Shown here: piece by piece, positions 1-64,000 of the stretch
How positions within the stretch are numbered: the stretch's first letter is position 1
Layout of the letters: each line of letters starts with the position of its first letter
DNA from: Boswellia sacra
Lineage: Eukaryota > Streptophyta > Magnoliopsida > Sapindales > Burseraceae
Direction of reading: 5' to 3'
Assembly (NCBI GenBank): GCA_013180625.2
Contig: SNVD02004560.1
Span: forward strand, 1 to 64,000
DNA length: 64,000 nucleotides
The notes under the pieces: generated by a model
What the model saw: the letters and a program-made list of their open reading frames with translations, nothing else
What the model was told of the DNA's origin: nothing
Database searches by the model: none
Made by a program: the position numbers and the translations under genes

Positions 1-675
1 TGAGGATCGAACAGTGTTGCAATCCATTTTGGATTTTCAAGTGGGGAGTTTGCCGGTTCGATATTTAGGGGTGCCACTAATCAGTACCAAATTGCACCTT
101 TCAGATTGCTCTCCATTAATAGAACGGATTCTGTCGAAGGTTAGGTTATGGACTTCTGCTGTGCTGACTTATGCTGGCCGTCTCCAATTGATTAAGTCGG
201 CATTATTTTTCATCCAGGCCTATTGGTCATCTATGTTCATTTTACCGGCTGCTGTGGTACGAAAGATCGAGGGTATTCTAGCTGCTTTTTTTTTGGACAG
301 GGACCTCTTTGTCTCATTTTGGGGCCAAAGTAGCTTGGGATTCGGTTTGCTATCCATTGAAGGAAGGGGGTTTAGGAATTAAGCGAGTGAAGGAGTAGAA
401 TCGTGTTGCTATTCTGAAGCATGCTTGGTGACTTCTTTCTGACAAGTCTTCCACATGGTCTTCTTGGGTTCATAAGATGCTCCTTCGGGGCACTCATTTT
501 GGCAGGTTTGAGTTACTTTTGGAGCCTCCTGGTCTTGGAGGAAGATTTTGCATAGCCAGGATTGGTGTAAGGGTAAATTTGTCTCTTGTATTGGAGATGG
601 ACGTGATACATCACTTTTACAAGATTACTGGTTGCCGCACGGACGTCTTTGTGATCTATTTTCTTTCAGGACTCT
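1..675 (+). pseudogene. LINE ORF2 fragment, reverse transcriptase C-terminal part (proximal copy)
   Basis: Bases 14-382 translate to the conserved segment that follows the RT catalytic core in plant L1-type LINEs, including LPVRYLGVPLIS and LTYAGRLQLIKSALF. The reading frame then shifts and contains stops, so no functional product is possible. The fragment begins before the window and is cut at 675 by a solo LTR with the flanking duplication ACTCT (671-675). It continues at 2620. The intact context is seen in the distal copy at 18721-19395. Confidence 0.85.
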
Positions 676-1076
676 TGTTAGCCCTAAGGCTACATCATAA
701 TTTTGATGATAACAATACACATTGATTAATTGAGATTTACTAACATGTTTATTTATGTACAAGAGTAAGATCATTGAAATAATTGTAAAATCAAGAAGAG
801 GATTATTAAAATGAAGTGTTGAAGCTAAGGAGAAGACTACATGTTAAAGGCACCAAAGTTTAAGAACAAGGTTTGATTCAAGGAATGTGTCACATGACCA
901 ATGTTCAATCAATTGGTCATATATTTCTCTACAAATGTCCAAATAACATGATTCTTAAGCCTTTGGAAAGCTTACTCAATTTATAACATTTCATATGTTT
1001 TAAAGAAATTCAAATTTCAAGTGTAAGGTTGTCCAAATCATCATGCAAGTTGAAAGACAAATGAAAGTAGCTGACA

Positions 1077-1640
1077 TGAGCACCGAATACTCTTTTAGAC
1101 ATATCCTGAGCTAGAAAAATCAAAATGACTTTATTCTTGTGGAATTGGAAAGAGGACTTAATGAGGTACATTTCATATGTTTTGAAGAAATTTAAATTTC
1201 AATTGGAAGGCCGACATAATTGACATGCAATTTGGTGGACTGACAAAGAGAAGAAAAATCAACTCATTTGAGCACCGAATGATGTTTTGTCCATATCTTG
1301 AGTTAGAGATATTCAAATGACTTGATTCTTGTGGCACTAGAAACATGATTCAATGGAACAGATTTCATATTCTTTGAAGAAATTCAAATTTCAAACAGAA
1401 GGCCAACATAATACACATGCAATTCGGTGGATTGACACATGAAAGAAAAATCAAGTCACATGAGTACCGAATAGTGTTTTGGCCATATCTTAAGCTACAG
1501 ATATCCAAATGACTTGGTTTTTGATGCGTTGAAAATCTTATTCAATTGTACAGATCTTTTGTGTTTTTGCAGATTTTCAAATTTAAGGCGAAATATTGAC
1601 AAAAATGGCAGACAAGATTATGGTTTTTATGGTGGGCAGA
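1077..1640 (+). repeat. Three degenerate ~190-bp tandem repeats inside the LTR
   Basis: The phrase GAGCACCGAAT or a close variant recurs near 1079, 1269 and 1461. Each is followed by a similar run (about 'ccatatcttgagctagagatatcc'). The same three-repeat structure occurs in the copies at about 19.8-20.3 kb and 45.75-46.3 kb, so it belongs to the LTR family. Confidence 0.75.
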
Positions 1641-1905
1641 AAATTTGGAGTTGGTGTCTTCACTTGATTAAGTTCATCCCATTTGCCTATGAAAAGAGCC
1701 CTTCTCCCATGCATTCAGAGCAACAAGAAGAGCAAGAGAAGCATTTTATCAAGCAAAAAGCAAGAGAAATATCAAGTCTAGAGAGCTTTTATATTCTTTA
1801 TCTACTCTTTGAAGAGAGTTATACTTTTGTTGTAAAAATTATCTTTATTCTTGTATTGTGGTGAGAGTGAGATATTCTTGTAAAGGATAATAGTTATCCT
1901 TGAGA

Positions 1906-2290
1906 GAACTCTTGTTGTATGTTATCAAGAGTTGAAGGAAGTTTCCTTGGTGAGGTTGTTCATCAAGAAGAACTCTTGTTATGTGTTATCAAGAGTTGAA
2001 GAAAGTTACCTTCGTGAGGTTGCTCATCAAGAAGAACTCTTGGTGTGGTGTTATCAAGAGTTGAAGAAAGTTGCCTCGGTGAGGTTTTTCATCAAGAAGA
2101 ACTCTTGGTGTGGTGTTATCAAGAGTTGAAGAAAGTTACCTCGATGAGGTTGTTCATCAAGAAGAACTCTTAGTGTGGTGTTATCAAGAGTTGAAGGAAG
2201 TTACCTTGGTGAGGTTGTTCATCAAGAAGAACTCTTGGTGTGGTGTTATCAAGGGTTGAACGAAAAAGTCTTGGTGAGGTTGTTCATCAA
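1906..2290 (+). repeat. 64-65 bp minisatellite inside the LTR
   Basis: Units begin with GAACTCTTG at 1906, 1970, 2034, 2099, 2164 and 2229. Each unit contains a GTTATCAAGAGTTGAA block and a GAGGTTGTTCATCAAG block. The sister LTR at 19396 has the same array. The third family member at 45350 has only one or two units, which accounts for most of its shorter length. The open reading frames across the array are a by-product of the repeat. Confidence 0.85.
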
Positions 2291-2619
2291 GCAAGTTATA
2301 AAGATTTCTACAACTTAGTAGAAAGCTTAGCTCGTGGAGCTAGGAGCCCGTGGACATAGGCAAGGTTTGCCGAACCATGTACATCGAGTTTGCACTCTCT
2401 CTATCCCTATCTTCTTTACATTTACTTGCACTTTTGATTACTCATTATTGTTATTCTCTTGATTGCATCTTTGATAACTTCTAATTTCATCTTCTTCACC
2501 TTTATTCTCAAAGAAAGAGTGAACTAATTTTGATCTTTCAAGAAAAGTTTTATAAATCCGTTTTGATAAATAAAAATCCAATTCACCCCCCCTCTCGGGT
2601 TGCCATACCTGGGTCAACA

Positions 2620-3165
2620 ACTCTTTCGTCTATAGGTTTTCCCTCAGATGCTAAGGTCTCAGCTATTATTCAGGATAGGGATTGAGCTTTTCCTGATAGT
2701 GGGTTGGTCCTTGGACGGGTTTGGGACTCTGTCAGCATCCAGCCTATGATGGGGACTCCTGACCATATTGTTTGGAAGGGCCACACACCTATGATGGGGA
2801 CTCCTGACCATGTTCTAAGGCACTCATTTATTCTTTGGCTTGCTTCATTGGGTCGTCTTCGTACTATGGATCGACTACGGTGTCATGGCATGTTATCTTC
2901 TTCGGGCTGTGTTCTTTGTGCTTCAGCAAATGAGTCTCATTGTTTCTTCATGGCATGTTTCTTTAGTTGTCCTTTCTCGTCTTCTGTATAAGGGGAGATT
3001 TTAGCTAAGACACTCATTGTTTGACCATCTTTTGGTTGGCTCTCTCTACTTCATTGGGCTTCTCTTCATCTTCAGGGCAGGAAGAATTTTGGACATATCC
3101 TTGCACGTTTGGTCTTTTCTACTATAGTTTATTTTCTATGGTATGAGAGAAATGATCGTGTGTAT
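2620..3165 (+). pseudogene. LINE ORF2 fragment, zinc-binding RT domain (proximal copy)
   Basis: This continues the LINE after the solo LTR. It encodes remnants of the zf-RVT region typical of plant LINE ORF2 C-termini (HSFILWLASLGRL, then MDRLRCHG and a CVLC pair). Relative to the distal copy, about 95 bases of LINE sequence are missing near 2787-2812, and a short copy of the nearby CCTATGATGGGGACTCCTGA sits in their place. The fragment ends at the Gypsy insertion site TGTAT (3161-3165). Confidence 0.8.
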
Positions 3166-4588
3166 TGATAGGTGTCTATTTATGTATTACTTTCATATCA
3201 ATTTATCCATGTTTCTTTGCTATATTCCTTGGTATTTTTATGTTTTTGTGTGTTTTTTATGTTTGTAGGAGTTTTGGAGCAACTTGCACAAAAATGAAGT
3301 AAAACCCTTCATTTTCACCTCTGCTAGTCAGCCAATTTCTCGGAGTTGATTGTATCGATATACAATTAACCGGATAACATGCTATATACCATTGAAAAAC
3401 TCTCGAAGTCTATTTTCTGGAGAAATTTACGGTTCACAAATTTATGTAGTGTACCGAAAGTTGTGATAAAAATGGTATGAGAAGTGTATATTTGTAATTC
3501 CATATATCACTGTAGCATGTTATTAAATTCGGGGCACTGTAGCAAGTTACTGTAGCAGAGTATTTAAACACATTTTAGGGTTTTATTTTCATAACTTGAA
3601 GAGGGGAGAACGTGGTAGAGGCTGCAGCTCTGGATTTCTTTCATTTCTTGGAGTTCTTGAAGGAGAAAGAAAGCTTGGAAAGAGGAAGAACAACAATCCT
3701 AAGAGATTTTCATCAAATTTGCTAAGTTTTTCCCTTCCCTTTCATTTTCTGGAATGTCTCCATGTTGTTTTGTATTTACCACATTTTTGAACATGTGTAA
3801 CTGAATCTGAATTGGTTGAGGGTGATTTCAAAGCCCTTGATATGGTTTTTGTGAGTTGATTGTGTAAGAAATTGTTATCCATTTCTCTAATTGAAGTTGA
3901 TTGCATTTTCCCATATCTAATGCTTATGATTGCTTGTTGGTTGTATTTGGGCTGGCCAACTAAATATAATCTGGTTGTATTTTCCCATATCTATTGCTAG
4001 ACTAGAAATCTTGATCCGTAATTGTCTTGAATTTCTAATCATTAATAGCAAAATTGTGATCAGAGATTGCAATTGGAAAATACAACCTAGGTTAAATAAT
4101 TCGAACCTGTGTGATTATTGCTTAGATCAACCTATCTTTCTTATCGTAATGCTTCCATTGAATTAAACTCAGAGAACTTGTTCTAGGTTGTTTAATGGAT
4201 AGAGATTAAATAAAGAGCTTGTTTTATTTAACAACAAAGTAAGGAAAGATTGGGATAACAGAGCTTGTTGTTATCTACAGTTGATAATTTCAATGGTGTA
4301 ATTGGATGACAATTCTATAATTAATTCGCAAATCCATATCTTGTGGTAGAGAATGATCCCTTAACCAGATTTCTCTCATTGATTTTTCATTCCAATTAAC
4401 TTTCTGTTTTGTTATTCTTCATTTGCATTATTATTTCACTTAGTTAATCAATCAATAAAACCCCCCATTTGTTCTGTTGTGGCTGTAAAATAACAAATTC
4501 AATTAGAATCAATCCTCGTGGGAACGATATCTCACTTATCACTTTATTACTTGTGCGACTAGTATACTTGCTAGTTTCGAACGCATCA
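3166..4588 (+). repeat. 5' LTR of the Athila-like element
   Basis: The LTR starts TGATAGGTGTC and ends GAACGCATCA, with TGAT/ATCA terminal symmetry. It is preceded by TGTAT (3161-3165). The copy at 21954-23369 matches it and is flanked by TGTAT on both sides, which fixes both ends. The short ORF at 3596-3790 lies inside the LTR and is not considered a gene. Confidence 0.92.
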
Positions 4589-4594
4589 AGTTTT

Positions 4595-4612
4595 TGGCGC
4601 CGTTGCCGGGGA
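4595..4612 (+). other. Primer binding site, tRNA-Asp type
   Basis: TGGCGCCGTTGCCGGGGA lies six bases after the 5' LTR. It is complementary to the 3' end of plant tRNA-Asp and is the primer site typical of Athila-type and related plant Gypsy elements. Confidence 0.9.
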
Positions 4613-4694
4613 TTGATTTTCTAATCAATTTGTTATTCTGTTTTAACTACTGATTCTTGATTGTTATTTCCTGATTGTTTGTGTTTAGGCTTTT

Positions 4695-5489
4695 ATGTCC
4701 GAGGGAGAAGCGGATCAGCGACTTAAGAGAATTAAGGAGTTTCTCCAATCCTCGAATTTAAGACTAAATCGGTTAATTTCAACTCCACCTCCAGAATTTG
4801 ACCTTGCACGACATACTTCCCTCCCATCTTCTTGTAGTTCAATCAAATCTGAATCGGAAGCAATGGCGATGGAAAACGATCAGACTTTTAAGGAGTTAGC
4901 GGCTCCAATTATTGATCAACAACCGCTATGCATAAGCACCAATTTTGAGATAGATTTTGAACTTAAATCTGGACTGATTCATCTCTTGCCTACATTTCAT
5001 GGTTTTGCAAGAGAGGATCCGAACAAACACCTCAAAGAATTTCATGTGGTATGCTCAAGTATGAAGCCAACCGGCGTTTCTGAAGAGCAAATTAAATTGA
5101 GAGCTTTCCCATTCTCATTAGCAGATTCGGCAAAAGATTGGTTATACTATCTACCACCAGGTACCATTACCACTTGGAATGAGATGAGTAAACTCTTTTT
5201 GGAGAAATACTTTCCAGCCTCGAAAGTTACAAATATCAGAAAAGATATTAGTGGCATTCGACAACACAATGGAGAATCACTTCATGAATATTGGGAGAGA
5301 TTTAAAAGGTTATGTGCTAGCTGTCCAAACCACCAAATTAGTGATGGACTCCTAATTCAATATTTCTATGAGGGTCTCTTGCCAATGGAAAGGAGTATCA
5401 TTGATGCTGCTAGTGGTGGAGCACTAGTTAATAAAACATCGAACATTGCAAGACGTTTGATTAGTGACATGGCAGCGAACTCCCAATAA
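4695..5489 (+). pseudogene. Gypsy gag (capsid region)
   Basis: A 264-codon open frame carries the Retrotrans_gag signature: FAREDPNKHLKEF, then AKDWLYYLPPGTITTW, FLEKYFP and ESLHEYWERFKRLC. Gag forms the virus-like particle of the retrotransposon. The frame ends at a TAA at 5487. Beyond it a shift near a run of A residues (about 5584-5594) moves the downstream nucleocapsid part into another frame. The start at MSEGEADQ lies 82 bases after the primer site, as expected for this group. Confidence 0.85.
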
Positions 5490-5607
5490 TTCAGCAGTCA
5501 ATTTGAGCCACAACTACCAAAAAGAGTAAATGAGGTAAGTACTTCAAACATTGAACAACAACTTTGTGAACTTACCTCTCTCGTAAAAAAAAACGGCTGT
5601 AGGACAT

Positions 5608-6624
5608 ATGCAGCAATCTTATGCATGTGGAGTATGTTCTACCATGGACCATCCAACCGACATGTGTCCAACTTTGCAAGAAGGAGATACAGAACAAGCC
5701 AATGCCATGGGTGGATTTCCAGGACAACCAAGGCAAAGGTATGACCCTTTCTCCAATACTTACAATGCTGGATGGAGAGATCACCCTAATTTAAGATATG
5801 GGAATCATCAACCAAGTGCCCCAAATGCCATACCAAATCGACCACCAGGTTTCAATCAACCAAGGGTGCAGCAACCATTTCAAGCACAACCATAACCAGC
5901 ACCACAACCAGATCCACAAAATTCAGGTATGTCTCTCCAGGATATTGTTAAAGCACTTGCCACTAACACAATGCAATTTCAGCAGGAAACTAGGGCAAGT
6001 ATCCAAAACCTGGAAAATCAAATGGGACAATTGGCCACTAACATTAGCAAATTTGAGAGTCAAAGCTCAGGAAAATTACCTTCTTAGCCGATGATCAATC
6101 CAAGAGAGAATGCTAATGCTGTAACTTTGAGAAGTGGGAAGCAATTAGAGATTCCACCAAAGAAATCACAAACTGATGAAGGGGATGACACCACTCCCAC
6201 CATGAATAAAACATCATCTTCTAAGGTAAATCCTAAAACCCATAGTCCTTCATATGTTACTCCTCCACCTTTTCCTAGCAGATTTGCAAAATCAAGGAAG
6301 GAGGAACAAGAACAAGAAATCCTGAAAACATTTCGCAAGATCGAGGTAAACATACCACTTCTGGATGCTATCAAGCAAGTGCCTCGTTATGCAAAATTTC
6401 TCAAAGAGTTATGCACCAACAAGAGGAAGTTGAAAGGAAATGAGAAGGTAAGTGTGGGGGAAAATGTGTCAGCTGTATTGCAAAGAAAAATTCCTCCGAA
6501 ATGCAAAGATCCAGGTACGTTCACCATTCCATGCACCATTGGTAATACCAAGTTTGAAAGAGCTTCGTTATGCAAAATTTCTCAAGGAGTTATGCACCAA
6601 CAAGAGAAAGTTGAAAGGAAATGA
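5608..6624 (+). pseudogene. Gypsy gag C-terminus with zinc knuckle and gag-protease linker
   Basis: The frame carries a nucleocapsid-type cluster, CGVCSTMDHPTDMCP, near its start, then a proline/glutamine-rich segment and the linker (NANAVTLRSGKQLE) that precedes protease in Athila-type elements. Stops at 5893 and 6085 break the frame. It is finally thrown out of phase by a 181-bp tandem duplication starting at 6385. Confidence 0.8.
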
Positions 6625-6746
6625 GAAGGTAAGTATGGGGGAAAATGTTTCAGCTGTTTTGCAAAGAAAAATTCCTCCGAAATGCAAAGATCCAGGTACG
6701 TTCACCATTCCATGCACCATTGGTAATACCAAGTTTGAAAGAGCTA
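6385..6746 (+). repeat. 181-bp tandem duplication in the gag-protease linker
   Basis: Unit 1 (6385-6565) and unit 2 (6566-6746) both start CGTTATGCAAAATTTCTCAA and end in GAAAGAGCT. They differ at only a few bases. The period of 181 is not a multiple of three, so the duplication itself shifts the reading frame between linker and protease. Confidence 0.93.
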
Positions 6747-7090
6747 TGTTAGATTTAGGAGCATTTATTAATGTCATGCCATATTCTATTTATGCTTCTT
6801 TGAATCTTGGACCCCTTGCGGAAACTGGTATTGTAATTCAACTTGCTGATCGTTCTAATGCAGATCCCACGGGAGTTGTGGAAGATGTGCTTGTGCAGGT
6901 GAATCAATTGGTATTTCCAGCAGACTTTTATGTTCTTGAAATGGAGGATGAGACATCTCCCAATCCAACATCGATTCTTTTGGGGAGGCCATTCTTGAAA
7001 ACTGCCCGAACGAAGATTGATGTTCATGATGGCACTCTCACCATGGAGTTTGATGGCGAGGTGATTCGTTTCAATATTTTGAGGCAATGA
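6626..7090 (+). pseudogene. Gypsy aspartic protease
   Basis: The segment carries the retropepsin-like domain of an Athila-type polyprotein. The active-site region reads MLDLGAFINVMPYSIY, where relatives usually have a serine after DLGA; here it is phenylalanine. It is followed by IQLADRSNADPTGVVEDVLV and the ILLGRPFLKTART segment. The protease normally cleaves the gag-pol polyprotein. The frame closes with TGA at 7088-7090, and RT lies in another frame, so this copy cannot make a joined polyprotein. Confidence 0.85.
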
Positions 7091-7571
7091 GGTACCCTAG
7101 TGACTTGCATTCTGTTTTTGCAGTTGATGTTATTGATTCTTTGACACAACAACTTTTGAGTTAACTCGCAAGGATGCATTGGAAGTAGCCATTAGTGAGC
7201 ACATTGGGGCAGAAAATTCCAGAGAATCGAGGAAGTTGATACAAGTGTCTAAAGAAGTGGAGGAAGCAGTGGCAAGCTTGGATGAGACTATAGCTATCAC
7301 CACAAACAGGTATGATGTTTCGTACATTGAATTGACTTTATCTAATGAGAAACTTCTACCTTCCGTGATGAAAGCACCTGCCTTGGAGCTTAAACCTCTT
7401 CTAGATCATTTGAAGCATGTATTCCTAGGTGAGAAAGATACTTTGTCAGTCATAATAGCAAAGAGTCTTGCACCATTACAAGAAGAGAAACTCATCTGAG
7501 TGCTCTGAGATCACAAAACAGCCATTGGGTGGACAATCGCTGACATCAAAGGTATTAGTCCAGCCATATGC
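7091..7571 (+). pseudogene. Protease-RT linker of the Gypsy polyprotein
   Basis: This stretch encodes the linker typical of Athila-type elements: PALELKPLLDHLKHVFLG, then IGWTIADIKGISPAICMHRI leading into RT. It shares the RT frame but contains stops (TGA at 7497 and another within about ten codons). Confidence 0.75.
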
Positions 7572-8414
7572 ATGCACCGCATCTTGTTAGAAGAGGGATC
7601 CAAGCCCACTAGAGAAGCACAGCGGAGGTTGAATCCTCTGATGATGGAAGTTGTCAAGAAAGAAATCCTGAAATTGTTAGATGTAGGTGTGATTTATCCA
7701 ATTTCGGACAGCAAGTGGGTGAGTCCAGTCCAAGTTGTTCCGAAGAAATCTGGTGTTACAATGGTTAAGAATGACAATAATGAGCTAGTTCCTACTCGTA
7801 TCCAAACCGGCTGGCGAGTTTGTATTGATTATCGGAAGCTCAATTCAGCAACTCGCAAGGATCAATTTCCTTTGCCATTCAATGATCAAATACTGGAGAG
7901 GTTAGCAGGTCATTCTCACTATTGTTTTCTTGATGGCTATTCAGGATATAATCAGATTCTCATTGCCCCTGAGGATCAAGAGAAAACTACATTCACATGC
8001 CCATTCGGTACATTTGCCTATCGACGCATGCCATTCGGTCTTTGCAATGCCCCTGCCACTTTCCAAAGGTGTATGGTAAGTATTTTCTCTGATTATGTTG
8101 AGAACATCATTGAGGTATTTATGGATGACTTTAGTGTTTGTGGTGATTCTTTTGATAAATGCCTTGACAATCTTACCCTTATACTTCAAAGATGTATAGA
8201 AACTAACCTTGTTCTGAATTGGGAGAAATGTCATTTTATGGTAGATAAGGGTATAGTTTTGGGACATGTTATTTCTGCTAAGGGTATAGAGGTTGATAAA
8301 TCCAAGATAGATCTTATATGTTCCTTACCACCTCCCACAAGTGTGCGGGATATTCGTTCGTTTCTTGGTCATGCAGGTTTTATCGTAGATTCATCAAAGA
8401 TTTCTCGAAGATAG
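7572..8414 (+). pseudogene. Gypsy reverse transcriptase
   Basis: The domain reads in one frame through the RT blocks: GWRVCIDYRKLN, FCFLD-like YCFLDGYSGYNQI, TTFTCPFGTFAYRRMPFGL and the catalytic box VFMDDFSV, where the FMDD variant keeps both catalytic aspartates. It copies element RNA into DNA in the cytoplasmic particle. A single-base loss near 8381 moves the sequence into the frame used by RNase H. The internal methionine at 7572 is only the start of the open stretch, not a gene start. Confidence 0.9.
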
Positions 8415-8848
8415 CATTGCCCCTATGCAGATTATTACAGAATGATGTGGCCTTTGAATTTGATGAGAAATGCAAAGAGGCATTTGAGAAACTGAAGGAA
8501 CTCTTGACTTCGGCTCCAATAATCCAATCTCCGAATTGGAATCATCCATTCGAGATCATGTGCGATGCAAGTGACTACGCTGTGGGTGCCGTTTTGGGTC
8601 AACGAATTGGCAAAATTCCACATGCCATTTACTATGCATCTCGGACTTTAAATGATGCTCAACTTAATTATTCTACCACTAAGAAAGAGCTGCTAGCGGT
8701 TATTTTTGCTTTAGAAAAGTTTTGATCTTATTTGATTGGTACTAAAGTAACCGTTTATTCTGATCATGCAGCTTTGAGGTACTTGATCACAAAGAAAGAT
8801 GCTAAACCAAGGCTTATCAGGTGGATACTCCTTTTATAGGAGTTTGAC
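8381..8848 (+). pseudogene. Gypsy RNase H region
   Basis: After the frameshift the translation continues as FYRRFIKDFSKIALPLCRLL, then the RNase H-like part with IMCDASDYAVGAVLGQ, YASRTLNDAQLNYSTTKKEL and DHAALRYL. Stops at 8723 (TGA) and 8837 (TAG) interrupt a frame that is otherwise continuous with integrase. Confidence 0.87.
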
Positions 8849-10285
8849 TTGGAGATCAAGGACAAGAAGGGAAGTGAAAACTTAGTTGCAGACCATCTCA
8901 GTCGCATTGTCCATGATAAGAATGCACTGCCATTACAAGAGAGTTTTCCGGATGAACAATTGTTGTCTCTAAATGTAGTAGCCCCTTGGTATGTAGATAT
9001 TGTCAACTACTTAGTTACCAAGAAGCTACCACATGACTTGACTCGAGCTCAAAGAGACAAGATCAAGAACATTGCCAAGTATTACATATGGGATGATCCG
9101 TACTTATGGAAGCATTGTTCTGATCAAGTGATAAGAAGGTGTGTTTCTGAATCTGAATTTAATTCAGTTTTAACCTTCTACCATGCATATGCATGTGGAG
9201 GTCACTTCGGACCAAAAAGAACAGCCCTTCAAGTTCTTGATTATGGATTCTACTGGCCATCATTGTTCAAAGATGCATATCTGTTCTGCAAAGCTTGTGA
9301 CCGTTGTCAAAGGACAGGTAATTTAAGTGCCAAAAATCAAATGCCACAAACCCCTCTACTTATTGTCGAGATTTTTGATGTGTGGGGTATTGATTTCATG
9401 GGTCCTTTTCCTTCATCTTTTGGTAATGTTTACATTATACTTGCTGTGGATTATGTTTCTAAATGGGTGAAAGCAAAAGCTACGAGAACTAATGATTCTA
9501 AAGTTGTTGTAGATTTTGTGAAATCTAACATTTTTGCGAGATTTGGAACACCAAGAGCCATGATTAGCGATAGAGGGACACCCTTTTGCAACCGATCATT
9601 TGAAGCCTTACTCAAGAAATACAACATCACTCATAAGGTGTCTACTGCATATCATCCACAAACTAGTGGTCAAGTTGAAGTTTCAAATCGGGAAGTCAAG
9701 TCCATTCTCGAGAAGACAGTGAATCCAAACAGAAAAGATTGGAGCCTACGATTGAATGATTCACTTTGGGCCTACAGAACTGCTTACAAGACACCTATTG
9801 GGATGTCTCCGTATAGGTTAGTCTATGGTAAGCCATGTCACCTTCCAGTAGAGCTCGAACACAAAGCATGGGGGGCAGTAAAGCTTTGTAACATGGAGAT
9901 GGATGCTGCTGGAGAACAAAGGAAGCTTCAACTGCAAGAATTGAAAGAACTTAGAAATGATGCCTATGAGAATTCCAGAATTTACAAGGAGAAAACTAAG
10001 GCATTTCATGATAAAATGATCTCCAGGAAGAATTTTGAAGTGGGACAGAAAGTTCTTTTATTTCAGTCTCACCTCAAGTTATTTCCAGGTAAATTACGAT
10101 CTCGATGGGTTGGACCTTTTGTTATTACTAATGTTTTTCCCCATGATGCAGTGGAAATCAAGAGCTTAAAAACGGATAAAGTATTCAAGGTGAATGGGCA
10201 AAGGTTGAAGCCTTACTATGAGAATTCAGTGATGCAGGACATCGATGAGGTACCACTCTACGAGCCAACTTATCTTGATGGGTGA
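8849..10285 (+). pseudogene. Gypsy integrase
   Basis: A 478-codon open stretch covers the integrase: an HHCC zinc-binding N-terminus ([11 protein letters not shown] ... [11 protein letters not shown]), the catalytic core with [14 protein letters not shown] and the glutamate in [10 protein letters not shown] (D,D,E), and a C-terminal domain with [12 protein letters not shown]. It would insert the cDNA into the genome. It is the longest intact piece of the element. No chromodomain is visible, consistent with an Athila-type rather than a chromovirus element. The stops in the preceding RNase H prevent expression as a polyprotein. Confidence 0.92.
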
Positions 10286-10731
10286 GGACAAATAACGTCA
10301 GGCTGAGGACGTTAAACCAAGCGCTTATTGGGAGGCAACCCAATGTTTTTGAAATATAAATAAAAAGAGACAAAGAAAAGAAGGTAGTATTGATCAATTT
10401 TTGTGTTTCGAGGAGATTCCTCTCATGGGCTATTATAATTGATCAGGTTTTATATCTCTTTGCCATTTGTCTCATTTGCTTTGTTGTTTGTTTTTGACTT
10501 TCATTTGCTCTTGTGTTTTTATTTCTTTTATGTGTCTCTATTTTCATTTCTTTTCTTTTCTTTTCTTGTGTTTAATTTGATTATTCCGTGCTTCGAGTTC
10601 AGTTGTGCAACAGCTTGAGGAAACATTCAAACGGGAGTTGAAGCCATTGTCGAAGGTTTGAAACGTGCATATCTGGGAGAAGAACAAACTCAATCGCATT
10701 ATCGGTAATATCTCTCCTTTTCTCATCTTCA
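10286..10731 (+). other. Non-coding spacer after pol with a conserved Gypsy motif
   Basis: The spacer holds AAGCGCTTATTGGGAGGCAA with CCCAA following, a short hairpin motif (TTGGG/CCCAA) commonly found just after pol in Athila/Tat-type elements. A T-rich stretch leads to the next ORF. No gene is seen. Confidence 0.6.
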
Positions 10732-11313
10732 ATGGATGCTGATATCTTTCTATCGAACCTTCGTAAATATTTCCCTTCACTTCCTCAAAATGCTGTGTTT
10801 AAAATTTATAAAGTACGGATGACCAGACTTTGGGCATTGATGCTCCTAAATTTGCTTGCGGATATCCAATGGCTTATCGAAGCCAAGGTAAGATTGTCTG
10901 GTGAGCCTGATATTAATCTAGCAAAATACATGCCTGGTCTAGGAAAGAGCTACTACGCCAAAAGGCGAAGAGTGAAAAGGTTACAAGTATGTTATAAATG
11001 TGCTAGATGGAATTGTAACCAGACTTGTCGTTCATTAGGTTTTGTGTCCAGGAATAGAGAAGATAAACGTTCATTTATTAAGAATGGTTTGAGTAATGAG
11101 TCGCTGGATAATGTTTTGTTAACTCTCGAGTCACATTCTTGTGGACTTGTTCAGCGTGAATTGCTTAATCTATGGATACAATTTCGTGATGAATTGCAGT
11201 GTTATAGTCTAGGGAATCTGACTAAAAACGACCCTGTTTGCCAGTTTATAAGAAACTGGATGGGAAGCAAATCCCCGACTCATAGAAGGCGTTTCAGCCG
11301 TTACTGGACGTAA
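10732..11313 (+). CDS. Accessory ORF of the retrotransposon, basic/C4 protein of unknown function
   Basis: This is an uninterrupted 193-codon ORF in the same orientation as pol, between integrase and the LOG-like sequence. Residues 1-60 form a hydrophobic-helical N-terminus (RLWALMLLNLLADIQWLIEA). Residues 77-83 are a basic run KRRRVKR that could serve as a nuclear signal. Cysteines at 87, 90, 95 and 99 (CYKCARWNCNQTC) form a C-x2-C-x4-C-x3-C cluster able to bind zinc. A C-terminal helical part and a basic tail follow. No signal peptide or clear membrane anchor is seen, so an envelope protein is unlikely. The order of basic run then cysteine cluster recalls the small cysteine-rich nucleic-acid-binding proteins of carla- and allexiviruses; this is a motif-level impression only. 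An intact frame among broken neighbours is notable. Confidence 0.6.
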   Translation: MDADIFLSNLRKYFPSLPQNAVFKIYKVRMTRLWALMLLNLLADIQWLIEAKVRLSGEPDINLAKYMPGLGKSYYAKRRRVKRLQVCYKCARWNCNQTCRSLGFVSRNREDKRSFIKNGLSNESLDNVLLTLESHSCGLVQRELLNLWIQFRDELQCYSLGNLTKNDPVCQFIRNWMGSKSPTHRRRFSRYWT

Positions 11314-11514
11314 AACCAGAGGAAGATGTGAGCCACAATCACAACTACTTGTATATTTGAATGGTGTTGTTGTTGTCGAATTTTATTTCTTTCTTGTTTC
11401 GTTTGATCTGATTATCAATGTTGTTTTTGTGTTGTTGTTGTTGTTGATTTTGTTTGTTTTAATTTCAAGTTTTCTTTTTGACAAACCATATGACTACCCT
11501 ATGGCATAAGTACA
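11314..11514 (+). other. Non-coding T/G-rich spacer of the element
   Basis: The spacer is rich in TTG repeats (around 11360-11450) and shows no coding potential. It separates the accessory ORF from the hairpin repeats. Confidence 0.5.
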
Positions 11515-11714
11515 CTTGGGAGACAAGTGTGGAGGCTTTGTCAACCTCCACCGAAAGTGTATCTCTATTTTTTATGCTTCACGTGGGAGACAAGTGTGGG
11601 GGTTTTGTCAACCCCCGCCGAAAGTGTATCTCCATTTTTCATGCTTCACGTGGGATATAAGTGTGTAGGTTTTGTCAAAACTCGCCGAAAGCATATCTCA
11701 TTTTTTCAAATTTT
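11515..11714 (+). repeat. Three 67-bp tandem repeats, each with a hairpin
   Basis: Units start at 11515, 11582 and 11649. Each contains an inverted repeat around TTTGTCAA. Unit 1 pairs TGGAGG with CCTCCA, unit 2 pairs GGGGGTT with AACCCCC, and unit 3 pairs GTTTT with AAAAC. Between units 1 and 2 a paired A-T becomes G-C on both arms, so pairing is kept despite substitution. Confidence 0.85.
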
Positions 11715-11901
11715 AGGGCGATAAATCTGCATCGAGCAAGTCCCACCGAAATTATGTCCCCATGTGTCAAATTTGAGAGTTTTACGTGTGTATATCCATT
11801 GTGCATATTTTCAAATGTCATTTTATAACCTGTCTTGCACTTGAATTACATAATACCTAACGTGCATCATTGTCTTACACAAGTTTAGAGCACTTGTAGA
11901 A

Positions 11902-12551
11902 ATGGAGAAAACACCAATCGGCGATTCCAAAATATATGCGTATTTTGTGGATCGCAATTTGGTAAAGATGGAGAGTTTACAACAGCAGCTCTTGATCTTG
12001 GTAGAACATTAGCTGCGAGGGGTATTTATTTGATTTATGGAAGGGGTAGTCTTGGGTTAATGGGGTGTGTGTCGACAGCTGCATCCTTGGGAGGAAGTAA
12101 AGTTCTCGGCATTATCCCTAAACCATTAGCTGTACGAGATATCATAGGCAACACCATGGGGGAAGAGTTAAAGGTCTCTAGCATGCATGAGCGTATTGCA
12201 CATATGGTCATTAAATCTGATGCATTTATAGCTTTGCCTGGTGGTTATGGTAAATTAGAGGAGATATTTCAAATCACCTCTTAGGCACAGCTAAACATCC
12301 ATCGGAAACCCATTGGTTTGTTAAATGTTAATAATTTTTTTGATGGTTTGTTGTCCTTTCTTGATCAAACTGTAGAAAAAAATTTCATCTCACCGTCAGC
12401 AAGGCAAATGCTGGTTACAGCTTCAACTGCAGGAGAGTTAATTGACAAACTACAAGAATTCGTCTATTCACCTGATCCAACAATGGCTCGGATAAATTGG
12501 TTTGGAGAAGGCAACAAAAGGCGTCAACTGGATTTAACCCTCCATCTGTAA
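11902..12551 (+). pseudogene. LOG-like: Captured, intronless LOG-like cytokinin-activating enzyme (pseudogene)
   Basis: LOG enzymes release active cytokinin bases from cytokinin riboside 5'-monophosphates. The translation from ATG 11902 gives a short leader, then ICVFCGSQFGKDG (from 11934), GRGSLGLMG, VLGIIPKPL, MHERI, the family signature as PGGYGKLEE, then KPIGLLNV and a normal C-terminus. At about 216 codons it is family-typical in length. Plant LOG genes have several introns; none is present, so it looks like a cDNA copy. Lesions are a two-base insertion just before ICVFC (about 11933-11937) and a TAG at 12282 where relatives have tryptophan. One glycine of the GGG nucleotide loop is arginine. 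It lies in sense orientation between the accessory ORF and the element's 3' region. Confidence 0.9.
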
Positions 12552-14390
12552 TCTCTATTTGCTGGTTTGCTTCGTTTTTGTTTGCTTTCTTTTTAGTTTG
12601 TTTATTTGAGATTTTTCATGTCATTTCTTTTGAGTTTTTTCAGGTTATTTCTTTCGTCTCAGGTAATATTTTCTAATCTCGATTTTTAGAGTTGTGGCTT
12701 AAAAAGTTCAAGTTCTCTTGAAACGTATTCTGGATCTTTTTAATCCATAATGGCTGAATAAGGAGGCTAACTTCTAAAATTTTTAGACCCATTCTAACTA
12801 ACTTGTTTTTGTTTGCTAACTTGTTGAACTTTGTTATTTTATGAGAGAGTTTAGTTTTCCGTAATTTAGAGTTGTTATGTGTTTTTATCTTTATCAGTTT
12901 CGATTTAAAAAAAATTGTGAAAAAACCTGAGAATGACAGAATATGGGGTTTCCTTAACCCTTAAAACGCATTCTTCCTTAAGAACTTTGTAGTTTGTTTA
13001 TTTCATGTTGTTTGAAGTGTCTTGTTTCTTGTTTTGTTCTTCATAATAAAGGTATATAGGCTAGAAACCTTAAGTCTGTGGGCTACTGGTCCTAAGGATT
13101 GTTGAAATATACAATCTTAACTCACGTGTAACAACGCCACGTACCTCTTTTCTTGCATTTTGTGGGTCGATGATAAGATAATGATTGAATTGAGAATAAC
13201 TCTTGGAAAATGATAAATAATGCATGGATCTGTGTGCTTTAAATGTTTATTGGTTTTCACTTTGCCTTTGATTCCTTGCACATCATTGAGCACCGAGCCA
13301 TTATCACAGAGTTATTTGTTTACTTAGAGAAGGTGTATGCAATTTAAGTGTTTTCTCAGATTTTAATGAATTCTAGAACCTGTTTGATGGTCACTCGAGG
13401 CGAAATCCTAGACTGTGCAATATTGGGGAAATGATTTAGGCCATCTTTGGACCGTTTGAGCCTTAACAGCCACCCTTGACTGAAATTGATCCCTAGTTAC
13501 CCCTTTGAGCCTTTGTAAGCCATTTTCCTTGTTAACTCACTAAAAGATTTCCTAACTTCAAATAAATTTCTCTTCCGAAACAGCTTATCCCTTATCCATG
13601 AGCATGTAAATCACTCACGATAACATTTTGAGCTCTGTTCTGGTTTTGGGAAGTTAGAGGAGGTTTGGTTGTGCCATGAGCAATGCAATTGAGTTCTGTT
13701 ATGTTTGTAAAAAAAAAAAAACCAATCTGTACTTCTTGTCCTCGTACTTACACATTGAGGACAATGTGTTGTTTAAGTGTGGGAGAGGGAAGTGTAAAAA
13801 AAAAAAGAAAAAAAAAGAGATCTATACCCTTGGATATTCTTAAAAAGAATGAAACAACAAAGTATGAGGGTGTAGTTTCTTTTGTTTTCTACAAAAAAAA
13901 AAAAAAAAGAAGATTGAGTATTCTAAATAAGTTTGGGAGAGTAACCTGGTGAATTGAAATAAAGTTGTGTTATAGGGTTGAGCTCTACTTTGCCTTGAAT
14001 GATTTATGTGTTTGTGGGTGATTTGAGCCAAATTATTATCCTTTATCATACTTTCACCCAAGCCAAACATTACAAGCTTAATAAAGTCCTACTTGATCCT
14101 TGGTGTTGTGCATGTCTACATTAGTGGAGAGTGACTTGAAAAGCAGGCCTATGGAGTTCATTTATATACACATCTTCAATATTAAATATGATTCATTTTT
14201 ATGCATAAACTCATCCGGGTTACAAGTGATTAGGTGAGAATGGCTCTACACACACACACAAAAGGAATTAAAGTAGAGCGAAACTAATATTTGAAATAAA
14301 ATTCTTGATCAAGTGCATTATTTTGAAGTTTTCCTTGAGTTATAATTAAGTACAATCTTTGAGGCCTATTTGTGATGGCCATACAGTGTT
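12552..14390 (+). other. 3' non-coding region of the Athila-like element
   Basis: No gene is seen in this 1.8 kb. It resembles the region before the 3' LTR in plant Gypsy elements: a CATTGAGGACAATGT block near 13756 is followed by GTTTAAGTGTGGGAGAGGGA (13771-13790), a polypurine tract-like stretch, then A-rich runs. A (CA)n run lies at about 14252. The 3' LTR expected next is absent. Confidence 0.65.
13771..13793 (+). other. Polypurine tract-like sequence
   Basis: GTGTGGGAGAGGGAAG lies after the ACATTGAGGACAATGT block, the usual setting before the 3' LTR in this element group. It is a candidate plus-strand primer site, but no LTR follows it directly, so its role is uncertain. Confidence 0.4.
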
Positions 14391-15115
14391 GGAAAGCTGA
14401 CTGAAAGCCAGTTTTAAACCCACCAAGAGAATTTCCAGAAGAGTTTGGAGGAGGGAGATATCTCCTGAAACAGAAGTGTTGCAGAAATTTTTCTGGTTTA
14501 GTCTCTTTGATCCAGCCACGGTTTTTTGTTTCTGTCATCTGATCCAGCCGTTGGATTTGGGTGTATCATACATTGTTGGAAAGGGGTCGGACACAAGATT
14601 CCAATGGCATATATTGGGTGGTCATACGATGTCCAAAAAAGGAGATTTCGGTTCACAACCTCGCCTAAATGGGAATATGGCTCTCGAATATTGGTGACCG
14701 ATTTACGTTTCTTATGCTCTTTTCTTGCTTCTTCCTTTGTGTTTGCTATTTTTGAGTTGTTTTTACTTGGGATATTGCTGATTTTGTGGCTTGGTTGATA
14801 ACAGACTCGAGTCATTGTGTTGATTTGTTGAGGCTTGATTGGTCTCATTTTGGACAGTTTAGTGCTTCGGAATGGTTTTTTGGGTTTGTTATTGATCATG
14901 TGGCTTTGGTTGGCTTTGCAATCCTACCTTTGGTTGAATTGACTATTTTTAAGATATTTGGTTTTGGAGTTTGATCTCGGTTGAGTGCTTTGGTTGATTT
15001 GATTGTTGGTTGGATATTTTGGAGTTTTGGAGTTGATTTGGGTTGATTGCTACGGGTTGGGTTTTCCCACTTTTTCCACCACAAATTTCCTAGCCTGCAC
15101 CACACCATCCTTACC
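14391..15115 (+). other. 5' UTR of the LINE
   Basis: This region has no coding signature in sense. It includes two GTTGGAAAG motifs (about 14388 and 14575), and ends in a T/G-rich stretch before the ORF1 start at 15116. Overlapping short ORFs on both strands have no recognisable domains. Confidence 0.5.
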
Positions 15116-16473
15116 ATGGCCACCTCTGCCCCTAAAAAACTTAAACAGCCCCAACGCCCACCTTGCACCACTCAAACACACCCACCTACTCGAAACAACA
15201 CCCACACACAACCCTTACCCAAACCACCCGGCTCTTGGGCTGATAGGGTTCGGGTTACTGAGGCCAGCACTAGATTTTCTCTTGACTCGATAGCCTGGAA
15301 GGACCCGAGTTCGATTCTTGAGCTCTCTGATGATTTGGTTGATGATGCTGGGGCTGTTTGGTTGTGTTGTATTGTGGAATTTTTTTCAGGGTATACTATG
15401 CCTTTCCATGCTGCACATTCCATTGCTATGCGTGCATGGAAATCTAGTGGTTTGGAGGATGTCCGCTTTACTAGGACATGTTTCTTGATATTTAGATTTA
15501 GAACTGTAGAAGAGGTTCACGATATTTTAGAGTGAGGGCCTTGAATGTTTGGTGGAAAGCACATCATTCTCCAACAGTGGAATCCTCATTTCTCTTTTGA
15601 CCAGAGTAGGATTTCCAGGATCCCAGTCTGGGTTCGGTTACATGGACTACCATTTCCATTGTGGTCAGCAAAAGCACTCAGTGCTATTTCTAGTATGGTT
15701 GGTCGACCATTATCATATGACAGGATAACTTCTAAGCAGACTAGGTTATCCTATGCTAGGGTTTGTGTTGAGATAGATGTAGAACATTCTCCAGTTTAGG
15801 ACTTTGAGATCTGGTGTAAGCTATCCTCTGAGCCTATCAAGATCAGAGTGGAATATAAATGGAAATCGAAGCACTGTTCCAAGTGTTGTTTATTTGGCCA
15901 TACTTGTCCTGTGCTTGTTGTGCTTTCTTCTTCTAGAGAGGTCAAGGCGCCAGATACTACTACAGCCCCGTCTTGCGAGACAATGGGAAGACGGATGACC
16001 TTACTATTGCAGCAATAGAGGCTGATCGAGATCTGATTACTGCTGCAGATGTAACCCTAGTTCTACAAGATGAAGGTAAAGGTATTGCTACATAATCTAC
16101 ACCAGCTAGACCTCTTGCTCCACTGACTTCAAATCCAGTGAATACAGAGACAGATTCAATTGATAGGAGCTTTGCTGAGATAGATCAGGTTACTGCCACT
16201 GGCTCAGGTTCTGACTCTACTTCTGATTCTGATTCACTATCTCCTATTGAGGATCACCAAGATTAGATATTGAAGTGCTCTTTTAGCCCTATAGCTGCTT
16301 TGCCTGATTCTTCAGGGATTCTGGATCCACCAAAATCCACTGTGACGCCTTTGGATAGTCGGCCACCTACCACTATTACAAAATCCACTGTTGCTCCTCC
16401 TACGGGAAAGGGTAACAAAGTTCAAATTAAAAAGGGTGGTAAAGGGGGTAGAGGGGGCACGTGCCTTCGATGA
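15116..16473 (+). pseudogene. LINE ORF1 (DUF4283, zinc-knuckle RNA-binding protein)
   Basis: ORF1 proteins of plant L1-type elements bind element RNA. From MATSAPKKLKQ the frame has a proline-rich leader, SWADRVRV, then DUF4283 (FTRTCFLIFRF, then VWVRLHGLPFPLWS ... ISSMVGRPLSYD, ARVCVEIDV) and a CSKCCLFGHTC knuckle near 15873. Stops at 15533, 15542 and in the segment after 15799 interrupt an otherwise continuous frame. The basic tail KKGGKGGRGG (to 16473) is in another frame. The start is chosen as the first ATG in frame upstream of the conserved SWADRV block. Confidence 0.8.
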
Positions 16474-16514
16474 TTTTCTTTATTGAGTTCTGAGTTTTTT
16501 TTTTTCAGTTTTCT

Positions 16515-19395
16515 ATGATAGGAAGTTGGAATATTAGAGGCCTTAATGGCTTCTCTACGTAGCGAGCAGTTAGAAACTGGATTTCTAGGTACTCTTTAGG
16601 TTTGATTGGTCTCTTAGAAACTAAGGTTGATCAGCAGCGCCTTGCTTCAGTTGTTTCGGATATTTGTCCTTCCTGAAAGTTCTTATCCAATGCCACTGAA
16701 TTAAGTGCTTGTAGAGTTTTGGTGTGTTGGGATCCTACTTTGTACAATTTGAGTGGTTTGCAGCTTTCTCTACAGTGGATCGTTTGTCAGGCTACCAGAT
16801 TATCAGATAGGGTTTCTTTTGGTTTGATCTTTGTTTATGGTTCTAACGCACTGGGTGTTCGTCGACAGTTATGGGATTTTCTGAGAGCTCAGTCCATGAG
16901 CTTTGGTGACTTACCTTGGTTGGCATTGGGTGATTTTAATACGATTTTACGCTATTCGAATAGAGTTGGTGGGGATCAGGCATGGCATGGTTACATGGAT
17001 GAGTTTGGTCAGTGTATTCATGATACAGCATTACTCAGGGTACTATCCTTTAGGGTTCGGTATACTTGGCATAATAGGCAGCAGGGCGAGGGTACTATTC
17101 TTAGGACTCTTAATTGGAGTTTTGGTAGTGCTTCATGGTTCTTAACTTGGCCTAACACATCTTCTGAGGTTCTTCCACAGGATATTTCTTATCACAGTGC
17201 TATAGTCATCAGGTTTGGAGATCAGCGTAGGCATATCTCTAGTCCATTTAAATTTTTGAACTTTTGGGCTAACCGAGAGGATTTCTTGGAGATTGTTCAG
17301 TGAGTATAGTCTATGCCTGTAGATGGGGATCTTATATTTCGAGTCACACAGAAATTGGGCCTATTGAAGCGTGAGTTTAAGACTTTGCATGCCAAGGATT
17401 CTAGCCACATCTCTAGTAGAGTCATTGAGGCTAGGGCTCAGTGGGCCGCAGCTCAGGCTGCTTTGGATGAGAACCCATTTTGCCTAGATTGTATTTTGGC
17501 TGAGAGGGATTATGCTAAGTAGTATTCCCAGTTGTGTAGGGATGAAGAGGCTTTCTTTCGGTAGAGGTCAAGGATCTAATAGCTTTCTTTGGGGGATCAG
17601 AATACCAAGTTCTTTCACAAGTCTCTGATCCATAGACAGGTCAGGAATCGGATTCATCAACTTGAGGATGTGGATGGTACCATCATTACAGATCGAGGTG
17701 ACTTAGATCATCTGGCTATAAGGTATTTTCAGAAATTACTTACAGCTCTTTCTCGACCTTCTATTGAAAAGGCTTCTCGGTTTTTCTTTGGAAGAGTTTC
17801 TGCAGAGATGCTGCCTTCTTTGGTGTGCCTTATTACCTATGATGAGATCAGGTCAGCTTTATTCTCGATTCCCAATGATAAAGCTCTGGGACCGGATGGG
17901 TACACTTCTCTGTTCTTTAAGAGGACTTGGGACATTATTAGTGTGGAGTTTACGGCTGTTGTGTGCTACTTCTTTGCGACTTGCTGGATGCCAAAGTGTG
18001 TTAATGCCACTAGGATTGCCTTGGTCCCCAAGGTTGAGACTCCGAGGACTATGAGTGACTTTCGACCAATCTCTTGTTGTAATGTACTTTATAAGTGCAT
18101 CTCTAAAATGATTGTGAACCGGTTCAAAGCAGTTTTACCTGATGTAATTGGGAGTTCGCAGTCAGTTTTTGTCCCAGGTCAAAGGATCTCTGATGCCATT
18201 CTATTGACTCAAGAGCTCATGCATAATTACCATCTTGGGTATTCACCTCCCTGGTGCACTTTAAAGGTGGATATTCGTAAAGCTTTTGATACTGTCAGTT
18301 GGGATTTCATCCTTTTGGGGTTAAGGACGATCGGTATTCCAAAGTGTATTGTTCGATGGATTGCGACTTGCATGTCTTCTGCACATTTCTCGGTTGCTTT
18401 AAATGGAGAGCTTCATGGGTTCTTTCCCACCTCCAGAGGTGTTCAACAGGGTGATCCGTTATCACCATACCTTTTTGTGTTGGCCATGGAGGGTTTGAGT
18501 GGTATTCTTCGGGAGGCCTCTCAGCGGCCTGGTTTTCGATACCATTGGAGATGTTTGTTTGTTTTACTCATCTTTGTTTTACAGATGATCTGATGGTTTT
18601 TTGCAAGGCAGATGTGGGCTCTGTTGGGGTGGTTCGTGCTGCTTTGTAGGAATTTGCAGAGCTCTCCGGTTTGGTTACGAATTCGGCCAAGAGTCATGTC
18701 TTCTTTTTCGGAGTCAATGATGAGGATTGAACAGTGTTGCAATCCATTTTGGATTTTCAAGTGGGGAGTTTGCCGGTTCGGTATTTGGGGGTGCCACTAA
18801 TCAGTACCAAATTGCACCTTCCAGATTGCGCTCCATTAATAGAACGGATTCTGTCGAGGGTTAGGTTATGGACTTCTGTTGTGCTGACTTATGCTGGCCG
18901 TCTCTAATTGATTAAGTCGGTATTATTTTTCATCCAGGCCTATTGGTCATCTATGTTCATTTTACCGGCTGCTGTGGTACGAAAGATCGAGGGTATTCTG
19001 GCTGCTTTTTTTTTGGACATGGACCTCTTTGTCTCGTTTTGGGGCCAAAGTAGCTTAGGATTCGGTTTGCTATCCGTTGAAGGAAAGGGGATTAGGAATT
19101 AAGCGAGTGAAGGAGTAGAATCGTGTTGCTATTCTGAAGCATGCTTGGTGACTTCTTTCTGACAAGTCTTCCACATGGTCTTCTTAGGTTCATAAAGTGC
19201 TCCTTCGGGGCACTCATTTTGGCAGGTTTGAGTTACTTTTGGAGCCTCCTGGTCTTGGAGGAAGATTTTGCATAGCCGGGATTGGTGTAAGGGTAAATTT
19301 GTCTCTTGTATTGGAGATGGACGTGATACATCACTTTTGCAAGATTACTGGTTGCCGCACGGACGTCTTTGTGATCTATTTTCTTTCAGGACTCT
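16515..19395 (+). pseudogene. LINE ORF2: endonuclease and reverse transcriptase
   Basis: ORF2 nicks target DNA and primes reverse transcription there. MIGSWNIRGLNG at 16515 begins the AP-endonuclease-like domain, which continues through WLALGDFNTILRYSNR and YTWHNRQQGEG. RT follows: DKALGPDGYTSLFFK, FRPISCCNVLYK, LKVDIRKAFDTVSWDF, GVQQGDPLSPYLFVL, then the catalytic FTDD at about 18578, where FADD is usual. Stops at 16560, 16674, 17301, 17519 and others, and a shift near 18540-18565, disable it. It breaks at the solo LTR insertion (target ACTCT, 19391-19395). Confidence 0.87.
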
Positions 19396-21338
19396 TGTTA
19401 GCCCTAAGGCTACATGATAATTTTGATGATAACAATACACATTGATTAATTGAGATTTACTAACATGTTTATTTATGTACAAGAGTAAGATCATTGAAAT
19501 AATTGTAAAATCAAGAATAGGCTTATTAAAATGAAGTGTTGAAGCTAAGGAGAAGACTACATGTTAAAGGCACCAAAGTTTAAGAACAAGGTTTGATTCA
19601 AGGAATGTGATACATGAGCAATGTTCAATCAATTGATCATATATTTCTCTACAAATGTCCAAATAACATGATTCTTGAGCCTTTGGAAAGCTTGCTCAAT
19701 TTATAAAATTTCATATGTTTTAAAGAAATTCAAATTTCAAGTGTAAGGTTGTCCAAATTATCATGCAAGTTGAAAGACAAATTAAAGTAGCTGACATGAG
19801 CACCGAATACTCTTTTAGACATATCCTGAGCTAGAAAAATCAAAATGACTTTATTCTTATAGCATTGGAAAGAGGACTTAATGAGGCACATTTCATATGT
19901 TTTGAATAAATTTAAATTTCAAACGAAAGGCCGACATAATTGACATGCAATTTGGTGGACTGACAAAGAGAAGAAAAATTAACTCATTTGAGCACCGAAT
20001 GATATTTTATCCATATCTTGAGTTAGAGATATTCAAATGACTTGATTCTTGTGGCATTAGAAACATGATTCAATGGAGCAGATTTCATATTCTTTGAAGA
20101 AATTCAAATTTCAAACAAAAGGCCGACATAATACACATGCAAGTCGGTGGATTGACACATGAAAGAAAAATCGAGTCACATGAGTACCGAATGGTGTTTT
20201 GGCCATATCTTAAGCTACAGATATCCAAATGACTTGGTTTTTAATGTGTTTAAAATCTTATTCAATTGTACAGATCTTTTGTGTTTTACAGATTTTCAAA
20301 TTTTAGACGAAATATTGACAAAAATGGCAGACAAGATTACGGTTTTTATGGTGGGCAGAAAATTTGGAGTTGGTGTCTTCACTTGATTAAGTTCATCCCA
20401 TTTGCCTATAAAAGGAGCCCTTCTCCCACGCATTCAGAACAACAAGAAGAGCAAGAGAAGCATTTTATCAAGCAAAAAGCAAGAGAAATATCAAGTCTAG
20501 AGAGCTTTTATATTCTTTATCTACTCTTTGAAGAGAGTTATACTTTTGTTGTAAAAATTATTTTTGTTCTTGTATTGTGGTGAGAGTGAGATATTCTTGT
20601 AAAGGATAATAGTTATCCTTGAGAGAACTCTTGTTGTGTGTTATCAAGAGTTGAAGGAAGTTTCTTTGGTAAGGTTGTTCATCAAGAAGAACTCTTGTTA
20701 TGTGTTATCAAGAGTTGAAGAAAGTTACCTTTGTGAGGTTGTTCATCAAGAAGAACTCTTGGTGTGGTGTTATCAAGAGTTGAAGAAAGTTGCCTCGGTG
20801 AGGTTGTTCATCAAGAAGAACTCTTGGTGTGGCGTTATCAAGAGTTGAAGAAAGTTACCTCGGTGAGATTGTTCATCAAGAAGAACTCTTGGTGTGGTGT
20901 TATCAAGAGTTGAAGGAAGTTACCTTGGTGAGGTTGTTCATCAAGAAGAACTCCTGGTGTGGTGTTATCAAGGGTTGAACGAAAAAGTCTTGGTGAGGTT
21001 GTTCATCAAGCAAGTTGTAAAGATTTCTACAACTTAGTAGAAAGCTTAGCTCGTGGAGCTAGGAGCCCGTGGACATAGGCAAGGTTTGCCGAACCATGTA
21101 CATCGAGTTTGCACTCTCTCTATCCCTATCTTCTTTACATTTACTTGCACTTTTGATTGCTCATTATTGTTATTCTCTTGATTGCATCTTTGATAACTTC
21201 TAATTTCATCTTCTTCACCTTTATTCTCAAAGAAAGAGTGAACTAATTTTGATCTTTCAAGAAAAGTTTTATAAATCCGTTTTGATAAATAAAAACCCAA
21301 TTCACCCCCCCTCTCGGGTTGCCATACCTGGGTCAACA
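19396..21338 (+). mobile_element. Solo LTR inserted in the LINE (distal copy)
   Basis: This is the same LTR insertion as 676-2619, flanked by ACTCT at 19391-19395 and 21339-21343. A good TATA box, TATAAAAG, lies at 20407-20414. The 64-65 bp minisatellite lies at about 20625-20960, and the three ~190-bp repeats lie upstream of the TATA box. Confidence 0.9.
20407..20414 (+). promoter_or_regulatory. TATA box of the solo LTR
   Basis: TATAAAAG occurs in a CCTATAAAAGGAGCC context that is shared with the LTR at 45350-47003 and mutated in the copy at 676-2619. It would mark the LTR promoter. Confidence 0.6.
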
Positions 21339-21953
21339 ACTCTTTCGTCTATAGGTCTTCCCTCAGATGCTAAGGTCTCAGCTATTATTCAGGACAGGGA
21401 TTGGGCTTTTCCTGATAGTGGGTTGGTCCTTGGACGGGTTTGGGACTCTGTCAGCATCCAGCCTATGATGGGGACTCCTGACCATATTGTTTGGAAGGGC
21501 CACACTTCTGGTATTTTCTTCATTGACTTAGCATGGAAATTATTACGGAGTAAACGATCGGTGAACTCCTTTCATCATCTTCTCTGGTTTCCTAGCCATG
21601 TTCTAAGGCACTCATTTATTCTTTGGCTTGCTTCATTGGGTCGTCTTCATACTATGGATCGACTACGGTGTCATGGCATGTTATCTTCTTCGGGCTGTGT
21701 TCTTTGTGCTTCAGCAAATGAGTCTCATTGTTTCTTCATGGCATGTTTCTTTAGTTGTCCTTTCTCGTCTTCTGTATAAGGGGAGATTTTAGCTAAGACA
21801 CTCATTGTTTGACCATCTTTTGGTTGGCTCTCTCTACTTCATTGGGCTTCTCTTCATCTTCAGGGCAGGAAGAATTTTGGACATATCCTTGCACGTTTGG
21901 TCTTTTCTACTATAGTTTATTTTCTATGGTATGAGAGAAATGATCGTGTGTAT
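21339..21953 (+). pseudogene. LINE ORF2, zinc-binding RT domain (distal copy)
   Basis: The sequence includes SGIFFIDLAWKLLRSK, which is missing from the proximal copy, then FHHLLWFPSHVLRHSFILWL, MDRLRCHG and CVLCASANESHCF of the zf-RVT domain. It ends at TGTAT (21949-21953), where the Gypsy LTR is inserted. Confidence 0.85.
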
Positions 21954-23369
21954 TGATAGGTGTCTATTTATGTATTACTTTCATATCAATTTATCCATGT
22001 TTCTTTGCTATATTCCTTGGTATTTTTATGTTTTTGTGTGTTTTTTATGTTTGTAGGAGTTTTGGAGCAACTTGCACAAAAATGAAGTAAAACCCTTCAT
22101 TTTCACCTCTGCTAGTCAGCCAATTTCTTGGAGTTGATTGTATCGATATACAATTAACCGGATAACATGCTATATACCATTGAAAAGCTCTCGAAGTCTA
22201 TTTTCTGGAGAAATTTACGGTTCACGAATTTATGTAGTGTACCGAAAGTTGTGATAAAAATGGTATGAGAAGTGTATATTTGTAATTCCATATATCACTG
22301 TAGCATGTTATTAAATACGGGGCACTGTAGCAAGTTACTGTAGCAGAGTATTTAAACACATTTTAGGGTTTTATTTTCATAACTTGAAGAGGGGAGAACG
22401 TGGTAGAGGCTGCAGCTCTGGATTTCTTTCATTTCTTGGAGTTCTTGAAGGAGAAAGAAAGCTTGGAAAGAGGAAGAACAACAATCCTAAGAGATTTTCA
22501 TCAAATTTGCTAAGTTTTTCCCTTCCCTTTCATTTTCTGGAATGTCTCCATGTTGTATTGTATTTACCACATTTTTGAACATGTGTAACTGAATCTGAAT
22601 TGATTGAGGGTGATTTCAAAGCCCTTGATATGGTTTTTGTGAGTTGATTATGTAAGAAATTGTTATCCAATTCTCTAATTGAAGTTGATTGCATTTTCCC
22701 ATATCTAATGCTTATGATTGCTTGCTGGTTGTATTTGGGCTGGCCAACTAAATATAATCTGGTTGTTATCTATTGCTAGACTAGAAATCTTGATCCGTAA
22801 TTGTCTTGAATTTCTAATCATTAATAGCAAAATTGTGATCAGAGATTGCAATTGGAAAATACAACCTAGGTTATATAATCCGAACCTGTGTGATTATTGC
22901 TTAGATCAACCTGTCTTTCTTATCGTAATGCTTCCATTGAATTAAACTCAGAGAGCTTGTTCTAGGTTGTTTAATGGATAGAGATTAAATAAAGAGCTTG
23001 TTTTATTTAACAACAAAGTAAGGAAAGATTGGGATAACAGAGCTTGTTGTTATCTACGGTTGATAACTTCAATGCTGTAATTGGATGACAATTCTACAAT
23101 TAATTCGCAAATCCATATCTTGTGGTAGAGAAGGATCCCTTAACCAGCTTTCTCTCATTGATTTTTCATTCAAATTTAACTTTCTGTTTTGTTATTCTTT
23201 ACTTGCATTATTATTTCATTTAGTTAATCAATCAACAAAAATCCCCCCATTTAGTTTATTGTTGCTGGAAATAACAAATTCAATTAGAATCAATCCTCGT
23301 GGGAACGATATCTCACTTATCACTTTATTACTTGTGCGACTAGTATACTTGCTAGTTTCGAACGCATCA
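21954..23369 (+). mobile_element. Solo LTR of the Athila-like element
   Basis: This LTR matches 3166-4588 and is flanked by perfect TGTAT duplications (21949-21953 and 23370-23374). LINE sequence resumes directly after it. LTR-LTR recombination therefore removed the internal region and one LTR from this copy. Confidence 0.93.
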
Positions 23370-23758
23370 TGTATCAACAGCGTCATCGGACTCATCGTCA
23401 AGTGATTGATGAGATTTTTTCTTTGGTTCGCTCTCGGCTTCTAACATTGGAGGCCAAGTATATGATCACTTCTCAACTTCATGCCATATGGGACCTACAT
23501 CATTAGTTTTGTTTCTTGGACTTTGTTTTTTTTTTTTGCTTGGGCCAATGCGCCCTTTTATTTTGTTGTTTTGGTGATGATAGTTTTGTTGTGATTGCTT
23601 TTGGGCCAATGTGCCATCTTCTGTTTGTTTGGGGCCTTTGGGTTTTGTTTTTTACTTTTGGACTTATGAGTACAAGGTACTCTTCTTGGGGTATGCCCTT
23701 CGTATCTTGTACTTTTGTTTTTCTCTTTATGTAAATAGTAATTTTTTCAAAAAAAAAA
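23370..23758 (+). pseudogene. LINE ORF2 C-terminus, 3' UTR and poly-A tail
   Basis: After the solo LTR the ORF2 frame resumes and ends with the stop TAG at 23504-23506 (FSLVRSRLLTLEAKYMI before it). A T/G-rich 3' UTR and a run of ten A (23749-23758) close the element. Confidence 0.85.
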
Positions 23759-23868
23759 GTATTAGGATACATATGAAAATAAATAAAGTATTTAAACTTA
23801 GAAGTAACTTTTAGGGGTGAGTATGATAAATTATAATATATTAGAATCCCATGTAATTTTTTACAACC

Positions 23869-23876
23869 TATATAAA
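23869..23876 (+). promoter_or_regulatory. TATA box upstream of the RPL4 fragment
   Basis: TATATAAA lies 36 bases before the ATG at 23912, followed by a pyrimidine-rich ACTCTCCCCC leader. It is probably the promoter remnant that came with the captured gene. Confidence 0.45.
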
Positions 23877-23911
23877 CAAAACTACTCTCCCCCAAAACCT
23901 AACCCTAAATC

Positions 23912-24354
23912 ATGCCACCCCCAAAACCTCTCGTTATCTCCTCTCAGCTCGCCAGCCTTCCCATCCTCTCCTTCACCGGCGAAAAAGTTGGCGAAACTTA
24001 CCTCGACCTCAAATCCGCCCTACCTAACACTGCGTGTGTCGTCATCCACCGCGATATCATCACTGACTTGCAAAACAAGCGTCATGGCACCACGTCCACC
24101 CTCACACGCTCTGAGGTCCAAGGAGGAGGGAAGAAACCTACCCTCAGAAGAAAATCGGTCGGGCTGACCGTGGGTCGATGAGGACCCAACTTCGGCCAGG
24201 CGGTGGCGTGATTTTGGGGCCGAAGTCGAGGGACTGGTCGATTAAAATCGACAAGAAGGAGAAACGATTGGCGACATCGACGGCGATAGTGAGTGCGACA
24301 GAGAGTACGATAGTGGTGGAGGAGTTTAACGAGAAATTGTTCATGAATTTGTAG
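23912..24354 (+). pseudogene. RPL4: Fragment of nuclear gene for plastid ribosomal protein L4
   Basis: The translation gives the N-terminal half of a plastid-type uL4: LPILSFTGEKVGETYLDLKS, DIITDLQNKRHGTTSTLTRS and EVQGGGKKP. After a single-base loss near 24137 it continues in the next frame as GRADRGSMRTQLRPGGGVIL, then GPKSRDWSIKIDKKEKRLA and TIVVEEF. The uL4 protein would bind 23S rRNA in the chloroplast large subunit. The usual transit peptide is missing ahead of this segment, and the C-terminal half is gone: homology stops near 24335 and a TAG lies at 24352. It is thus a truncated, frameshifted copy. Confidence 0.85.
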
Positions 24355-24510
24355 AGTAACAGAAGTGATTTTGGTAGTTTATTCTTTGATAATTTGATGC
24401 TATTTGAAATTTCGCCTTTTGGAAAAAAGAATATGTTAATGTGGCATAGGTTATGAATTACAAATTCAAGGCAGAATTGTTTCATTTACATGACTATTTG
24501 ATTGAATCAT

Positions 24511-25930
24511 ATATGGCAAAAGAAGATTGAGCATGATGTTTCTCAAGGTGTGCCGTCGTATTTATTTTCGGTGAAAGCAGAGAAAAAGAAACAGAGAGAA
24601 AGAATGGTAGGTGAATCTTTGTTTATTTTAAGAGCTATTTTATTTTTTGAGAATCTTTTCTTGGTGCATTGTCAAGTTCTTTATCGTCTTAATTTTGGCA
24701 TTTCATAGAGTTCCGACTAGCTTACATAAAGAAAAATAATCGCTGTTATATCCATAACAATTTTAGTCTCTCTTATTTTCTGTGATGCCTGAAAATATAA
24801 TTTGTTCAAACACTCTGAGGTGACTTATAACAATCTTTGGCAAATAAAAGTTGTTTCTGTAGAAGAAAGGAATTAGGACTCTTTTAAGAATGAATTATTT
24901 GCATGCTCCTCTCCTTTTATAGCTTTTTGTATCAGATTTTTATATATGTAACTGTGCTAAACTTTTAGCTAATTATAAAACGGGCTTTTGTGAAGGATTG
25001 CAGAATCTAACTTGTTTAGGTGATTGAGAGTGTACAATCTTTCTACTCTCCAATAACAATTGCTGGAAGAACCTGAATATAGCTTCTGAAAGTTTACTTC
25101 TTTCACACTGAGGTACTGGGTTTATATGCTTGTGAGGCTAACGTATATTAGGTTCCTTAAATAGTCAATAGCAGTTATAGAAAAACAAAAGCTTTAAATT
25201 GTTTTCCTATTTTTGTTTATAAATTATTTGCTTTTTGACAATGAGGCATAAGAAAAATGAGCTTGATTTAGTGAGGTGGACTGTGTGAGTTAGCAATTTG
25301 TCTAATAGGTTTTACAGGAGTAATTTTCGCAGCAAGGTTATGCTAGTAAAGCTAGTTTGTCCTTATGGATTGTTTTGAACCTATTTATATTTATTTCAAC
25401 CTGTGTGGTTGGTTATATTACCATTTCCCTATTGTATACAACATTCATTAGCAAATGATATGCACAAGTTTGACAAGTTTTTGTTAGTGATTTTTTTTCC
25501 TTATGAGTTCTGAAGTTTATTCTCCCTATGTGGCTTTTGGACTTTGAATGCATCTATTGTACTTGCTGCAAACTTCAGAGAGGTGATTGGTCCTTTTGAA
25601 TGCTTTTTGGATGTCAGTGATTCCATAATTCTGTATCTCTATTGCCCATTCTTTTGAGTTCCAGATTTAATATGCTTATCCCATTTGTTTTGCAGGCAGC
25701 GATTGAAAAGGTTAAAAAGAGAAGAGAGGAAAGAGCCCTTGAGAAAGCACAACATGAGGAAGAAATGGTTAGTTTTTCCATTGATAGGGCAAAAGATTTC
25801 TTGTAGAAGATGTTGGTGAAGAAAAATAGATTGTGGCTTCTTGTTGAAGTTATTTTATAATTTCTATATATTTTTTGCTATTTGGATGTTGTTTCGTATG
25901 GTAAATTTATTATCTTTCCGCAGGCACTGT
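24511..25930 (+). pseudogene. CTN: Fragment of cactin gene (two exons plus intron)
   Basis: Exon 24511-24606 encodes KKIEHDVSQGVPSYLFSVKA and then EKKKQRERM, with a GT donor at 24607. Exon 25696-25767 follows an AG at 25694-25695 and encodes EKVKKRREERALEKAQHEEE. Both match the charged middle region of cactin, a spliceosome-associated nuclear protein. A further acceptor at 25921-25923 opens with GCACTG, the first two codons expected for the next exon, then homology ends at a TGA. Introns are retained, so this came from genomic DNA, unlike the LOG copy. No start or C-terminal domain is present. Confidence 0.82.
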
Positions 25931-26227
25931 GAATCTTCCTTGCCTCGAAGTGACTAGTGACTAGCTTGGAGGATTATGGGAAGTTTTTGTAAATTAAGCA
26001 AGAATGATTTTAAGAGAGAGCTGAATTAGCACAAGAATAAATTATTATTCAAGTGTTCATAGGCTTTATTAAGTTTTTCTTACATATAGGTTATGTGCCT
26101 AAATTGGCAATATATTTGTACTTCTATATGTTTACTTATTGATTTTTTTCTTTCTCAGATTTATGCGGTATCCATTACTTATATTTGTACCAATATTTTA
26201 GACAATTTTTTTAAATTTCTTAAAAAT

Positions 26228-26440
26228 CATATTTGGCGGCTAAAAGTTGTCAAATATGTTTTTTTAAATTATTTTAATTAACCATATTTGGCGGCCAAAA
26301 ACCGCCAAGTATAGTAGCATACATATTTGTCGGGTTGACCAACTATATTTGGCGGTGCCACTGGTGTCAGTTTAAAAATGCCAAATATGTATATATTTGA
26401 CGGTTAAAAACCACCAAATATGAGCATTTTTCTTCTAGTG
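26228..26440 (+). repeat. CACTA-type terminus with four subterminal hairpins
   Basis: Hairpin units lie at 26228-26258, 26284-26313, 26343-26389 and 26391-26422. They are built from CATATTTGGCGG and its complement. The sequence ends in CTAGTG at 26440. Such repeats are transposase-binding sites in characterised CACTA elements. Confidence 0.7.
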
Positions 26441-26445
26441 AAACA

Positions 26446-29400
26446 TCATGAAAACCACCTCTCCTCCAATGGACCCTTCTCCAAATACACCTTCCAAAAT
26501 TCAGGTTGGTGGTCCGTGCCTCCTAGGTGCCATATCTTCATCGCCATTTACTTCCTGATGTTGTCCTCGTCCACATCAACTATGGCAATAAGACCTATAC
26601 TAGTATTCAACAACTGTACATAGGTTGCATAATACATGCTATAGGATCCACTACCTGGTGACTGCAAAGGCACATCCTCTGTAGCCTTATGTAAACTATA
26701 AGGAATAATCTCATATGAAACATCCATACGCTCAAGAAAGAACTGTGCATGCTAGACAAGGCATGGGACCATGATCAGCAATGGTGTGTAGAACTCTAGC
26801 AATTTGGCTTGATCTGCTACGTCCTTAGGTATCTGGGAGTCGTAAAGTACTGTCTCTCTATCCTTGAAGGAGGTTCGAGCCAAGACCTAATGTTGACCTT
26901 TGACGTTGATAGGAGCATATACTGACAACATATGGTAGATGTGGACAAGTTATATTTTATGTTAAAAACACTTCATAAAAAGCTTCAAGGTAATTGATGT
27001 AATGTTACTTACGATGTCAACGTCTTACCACATTCTCCTGTGAGAAGAATACATCTCATCCACGTATTTGAAGCATGTTGTATCTCAAATTATATGATTC
27101 AGGTCTTTTTTGCACTTGTCGTGGGTGTTGGCCAAACAAACCTGTCCAAAAATGAGGTCAATATATGATTAGTCCACTTTTAGTAATTAAACAAAAAAAA
27201 AAAACTGTTGCATTCTGCAAAAAAAAAAAAAAACGGAGTACTCACGAAAAACCCATGTTCAACGGTAGTGAAGTCCTGGGGCATCTCATGAGGGCTATGT
27301 GCTTGTCTGATCCGTAACAAGAATATAAAGAAGTTGATGTGCTGCAAAACAAAATGTCAACATAGTTTAACAATATAACAATTTGACAAGAGCGAAGTTA
27401 AAATTGTAAATGAACAGAAACTTACATCACTGTCAAGCCATGATCCTCATGAAGTGATATCCTTGAAAAAAATCAACTCTAGAACGAAAGCAATCATGTC
27501 TGAGCTGGATTTGAACATGACACACGTCACACCAAGCATTGAATCACAACTCAAAGTGATCATCGATAAGGGATCTCCAATCATAAGTCGACGGTGTGGT
27601 AATAGTCGATGGTCATGAGGTAACAACTGCCATATCCTGTGATGGATGGACCACCCGCTGCTGCTTCCCACACTAGTCAGGGTTGGTGTACAGGTTAAGA
27701 AGCAGGTGCAACCTCTTACGAACTCAGTCGATGTAAACCTTTTCAGTCGTGTCCCCAAGATATGTACAGTCGTACTCAATGAATTACTATGGACCTCATG
27801 GACCCTTATCTTAGCGTTGTTTCCCTGGGACAAATGCATAACATCATCAACAACCGACGAGTGCTACGCATCCTCTAGATACGATTGGCCATGATTTTGC
27901 AGAGAAGACGCAAAATGGTTAGCTTCCTCTTACATTACAATACGAGATTCATTAAAACTATTAATATATAGGATTGTGACCTTACCATGAAATTCAATAA
28001 ACTAATGTAATACCTTTAAATCCACGCCCTCTAGAATCGACACCTTTTTGATCTCCTAGATCTCATTTCATAATTCCTAGACCTCATCTTCCAACCCTTG
28101 GGTTTACTGTGCTTGAGCCATGAACTTCTCTCCAACTGTCTTCAGCAACTTTGCCTGATTTGCAGCCATCTCAACCTGAATTGGATCCAAATGACCGACA
28201 GGGAATGATAAACCCTCACTTGCCTACAGCAAAAGGTTTTGCTAATAAAATCACCTTAAAATGTTAAAATGTATGTATGTGATTGGTAAAATGCACCTTG
28301 CCCACTATATACGGGTGAGGTGGAGAAGGAGGTTCAGTATTTCGGCATGTTCACCCTTTACGCAAGATGGAATCGATCCCACCTTACCCTTCGATTTCTT
28401 CACCTTCCCAGAAAATAGTGGAACGGGTAGGGTATTTTGGAAGGCCTACGGCACAAGTGGTCCACAAACACCTGAGAGCCACTTCTTGCTCCTTCTATAC
28501 CTATTTGTCCTACATGTCATAATCATTCAAATGAAGAACGACATGAGGTAGCTCCCCTATGCAACACAAATTAGACAATCTTATAAAAAATAGTGATTTT
28601 ATGTCCATGAAGAATCATTACAATACCCGTTTGTAATCTCCAAAAATGTCTTTCAACACTTCGGATTACTTCGGCGTCCTATTGGTCTCCCACCGAAGTT
28701 TGGAGGGTCTTAACTTCTCAAAATCCTCCACTTTCTTTGCATATGATTCCTCTAAAAATGAAATCGCCTTGTATAACCAAACCTGCAACACAGCATCATA
28801 ATTAACCTTTTAGAATTCAGAATGGCTTGTGTATAATAACAAAGATATGGTAGCAAATATTTAAAACTACTTCCACAGCATACAAGTAACCATAAGAGTT
28901 ATACGCTTCCTTCTTGTGCACCTTCTTTTACGCCACCCGTTGCAAGAACTTGTTAGTAAGGTCCTTGACACATGCCCTCATGCCATCATAATTGGCCTTT
29001 TAAGCAACAAATACCCAAGGATATTTCTTAAAAGCATCAAGATTGTCTACCAAGTCGAGGTACTTATTGTTGATATGCCTCGATTGTAATCGACCCAAAA
29101 TTAAACCCTCCAACACCCAATATATAGCTACTTTCACAACGTCCCAGTCGTCAATTTCATTCACATCTAGTTCTTTTAGAATATTCTTTAAATCAGACCA
29201 CCTAACGTTCTACCCCCTTAGTATGTGTCACATAAACAGTTCGGTGTCTCCAATTTCTTTAATTCTTTTTGCAAATAAGGGACGGTCCGAACCTGAGACC
29301 GGTGATCAACTCGAACTCGTGGACTGAGAAACTAATTATCTTCATTGCACATTAAGAATTCCTCACTAAATTTAATTTATCAATATTGCCAAAACATATA

Positions 29401-29780
29401 CAATTAGGTTAGTGTTAAAGTACTTTCCATACACAAGATACCACAACTTTTCCTCCTCTAGATACTGGGCTTTCACCTCATGTAACAACAACTTGTTCAC
29501 AAGCTTGCCTCAAAAAGTCAAGTCACCTATACCAAACAGGTATCCAAAACTTGTATGTTTCTTGTAAAGCTTCTGTTGGCTATCTGTAAGGGTGTTCTTC
29601 ACAAACTATATGCACTACAAATTTGTCATTTTAGTCACTACCATGTCATAATGCACAGATTTTGGAGTTTTTAGGTCAAAAGAGATAAACGCACGTCGGG
29701 GCTTCATGTATAAACCTGTTAAATGAAGAAAAAGTGGGTTGAAACCAAATGAAATTGCAAAAACCCGTTCAAATGCAAAA
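26446..29780 (-). pseudogene. Decayed DUF1985 / Ulp1-type (C48) protease gene of a plant transposon
   Basis: Read on the minus strand from about 29,780 downwards: LYKKHTSFGYLFGIGDLTF, LWYLVYGK and FSVHEFELITGLRFGP (DUF1985), then WDVVKVAIYWVLEGLILGRL and LDLVDNLDAFKKYPW. A weakly coding coiled-coil-like part follows. The Ulp1-like C-terminus has IYAPINVKGQH, VLARTSFKDRETVLYDS and, near 26640, SGSYSMYYATYVQ. Frames change often and stops are many. The HW pair of the catalytic His motif is H-stop (TAG), and the expected catalytic Cys position reads Tyr. Genes of this type ride in plant MULE- or CACTA-like elements. The frame ends with TGA at 26446-26448, six bases from the CACTA end. Confidence 0.7.
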
Positions 29781-29789
29781 CTGGAAAAA

Positions 29790-30260
29790 AAATTTGATAG
29801 TTAGACACATTGACTATCAAACTGTCGAACTATAATTATTCTACAATTCAACAAATCTTCGACTAATAAACAGCAAGTTCGATGATGTAATGCAATACTT
29901 CAATGAAACTTCGACGAAGTTCGACGAAGGTTCGATATAGACCATATAATTCGACAACTCGACATATTATTAGGTGACTTTGACACATTTTTTACACCAA
30001 GCACACACCCTATCCATTCAATAGTTCGACAATAACTCGACATTCTAACCAAGGTTCCACAATTCGATTAACAAACTAGCCAATTCGACATAAGTTTGAC
30101 ATCAGACAAAAGATTTCCATTTTCCTAAAGTTTTCAACAGTTCGATGATATATGTCTCTATTTCAACGATTCTTTGACATCCTACTTATGCCTTTTGATG
30201 GTTTGACAAATAACTTCGACCTATAATCTCACTACTTCAACACTTCAACTATACTTCTAC
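29790..30260. repeat. TCGA-rich degenerate repeat
   Basis: About fourteen TCGA cores, mostly TTCGAC or TTCGAT, occur in roughly 430 bases, with further degenerate TTTGAC and TTCAAC copies between them. Chance would give about two. Spacing is irregular, around 15-40 bases. It lies just upstream (minus strand) of the DUF1985/Ulp1 gene. Confidence 0.6.
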
Positions 30261-30700
30261 AGTGGGACATTAACACAAACACATTGTCTTCAACCTCCAA
30301 ACTTGCACTTTCACATACTTCATAGGTATATAACCAAAACAGCATCCCATTATAATAAAATATTACAATGTCAACTCAATTTCAACACAACAAACATGCA
30401 ATAAATAGAATAAATCCCTTATCACGAATTTATGAAAATTTTTCCTAAACCTAAGCCTATATCTCTCTCTACAAAAAAAAAAAAACCAAAATCATGAACT
30501 CAAGCCATAAAACATTTTAGCGCATTAAGTGTAAACATACCGTGGATTGGTGAACGAGAATCATTTGCTTCTCTCTCTAGCCGTAACGATTCTCTCTCTA
30601 AAGGTAATCAAACTTCTCTCTAACCGCACAATTCTCTCTTCGTAATCGCAAACGTCGTGTAGCCCCTCTTCAATTCGAATACGCTATTCAAGAAGCTGGA
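30261..30700 (-). other. Probable 5' flank of the DUF1985/Ulp1 gene
   Basis: No gene is seen. TCTCTCTC-type runs at 30560-30640 read as GA-rich leader sequence on the minus strand, ahead of the decayed DUF1985/Ulp1 gene. Further structure is not evident. Confidence 0.35.
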
Positions 30701-32196
30701 GTAATGATGTTGAATGCCTTTTAATTGATCCTAGTGAAAATGCATGCATGCCATTAAACAACTTTCTCGTGACTCATGAGTATAGGAAACCTTAATTTTT
30801 TTAGCTATTTAAAAAAAAAAAGCAAAATTGTTACAATTGGTATTGGTGGAGCGGACCACCAGGTATAACACTTAAATCTTCTTATTACACTTGAGTATTC
30901 AATATATGTGGGACTTGAACAATGCTAAATTTTTACTATAAGTGGGAATTATATGCGTTTGTCAAAGATCTCTCTCTCTCTTTTTTTTTTATGGTTTGCT
31001 AGAATTCATGTGGATGTCTATGTGAACTCTTTTTTTGACTTGTATGTCATTATTACGATTTGGTATTGTTAATGGGGCTTGACTGGATGCAATGTGCTTA
31101 TCTCATTTGTTTGTTGCCTTTGTCATTAAAGTTTCAAAGTTTAGGTAAGTGATATGTTTGCAGTTAAAAATCTGTGTTGCTAGAGACAGTACTAGTGTTT
31201 ATTCAACTTTCATGGTCTCTTTTCTTGCTTTGAACTACAATTTGTAGTTTGCATTTTTCATCGTTTTAAATAGATATTGCTCTCTTAATGTCAAAGAAAA
31301 CTTTTCCATTGCAATTTCTTGTTAAATATGATAATTTCCTTTGATGGTTAATTTTTATTTTTGAGCAAGGCTTTTCCTGATTAATTTTATCCTTTGAATG
31401 TTGCTATATGGATGGTTGTTTTGTATTATGCTTTTATAACAATTTTTTTGAAAATGGTCGGTCATTGTTCCTTTTTTTTTCCGTTTTGAATAAATGATAC
31501 AGGTCATAAAAATATACAAGAAGCGCAGGATGGGAATAAAAGAAGGAATAATATTTTGTTGAGCTACTTTTGAATGGCTAGGACTTACATATTAATTTTG
31601 ACTTTGGATTTTATAAACCAAGCATCCAAAAGATCTATGATGTATGTGAGGTCTTTGATATATGTTGTACCTAGAGCGTGAGAGTTGTATGGTAAACTTT
31701 TCATATATGTAATTTGTGTAACTTTGATACATGCTAGTTAAGATGTACTTCATCACTATATATTAATGAAATATGATGAATGAAATCTTTTTCTTGAAAT
31801 AGTTTTAATATCATTTAATAATTGTAAAACATTCAGAATAATTGTTATAATAGTGACATGCTACAAAATCATATTATAGTAGCATTGTATAATGTTACGA
31901 GAACCCAGTTACCAACTTCAAATAGATGCTATAGAAACAAAAATAATTTGGATTCATTACATGTTAGGAAATCCACATCTGTAGCTATATGCGTATGCAA
32001 CGAAATGGTTTTCCATGGCATTCTATGCATGCCATAAAAAGTTCATTTCCATGGATACACACTGCCACATTTCCGGATTGAATTTATGAAAACCTTGTTT
32101 TGGTCAAATGCATTTACAGTGAAGATCTTGGTCATCTGATTTCTCTCAGTCTTTGTCAATTTGCTTCACTTGTTTACATGTCTGTTCTTCTTTTAG

Positions 32197-32280
32197 GTAA
32201 CTGGTGTTGGGATTAATACTGAATGGGGACTGCTTATGGCTAGTATTTCAGAAGACACCAGTGAAGAAACACCACTGCAG
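32197..32280 (+). pseudogene. Single captured exon of an autoinhibited Ca2+-ATPase (ACA type)
   Basis: Bases after an AG acceptor (TTTTAG) read VTGVGINTEWGLLMASISED and then TSEETPLQ, followed by GT at 32281. This matches the cytosolic segment between the actuator domain and the third membrane helix of plant plasma-membrane-type P2B Ca2+ pumps (the ACA8/9/10 group in Arabidopsis). The 28 codons are open and bounded by splice signals, but no neighbouring ACA exon was recognised on either side. Confidence 0.82.
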
Positions 32281-32558
32281 GTCCCTTTTCAATTAATTAT
32301 TATTCTTTAAGGTGTTCCCCTTCTATGGACCCTTTTCATTTTTTTAGCATTTTGCAGTGCAGTTGAGTATTTAAAATCTTTTTTACAGCTGAATCGGCTC
32401 GGCAATGGTCTTTATTTGGAAAACGAGCATATAATAAGAAAGTATTGTTTTATTGTTTTATCTTTCAGAGTTTTATTACTAAAACTTGTAATTGTAAGGG
32501 TGTTCAGTTTGTAATTGATTACTCACCATTTATATTTTTCAATTTTCTTTGTTCTTAG

Positions 32559-32592
32559 ACCAGGCATCTCTGCACTGGACTTTGACTCTCAG
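32559..32592 (+). pseudogene. Possible captured exon, WD-repeat-like
   Basis: After the acceptor TTCTTAG, the bases read PGISALDFDSQ and are followed by GTTAG. The phrase resembles a WD40 blade. The exon is only 34 bases long, so the assignment is weak. If real, it comes from a different gene than the ACA exon. Confidence 0.25.
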
Positions 32593-33443
32593 GTTAGTTA
32601 GTAGTTTGTATAATTATGATTTTGAAAATCTTGATATTTTCCCACTAAAGGGGTTTGATTAATTTGTTACCTACTCTTTTGTTTTGTCGAATTGTTTATT
32701 TTTGTCTGACTCCCATGCTGGGATCTAGGTCTTGGAATGAAACAAAAGATGGTGCTCTTTATGAATCCATCATATTACATGTGAAAGTTTCAGAATGTGT
32801 ATATTATTATTATTTCAATTTTAATATGTTCATGGTTAACTTTTTGAAAATATTATTTTCAATCCATGTGATATGATGAGGTTAAACTGCTATTACCATC
32901 AGAATAGTTGTTTCTTGTCTATTTTACCTTTCGCGGATTCCCCTTCTTTCTTGATCTTAGACTCTTTTTGGATAAAGCATATGCAAATGACACTTAGACA
33001 GTCTTTTAATGTGTGCAGTTTGACTTGTAATATTATACTGTACTTTATGCAGGATTTGTTGGTGTTTGCTTGAGAAAATATCTATGAAATTGCCTAAAAA
33101 AGATGAGAGTAGAAGATGAAATGATTGGAAGATTATGGAAGAGTTGTTTCAAGTGTATCGGCTCCAAAATATATGATCCCCAGAATCTAATTGTATAGTG
33201 TTTTTTATTTAGTTATTTTAAATTATTTAGGATTATTCTTTGTAAACAAGTACTTATATTTTGGAAATTCTGTAATAATATTTTTGTTAATATGAATGAG
33301 TATTTTGATGTTATATGTAATATTAAATTTTTGTGAGTTTATTTGTATAGTAACTGGAAAATTATAAATGTTATAGGTACTACAAATTAAAAAATATAAA
33401 TATAAATATTTCTAAAAAATTAGTAAATGGGTTAAGATTTTCA

Positions 33444-33685
33444 GCAACATGCAACACAATGCACGTTGCCTTTTATTAAAAAATGCATGACTTTTAGCAA
33501 CGTGCAATGCACGTTGCGAAATCATTTATTGCAACAGGCAAAGAGACCTTTCGCAACGTGCATTGCACGTTGCCGTAGGTTAGGAACTTTTAGCAACACG
33601 TAGAACAACAACACGCGTCTGTACGTTGCGAAAGGGTTTTCGCAACGTGCAATGCACGTTGCCGTAGGTCCTTTTTCTACTAGTG
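33444..33685 (+). repeat. Subterminal palindromes and terminus of the second CACTA-type element
   Basis: Repeats of GCAACGTGCAATGCACGTTGC, each able to fold on itself, precede the terminal CTACTAGTG. The motif differs from that of the element ending at 26440, so the two ends belong to different families. Confidence 0.68.
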
Positions 33686-36600
33686 AATGATGCAGTGATG
33701 GAATCACCTACTAATGAAGAGATTATTAAAGAAGTAATGGATATGTCAGCTATGGATGATTTATGATCCGTATGATAGTTGCCTTCTAGTAAATGTTTTC
33801 CGAAAGAGGTCATTCAAGTAATTGTAATTAACCTTAAATAACTACTTGCTATAACATACAAAAATAAAATATAAAATATGGTGCATGCTTTGCAAAAAAT
33901 TAAGGATAAAGTTAAGTTTAGTTTAAATAGAAACAACAACAAAAAAACTTTAGATGCATATTTTGAAAAAGAGCATAATTAGAAAAATAGAAGTTTTAAA
34001 AAAAATCACCTTAATATTATTAATTTTTTTGTTATTTATGCTATGTATTTGATCAAAATTATTAATTTATATTTTCATTGAGCCTTAAAGGATTTGAAAA
34101 AAAAAAATATTATCTTATGGATTTACCAAAATTATTAATCTAATACATTAGCTTAAGCTGAGACGGGAAGATTTTATCATTTAATCAAGATTATTAATTT
34201 ATTGAACATTCATTTATCAATATTTTATTGAACTAGAAGCTTGACCAAGAAATTCTTTTTACAGTTACATACGATTTTTGTGAAACAATGTATTGTTGGG
34301 AAATTAATGCTTTTGAAAAATCCTAGAGCAATCTAGATTTTCTTCAAAATATTTAAAGAAAAAATATATATTTTGAAGAAAATCTAATTGAGATATAATT
34401 GTAACCGATTAGATGTTGTCTACAGATATGAGTTACTTACATCCAAGGTCTTATTAACACATTCACTTAATAACTTAAAATACTCATTTTTATTTTATTA
34501 ACCCACCTTAATATCAAATATAGATAACCCCATTAAAAATAAACATAGACAATTGGTTCCTTAAATAAACCTATCATCTTAATCTTCAAACCTACAAAAT
34601 AATAAACATCTTTTTTTTCGTAAAAAGAAGAAGAATAAGAGACTTCTAAATACGCGCGGCTCTTCAATGTTCACTTTCACTGATTTATATATCAACTTTT
34701 ACGGAATTTTATAGTCCCATCAAAATCTTTTTCGAGAATACAAAGTTCAATCGTCAAATATCAATTTTTTATTTCAATTTTGATTAGGTTTGACTTTGTT
34801 GGATGAATTCAAATATTTGGTATGTAGAGCTTGTTCTTGGTGGCAGCAAGGTTCATGTTGAATGCAATAGGAAGCTTGTGTGGACGAATACACCTTGCCT
34901 CGGTGCAAATACTACGAAGGGGCCTTTTAGACTGCGCGTTATTTCAGGTGAAGCTGCTTGCTAGCTAGTTGCTACATTCATAGACGTCTCTGTTTTTTTC
35001 TTTTCTTTTCTTTTTTTCACATTTGACTCCATATCATGCAAGACGTAAATTTACTAAATGATTTAAAATTATGCAATTTCTTTTCATACGGTCTTGACCC
35101 AATAAAAAAACCATCAAAAGCATGTTCAATATTAATGCAAGACATATGCATTGGGAAGAAGAAACATCAATGGAGGGATCGTTTCATCCTCAAGTCATGC
35201 ACAAATCCTGCGACATTGAAACCTAAGAGTGAAAGAGACAGGTATAGAGGTGAGTATAGGAAGTAAAATATATTATAAAATTAAGTTAATTAGGTTTTAT
35301 TATGCTTAAATAATTATAAATTTATAAAGAATAGCTTGACAATAAGAATTAAAAACAAAGAATAATAATTAAAGCTTTACCTGCAAGTAACCACCCCAAG
35401 TATAAATAACATACTACTTACATACTTCAAGGGGATTGTAGAATTAAAATATTAAAGATAACTCTCTCACGTTTTGTTCACTCCTCTCTTTAATAATTGT
35501 CATATCATTGCTCCATATCCTCTCTCCAATCTTATATCCCCACAAAAAAAATTACTACTCACTGATTATGGGCAGTTGGCACACATATTCATGACCATAT
35601 CTGTTCTTTCTATATATGTTAATTATATTTGTACCTATATATTTGCAATATTATTTTTAAAACATATAAGGAGGACAGCCTTGGAAAAATATAATTGGTA
35701 CAAACAATAGTACTTACAATTATGGACAATTTATTTGCAGTACTCTTATTTATCGCCAAAGAATTTGTAGGTCTAACATATACAATCCAGCTAATTAGCG
35801 ATAGAGCTAAAAGCTAGCCCCCATAGAGATAGATTAGGTAAATATATACACTTGCGACTGATCAAAAGCGTGCACGATTCTAGTTTATATACAAAAATGT
35901 ATATATGGGAGTGCTGGAGCAGTGTGCTTCTCGACAAGCATGTTTGTGGTAATTGAGTAGTTGATATATATACGAACTTATACGTACTGAGTCTGATTTA
36001 CGTACTGAATCTGGTCTTTAAGTAGAAGGCTAATACTATATTAATTATACCTACAAAGTAATTTTTTACACATGATTTGATAAGTTTGGTTTGTAGCTAG
36101 CTAGTATATATCGTTCTTTTTGTTTGATGAGAATACTTATCTTAAAGAAAGTTTATATAGCATTTGACAAATTGAACATCAGGGTGATTGATCTAATCAA
36201 TGTTTTGCTTGCTTGCTGACGCTATACTGGGATCTAATAAGACTTCTGATTAATCAATAAAATCAAATCTTACTTGACTTTGATGGTTCATGTCTAACGG
36301 GAAAAAAATCAAGAATAAGCTGCAGATAGAAAGAATTGCTCATCAACTAAGGTTGGTCAGGGAGAGGGTCAAGAAATGATCAATCAACGGTTGGACAAAA
36401 CTAAATAATAGAGTTCCTCTAAACAAGTAATCAAATGAGTTATTATCATTAATTTTGCTAATAAGTACTAATAATATTTAATTATCTAGCTGTATTAAAA
36501 ATATAGATTTCAACTTAAAATAATGATACCCTTCCTAAATTATATCTCAAATTATGTGTATTTAATATAAGTTTGTCAAGTAGCTGGTGTGAAGATGTAA

Positions 36601-39600
36601 TGAGTGAGATGGTGTGATATGACAGTTTTGATTTTATACTATGTTATTAAAGATGCATAATTTTAAGATAAGTTTTGGAAAATATATATCACTACTTTAA
36701 CTTAACATCCAATTTAACATTTTTATATTAATTATATGGAAGCTCGTTTAATATAATAAATATCAATATTCAACTTGGTAAATGGTTAAACTATGACTCG
36801 GTCCATGGTTTTTTTTTTTTCCCTTTACTTTTAGAAGTAGTTTTCCACAAACATCGATCCGACCCATGCATGTTGTCCTTATTTTGTAATTTATAATTTA
36901 ATATTGGATATTATTGCAATAAGGTTGATGAAACCCTTAATTTGAGGGCCGGATGATATATATATTCAACTATAAATACTAGCATGCACGTAATATCGTT
37001 TGCAATCGATTCAAGAAAATGAATGAGATCGATAGAACATATATAATATTGGAAATAAATAAATGTTATGAAACTAAATAATCAGATTAAATAGGAAAGT
37101 TGGATATATCTTGCTTTTACATATGTCTATCATGTTATCATTTAAACAGCCATTTTGTTTACTAAAGTTGATTAATCTGCTCTTCCTTCCGTAGCAACTC
37201 TATGTCACAAAAGCGGTTAATTAACACAGTTTGGTGATTAAATAACAACGCAATTTAATTTAGATATATTTAAACCCATGTATTTTGAAAATCAAGTATT
37301 GGAGAATGAAAATGATCATTCTCTTACAAGTGAACTAGACAAACAATCTTTTACAGTTTTCGTAATTATAATTATGGGAATAATATGGATCGAAAAGTGA
37401 CAATGACGATTATATTGTTACATGCATGACACTAAATCTAGTTAGAATAATCAGATTAACAATTGTAATAACTCTTATTTTCATTCTTAAATCTGTATTG
37501 GTAGTGATGAGTCACATTAATTTTAATAGATAAGAACACACCTGAACCAATTCTTGAAAAATAAATTTCTATTAAATTATAATACTTATATCTAATCTCA
37601 ACACTGAAATATTACTCTAAGTAAACATTAATTATGATTATATCATGAATGATTTGGTGCGTGTTTCTGCTGGGTTGGGAGAAAGAAACATTCAGAAATA
37701 AACGTGAAGGATATTTTACTCGTCAAATTAAACAATTAATACCTTAACAAATTGGAGATTAATGTTCATGAATGAACTGTACAAATTGACTAATTTTAAA
37801 ACTCGTGTACTAGGGAACCTGTTAAACAGGGACGATGAACTTCATATGATTATGTGCATAAATATATAGACGAGGCCAATAGAAATGCTTCCACTTCTCA
37901 CATTTTAATATAAATGGTGATGCAAAACAAATTGTGGAACATTTCTTTCACTTATTTCATGAGGATCGTCTAAAATAAAATATAGATCGTGTATTTAATT
38001 AGTCACAATAAATTCTAGCTCGCAGGTTAGAATTATAAGAAATCATCTCAATGTCATGATTCATAAATTATAAGTCAGAGAGTTTCTAGTTCTTTTTTCG
38101 CTGAAAAAAAAAACTCTATGGCTTCCCACATTCTCCTTATTTGATAAAATAAAAATAAAATCTTAAACTTATATTTAAGCATATTATGATCAAGTACAAG
38201 GCATCGATCCCTGCTGTACAATTACAAATTAAGGAGGTCAACAAGCAACTAAGGGATTGTGTATGTGAAAGAGAGAAAGAAAGAGAAAGAGATTACACTC
38301 GAGAACATCTTGTTTTTACCTTTTTGGTGAAAAACTACTTGGCGAGACCATTTCAAAGGCCTGGTTTGTGGCAGTGTATCTTGTCGAAGTTGGAATAAGC
38401 CGATAGGGTGTTGAGTTCCATGCAAACCCTTGTCAAATGCACAGTCCCTTGCTTATACCTCACATTCGTCGTCTGTTCGACCTTGAATTTTAGTGTATTG
38501 GGATACATTATGTTTTTGTTCAATATTAACCACTAACTTCTCATGTTAGACCAAAAAAAGAGGCAAACGTTATCTACAACGGTAAGTCCAAAAATTCTTT
38601 TCGAGCAATCACAAGGACAACTACCAATGTTTACCATATAGTTATTTAGCATTTACTGTAAAATCTTACATTTTCTAATCAAACTAGTAACCGCCAGTTG
38701 TTCCTTTGGTTTAGGTAAAAAAAAATGTAATAGTAATAAATAAATATAATAAAATCAGAAGATTTGTGTAGGCTCCTACAGTTAGCTAGGTCAGATCTAA
38801 ATAATAAATCTTTGATTGAGGTGAGATATTTCAACACAAATTTTGAATTTAACCTGAGAAAATCTAACCTAACCACTATGTCATTTTCTGAATTTAATGC
38901 TTGTTGCCCCTTTCTTTTCAATAATAAAAGCAGAAGTGAACCAAAGCTACTAGTTAGTCATTTTACTAGGAGAACGACTATACCTGAACCGCTTCCAAGT
39001 AATAAAAAGAAAATAAAATGATGAATTCACATTGGCTCTTTGATGTCTTTGCGGTACACCAAAACATGGACAAATAAACGATGGCCACACAAAAGTTCCA
39101 GACTCACTTTAGAATGCTAGGTAGAGACCACATTACGAAGTGAAAGATGCAAGCTAGACATCGAAAGGTGCGCCGCCCGGCCTACTGGAATAACTTAGTT
39201 AAATATATTGATTGTCAAAGACCTGACCCCGAAAGGAAATTTTTAGTACTAAATGGAAAGTTAGAAATAGTCATCCTAGGAATTACGAGATATATATAAA
39301 TAAATATAGATATATATATATGAATGTTTTGTAATTTTCCCACCAAACAGGGCTTCATAACAGTGGAAGAAACATTTTTCTAATATATATTAGCGCACAT
39401 ACACTAATTTAGGTAAGTCCATACCTAATGTTAAAATTGAAGTAGTCATTTTGACCCCCTATATTTACCAGCTAATATGCTTAAAAATTGTATTAAAGCT
39501 TTATTATAATCCTATATTCACAGTAAAAAAAATGTGTTACTTTGACCATTATTCAATCCTAAAGAGGCCCCACTTCTACCACCTGTCAGAAGTTCTACCA

Positions 39601-41180
39601 CCTAGTCAATATATATATAAGAGATCTTCTACCAATCGATTTTGAGCATATCTACCAAATAAAGCATAAATTATCCACAAATATGAGACTTTGGGGAATA
39701 TCAGTTCCCTAACCTGATTATCGATAAATGAAAGTTACTTCTCAAGGAGAAGAATTTATTAGAAGTAGCATATAATAATTTAAGATCTCTAATTTGCATA
39801 GATAACAGTGTTTGTACCTCATTTAAATCCCTTTTTATGCTCTCCGTATGCAAACATGCAGAAAGACTTACAAAAAGGGTTTTGCTTGCAGGTACTGATG
39901 AACATGTGTCAGCTTTGAGCAGCTTCTTAAATGATGGAGCAAAGTAATTACTTTTCTTGCATGATTCGAGGACATCATGTGGCTCTAATTTAATACAAGT
40001 TGAGAAATTATGGATATGTTTAAATTAATAAACAGAAACCAATCACCATAATTAAGTCAAGCAATGATATATAGTTTCTTACATTAATTTTCTTATAAAC
40101 ATGCATGATATTCTTAATTTCTAATAAATAATCTTTACATATGGTCAAAAATCTAAAGCCTTCACAATAACATATATAATTAACTTGATTATATCCATGC
40201 AGCTTGGTCTAAACTAGAAACTTACTTGCCTTCGAAACTTGTTGCATATCTATGAAGGAAATCTGTTTAATTGTTTTGGTTAATATTTATTGAAATACAT
40301 ACATCCATGCATAGATCCGAGGCTGATAAATAGATCGAAATTAAATCATCTACTTATTGTGTGGTCCTGGTTGAAATGAAATAACAAAAGTTATTAGATC
40401 CTGAAAGTGCAGTACAAGAAATTTCACCAATCCATGGTCCATGCACAAAATCAAAAATTGTTTCTTTCCTATTACTTACTAGTGTTTCACTAAGCATGCA
40501 CCGGAAAGTCGTACGCAGAACTGCAATCATAACATATAGAAAACACAAGTTATCGATGCCCACTTAACTTATAACACATAAAATACAAAGACACGCCCAT
40601 GTATCTATATCTATATGTATGTATGTATATATGTATGTATAAAAAGACGGATATGCATGCCCTTAAATATATATAACTTCTTAGAGCACATATAGAATCA
40701 AAGGAAGCAACTTTTCCAAGAAGACGAAAGGGGAGAACCATGATTGCAAACCCACAAAGATGTGACAGAGACTAATCTGATTATTTGTGGAAGAGAGAGC
40801 TAAGGAGAGGGAGAATTCGAAGTTGATCATGGACAAATTAATCTAGTATAGTTTTGTTAGATCGTTATAGACAAAGAAATTCAATCGAAAAAACTATATA
40901 TTAATCAGGTAATTAAGTTTGGTTAGATCATAGAAGCTAAAAAAAAGTTTTAACTATCTAGGGTTTTTAGAAGTCACAGTACGACATATTTCAAGGTCGA
41001 ACAGACAACGAAGGAGAGGTTAACCTGCAAAAGACTGTTCATTTGACAGGCATAGCATGGAATCCACTCACCCGCAACTGTGGAAAAAATTTTCCCTTCT
41101 GATGTATCAATGTTGTTTTCGCTATATCCTCGGGGATCTCTCTGATATATTTACTTATTTACAAGTCGATCATAGTTGAC
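33686..41180. other. AT-rich intergenic DNA without recognisable genes
   Basis: About 7.5 kb. It contains only short ORFs and no domain that I recognise. A coding-like patch at 34821-34964 (ELVLGGSKVHVECNRK ... GPFRLRVISGE) has no clear family. A few TATATA runs occur at about 35890, 39300 and 39600. Confidence 0.5.
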
Positions 41181-41410
41181 GTTTTTTTCCGCAAAACCCA
41201 CCTGAAATCAATTAAAAAAAATCAAAAACAACTTCTAAAGAAAGAAGGTGAAGTAGACCACAAGGGTTGCAAAGAAGTGAAAATATGAAACATAGGAGAT
41301 CGAAGAGAGCAAAGAAAGCACGTACCGGCCTTTCCCTTTGGCCACAGCGGTTGAAAAGGCATGTAGTAGTGCGAGTTGTAGTAAGGTCCAGGCCGGGTTT
41401 TATAGAGATA
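41181..41410 (-). promoter_or_regulatory. Candidate minus-strand promoter and first intron of an unknown transcript
   Basis: On the minus strand a TATA-like CTATAAAACCC lies at about 41395-41406. Some 70 bases further, GCCGGTACGTGC offers a splice donor at about 41330. An acceptor TTGATTTCAG at about 41202-41211 follows. The joined sequence gives only a short reading frame. It could be a non-coding RNA or the 5' UTR of a gene I cannot recognise. Confidence 0.25.
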
Positions 41411-42099
41411 AGATGATAAATATCTTAAAAGAGTGCGCGAGTTCGAGCTCTCTCTCTCTCTGTGTATCTGCTACGGACATTTGGCTTGCCAGAAGCTTTG
41501 ACTTACGGGTGACACACTCTCGTGAGATGAATGGCGCATGTGCATTTCCCTTAACAACCATCCCTAGTAAAAAAAATATTAATAAAACTAGAAATAATAT
41601 CTACAATTTTATATTTATAGAGAGAGTAGATGGAAAAGACAAGAGAGTGACAACTAAGACCAAAGAGAATAGTACTGAAGCGTAGGGTTGAAAAAAATAA
41701 ATAAATAAAAATCGCTACAAGAGGTTAGCTGCGCTCGTGTGATTCTGAAATGCTGATAGATGAAATTCTATGGATGATTTGTGTCCAAACTCACATGATC
41801 GATCCCACCCCCAGTCCCATCTACCTTCCTCTCCACAGTACTACTGTACTGCTACTCTTTTAATTCTCTCTTTTGCATTATCGTTTCAATTTACTTATTT
41901 TTTGAATTATTTAATTCTCCTCACCTTTTGCATCTTCCACCACGGCCACTACACTTACCAAACAACTATCATTTTCACAAGTACAACTCCTACTATTGAG
42001 ACTTGTGGGTGCAAAATTTAATTAATAAATGGTGATCAACAGTGCACATTTGTTGTTGGTAATTGCCACGTCTCTTTTCCTCGATCTCTAAATCTTTCG
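41411..42099. other. Intergenic DNA
   Basis: No gene is seen. A TCTCTCTCTC run lies at about 41449-41460. Confidence 0.4.
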
Positions 42100-42815
42100 T
42101 ATTGTATTTGGTGCACCGTATAGGATTGTATAATTATTATTCGAGTAGATAACATTGTATAAAATTATATATTATAGGATTGAGTAAACTCTATATAGTA
42201 TTTAGTTTATCACTCTATTATATAAATGTAACACAATACTGTATTTGATAAAAGATTGTATTTAACTATATTAAATTCCTTACAATAATAAAAATGGTTT
42301 AAAATTAATAAAATATTTTAAAATATAATAATTTTAAAAGTTATTCACATAAATTCATTTTTTAGATAATTAATTTTTTATTTAAATATTTAATAAATTA
42401 TATTTATTTATTAAAATAATTCATTTAAATATTCAATAAACTAATAATTTAAATATTTATTTATTTATATATGTTTGCGGTATTTATTGTCAAAAACTGG
42501 AACAAAAAATAAAGTTGTATAATTTAAATCTTTTAATAATATAATATAATATTATATGATATTATGTAATACTATATTATATAATATAAAACTTACGAAT
42601 TAAAAATTATATCCAACAACCCCCTATATCCTTATCCGGCCTTAACACATGATGAGGGACATCATTATTTTGTCTCCTTTTATGCGGTTCTTATATGATC
42701 TTATACAACTTTTTACTATACTATCCACTATTTTGCTGCACCAAACACGGTTTAAAAAATTTTTATACGAATAGTACCTTTTATACTATACTATGCGGAC
42801 TGCCAAACATGCCCT
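42100..42815. mobile_element. MITE-like AT-rich element
   Basis: The left end TTTGGTGCACC (about 42106-42116) is mirrored by GCTGCACCAAACAC (about 42737-42750). A second pair of TTTGG/CCAAA motifs lies slightly further out on the right. The interior is very AT-rich and non-coding. Target duplications were not identified, so the superfamily is open. Confidence 0.35.
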
Positions 42816-43960
42816 CAGTGTCTAGTGTATTCTCATTTTTAAATTCCCAAATGGAAGAGGACAACTACCATAACCTACCCGCGGATTCAAGGGCTCACAA
42901 GAAAAAAAAAACAGCTAGTTGTTAGTTTTTCCTTATGAATTAAATTTAAACATCAATTAATTAAACAGCATTGTATCAAATTATAGTAGAATTTTTTAAT
43001 TCAAAATCAGCTGATTGATATCAATTAGGTAATCGTATTATTATAGTAAGAAAATTATGCATAAATTTGACATTTTCGATATATTTTAACAAGCTCACTT
43101 AACCCTCTTTATTGCTTATTTTGATTTTTCCACCATTGCCACAATTTAAAATCTCTGGCTTGGTAGACCTCCAAGCCATAGAACTACGTAATGCAAATCA
43201 GCACCCACTAGTTGTTCAAGGTTGCCATTTATATATGCGTTCGGATAAAATTACTGCCACGACATTGTAAGAGCTCATCTGTCGGAAAGCATAGCCGAAG
43301 TCCCATCATGATGAGTCTGTGTGTGACCAAGTTCAGAGATTTGAAGTGCGAAAGAGAAATGGTCGGCAAGCAAGCAGAATAATTTTCGATAAAAAACAAC
43401 TTGCCTTCGTAGATTTGAAATTATGTTAGATTTTGTGGACTAAACTGAACCAATCTCTAATTTCAAAATTAGATAATGACATAAAGTATGGATATACCTT
43501 ATTTTTATCAATTCGAGCTATCACTACAACATGAACAGGCACAATTGGGACTTCTCCATTGATTTGAATCATTGTTACTATGCAACAAGTTACTGATTAA
43601 TCAGACTAATTAATGTATATATATGACAAAAGCAATCGATTGCACTAAGACCTAAAGTTCTCGCTTTTGTTTCCATTATACAAGTGTTTAGTGAACATTG
43701 TGCTTTTGAGCTCATTGGCATCCTGCTCAAGAATTAAAATGTCTGGTCTTCAAGTTTCATTAGAAGGTGATCCAATGTGTTATCCGCCTTAATTATATCG
43801 CTTTTCAATCGGAGGCCTCTCTTCACTTTCATATTTTCATTTACATTAATCTTTTTCTTCTAGCTATATATATTCCAATGTGGGGTTTTCTACAAGTTAG
43901 TGAAATGGTAGTAGTTCTAGTACCTAGCTAATTGATTTCGACAGCTATTCATAAATAAAT
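42816..43960. other. Intergenic DNA
   Basis: Nothing with coding or repeat structure was recognised before the Copia element. Confidence 0.4.
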
Positions 43961-43965
43961 AAAAC

Positions 43966-44320
43966 TGTTAAGGAATATAATCCAAGTATACTTGGAAGCT
44001 TTCAAGAAAAGGAATACAAATCCAAGTCTGAAGAGGAAAACAAATCTGAAGAGGAATACAAATCCAAGTCTGAAGAGGAAAACAAATCCAATCCTATTCT
44101 CCTTGATTATAGAACCAGGTCTGAAGAGGAAAACAAATCAAATCCCATTCTTCTTGATTACGAAAAATCTCAAAATATATTTGCTGGCTGATTTGTTACC
44201 GTGTGTAAAGCTTGTTATTAATACTTACCATAATATTCAGCTTGTATCTTGTATATAATGCGTTGCTCATCAATGAAAGAAGTGTGCTTCCCTTTTATCA
44301 CAAATTGATTTACTTGCTTA
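43966..44320 (+). repeat. 5' LTR of the Copia element
   Basis: The LTR starts TGTTAAGGAATATAATCC and ends ...TTACTTGCTTA, directly before the primer site. It contains repeated AAGAGGAAAACAAATCC-type units (about 44005-44140) that are fewer in the 3' LTR, making it about 85 bases longer. Confidence 0.82.
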
Positions 44321-44332
44321 TGGTATCAAAGC
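44321..44332 (+). other. Primer binding site, initiator tRNA-Met type
   Basis: TGGTATCAAAGC follows the 5' LTR directly. It differs by one base from the common plant Copia primer site TGGTATCAGAGC. Confidence 0.8.
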
Positions 44333-44368
44333 CTTAAACTCGTAAGCCAATATTCCAGCCAACAAAAT

Positions 44369-45349
44369 ATGAGTTCATCTTCATTCCTCCATCCCGTCAA
44401 GAAGGAAGAACCTGAACTCAATATCCAAGCCTTTCACCAATGTTCTAGTTTGATTTCTATCAAACTAAGCACCACAAAAAGTACCACGAATGATCTCTTA
44501 TGGCGTTCTCAGATCATTCCCCTTGTCCGCAGCCTCGGTCTTTATCACCATCTCACAACAAGTGATAGACCTGCTGAAGAGAGCCAATCCATTGCATCAA
44601 GTCTGGATGACCAACGATGGCTTGTTAACTTCATGGCTTCTTGGAACCATGAAAGAAGAAATTCTTAGCATGATTTTTGTTAAAGATAGTACTGCCTTCG
44701 AGGTTTGGAATTCAATCCAGCAACAACTTCTTCCTCTCACTGTTGAAAAGGAAGAAAACTTGAAAAATATGCTTATGGGAATTAGAAAAGGTTCTCACTC
44801 CGTTGATGAATATTTGAAGGAGTTTAAAACAATATGTGACAATTTAGCTACAATCCAAAAGCCTGTCTCAGATTTTGATAAGGTTTTTCAGTTTGCTCAC
44901 GGCGTTAGAAACTAATACATGGATTTTCGCACTGCTATGCTTTCCAAACCACCATATCCTTCCTTTAGTCAGTTTGTTTTGGCTCTCCAAGGCCACAATC
45001 AGACTCTTGCCTCACAGAGGAATGAAGAGAGAACATTCATTGAGCATGCACAAACCTTTTTCTCTCAACGAGGTCGTGGAAGAGAAAGACGTGGTAGTAG
45101 TGAAAGAGGTCAATTTAACTCTTATGGCAGAGGTTTCACTCTAGCTGGACGCTAAAATACCCAAAATGGTGATCAATTTGGAACAAACAGAATGTGAGCC
45201 ATTTCAATAATCCAAAGCCAGGCAACAGTCAAGGACAACATCAACAACAACAATCATGTCCTAATGATTTTAAAATTGGTGGTAAGATTAAATGTCAAAT
45301 CTGTGGAAAATGTAATCATACTGTTATTGATTGTTGGAATAGGTTTGAC
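44369..45349 (+). pseudogene. Copia gag
   Basis: The translation shows a UBN2-type gag core: WLLGTMKEEILSMIF, FEVWNSIQQQL, then ENLKNMLMGIRKG and SVDEYLKEFKTICDNLA. An RGRGRERRG-rich segment and the start of a zinc knuckle (CQICGKCNHTVIDCW, about 45298-45342) follow. The N-terminal part lies in another frame, and stops occur at 44913 and after 45153. The gene is cut by the solo LTR at TTGAC (45345-45349). Confidence 0.8.
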
Positions 45350-47003
45350 TGTTAGCCCTAAGGCTATATGATAATTTTGATGATAACAATACACATTGAT
45401 TCATTGAGATTTACTAATATATTTATTTATGTGCAAGAATAAGATTATTGAAATAATTATAAAATCAAGAAGGGGTTTATTAAAATGAAGTGTTGAAGCT
45501 TAGGAGAAGACTACATGTTAAAGGCATCAAAGTTTAAGTACAAGGTTTGATTCAAGGAATGTGATATATGAGCAATGTTCTATCAATTGGTCATATATTT
45601 CTCTACAAATATCCAAATAATGTGATTCTTGAGCCTTTGGAAAACTTACTCAATTTATAACATTTCATATGTTTTAAAGAAATTCAAATTTTAAGTGCAA
45701 GATCGTCCAAATCATCATGCAAAGTGAAAGACAAATGGAAGCAGCTGACATGAGCACCGAATACTCTTTTGGACATATCTTGAGCTAGAAAAATCAAAAT
45801 GACTTGATTCTTGTGGCATTAGAAAGATGACTTAATGGGGCACATTTCATATGTTTTGAAGAAATTCAAATTTCAAATGGAAGGCCGACATAATTGACAT
45901 GCAATTCGGTGGACTGACACAGAGAAGAAAAATCAACTCACATGAGCACCGAATGGTGTTTTGGCCATATCTTAAGATAGAGATATTCAATTGCTTTGAT
46001 TCTTAATGTTTTGGAAAGCTTATTCAAATATGAAGATCTTTTATGTTTTGAAGAAATTCAAATTTCAAATGGAAGGCTGACAGAATTATCATTCAAGTCA
46101 GTGGACAGACACATGGAAGAAAAATCAAGTCACTTGAGCACCGAATGGTGTTTTGGCCATATCTTGAGCTACAGATATCCAAATGACTTGGTTCTTGATG
46201 CGTTGGAAAGCTTATTCAAATGTACAGATCTTTCATGTTTTAAAGATTTTCAAATTTCAAACGGAACATTGACAAAAATGGCAGACAAGATTACGGTTTT
46301 TATGGTGGGCAGAAAATTTGGAGATGGTGTCTTCACTTGATTAAGTTCATCTCATTTGCCTATAAAAGGAGCCATTCTCCCATGCATTCAACAAGTGCAA
46401 GAGAAGCATTTTATCAAGCAAAAAAGCCAAGAGAAATATCAAGTTTATAGAGCTTTTATATTCTTTATCTACTCTTTGAAGAGAGTTGTACTTTTGTTGT
46501 AAAAACTTTTCTTTGTTCTTATATTGTGTGAGAGTGAGATCTTCTTGTAAAGGATAAAAGATATCCTTGAGAGAACTCTTTCCTTGGTGAGGTTGTTCAT
46601 CAAGAAGAACTCTTGGTGTGGTGTTATCAAGAGTTGAAGGAAAAAAAAGTCTTGGTGAAGTTGTTCATCAAGCAAGTTGTAAAGTATTCTACAACTTAGT
46701 GGAAAGCCTAGCTTGTGGAGGAGCTAGGAGCCCGTGGACGTAGGCAAGGTTTGCCGAACCACGTAAATTGAGTTTGCACTCTCTCTATCCCTATACTCTT
46801 TACATTTACTTGCACTTGAGATTATTTATTATTGCTATTCTCTTGATTGCATCTTAGATAACTTCTATTTTCATCTTCTTCACTTCTATTCTCAAAAGAA
46901 AAAGTGAAATAATTTTTATCTTTCAAGAAAAGTTTTATAAATTCGTTTTGATAAATAAAACCCAATTCACCCCCCCTCTTGGGTTGTCATACCTGGGTCA
47001 ACA
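45350..47003 (+). mobile_element. Solo LTR inserted in Copia gag
   Basis: It belongs to the same LTR family as 676-2619 and 19396-21338: TGTTAGCCC start, GGGTCAACA end and internal ~190-bp repeats. The minisatellite is short here. A TATA box, TATAAAAG, lies at 46361-46368. It is flanked by a perfect TTGAC duplication (45345-45349 and 47004-47008). Confidence 0.93.
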
Positions 47004-47100
47004 TTGACTTCTCTTTTTAGTCCGAAAATCCAAATCAAGCACTTGCTGCACTCATTATAAATGATGAGAATGATCCTGTCTTTTTATGTGGACTCTGGAG

Positions 47101-48400
47101 TAGGGGTGGGCATAATTCCCCGACCCGACCTGATCGGGTTTATCCGATCCGAATCGAGTGTGATCGGGTAAGAGAGAAAAAAATAACCGAAATCAGTTAT
47201 AAATTTGAAGTACCTGATATTACCCAACCCAAAATTGGGTAAAATTATATAAACCCGATTGATACCTGACCCGAATATTTTTTATTAAAAACAATTTAAT
47301 TTTCCACGTGGCATAAGTTAATTAGATGTGTCAAAAATGTTATTGTAGACTTCTATTGTTGTGGAGCTGAAGCTTGGAGTTAGGGCTTCAAATGTGGGAG
47401 TTTGTGGAATTTGGAGTTTGCGGACAATTTAAATTCTAATATTTTGTTTTGATTGATTGTTGTGGAGTTTGCTTCATCTCTTGGAGTTTGTCTTTTTAGT
47501 TGTTGTTTTTGTTTGTTTTTAGGAATTTTCTTTATTTACTCATGAAATTTTATTCATGAGTTTGTGGAGTTTTTTCTCCAAATCTCATACTGTATCCATA
47601 TTATCTTCTTGGCATGTTGCTTTGAATTAATTTGTTGTCTTATTGAAACTAGAAAGATTGTTTGTGGTAACTGCTGCATCCTATATTTTCTTATTGAAAC
47701 TAGAAAGATTTTTTGAATCCTCTATTGTCTACAATTCACAAAATGCTGCATTTCCAAGTTTTTAACAACTCTACCTCTTTCAATGTTTAGACATCCTCTA
47801 TTGTCTACAATTCACTTGCCATTTGCTTCAACTTGCAAATACAAGGCCGTTATAGTTAAATATGATGCAAAATGCTCGACGAAACTCAACATGCTTGATA
47901 GAGCTCGACACGATTCGACAAGTGAGTGTTGAGTATCCGACACTCGATGTCTTCCAAAATAGACTGATATCGATATGTAGAAAGTGTCAGATTCTATGCT
48001 GTCGAGTGTCGGATTTCATGATGTCAGGTGTCGGATTTCATGATGTCGAGTGTTGGATTCCGTCGAGTGTTGGATTTTATACTGTCGAGTGTCAGATTTC
48101 ATGATGTCGAATGTTGGATTTCTATTATATTTCCTTTATTAAAGGCTAAATGGGCTTCAGCCCAGAAAACTAACCCAACAAACATTAGTTTCGAAAACAC
48201 GAACTCAGGATTTTAATTAAAGATGACAAAAGCCCAGCCCAAAATAGCATCAAAATAAAAGCAAAGCCCAACCCGATATACCTGATACACCCAACCCGAC
48301 CCCACCCCATCGATACCTTTCGGGTAGTTAAAAAAATACCTGAAATCGATTCTAATTTATCAAACCCAACCCGACCCGACCCAAAATATGCCCACCCCTA
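47101..48400. mobile_element. Non-autonomous hAT-type element in the Copia protease
   Basis: Terminal inverted repeats TAGGGGTGGGCATA and TATGCCCACCCCTA bound 1300 bases. A perfect 8-bp duplication CTCTGGAG (47093-47100 and 48401-48408) is the length expected for hAT. Subterminal CCCGACCCGACC motifs occur at both ends. No transposase is encoded. A repeat of GTCGAGTGTCGGATTTCATG-type units lies at about 47980-48125. Confidence 0.92.
47985..48125. repeat. Tandem ~20-30 bp repeats inside the hAT-type element
   Basis: About six units of GTCGAGTGTCGGATTTCATGAT and variants occur in a row. The sequence just before them is also rich in TCGAC cores. Confidence 0.75.
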
Positions 48401-48815
48401 CTCTGGAGCTACCTCACATATGACAAACGATGCAGGTAACTTAAAAACCATAACACCATACAATGGAAATGATTTAATTTATGTTGGTGATGGGAATGGA
48501 CTGTTCATCTCTCATATTGGTGATGCATGTCTCTCTACTAAAGAAGGGGAAATTAGATTGAATGATGTACTTGTTGTGTCTGATTTGAAAAAGAATTTGT
48601 TCTCTGTTGAAAAATTTAAATTTGATAATTTTTATCAGTTCTCATCAATTGATTTTGTTATTAAGGATCAAAACAAGAGAATAATTGCAAAGGGGCATAA
48701 AAGAGGCCAGCTATATGTTCTAGACGGTGTTTTACATGAATCTTTGAGTGCAATAAGAAAAGGTGATGCTACTTCAACTATTTGGCATTTATGACGTGGA
48801 CATCCTCATTCAAAG

Positions 48816-49780
48816 TTGCTTACTTTGTAAAAGAATAAAAAGGCTATTGATATAACCCATTGGATATCTAAGCCTAATATACGTGTTAGTTGCCAAATGG
48901 GAAAAAGTTGTAAACTACGTTTCAATAGATCTAATAAAGTCTCAAAGTTTCCTCTTGATAAGATACACTCTGATCTTAGGGGTGCTGCTCCAATACCTTC
49001 AAATCAACATTTTTGATATCATGCTATTTTTATAAATGACTTCTCCATATTCACATGGCTATATCCTCTTAAACAAAAATCTGATTTTCTTGATTGTTTC
49101 ATGAAATTTCAGAAATTGGTTGAGAATCAATTTGATCGAAAAATAAAAATGTTCCAGTGTGATGGTGGAGGTGAATACAGTTCACATTCTTTTCTTGGAC
49201 ATCTTGCGAATTGTGAAATTGAATTACATGTTTCATGTTCATAAACTCCTGAGCAAAATGAAGTGGCTGAACGAAAGCATAGACATGTGGTTGAAACCAG
49301 GCTTACAATGTTATTCCATGCAAATTTACCTTTGTCCTTATGAGTTAAAGCTTTTTCTACTGCAGTCTATCTTATTAATCACCTACCTTCTTCAGTTTTG
49401 CAGAATGACAGTCCACATTACAAGCTTTATAATAGAAATCCTGACTATAGTGGCTTATGAGTGTTTGGATGCCAATGTTTTCCTTCTTTACGCCATCAAA
49501 GGGGCTCAAAATTTGAAAATAAAACCTATCCTTGCATTTTTGTTGGTTATAGTCCGATTCATAAAGGATATCATTGTCTAGAGCCTAAAAGTAAATGGGT
49601 TTATCTTTCTCGACATGTTGTCTTCAATAAAGGAATTTTTTTTTACAATACTGCTGCAGTTGATGAGAGCTCCTCTTTTAATTTTTCTGAATTTCCTTCA
49701 CCGGATAAGTGGGTTGACAAAAAGGAAAATGCAGCCAAACCTCCAAATCTCACTTCTCTACCCATGGAAATCTTCTGAGT
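48816..49780 (+). pseudogene. Copia integrase
   Basis: The translation in changing frames gives KFPLDKIHSDLRGAAP, FQCDGGGEYSSHSF and TPEQNEVAERKHRHVVETRL, the D,D,E core, followed by VFGCQCFPSLRHQRGSKFE and CIFVGYSPIHKGYHC. Several stops occur, for example after NQHF, HVSCS and NLPLSL. No functional enzyme is possible. Confidence 0.85.
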
Positions 49781-50010
49781 TAAATTCAGAATCCTCTAAG
49801 ATTAATTGTTTTGATTGTGATGATGATTATGTTGCAGGTTCTTCTCTCATTAATGCAAATAATACTTTCAACCATTCTGAATCAATCTACATAGACAATC
49901 ATGTCAAACAATATCACCTCGAAAATATTACTTCCTTGGTAGACTTGCCTAAGAAATCTACTACTAGTCTGCCTGTACATCATAATTCCACAGACTCGAC
50001 TTAGGAAATT

Positions 50011-50995
50011 TTGGGTTCTCCACCTCCTTCTCGACCAATCAGAAATAGACATCCTCCTACTTACTTGCGTGATTATGCCACTCTAGCCATTACTGGTTCA
50101 TGTAATTCAAGTTTTCCTCAAGAACCAAAAACTCTCAACTTTGTCTTTAAGGATTCTCGATGGATTGAAGCTATGCAGAATGAGATTCACTTCGAGATAA
50201 TGATACTTGGGAGCTTGTTCCAAAACCATTTGATGTTAATGTTGTTGACTCAAAATGGGTGTATCGTATCAAAACTAAAGAGGATGGCTCAATTGATCGT
50301 TTTAAAGCCCGTTTGGTCGCCAAAGGCTTTACTCAAGTTTCCGATGAAGATTATGACGAGACCTTTAGTCCCGTTGTTAAGCTAACTACCATTCTTCTTG
50401 TTATTGCTTTATCTCTCACTTTCAATTGGAAGCTGAAACAACTTGATGTGAATAATGCCTTCTTACATGGCCATCTGAAAGAGACCGTTTATATAGAGCA
50501 ACTGCCTGGATTTATTGATTCTACAAAATCTGATCATGTTTGTTTCTTAAAGAAATCTCTGTACGATCTCAAACAAGCTCCTAGGGCTTGGTTTGATCGT
50601 CTCTCCAGGTTTTTGCTTCATCTTGGTTTTTATTGCAGCAAGGCTGATTCTTCACTTTTTATCTATCGCACTAGCATTATTACGACTATTCTTCTTATTT
50701 ATGTTGATGATATCATTCTTGCTGGTAATAATGATTTTTTTCTTAAGTATCTGCTTTTTCAGCTTGGTGTTAGTTCACAATTAAAGATTTGGGATCTCTA
50801 CATTATTTTCTTGGTGTTAAAATCACTTTTTTCTCTGGAGGTGTTTTTCTGTATCGACAGAAATATGTCAAAGATCTTCTCATTCGAACACATATGCTTG
50901 AGAGTGCCTCATTTGCGACGCCAATGGCCATTAAAAGCAAATCTAATCTCATAGACACAGATCCTATTGATGTTTCAAAAATTTTCATAGCATAA
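50011..50995 (+). pseudogene. Copia reverse transcriptase
   Basis: The domain reads KWVYRIKTKEDGSIDRFKAR, LVAKGFTQ, FSPVVKLTTI, LDVNNAFLHGHLKETVYIEQ, KSLYDLKQAPRAWFDRLSRF and the catalytic LLIYVDDIILAG. A frameshift near 50785 leads into MGSLHYFLGVKI and a stop at 50993. The sequence between 49780 and 50010 encodes the variable integrase-RT linker. Confidence 0.88.
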
Positions 50996-51528
50996 TTGGT
51001 GCCTTGCAGTATCTCACTTTTACTTGGCCCAACATCACATATGCTGTCAACCGTGTTTGTCAACATTTTAACAATCCTACTATGATCCACCTTAAAGCTA
51101 TCAAACGCATTTTACGGTATCTTAAAGGTACTCAAAATTATGGTATTCGCTTTCTTTCTCAAAGTCTCATTTCTTTGTATGCTTTTTAGCGATGCTGATT
51201 AGGCTTGTTGCCCTATTACAAGGCGTAGCACTGGTGGTTTTTGTGTTTTTCTTGGTGCAAATTGTGTTTCTTAGAGCTCCAAAAAGCAACCAACTGTCTC
51301 TCATTCTAGTTCTGAAGCTGAGTATCGATCCATGGCATCTACTGGTGCAGAGCTGACCTGGCTAACTTTTCTTTTTCGCGAACTTAGCATCTCCCTTTCT
51401 CGGGCTCCTCATTTGTTTTGTGATAATGTTAATGCTCTTTACATGTCTATTAATCCCATGTTTCATGCTCGTTCTAAACATATTGAGTTGGATTATCACT
51501 GCCTTTCGCACGCCAGCTTGAAAGGGCA
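50996..51528 (+). pseudogene. Copia RNase H and C-terminus
   Basis: The translation includes YLTFTWPNITYAVNRVCQHF, HLKAIKRILRYLKGT, then after stops a remnant RRSTGGFCVFLGAN and SSSEAEYRSMASTGAELTWL, the RNase H-like C-terminus of Copia pol. A polypurine-like GAAAGGG (about 51520-51526) precedes the 3' LTR. Confidence 0.85.
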
Positions 51529-51799
51529 TGTTAATGAATATAATCCAAGCTTTCAAGAAAAGGAATACAAATCCAAGTCTGAAGAGGAAACCAAGTCTGA
51601 AGAGGAAAACAAATCCAATCCCATTCTCCTTGATTACGAAAAATCTCAAAATATCTTTGGTGGCTGATTTGTTACCGTGTGTAAAGCTTGTTATTAATAC
51701 TTGCCATAATATTCAACTTGTATCTTGTGTATAATGCGTTGCTCATCAATGAAAGAAGTGTGCTTCCCTTTTATCACAAATTGATTTACTTGTTTAAAA
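51529..51799 (+). repeat. 3' LTR of the Copia element
   Basis: It starts TGTTAATGAATATAATCC and matches the 5' LTR, with fewer internal AAGAGGAAA units. The end merges with an A-run at 51796-51803, so the last bases are uncertain. Confidence 0.8.
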
Positions 51800-51926
51800 A
51801 AAACTTGTCTTAATCTCAAGAGAATATTTAAATAATTAATCTTTCGATCTTCAAGAGTACCCTTTGCAAGATGAGGTGATATGACGAGGGAATTTCAACC
51901 TGGAGTTCACTAGTTCAAACACTTTT

Positions 51927-52900
51927 TGTTGGGTTTTGCAACGTATGGAAGTTATGAATAATATAACTAAAAATAGTAATGTAAATCGGAACATGATTTT
52001 TACGTGATTCGGTTATAACCAACCTACATCCATGGGTAACAAGTGTTGCAATCCACTATGTTGTATATGTTTACACTCAACTTAGGACTCTTTACAATGG
52101 TAGACACCCGCTCACTCACTAACCTAATCTATGTAAACTTGATCAACCCCAATCACAACCATAGTCCTTCACACACTCTTCTAATACTGCTATTTTTCTG
52201 TCACGATTATATTAACTACACACAGTTAAGAATAATATAACACCCGTAACTGGTACAAACCCGTAACTGTTACAGACACATGTGATTACTCAACTCCTTT
52301 AAGCTTACATAATTTATAACCATTAATAAAAGCCTAAAGCTTTACATACGACATAAAAAACAAATAAAAAATGCACTCAAACTTGCTCTTATTTGCTCTC
52401 TCTCAATTTGCTTTGAATGCGTTGAATGCCTTGAATGTCCTCCTCCAAAGATATGAAGATAGCTTTTTATAGTATTTGATATCAATTGTAATCCTCGTCA
52501 AGATCCTGTAGAATCTCAATAAAACTCATAATAAAAGTTTGGATAACAACCAAACATTATAAGAAGTGATAATATATTTCTCATAAATAAACTAGAATAC
52601 TTAAATAATATCCTAATATAATAAGAGATAATTAATGTAAATATAAGACTTCCTATTTCAACTAGGATATCAAATTCAAACTTATTTCTATTCAACTAGG
52701 ATACCATATCAAAACTTATCATATTCTAATTAAAATTCTCTTAATACAAAATATATATATAAAATAAATGATATTAATACAAAATATCTATATAAAATAA
52801 ATGAAATTAAGAAAATATCTATATTTAATGTTTTTATCACATGATGACAAAATACTCATGTGCAATATACATATTATGTGTACCACCTCTAGAACCAACA
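51927..52900. mobile_element. Solo LTR-like element
   Basis: The ends are TGTTGG and CCAACA, perfect inverted termini. Imperfect flanks CTTTT (51922-51926) and CTTCT (52901-52905) could be a decayed 5-bp target duplication. An ACGTGATTCGGTTATAACC motif resembles plant LTR sequence. No coding region is seen. The orientation is taken as undetermined. Confidence 0.6.
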
Positions 52901-52905
52901 CTTCT

Positions 52906-54370
52906 ATTATCTAAATAGTGATTGCCTTTAATATTATTATAAGATGAAGAATTCTGATTAGTAATTGGTAATGGCCGAGAAAAAGCAAGCAAAAAAAAAA
53001 AAACAAAACAAAAACAAACAAACGTACTCCGATAATTGTCGTAGGAACTACGCTGTCTATGAATAATCCGAGTAGAAAGTTTTTAAGTCAAAATGTAATA
53101 AAATCAAAGAAATAATATAGATGTCATAAAATTTATAACACAAATAATCAATTTAATAGTAAAAATCATATAAAATCCAAATTCCAATATCTCAAAGCGG
53201 GACTCTGATGTTGAGGAGGAGGCGGCTCGTATACAGTGGCTTGAAAGCTTTATTTCGGGAAAGACGTTTGGGAGAATATTCCATGTTAATTTCTCTGAGT
53301 AAGAAGACAACAAAACAGACTCTTTCCCAAATTTGGTGGTTTTGAAAGCTTTTTTGGCCCTACTATATCTTTAAATAGCCAGAGGAAAAAGTTGACCTTG
53401 ACCCCCTTCTCTATTTCTTTTTTATTAATCAATCAATTGCATGCTTCAATTCTCGATCTGTATTTATTAAACATAATTAAAGATAGATTTATACAAAGTC
53501 TCGGATCGTAAATACCAATTAGGTGATCTCTCCCCCACACTCCTGTGCGGGCGTGTACAGCTACCATATTATAGGTGTTTAATTAATCTTTCTGGGGTGG
53601 AACCATATGGGAATCCACACCCAAAATTTCATGTCAGTATTCTGATCAGAGGAAGTACAAAAGAAATAATACATTACAATATTACAATTTGTACTATAAT
53701 ATCGTTTTATGCTTGCCAAAACAGTAGCCTAGCTAGCGTTAAACATAGGATAGACGACTTTAATATAACAAATTGCATGCAGAAGTAGTTTTAGCTTTTT
53801 AGTTTTAATTTCTCTAGCTAGCTAGCTAGCTACCAACCTACCTACAAGTGATCCTTGATATATAAAAATTGAGTAATTGTATTCTAGTTGTTTTATAGAA
53901 GAATTCGGGTAATTATAATCTGTTGCATGCTAAGAAAAAAAATGTAAAAACACAAACTTAATATAGCCAATTATGTTTTAGTAACTCTTTTAGAGAGAAA
54001 TTAAATTAATTACTAGGAGTTGGAATCATAATTTTATAAGAATAAAGCTATATTTATAACTCAATTATAATTAACTTTTTATATAATATAAGTTGATAAA
54101 ATATTATTATATAGATAAAAAATAAAATAAATTAAAAAATTAAATATAACATTCAATTAATAATATTTTATTAACTAACACTATATAAATAATTAAATAT
54201 AAATAAATTATAACTATATTAATTTTCTCACCGCAGCTATCATCCGGGTGAGTAAATAATCTGATTAGAATGAAATCTTTATTTTTTTTCTTCTTTTTGA
54301 CAATCATTGAATTTACGGGGATTTGTGGTCGGATTATGGATCAAAGTCCTAAAAAAGGACAATAATTAGT
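52906..54370. other. AT-rich intergenic DNA
   Basis: No gene is seen. A GCTA tandem run (CTAGCTAGCTAGCTAGCTA) lies at about 53813-53832. Confidence 0.4.
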
Positions 54371-54389
54371 TGTCTTATGACTTTAGAGT

Positions 54390-54510
54390 GCAGCGGTTGT
54401 ATGGATACAACCGCTGCTTTTAAGGAAATGGGGGTTCAAAAGTTGTAAACACAACTTTTGAATCCCCTTAAAAATTGTAAAAGCAGCCGATGTATGCATA
54501 CATCGGCTGC
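54390..54510. repeat. Nested palindrome (fold-back element)
   Basis: Three hairpins lie in a symmetric array. The first, 54390-54417, pairs GCAGCGGTTGTAT with its complement. The second, 54430-54467, has 17-bp arms with one mismatch and a four-base loop. The third, 54483-54510, is a perfect 28-base palindrome. The outer two are also near-complements of each other, so the whole block folds as one imperfect palindrome centred at about 54450. It is probably a small fold-back MITE; no target duplication was identified. Confidence 0.85.
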
Positions 54511-55853
54511 ACTGTAGTCTGACCCAATTAATTTGTTGATGCACATGTAATCAATTAAATTGAGCTTGACCAGAATTAAAGAACTGTAAAAGATATTTGA
54601 AAAATACAGTACATCTAGGATCGACAAGTCAAAATTAACATTAAGACCACAAACAAACTAATCAAATATATGATAAATATTTCAAGCGAAATTTGGGTGT
54701 GATGTATCTCTTTCTCATCAATCAAGTAGATAGGCTCGATTTTCAAACCCTAATTAAATTAGATTTTCGCAATCACTTGATTCACTGGATTTGGTGTTAA
54801 TTAATTAATTAATATGATAGTGCCCATTTAAATTTACAGAATATATATAATTTTAAAATATATCCAGCAGAATATACAGGTAAGTGTCAATTAGGCTAAT
54901 AGAAACTTTGATTAGACTAGAAGCAAATTACCAATTAAGTGAAATTGATTAGTCAGATAAAAAAAATGGGCGATGCATATCGATATGTCTATAAGTCACC
55001 GTCTTGTCCAATTTAATAAAAATAAGTTTCAACTTGGACCGACTTAGTCTACCAAATAAATTTGGTAAGATCCTTTTAAGACTAATTAATCAAGAAACAG
55101 ATACTAATTACATTTTAGGTGGAAGAGATATCAATCTTTTTTCATATTTTTACTTCTCATGGTGAGATAAGTCATTGAGTTTAATTAGATTTAATCACTT
55201 AATTTCATGCACATTCTCTTCAACAAAAATGTTACCAAATTCTCAAGCGAGGAGTGACGAGAAGAAAGTGAAATATATATATATATATAAAATAAAACCT
55301 ATTAACTTAAGGCGATCACTAAAGTGGAGATTTCAATATTAATAAAAATATAATTAATGTGAAATCATGAAATATAAAATGAAACTTGTTAACCTCCGCA
55401 TGGTGAATGATATAATAATCTCTTCTTAGCCTTTACATCCAGATTCGATTTCTAATTAAACTTTAAAAAAAATATATAGAGAAAGGAAGAAAAAAGAAGA
55501 TATCTTGTGAAGTCATTCAAATAGCCAACTTCTCTACCTACTACTTGTAAAAGTCAACGAGTCTATTGTGGATCGATAGCTCCTCGTTTCTATATATAAT
55601 TTGTTGATATTAAATTTATAATCACCATTAACGACAACTAATTGTATTAAATAATAGGAATACTAATCTCTCATAAACAGCAAAAGTTCTACAAGAAATG
55701 GAGATGGGCCAAAACAAAATAATCTTTAGTAAGAATACAAATTAAGGCTTCGTGTGAACTATATCATTTATTTCGCTTCAGATAAACCATTATCTGTGAT
55801 AAATATTTTCTTTAAATTTGCAAATAATTGCTCCAAAACAATGCTTATTAATC
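54511..55853. other. AT-rich intergenic DNA
   Basis: Nothing recognisable was found before the truncated LINE. Confidence 0.4.
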
Positions 55854-55868
55854 AATTAATTACCATCT

Positions 55869-56529
55869 GTGTTGATCTTGATCCATTGGCGTGGTGGAGT
55901 GCGCCAAACACCCTCTTTTAACTTTTTGGAGCCTTTTCGACTTTCAGATAAACGCCGCACGTTATGAAGCGCTATCCAAAGGAAATCCAAGCCCTTTGTC
56001 ATCTGCAGGCATTTTTAGAGACTACTTTGGTAATTTCTTGGGAGGCTTCTCAGCTTCTCTGGATTCTCGTACCTCTTTTTATGCCGAGCTTTACAAAGCT
56101 ACTTTGGCAATTGATCGTGCTTTTAAACGTAATTGGAAGCAAGTTTGGCTTGAAAGTGACTTAGAGTTGTTATTAGCTCTCTCTACGAGAAAGACTTTAG
56201 ACCTTCTTGGCAATCATACACCTGTTGGCAGCTCTATCAGTTAGAAATGACACAAATGCAAATTCACATCTCTCACATCTTTCGAGAACGAAACCTATCG
56301 TCGACAAATCGGCCAAACAGCGACTAGTTTTATCCAATTATCTTCACCATCATATATATGGCCACTTCCTCGATCTCGATTCTTTTGATCCTTTCCATTG
56401 ATTTTCTCCTAGTTTTCTTTCAGGAAATCAACTGATTTAGACAATTTGTTTGTTAGGCTCAAAAGAGAAAGGAGGCATCTCTTTGTATCTCTCTTTTGAT
56501 GTTTAATAAAATAATTTTCATAAAAAATT
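55869..56529 (+). pseudogene. 5'-truncated LINE 3' end with RNase H-like domain
   Basis: The translation gives GNPSPLSSAGIFRDYFGNFL, then TSFYAELYKATLAIDRAF and WKQVWLESDLELLL, the RVT_3-type RNase H found at the 3' end of some plant LINE ORF2s. A frame change leads to a remnant of the FREGN motif (SHIFRERN). The sequence ends in an A-run. Flanking AATTAATTACCATCT (55854-55868) and AATTAATTACAATCT (56530-56544) form a 15-bp target duplication with one mismatch, so the insertion was truncated at its 5' end on arrival. Confidence 0.85.
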
Positions 56530-57025
56530 AATTAATTACAATCTTAAAAAAGTTTTCAAAAAAATTAAAACGTCAATTCATTAATTGTATGGCATGTAAG
56601 CATAGTAATACTATATTTATAACTAACTCCTTACCATTTAAGTTCTTAAAAATTCATCGGAGAAGTGAAAAACAAAAATAAATAAAAGAAGTTAAAATGT
56701 ATGACATAATAATTATATCTCCATTAAGATTTTATAAACTCTGGTTAGAAAGAGAATTGATTATAAATAGGTTGTAAGTATAGTATATATTATTCTATGG
56801 AGAATTACTAATAGACCTTAAATTAAATTTGTTGAATCAAAATTAAATAATATACATAAGACATATAAGTAGGTTTGTTAAAAAATTTTTGAGAAAAAGT
56901 AGTGAAGAAAGATCACTTTTGAATAATTCTTGTACATATATGCAAATAAGAACTTAGCTCTATTTAATTTCACGTACAAAACTTTTTCATTAAACTTGTC
57001 TATATGCATGCATGGAAAATATATA

Positions 57026-57027
<2 letters not shown>

Positions 57028-57068
<41 letters not shown>
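57028..57068. repeat. (TA)n microsatellite
   Basis: About 20 TA units in a row. Confidence 0.95.
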
Positions 57069-57070
<2 letters not shown>

Positions 57071-58167
57071 CAAGCATACCATATCAATCTGCTAAGGTGG
57101 TATGTTTATTAATCATTAATATTGTATTACGTCTTTTCGAAAATAGATAATTTCTTTTTAGTTTTTCTTTATTTTTTTAATCAACCATAAATATATGTCA
57201 TTATTTAATTGGATAAGAAAATTGATTGTTATCCATTGTTTCTCTACGTTCTCAATCACCTCAGATTATTTGTAGTCTCTCACTTAGATAAATTCACCAA
57301 ATAATCAAAATGATACCATACCCACCAACAAATTATTATTGGTCAGTAGTAGTACTGGTAGTATCTTGCTAGTGTATATATAATATGATTGTCTAATTTT
57401 GTTATACAAAAGAATATTATGTGGATATCATAAGCTATCGCGCACTAGACAGAGCTCTTATTAGCCTCTTAAAATGCACTAATTATGTTTTGACAAAATT
57501 ACAAGTTACTGATGAGTATCGTGTATGGACGGTGGAAAGATCCAGTGTCCCTTTTGTTGAAAATTTCCACCACTCAAAAGCTTAGCCATTGGAGATGATA
57601 TAAGTCATGTATAGTAGTAGCAAGCAGCTGCTAGCTAGTTGTCTCGTACGTCTAGTTGGAGAAGTAAATTATGCAATATGCATGCACCAACCACACCAAC
57701 TACCGCACAACCCCTTTAGCTAACCACAAGACTGTTTGTCCCATCCACATCTCTAGAAGTTGTGTTGCGTTTCTTTCTCAGCATTACTGCAAGAGCTGAT
57801 ATCGATCACCATCTTCAGTACATATACACCGATCGACGATAATAAAATTATTATAATATATTTATCATCAGAATCGTAAATCAGTGCAGGCGATTTTGAA
57901 CTTTGAAGTCTCCAAGGGGCGGAGAATCTAGTAATTGGTTCAGGGATCCAATAATCCCCTCACACAACCGTGGAGTTAATTAGGCGGATCATTTAATTTG
58001 ATGAGTTTGTGCATGGCACAAAAGGTGAGAAAGGGTTGCATATTAAAAAAAAAAGTGTGAATTTGGAAAAAAGAAATCACTTAATTTTTTTTAAAAAAAG
58101 TTTTCATCTTAATTTGTTTGAAGTTATATACATAAACCTAATACATCAATTTTTCTCGACGTGTTTT

Positions 58168-58172
<5 letters not shown>

Positions 58173-58218
<46 letters not shown>
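58173..58218. repeat. (AT)n microsatellite
   Basis: About 23 AT units in a row, followed by GTATATATA. Confidence 0.95.
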
Positions 58219-58227
<9 letters not shown>

Positions 58228-60407
58228 ATATCATTTGTTCATAGAATATTGATTTATATACATGAGTGGTAGGATTTCAAGAAAAGCTACTTTGCTATAT
58301 ACATGCTCAACATTAGCTTTCAATTTCAATCCTCCGAGGGCTTCAACTAGTAAGAAAAATCAATGTTTCAAATTAATATATTAGATCAAGAAAAATTTTA
58401 TTATACTTTTCTTTTGACCCCATAGATCTACATATATATGTCACACGTCACTCTTTCCCATCCTCAAATACAAATTAAATATATTACCGATCGGGGGTAA
58501 AAGATTTTAACCAATTAAGTTATTGCGTGAAATAATTACTTCTTTCAACAAACTGTCTTATCACTTATGGCCTACTACCCCTTTTCTCTGGAACGAACCA
58601 CGCCTATCTTAACCAAATACACAAACCTACCTACTTGAAAGTTTGAAACATTATTCTCTCTCTCAGCCATGCACATGCTACTTCTCCAAGAAGCAGGATC
58701 TTTTATTTTCCCGGAAATTAAGGGCCGAGTTAAAGAAGTACTTATGATTTTTTCTCCTCGAAACCTTTGATTCAAGTATCTGCTCATCAGAAGATATTCT
58801 TCAAAGAATTCGATGCTCTATTATTTATCATCTCTAGAATTATAACCCTCTTAGACTGTGGTTTGGACTGTATGTTGAACAATATTTAATATAACAGATT
58901 TATAAATTTTTAGTCTTTTTACTTTTATAACTCTCGAAGTCATCAAAATATTCCTGAACCAGCATGGGATTTTGATGATCAAAATTGACAATTGATAATA
59001 TATAATTTTTTTTCCTATATTAAAATCATATATAAGAGATACCTCATTTTTTTGTGGGCAAGCATTGCAAATGACAATTTATAGCACACATAACATCACC
59101 AAGTGGTGGACAACTGATGTTGCTTGCCAAATGCACTGAGCAATAATGTAATCTACATAATTTCGGCCAAACGTCATGAGCCCTATGATGTAAATAAAAT
59201 CTCCTGTCACATATTCTCATTTCTTGTAAAATAATATTTGGGATGTACAAATTTTTAAACAAATTGATATAATATAGTACATAATAAAAGAAAATCATCA
59301 AAACGAGAAAGATGATATATATAAAATAAAGTTATGTCAAATGTATATTCTATAGTCATATGTTATTCTTATCAAAAGCTTAGAGTTGGAGTAGTGTGTC
59401 CTAATCTAACTGGTTTAATTTGTGCAGTTCTATCATGCGGGCCTGAATATATATGAAAGTAACTTGTAGAGGGACAAAGGAAGCAGGTTACATCAAGTGA
59501 TATATATAATACAATTGAAGTGAATATAATTGAGATTGATATATAAACTTATCCATTTCTGTACTGTCTGCATAAGAGGTTGTTGATTCATGTGGTTCCT
59601 TGGTGTGTACGTACCTGCTGCATTCAAAAGGATATCTATTGAGATTATCTGAATATCTATTGACTCTCAACTCATTCTTATCTTATTGACAAAAGGATAT
59701 CCAGGAATTCAATTATTAACAAAAAAAACAAAATAAAAAAGAAAGTAAAAGTAAAGAAGAAGACGAAGAGGAAGATTGTTTTACGGATTAAAAGAGGTAA
59801 AATTCTGTTTTTCCCTTGAATGAAATTTATTTTGTTAATGATGAACAGATAGATCTCAATTGATGTGCTTACTTTTCAAATTGAAATCAATTTTTTTATT
59901 GTTTCATAAACTTTTATACTCCAGTAAAAGTTCTTTCGGTTTAGAACACAAAGAAATTAAAATTATTTAAAATTCTTTTGAGTATACTCGAAAATAAACA
60001 TCCCAAGAATGTGCATATTTAGAATCCTTGAAGAAGAAAAGTATATGGGCCGGGCTTTGTTTTACATCGACAATCGTTTGTTGGTTTTATATTTTCAGAT
60101 TGTCCAACCCAATAAATAACAAATGGGCTGGATCCCAATAAACTTCAATAAAAAATTTTATTCAAATTGATGAGAATTATTGAATTATTACATTATTTAC
60201 TTTTTACTGTATCAGTTCTAAACCAATAAGAAAGAAGTACATGAAGCGCTCAGGGATAGCTGTAATTGTGTTTAAGTGGAAGGCTAGTGCCTCAAATGAA
60301 TTACGATAATAATAATAAAGAGGATGCAAGCATTTAGAGGGGAAAATGATTCAATTTCGAAGGGCTTAACCACCCAATAGCAGCTGATTTAATTGGGTTT
60401 TCTAGTT

Positions 60408-60440
60408 AATAATAATAATAATAATAATAACAATAATAAT
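60408..60440. repeat. (AAT)n microsatellite
   Basis: About eleven AAT units, one of them changed to AAC. Confidence 0.9.
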
Positions 60441-62592
60441 ACTTAAAAATGCCAAGTGGCGAAATTTTTTTCTAGTGTCGTAATATAAGTGAAACGTTTA
60501 CTGAAATACTATGTTAATGGAGTTGAATTAATTTTAGCCGTGAAGTACTATTGCATTATGCAAATGATTTATGAAGGAACAATATAGGAAAAATTGAAAA
60601 CATAACTCAAATTAGGGTTATGTTTGGTAAATAACCATTTTTTCTGAAAATTTACATATTATGATCCTATCTAGCATATAACAGTATCCAACCGGTATAT
60701 TTGACAATATCTAATAGTGTATGATACTCGATAAATATGTCTATGGTGTTTGAAACTCGATGGAAAATTATGTCATATAAATGTTAAAAAACAAAGTCAT
60801 TTTTAGAATTCACACTTAAAGCAGTTTTTGAATTTTTTTAATAATATAATATGTGATGGTTATTAAAGGGAGTGGGACCTAGGCCAGTGAGAGATAAAAA
60901 CATGAGAGAGTAGACAAAAAGTAGAGATGACAATTCGTGTCGCGCGTGTTGACTCATTTAATTATTCGTGTCGAGACATAAAATTCGACATGATTATTAA
61001 ACATGTCACTGTTATAATCGTGTCATATTTAATTAATATAATTACTTAATTATTTAACATAATTATGAACAATATATCATATTTTATATATTTATATCAA
61101 TTAAAATTATTTTTAAAATATAAATAATGGTTAGTATAAAAAATTATTAAAATTATCAAAATTTATTATTATGTAAATTAATTTACTTTATAATATAAAA
61201 ATTTTTAATTTTATAATATATATTTTGTAAATCGGTAAAATTCATATTATTAAATAAGTTTGCACGTTAAGGATTGACAAAATATATTTAACTATTTGTG
61301 TTATTAAACGGATTGACGTGTTGAATACTCTCAATATAAATTTAATCTATTTATTAATTGTATATAGTTTTTATATCGTTTTTGTATAATATTTATGTGT
61401 CGTGACTTAAATTATCACTACTAATAAAATAAAAAGAGTATAAGAGACTAATAAAATAAAAAGAGTATAAGAGGGAGAGAGCATAGAGGAGTGGGTAGGA
61501 AAGTTAACATAAAGAGAGAGTAACAACTGATATTTATTTATTTATTAAATTATAAATGTTTCTTTACGAGCCGATGAAGGGGGTTGTAAGTAAGTTGTGC
61601 CTATGGTATTATTAAGAAAAGTTCTGCCGATTCGCCACTCACTCACCCAATAAACAATAGACACATTTACGATGACGATGAAAGGGTGAAAAATATCTTA
61701 ACTCTTTCAAACATCTGGAAGGTACTAATTTGCATTTCGAAGTCCAATCGCAATGATGCCATGATCACAACTCACTAGTCCATAGACTCAGGTCTACCAC
61801 TATCAACACTCCACTCAACTAAATAAGTGTTCTGCACTTCCGCTTCGTAAATCTCGGGTCAAATAACGGAAAGGACAAACCCACTGTTGTTATTTTATTC
61901 CATGTTTGGTTTGTTTACATATGAATAAATTATCAATTCATATATGGTAATGTGCATTCGTTTTTTTTTTTTCTTTTCTTACTACCTATTTCCTTGGAAC
62001 ATAGCTCTGTTAGCTAGTAGGCATTAGCATACATTGACATCACCTTGATGATTAATTTAAATTTAATGACATTAAGTTAGATTAGAGTAGGTAATTAAAT
62101 TAAAATCATATTTTCATCTAGATGGGTTGGTTCACAATCAAGATGTTAAGATTGAACAATAAAGGGTTTTCATTTTCGATTCCTTGTTTTCTTTTATTGA
62201 TTGCATAGAGATCATTCACATATTTATATATAAGCCAAAAACGAAAGATGTAGTGATTAATGAAGCTGCTTCCAAGAACTAGAAATATGAACAATCTACA
62301 TAAATTTTTTTAGTTGCACGAGAAGAGAAAAGAGAGCATGCATGGTATATATATATAAATATAAAACACGATAATGGTGTCTCTTATTAACGCTTAGTTA
62401 TGGATTTCCATAACATCCACAGATCAGTCTAAAGCTTGGACCAATCTCTGCACAAATAAATGAATCAATTGTCTTCAAAGAGAAGGAAAAAGAGAGGAAA
62501 AGCAACAACTTTGCGCTGGGGTTAATTTGTCTTATATATATATGAAGCTACCTCTATTTTGAATGGATAAAAAATTGAGAATAGAAGAGTTG

Positions 62593-62841
62593 TTAAGGGC
62601 AAGTGGCATAATCATCATCATCAGTTGGAGAGAACTGGCTTTGAGAGTAAGGGCTGAGTTTGTTATGGCAAGGAGAAGGTCCAGAAGGGGGCACTGGTCC
62701 TCTTGGTAGCCTTGCATCTAACATTTTGGCAACAGTTGTTACCTTCAATGGCCTGCCGCTGCATCCTCCACTTGAAAACAAACCCAACAATACAAGGAAA
62801 ACAACAGCAAAAACCCTCAAAGATTTCTTTGAAGATGACAT
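62593..62841 (-). CDS. Secreted signalling peptide precursor, IDA/PIP-like
   Basis: This is an 82-residue precursor. Residues 1-28 are a signal peptide: SSSKK, a hydrophobic core VFAVVFLVLLGLF, then SSGGCSG. A variable segment follows, then the core GPVPPSGPSPCHN at residues 48-60, which fits the proline/SGPS-type signature of the IDA (INFLORESCENCE DEFICIENT IN ABSCISSION) and PIP peptide families. Those peptides are cut out, secreted and sensed by HAESA-type or RLK7 receptors. A Cys stands where many family members have Arg before HN. An acidic tail of 22 residues follows. The Met at 62841 is preferred over the one at 62880, because the TATA box at about 62897-62904 would place transcription start near 62870. 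The gene is intronless, as is usual for the family. Confidence 0.78.
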   Translation of the reverse strand: MSSSKKSLRVFAVVFLVLLGLFSSGGCSGRPLKVTTVAKMLDARLPRGPVPPSGPSPCHNKLSPYSQSQFSPTDDDDYATCP

Positions 62842-62895
62842 GGTTACAATATGGTTAATTTTGATCTCCTTTCCATTCATTCTGATACTTTGGGG

Positions 62896-62904
62896 ATATA
62901 TATA
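62896..62904 (-). promoter_or_regulatory. TATA box of the IDA/PIP-like gene
   Basis: TATATATA in a GGCTATATATATCC context on the minus strand lies about 56-63 bases before the chosen ATG. Confidence 0.6.
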
Positions 62905-64000
62905 GCCAGAAACTTATCAACGGCACACAAATAAAAGAGATAGCGGTTGTGTTTAGGCGTCGATTGAATTCTATAAAAGCATGTTTGAACGCTCTTTACA
63001 GAAAAAATAAATTTAAGTGCAAAGAATTAAGAGGGTGCATGCGGACTATCATTATCCCTTTTGAATAACTTGAAGAACTTAAAGTCAAGTATTGAAAAAT
63101 TAATCCAATCGCAGCCAATGTAGAAAACAGTAGAGAACTAATCTTTGTTGATCTTGAAAATTCGCAAGTTTCTGATTTATTAGGTCACATGTGCTATGCA
63201 CCCTTCAATCATGCCAAATTTTATCTTTTTTATTTGATAAAAAAATTTATCTGTCCTTGTAAATAGCTTACATATAGGGAAGGTGTGCTTCAGAGAATGG
63301 AAGGTTATCTAAAACGTGACTGATAACAATTGTATTAAATTTTTTCAACAACTTAATGGCCTAACGTGACAAATCTTGGTCTATTCTCACTTTTCAGCAA
63401 GACATTCAACAAGAACAAGTAGTTGTGTTCTTTTTTTTTTTTTTAATTTTCCAAATCAAAGTACACATTCAAGGAAGATTATTAATAAATAATTAAAGAT
63501 ATTTATAGACTATATTAAGATAACGACTTATAACCCATATGTTATCTGTTAGGAGAATTTCCAGCTTGTTTCTTATTAAGCTACTTGCTTTTAATTTATT
63601 AACTTCCCAATGACTAGGCATCAGGGAGCAGCAAATATGAGTTTTCCAACTTCAGCTCCACACAAAAATATTGGAGAACAATTCAAGTTCTGCTGGAAAA
63701 CTAGTCCCCAAGAGTGAACACAAACATGATCAATCAATCAGTATTGTGCTGGAAATGGCACAGATCGAGCACATCAGTGCTTGCCTCTTGGCATGCATTC
63801 TTGGTTGTTTTTCTTCTGTCTACTGTATGCCATTGCCCACAAAGAACAAGCTCGGTCGGTATTAATAATTATGCTTCAAAATGATGTTAAATTCAAAGTT
63901 GATTATGAGATTAGCAATCACAAGCAAAGCACAAGTATATATGTGGTCAGAAGTCAGATAATGGACGGTGTAGCGCATGAATCGTGCACCCTTTACTTTG
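62905..64000. other. Upstream region of the IDA/PIP-like gene; no further gene seen
   Basis: About 1.1 kb of AT-rich DNA, presumably promoter of the minus-strand peptide gene in its first part. The ORF at 63671-63865 has no recognisable domain. Confidence 0.4.

Follow-up and report, generated by a model that had tools for sequence, protein, structure and literature searches.

A LOG-like pseudogene beside a virus-type reading frame in a probable Athila-like retrotransposon of Boswellia sacra, and its apparent intact relatives in other plants

Introduction

Two Athila-like elements similar to LOGL4 are said to be named in the abstract of a study by Steinbauerova et al. from 2011. In line with that study (Steinbauerova et al. 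2011), the main text of PMC9289625 reports that Gypsy consensuses of Citrus sinensis and C. clementina contain a LOG (YgdH) domain, as does one of Populus trichocarpa when a looser filter is applied (PMC9289625). Two further papers, PMC11963269 and PMC7264820, contain no mention of the terms 'lysine decarboxylase', 'cytokinin' or 'nucleic acid binding'. In the open-access titles, abstracts and main texts searched, no report was found of an NABP-like reading frame in retrotransposons, or of the LOG tail described below. A LOG in a retroelement is already in print, and what goes beyond it is the combination of a virus-type partner gene and a basic, EAR-like tail. The function of the extra genes of plant retrotransposons is an open question, to which a conserved pair of genes would bring two testable proteins.

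The locus considered here lies in a stretch of 64,000 nucleotides of Boswellia sacra (64 kb), the whole of which was analyzed and is called the window. The element found in it belongs to a lineage that probably has a pair of accessory genes downstream of pol, first an NABP-like gene and then a LOG; the pair most likely serves the element and does not represent a one-off capture.

The element and its LTRs

The element in the window is most likely a Ty3/Gypsy retrotransposon of Athila-like type, present as a decayed copy (Table 1). Its order, with gag followed by a pol in which the reverse transcriptase precedes the integrase, is the one seen in Athila-like Ty3/Gypsy elements, and the pol domains are detected as RVT_1 (1.2e-27), rve (1.3e-16), and Integrase_H2C2 (2.4e-10). 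The protease match (Asp_protease_2, 1.8e-4 at 6452-7090) lies under its curated cut-off, and the gag-protease stretch additionally holds a tandem duplication of 181 bases at 6377-6738. The primer site TGGCGCCGTTGCCGGGGA, which we take to be of the tRNA-Asp type, would be of the kind that characterizes Athila/Tat elements. The initial annotation had called the element Athila-like, in agreement with the primer site and with the gag, reverse transcriptase, and integrase domains found here; the lineage name itself is putative and draws on the primer site, and the reverse transcriptase probably resembles that of Athila elements. The same annotation had placed the LOG-like sequence on the sense strand, between pol plus an accessory reading frame and the 3' region of the element, which is the gene order seen in the window. 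Two hairpins are found directly 3' of the pol stop codon, at 10290-10352, including ATTGGG-AGGCAA-CCCAAT (z -1.56).

Table 1. Features of the element and associated LTR copies in the window
Feature	Position	Strand	Basis or remark
5' LTR, beginning TGTTAGCCC	676..4588	+	about 97% identical copies; ends before primer site
Primer binding site TGGCGCCGTTGCCGGGGA	4595..4612	+	sequence read 3' of 5' LTR
gag and protease, broken frames	4689..7090	+	Retrotrans_gag 8.8e-22 (4689-5489)
pol, broken frames	7137..10285	+	reverse transcriptase 7509-8414, integrase 8840-10285
NABP-like ORF, 193 aa	10732..11313	+	Viral_NABP 1e-7, Carla_C4 1.5e-4 (10642-11313)
Conserved block 3' of NABP, possibly three hairpins	11284..11350 (L001 2345-2411)	+	window-L001 alignment, folds
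67-base unit repeated three times in tandem	11513..11713	+	between NABP-like ORF and LOG
LOG-like pseudogene, intronless	11902..12551	+	frame break just 3' of ATG, stop 12282-12284, altered PGGxGT
Basic and LxLxL (EAR-like) tail NKRRQLDLTLHL	12513..12548	+	C-terminus of window LOG
Second LTR copy, read as solo-type at duplicated LINE site	19396..23369	+	same LINE sequence (divergence 0.032) ahead of both LTRs

The three LTR copies of the window have a common start, at about 676-677, 19396-19397, and 45350-45351. The second one is not simply the 3' LTR of the element, because the same LINE sequence lies upstream of both LTRs (1-675 versus 18721-19395, with a divergence of 0.032 over 674 bases). 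The sequence downstream of the second LTR reads, by eye, like the end of a LINE ORF2. Given the shared LINE upstream and the LINE-like sequence on the 3' side, the reading that suits the second LTR best is that of a solo-type copy, located where a site has been duplicated (or is allelic and mis-joined). A 3' LTR belonging to the element itself is not recognizable within the 64-kb window, and no target-site duplication matching the two LTRs is seen there. The two LTR copies differ by 0.026 over 3903 bases, from which an insertion age of 1.1-2.0 Myr was calculated and rejected, since the same LINE lies upstream of both copies (divergence 0.032, versus 0.026 for the LTRs); this figure concerns a duplication or an allelic difference, and gives no simple insertion date. 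Expected numbers of lesions that had been derived from this divergence were set aside as well. The third copy is partial (45350-47003), about 87-91% identical, and preceded by what appears, by reading, to be a copia-type gag.

The LOG-like pseudogene

The LOG frame is present where it had been reported. A profile search with Pfam Lysine_decarbox finds it at 2.6e-17 (11889-12284) and 2.5e-12 (12285-12551), TIGR00730 matches its two open pieces (2.1e-30 and 1.7e-11), and the PDB chain 2a33 (At2g37210) matches it at 5.4e-61. It also lacks introns, as had been claimed: a tblastn search with the intact relative P0056 gives a single match at 11907-12548 (residues 3-215 of the query), colinear with the relatives and free of introns or gaps, and this query detects one LOG copy only within the 64-kb window.

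Three lesions are visible in this copy. The frame open from 11889 is not the one in which the ATG at 11902 lies, a TAG is found at 12282-12284, and a lysine stands where a threonine is expected in PGGxGT. The initial annotation had counted only two, a two-base insertion and a stop; the stop is confirmed, and so is a frame break within the first few codons, although the latter is not pinned down as a two-base insertion, and the altered motif adds a third defect. PGGYGKLEE, as the window reads, had itself been presented as a LOG motif. The family form is instead PGGxGT, as PGGxG is present in 106 of the 120 listed LOG relatives and is followed by T in 105 of these 106 and by S in the remaining one. 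Similarly, the window has YGRG where 106 of the 120 listed relatives have YGGG. The pattern PGGxGT..E, which the window copy fails, is retained in 103 of the 120 listed relatives, the M..R pattern in 111 of them, and the Lysine_decarbox or TIGR00730 domain in 31 of the 31 relatives checked. Read from its sequence, the window LOG is a dead relative of LOG enzymes, among which the listed relatives qualify by domain and motif.

It had further been suggested that the LOG shows less decay than expected. It does not appear better preserved than pol, however, and a near-constant motif residue is altered too. Two frame breaks are found in its 0.65 kb versus about seven in the 5.6 kb of gag-pol, a count that comes from a reading of the ORF list and may include natural gag/pol boundaries. 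If break density were equal, at least two of the nine breaks would land in the LOG with P = 0.24, so a better preservation of the LOG than of the rest of the element is not supported. The signs that would have marked the LOG as an insert of its own, a target duplication and a poly-A tail, were sought and not found: 12549-12850, 3' of the LOG, holds no A-run of at least 8, and no direct repeat flanking the LOG is above chance (the longest is 10, shuffles having a mean of 8.7 and a maximum of 13).

The NABP-like reading frame

The reading frame upstream of the LOG, which the initial annotation gives as an accessory ORF, has a recognizable domain, with matches above the curated cut-offs for both Viral_NABP (PF05515; 32.6 bits, cut-off 23) and Carla_C4 (PF01623; 22.1 bits, cut-off 20.9). 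Alignments show that the frame of its C-terminal end differs from that of its relatives, and the LOG starts 588 bases 3' of its stop codon. Of the 87 candidates from a search with the single sequence, 44 are relatives at E<=0.001, and a search with an alignment yields 591 at E<=0.01 among 2811 candidates, the best 120 of these 591 being listed. All the named sources are plants (Xanthoceras, Gossypium, Orobanche, Populus, Acer, and Rhamnella), and most listed members have about 182 aa. An alignment of 54 members, consisting of 52 of the 131 listed proteins together with those of the window and of contig L001 (DAIEQH010000041.1), shows Viral_NABP in 46/54 and Carla_C4 in 43/54 at E<=0.001.

The structural model of the NABP-like protein is poor (pLDDT 60.2), too weak as proof of a fold, and its best Foldseek match in a viral library is not significant (E 0.038, with a TM of at most 0.24 for rank 1). 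The first twelve of these non-significant matches comprise ten proteins named as silencing suppressor, nucleic-acid-binding or 15-kDa plant-virus proteins, presumably from betaflexiviruses, and two without a name. Viral contigs searched with the NABP alignment, an integrase alignment, and a DNA pattern returned no relative. The gene upp-L, a carlavirus-induced bHLH gene, was considered as a LOG that could join both genes in function; the literature searched gave nothing in this regard, and no such link is claimed.

The end of the NABP-like gene is followed by a conserved block. Over the 71 bases from the end of the NABP of L001 onward, the window and L001 have five differences (counted by eye), and a longer match extending into coding sequence, at 77% identity, is less conserved than this block. 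Folding of the block gives three small hairpins in both sequences (z -1.75 and -2.36), one of them with a base pair changed on both sides, two sequences being too few for claiming a structure.

Association of both genes in other plants

L001, which carries an integrase and an NABP of plant retroelement type, is the single plant-type contig found in the search of genome contigs, and the window integrase is 60% identical to its integrase. The 983 bases 3' of its NABP contain no LOG, which speaks against the pair being universal. L001 is filed in a 'Candidatus Nomurabacteria' assembly, where it is apparently a contaminant.

The association of the two genes was also approached through the lengths of the contigs that encode them, a comparison covering 120 of the 131 listed NABP and 88 of the 120 listed LOG proteins. 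Excluded from it were the chromosome-sized contigs that belong to named genomes and one protein with no length given. Among contigs of at least 2000 bases (44 NABP by 32 LOG), three pairs are on contigs of identical length (8723, 4511, and 2128), versus 0.22 on average and 2 at most in 100 shifted comparisons. The signal is weaker with a floor of 1500 bases (62 NABP, 47 LOG), where four matches are found versus 0.76 on average and 4 at most. In addition, the cotton gene model P0042 is an NABP protein whose last 33 residues match window-like LOGs (E 1.5e-7), the only one of the 131 listed NABP proteins with a LOG piece at E<=0.001.

Through these identical-length contigs and the cotton model, the NABP-like reading frame appears indirectly linked to intact window-like LOGs elsewhere. 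The presence of a LOG at the same place in other elements, proposed by the initial annotation as the mark of a true element gene, is thus indicated only indirectly, the published Citrus and Populus Gypsy consensuses being a further indication. In other plants, related elements seem to hold both genes, with the LOG being intact, which hints at a manipulation of the host cell.

Relationships and constraint of the window-like LOGs

When 34 of the 120 listed LOGs and that of the window are placed in a tree with AtLOG3, AtLOG8, and a bacterial LOG as references, the 35 window-like LOGs are on one side and the three references on the other (support 96/90), with the three LOGs from identical-length NABP contigs inside the window-like side. 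Just two plant cellular LOGs are included in the trees, and other host LOGs could fall among the window-like rows. Identity is 62-71% among the window LOG and the three NABP-contig LOGs, and 49-56% between these four and the two Arabidopsis LOGs; the window LOG itself is 71% identical to P0056, one of the three, 52% to AtLOG3, and 49% to AtLOG8. These values bear on the earlier proposal that an mRNA had been captured. The missing introns fit it, but the capture looks older than the present element, because LOGs that are only 62-71% identical already seem to stand beside the same neighbor. Six LOG-like proteins from IMG/VR loci (L002-L007), whose best segments are 32-42% identical to the query, were set aside as distant.

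Conservation by site was studied in the 22 other rows of the window's clade in a larger tree (fork support 87), just 2 of which have the tie to an NABP contig. Pairwise identity in the clade is 0.863 at the 74 sites that are invariant in the three cellular LOGs versus 0.561 at 105 others, a contrast between site classes that is not explained by the preference of databases for intact frames. The window departs from the clade majority at 6/73 sites of the invariant class and at 38/105 of the others, close in both cases to the median departure of the other rows (0.068 and 0.305), so most of the history of the window LOG looks constrained. As the LOG appears intact and constrained in related elements, the pair of genes most likely serves the element.

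A different reading, of low probability, is that most of the database LOGs represent ordinary genes of the host, or domesticated copies with a history of their own, and that the closeness of an NABP is a coincidence or useless hitch-hiking. It would agree with the origin of most LOG and NABP matches in metagenome contigs without context, with the annotation of the Primulina and Populus LOG matches as LOG3-like or LOGL10 genes, and with the tie to NABP contigs in only 2/22 rows of the clade; some window-like LOGs, such as those of Xanthoceras, which lack the tail, may be host genes. The identical-length contigs and the cotton model speak against it, as do the gene order in the window itself and the Gypsy consensuses with a LOG described in the main text of PMC9289625. 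So does the dispersal of the LOG in Diplodiscus, where nine window-like LOGs carry locus tags of eight chromosomes, as expected for a mobile element.

The C-terminal tail

Window-like LOGs commonly end in a stretch of basic residues and, after it, L-D-L-(S/T)-L-x-L. An LxLxL within the last ten residues is found in 94 of the 120 listed LOG relatives, versus a rate of 0.012 in shuffled tails, and is present in the window LOG and in all three NABP-contig LOGs. In the tree, 28 of the 35 rows have it, a distribution that needs three changes, such as one gain and two losses. LxLxL corresponds to the EAR motif, which can recruit TOPLESS, and a basic run can direct proteins to the nucleus.

The product of the element gene might be imagined as a nuclear adaptor or decoy that acts via its tail and no longer makes cytokinin. 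The conservation of the tail among LOG relatives would suit such a role, as would changes, found across most of the clade, at some of the sites that do not vary in the three cellular LOGs. The retention of PGGxGT..E and M..R in most listed relatives (103/120 and 111/120) speaks against it, and this reading too is of low probability.

Proposed mechanism

That the lineage holds a pair of genes in its own service remains the preferred reading, and a way in which the pair could act can be outlined. The LOG gene would derive from a spliced plant LOG mRNA. The NABP-like protein, a basic zinc-finger protein, would bind nucleic acid and blunt host silencing. The element LOG would enter the nucleus by means of its basic tail and release active cytokinin in the cells expressing it, and its LDL(S/T)LxL may recruit a TOPLESS-type corepressor. 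Jointly, they would favor dividing, germline-forming cells, to the benefit of the element. As a whole, this chain of silencing suppression by the NABP, a nuclear cytokinin-releasing LOG, and corepressor recruitment is tentative, and it is equally doubtful that it amounts to a eudicot-wide two-gene module for host manipulation, whose parts would be a silencing suppressor that betaflexiviruses also have and a nuclear LOG with a corepressor tail.

That the LOG arose as a processed pseudogene of separate origin, or was captured once in this one element copy, is very improbable: the window LOG is intronless, broken, and alone in the window, and L001 has an NABP without a LOG, but the window LOG has neither an A-run nor an above-chance flanking repeat and is nearer to the NABP-contig LOG P0056 (71%), with which it has the tail in common, than to AtLOG3 (52%).

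If the mechanism were true, the pair would allow the element to escape silencing and would push host cells into, or hold them in, a dividing, germline-forming state, as a retroelement counterpart of the hormone genes of gall-forming microbes. A conserved pair would also tie a family of RNA-virus genes to retrotransposons and provide a case of a mobile element equipped with a hormone switch of its own.

Comparison with known systems

The closest described systems are the Gypsy or Athila-like elements with a LOG domain, which have this domain within the element as the window does; the main text of PMC9289625 describes neither an NABP-like neighbor nor a tail, whereas the window has both.

The NABP and silencing suppressor proteins of betaflexiviruses (PF05515, PF01623) have in common with the window reading frame the profile matches above curated cut-offs. 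They are encoded in RNA viruses, in contrast to the window-type reading frame, which follows a retrotransposon pol and has about 182 aa in most listed relatives.

The cellular enzymes LOG3 (At2g37210) and LOG8 (At5g11950) of Arabidopsis are colinear with the window LOG over the enzyme core, with identities of 52% and 49%, respectively, and share the PGGxGT kept in most window-like relatives, but neither chain aligns with the tail of P0056, an intact relative.

Lastly, the Gypsy elements of Phalaenopsis with a reading frame for an AlkB-like m6A demethylase, as described in the main text of PMC9289625, have likewise acquired and kept an extra enzyme gene, although the enzyme, the lineage, and the proposed role differ from those of the window element.
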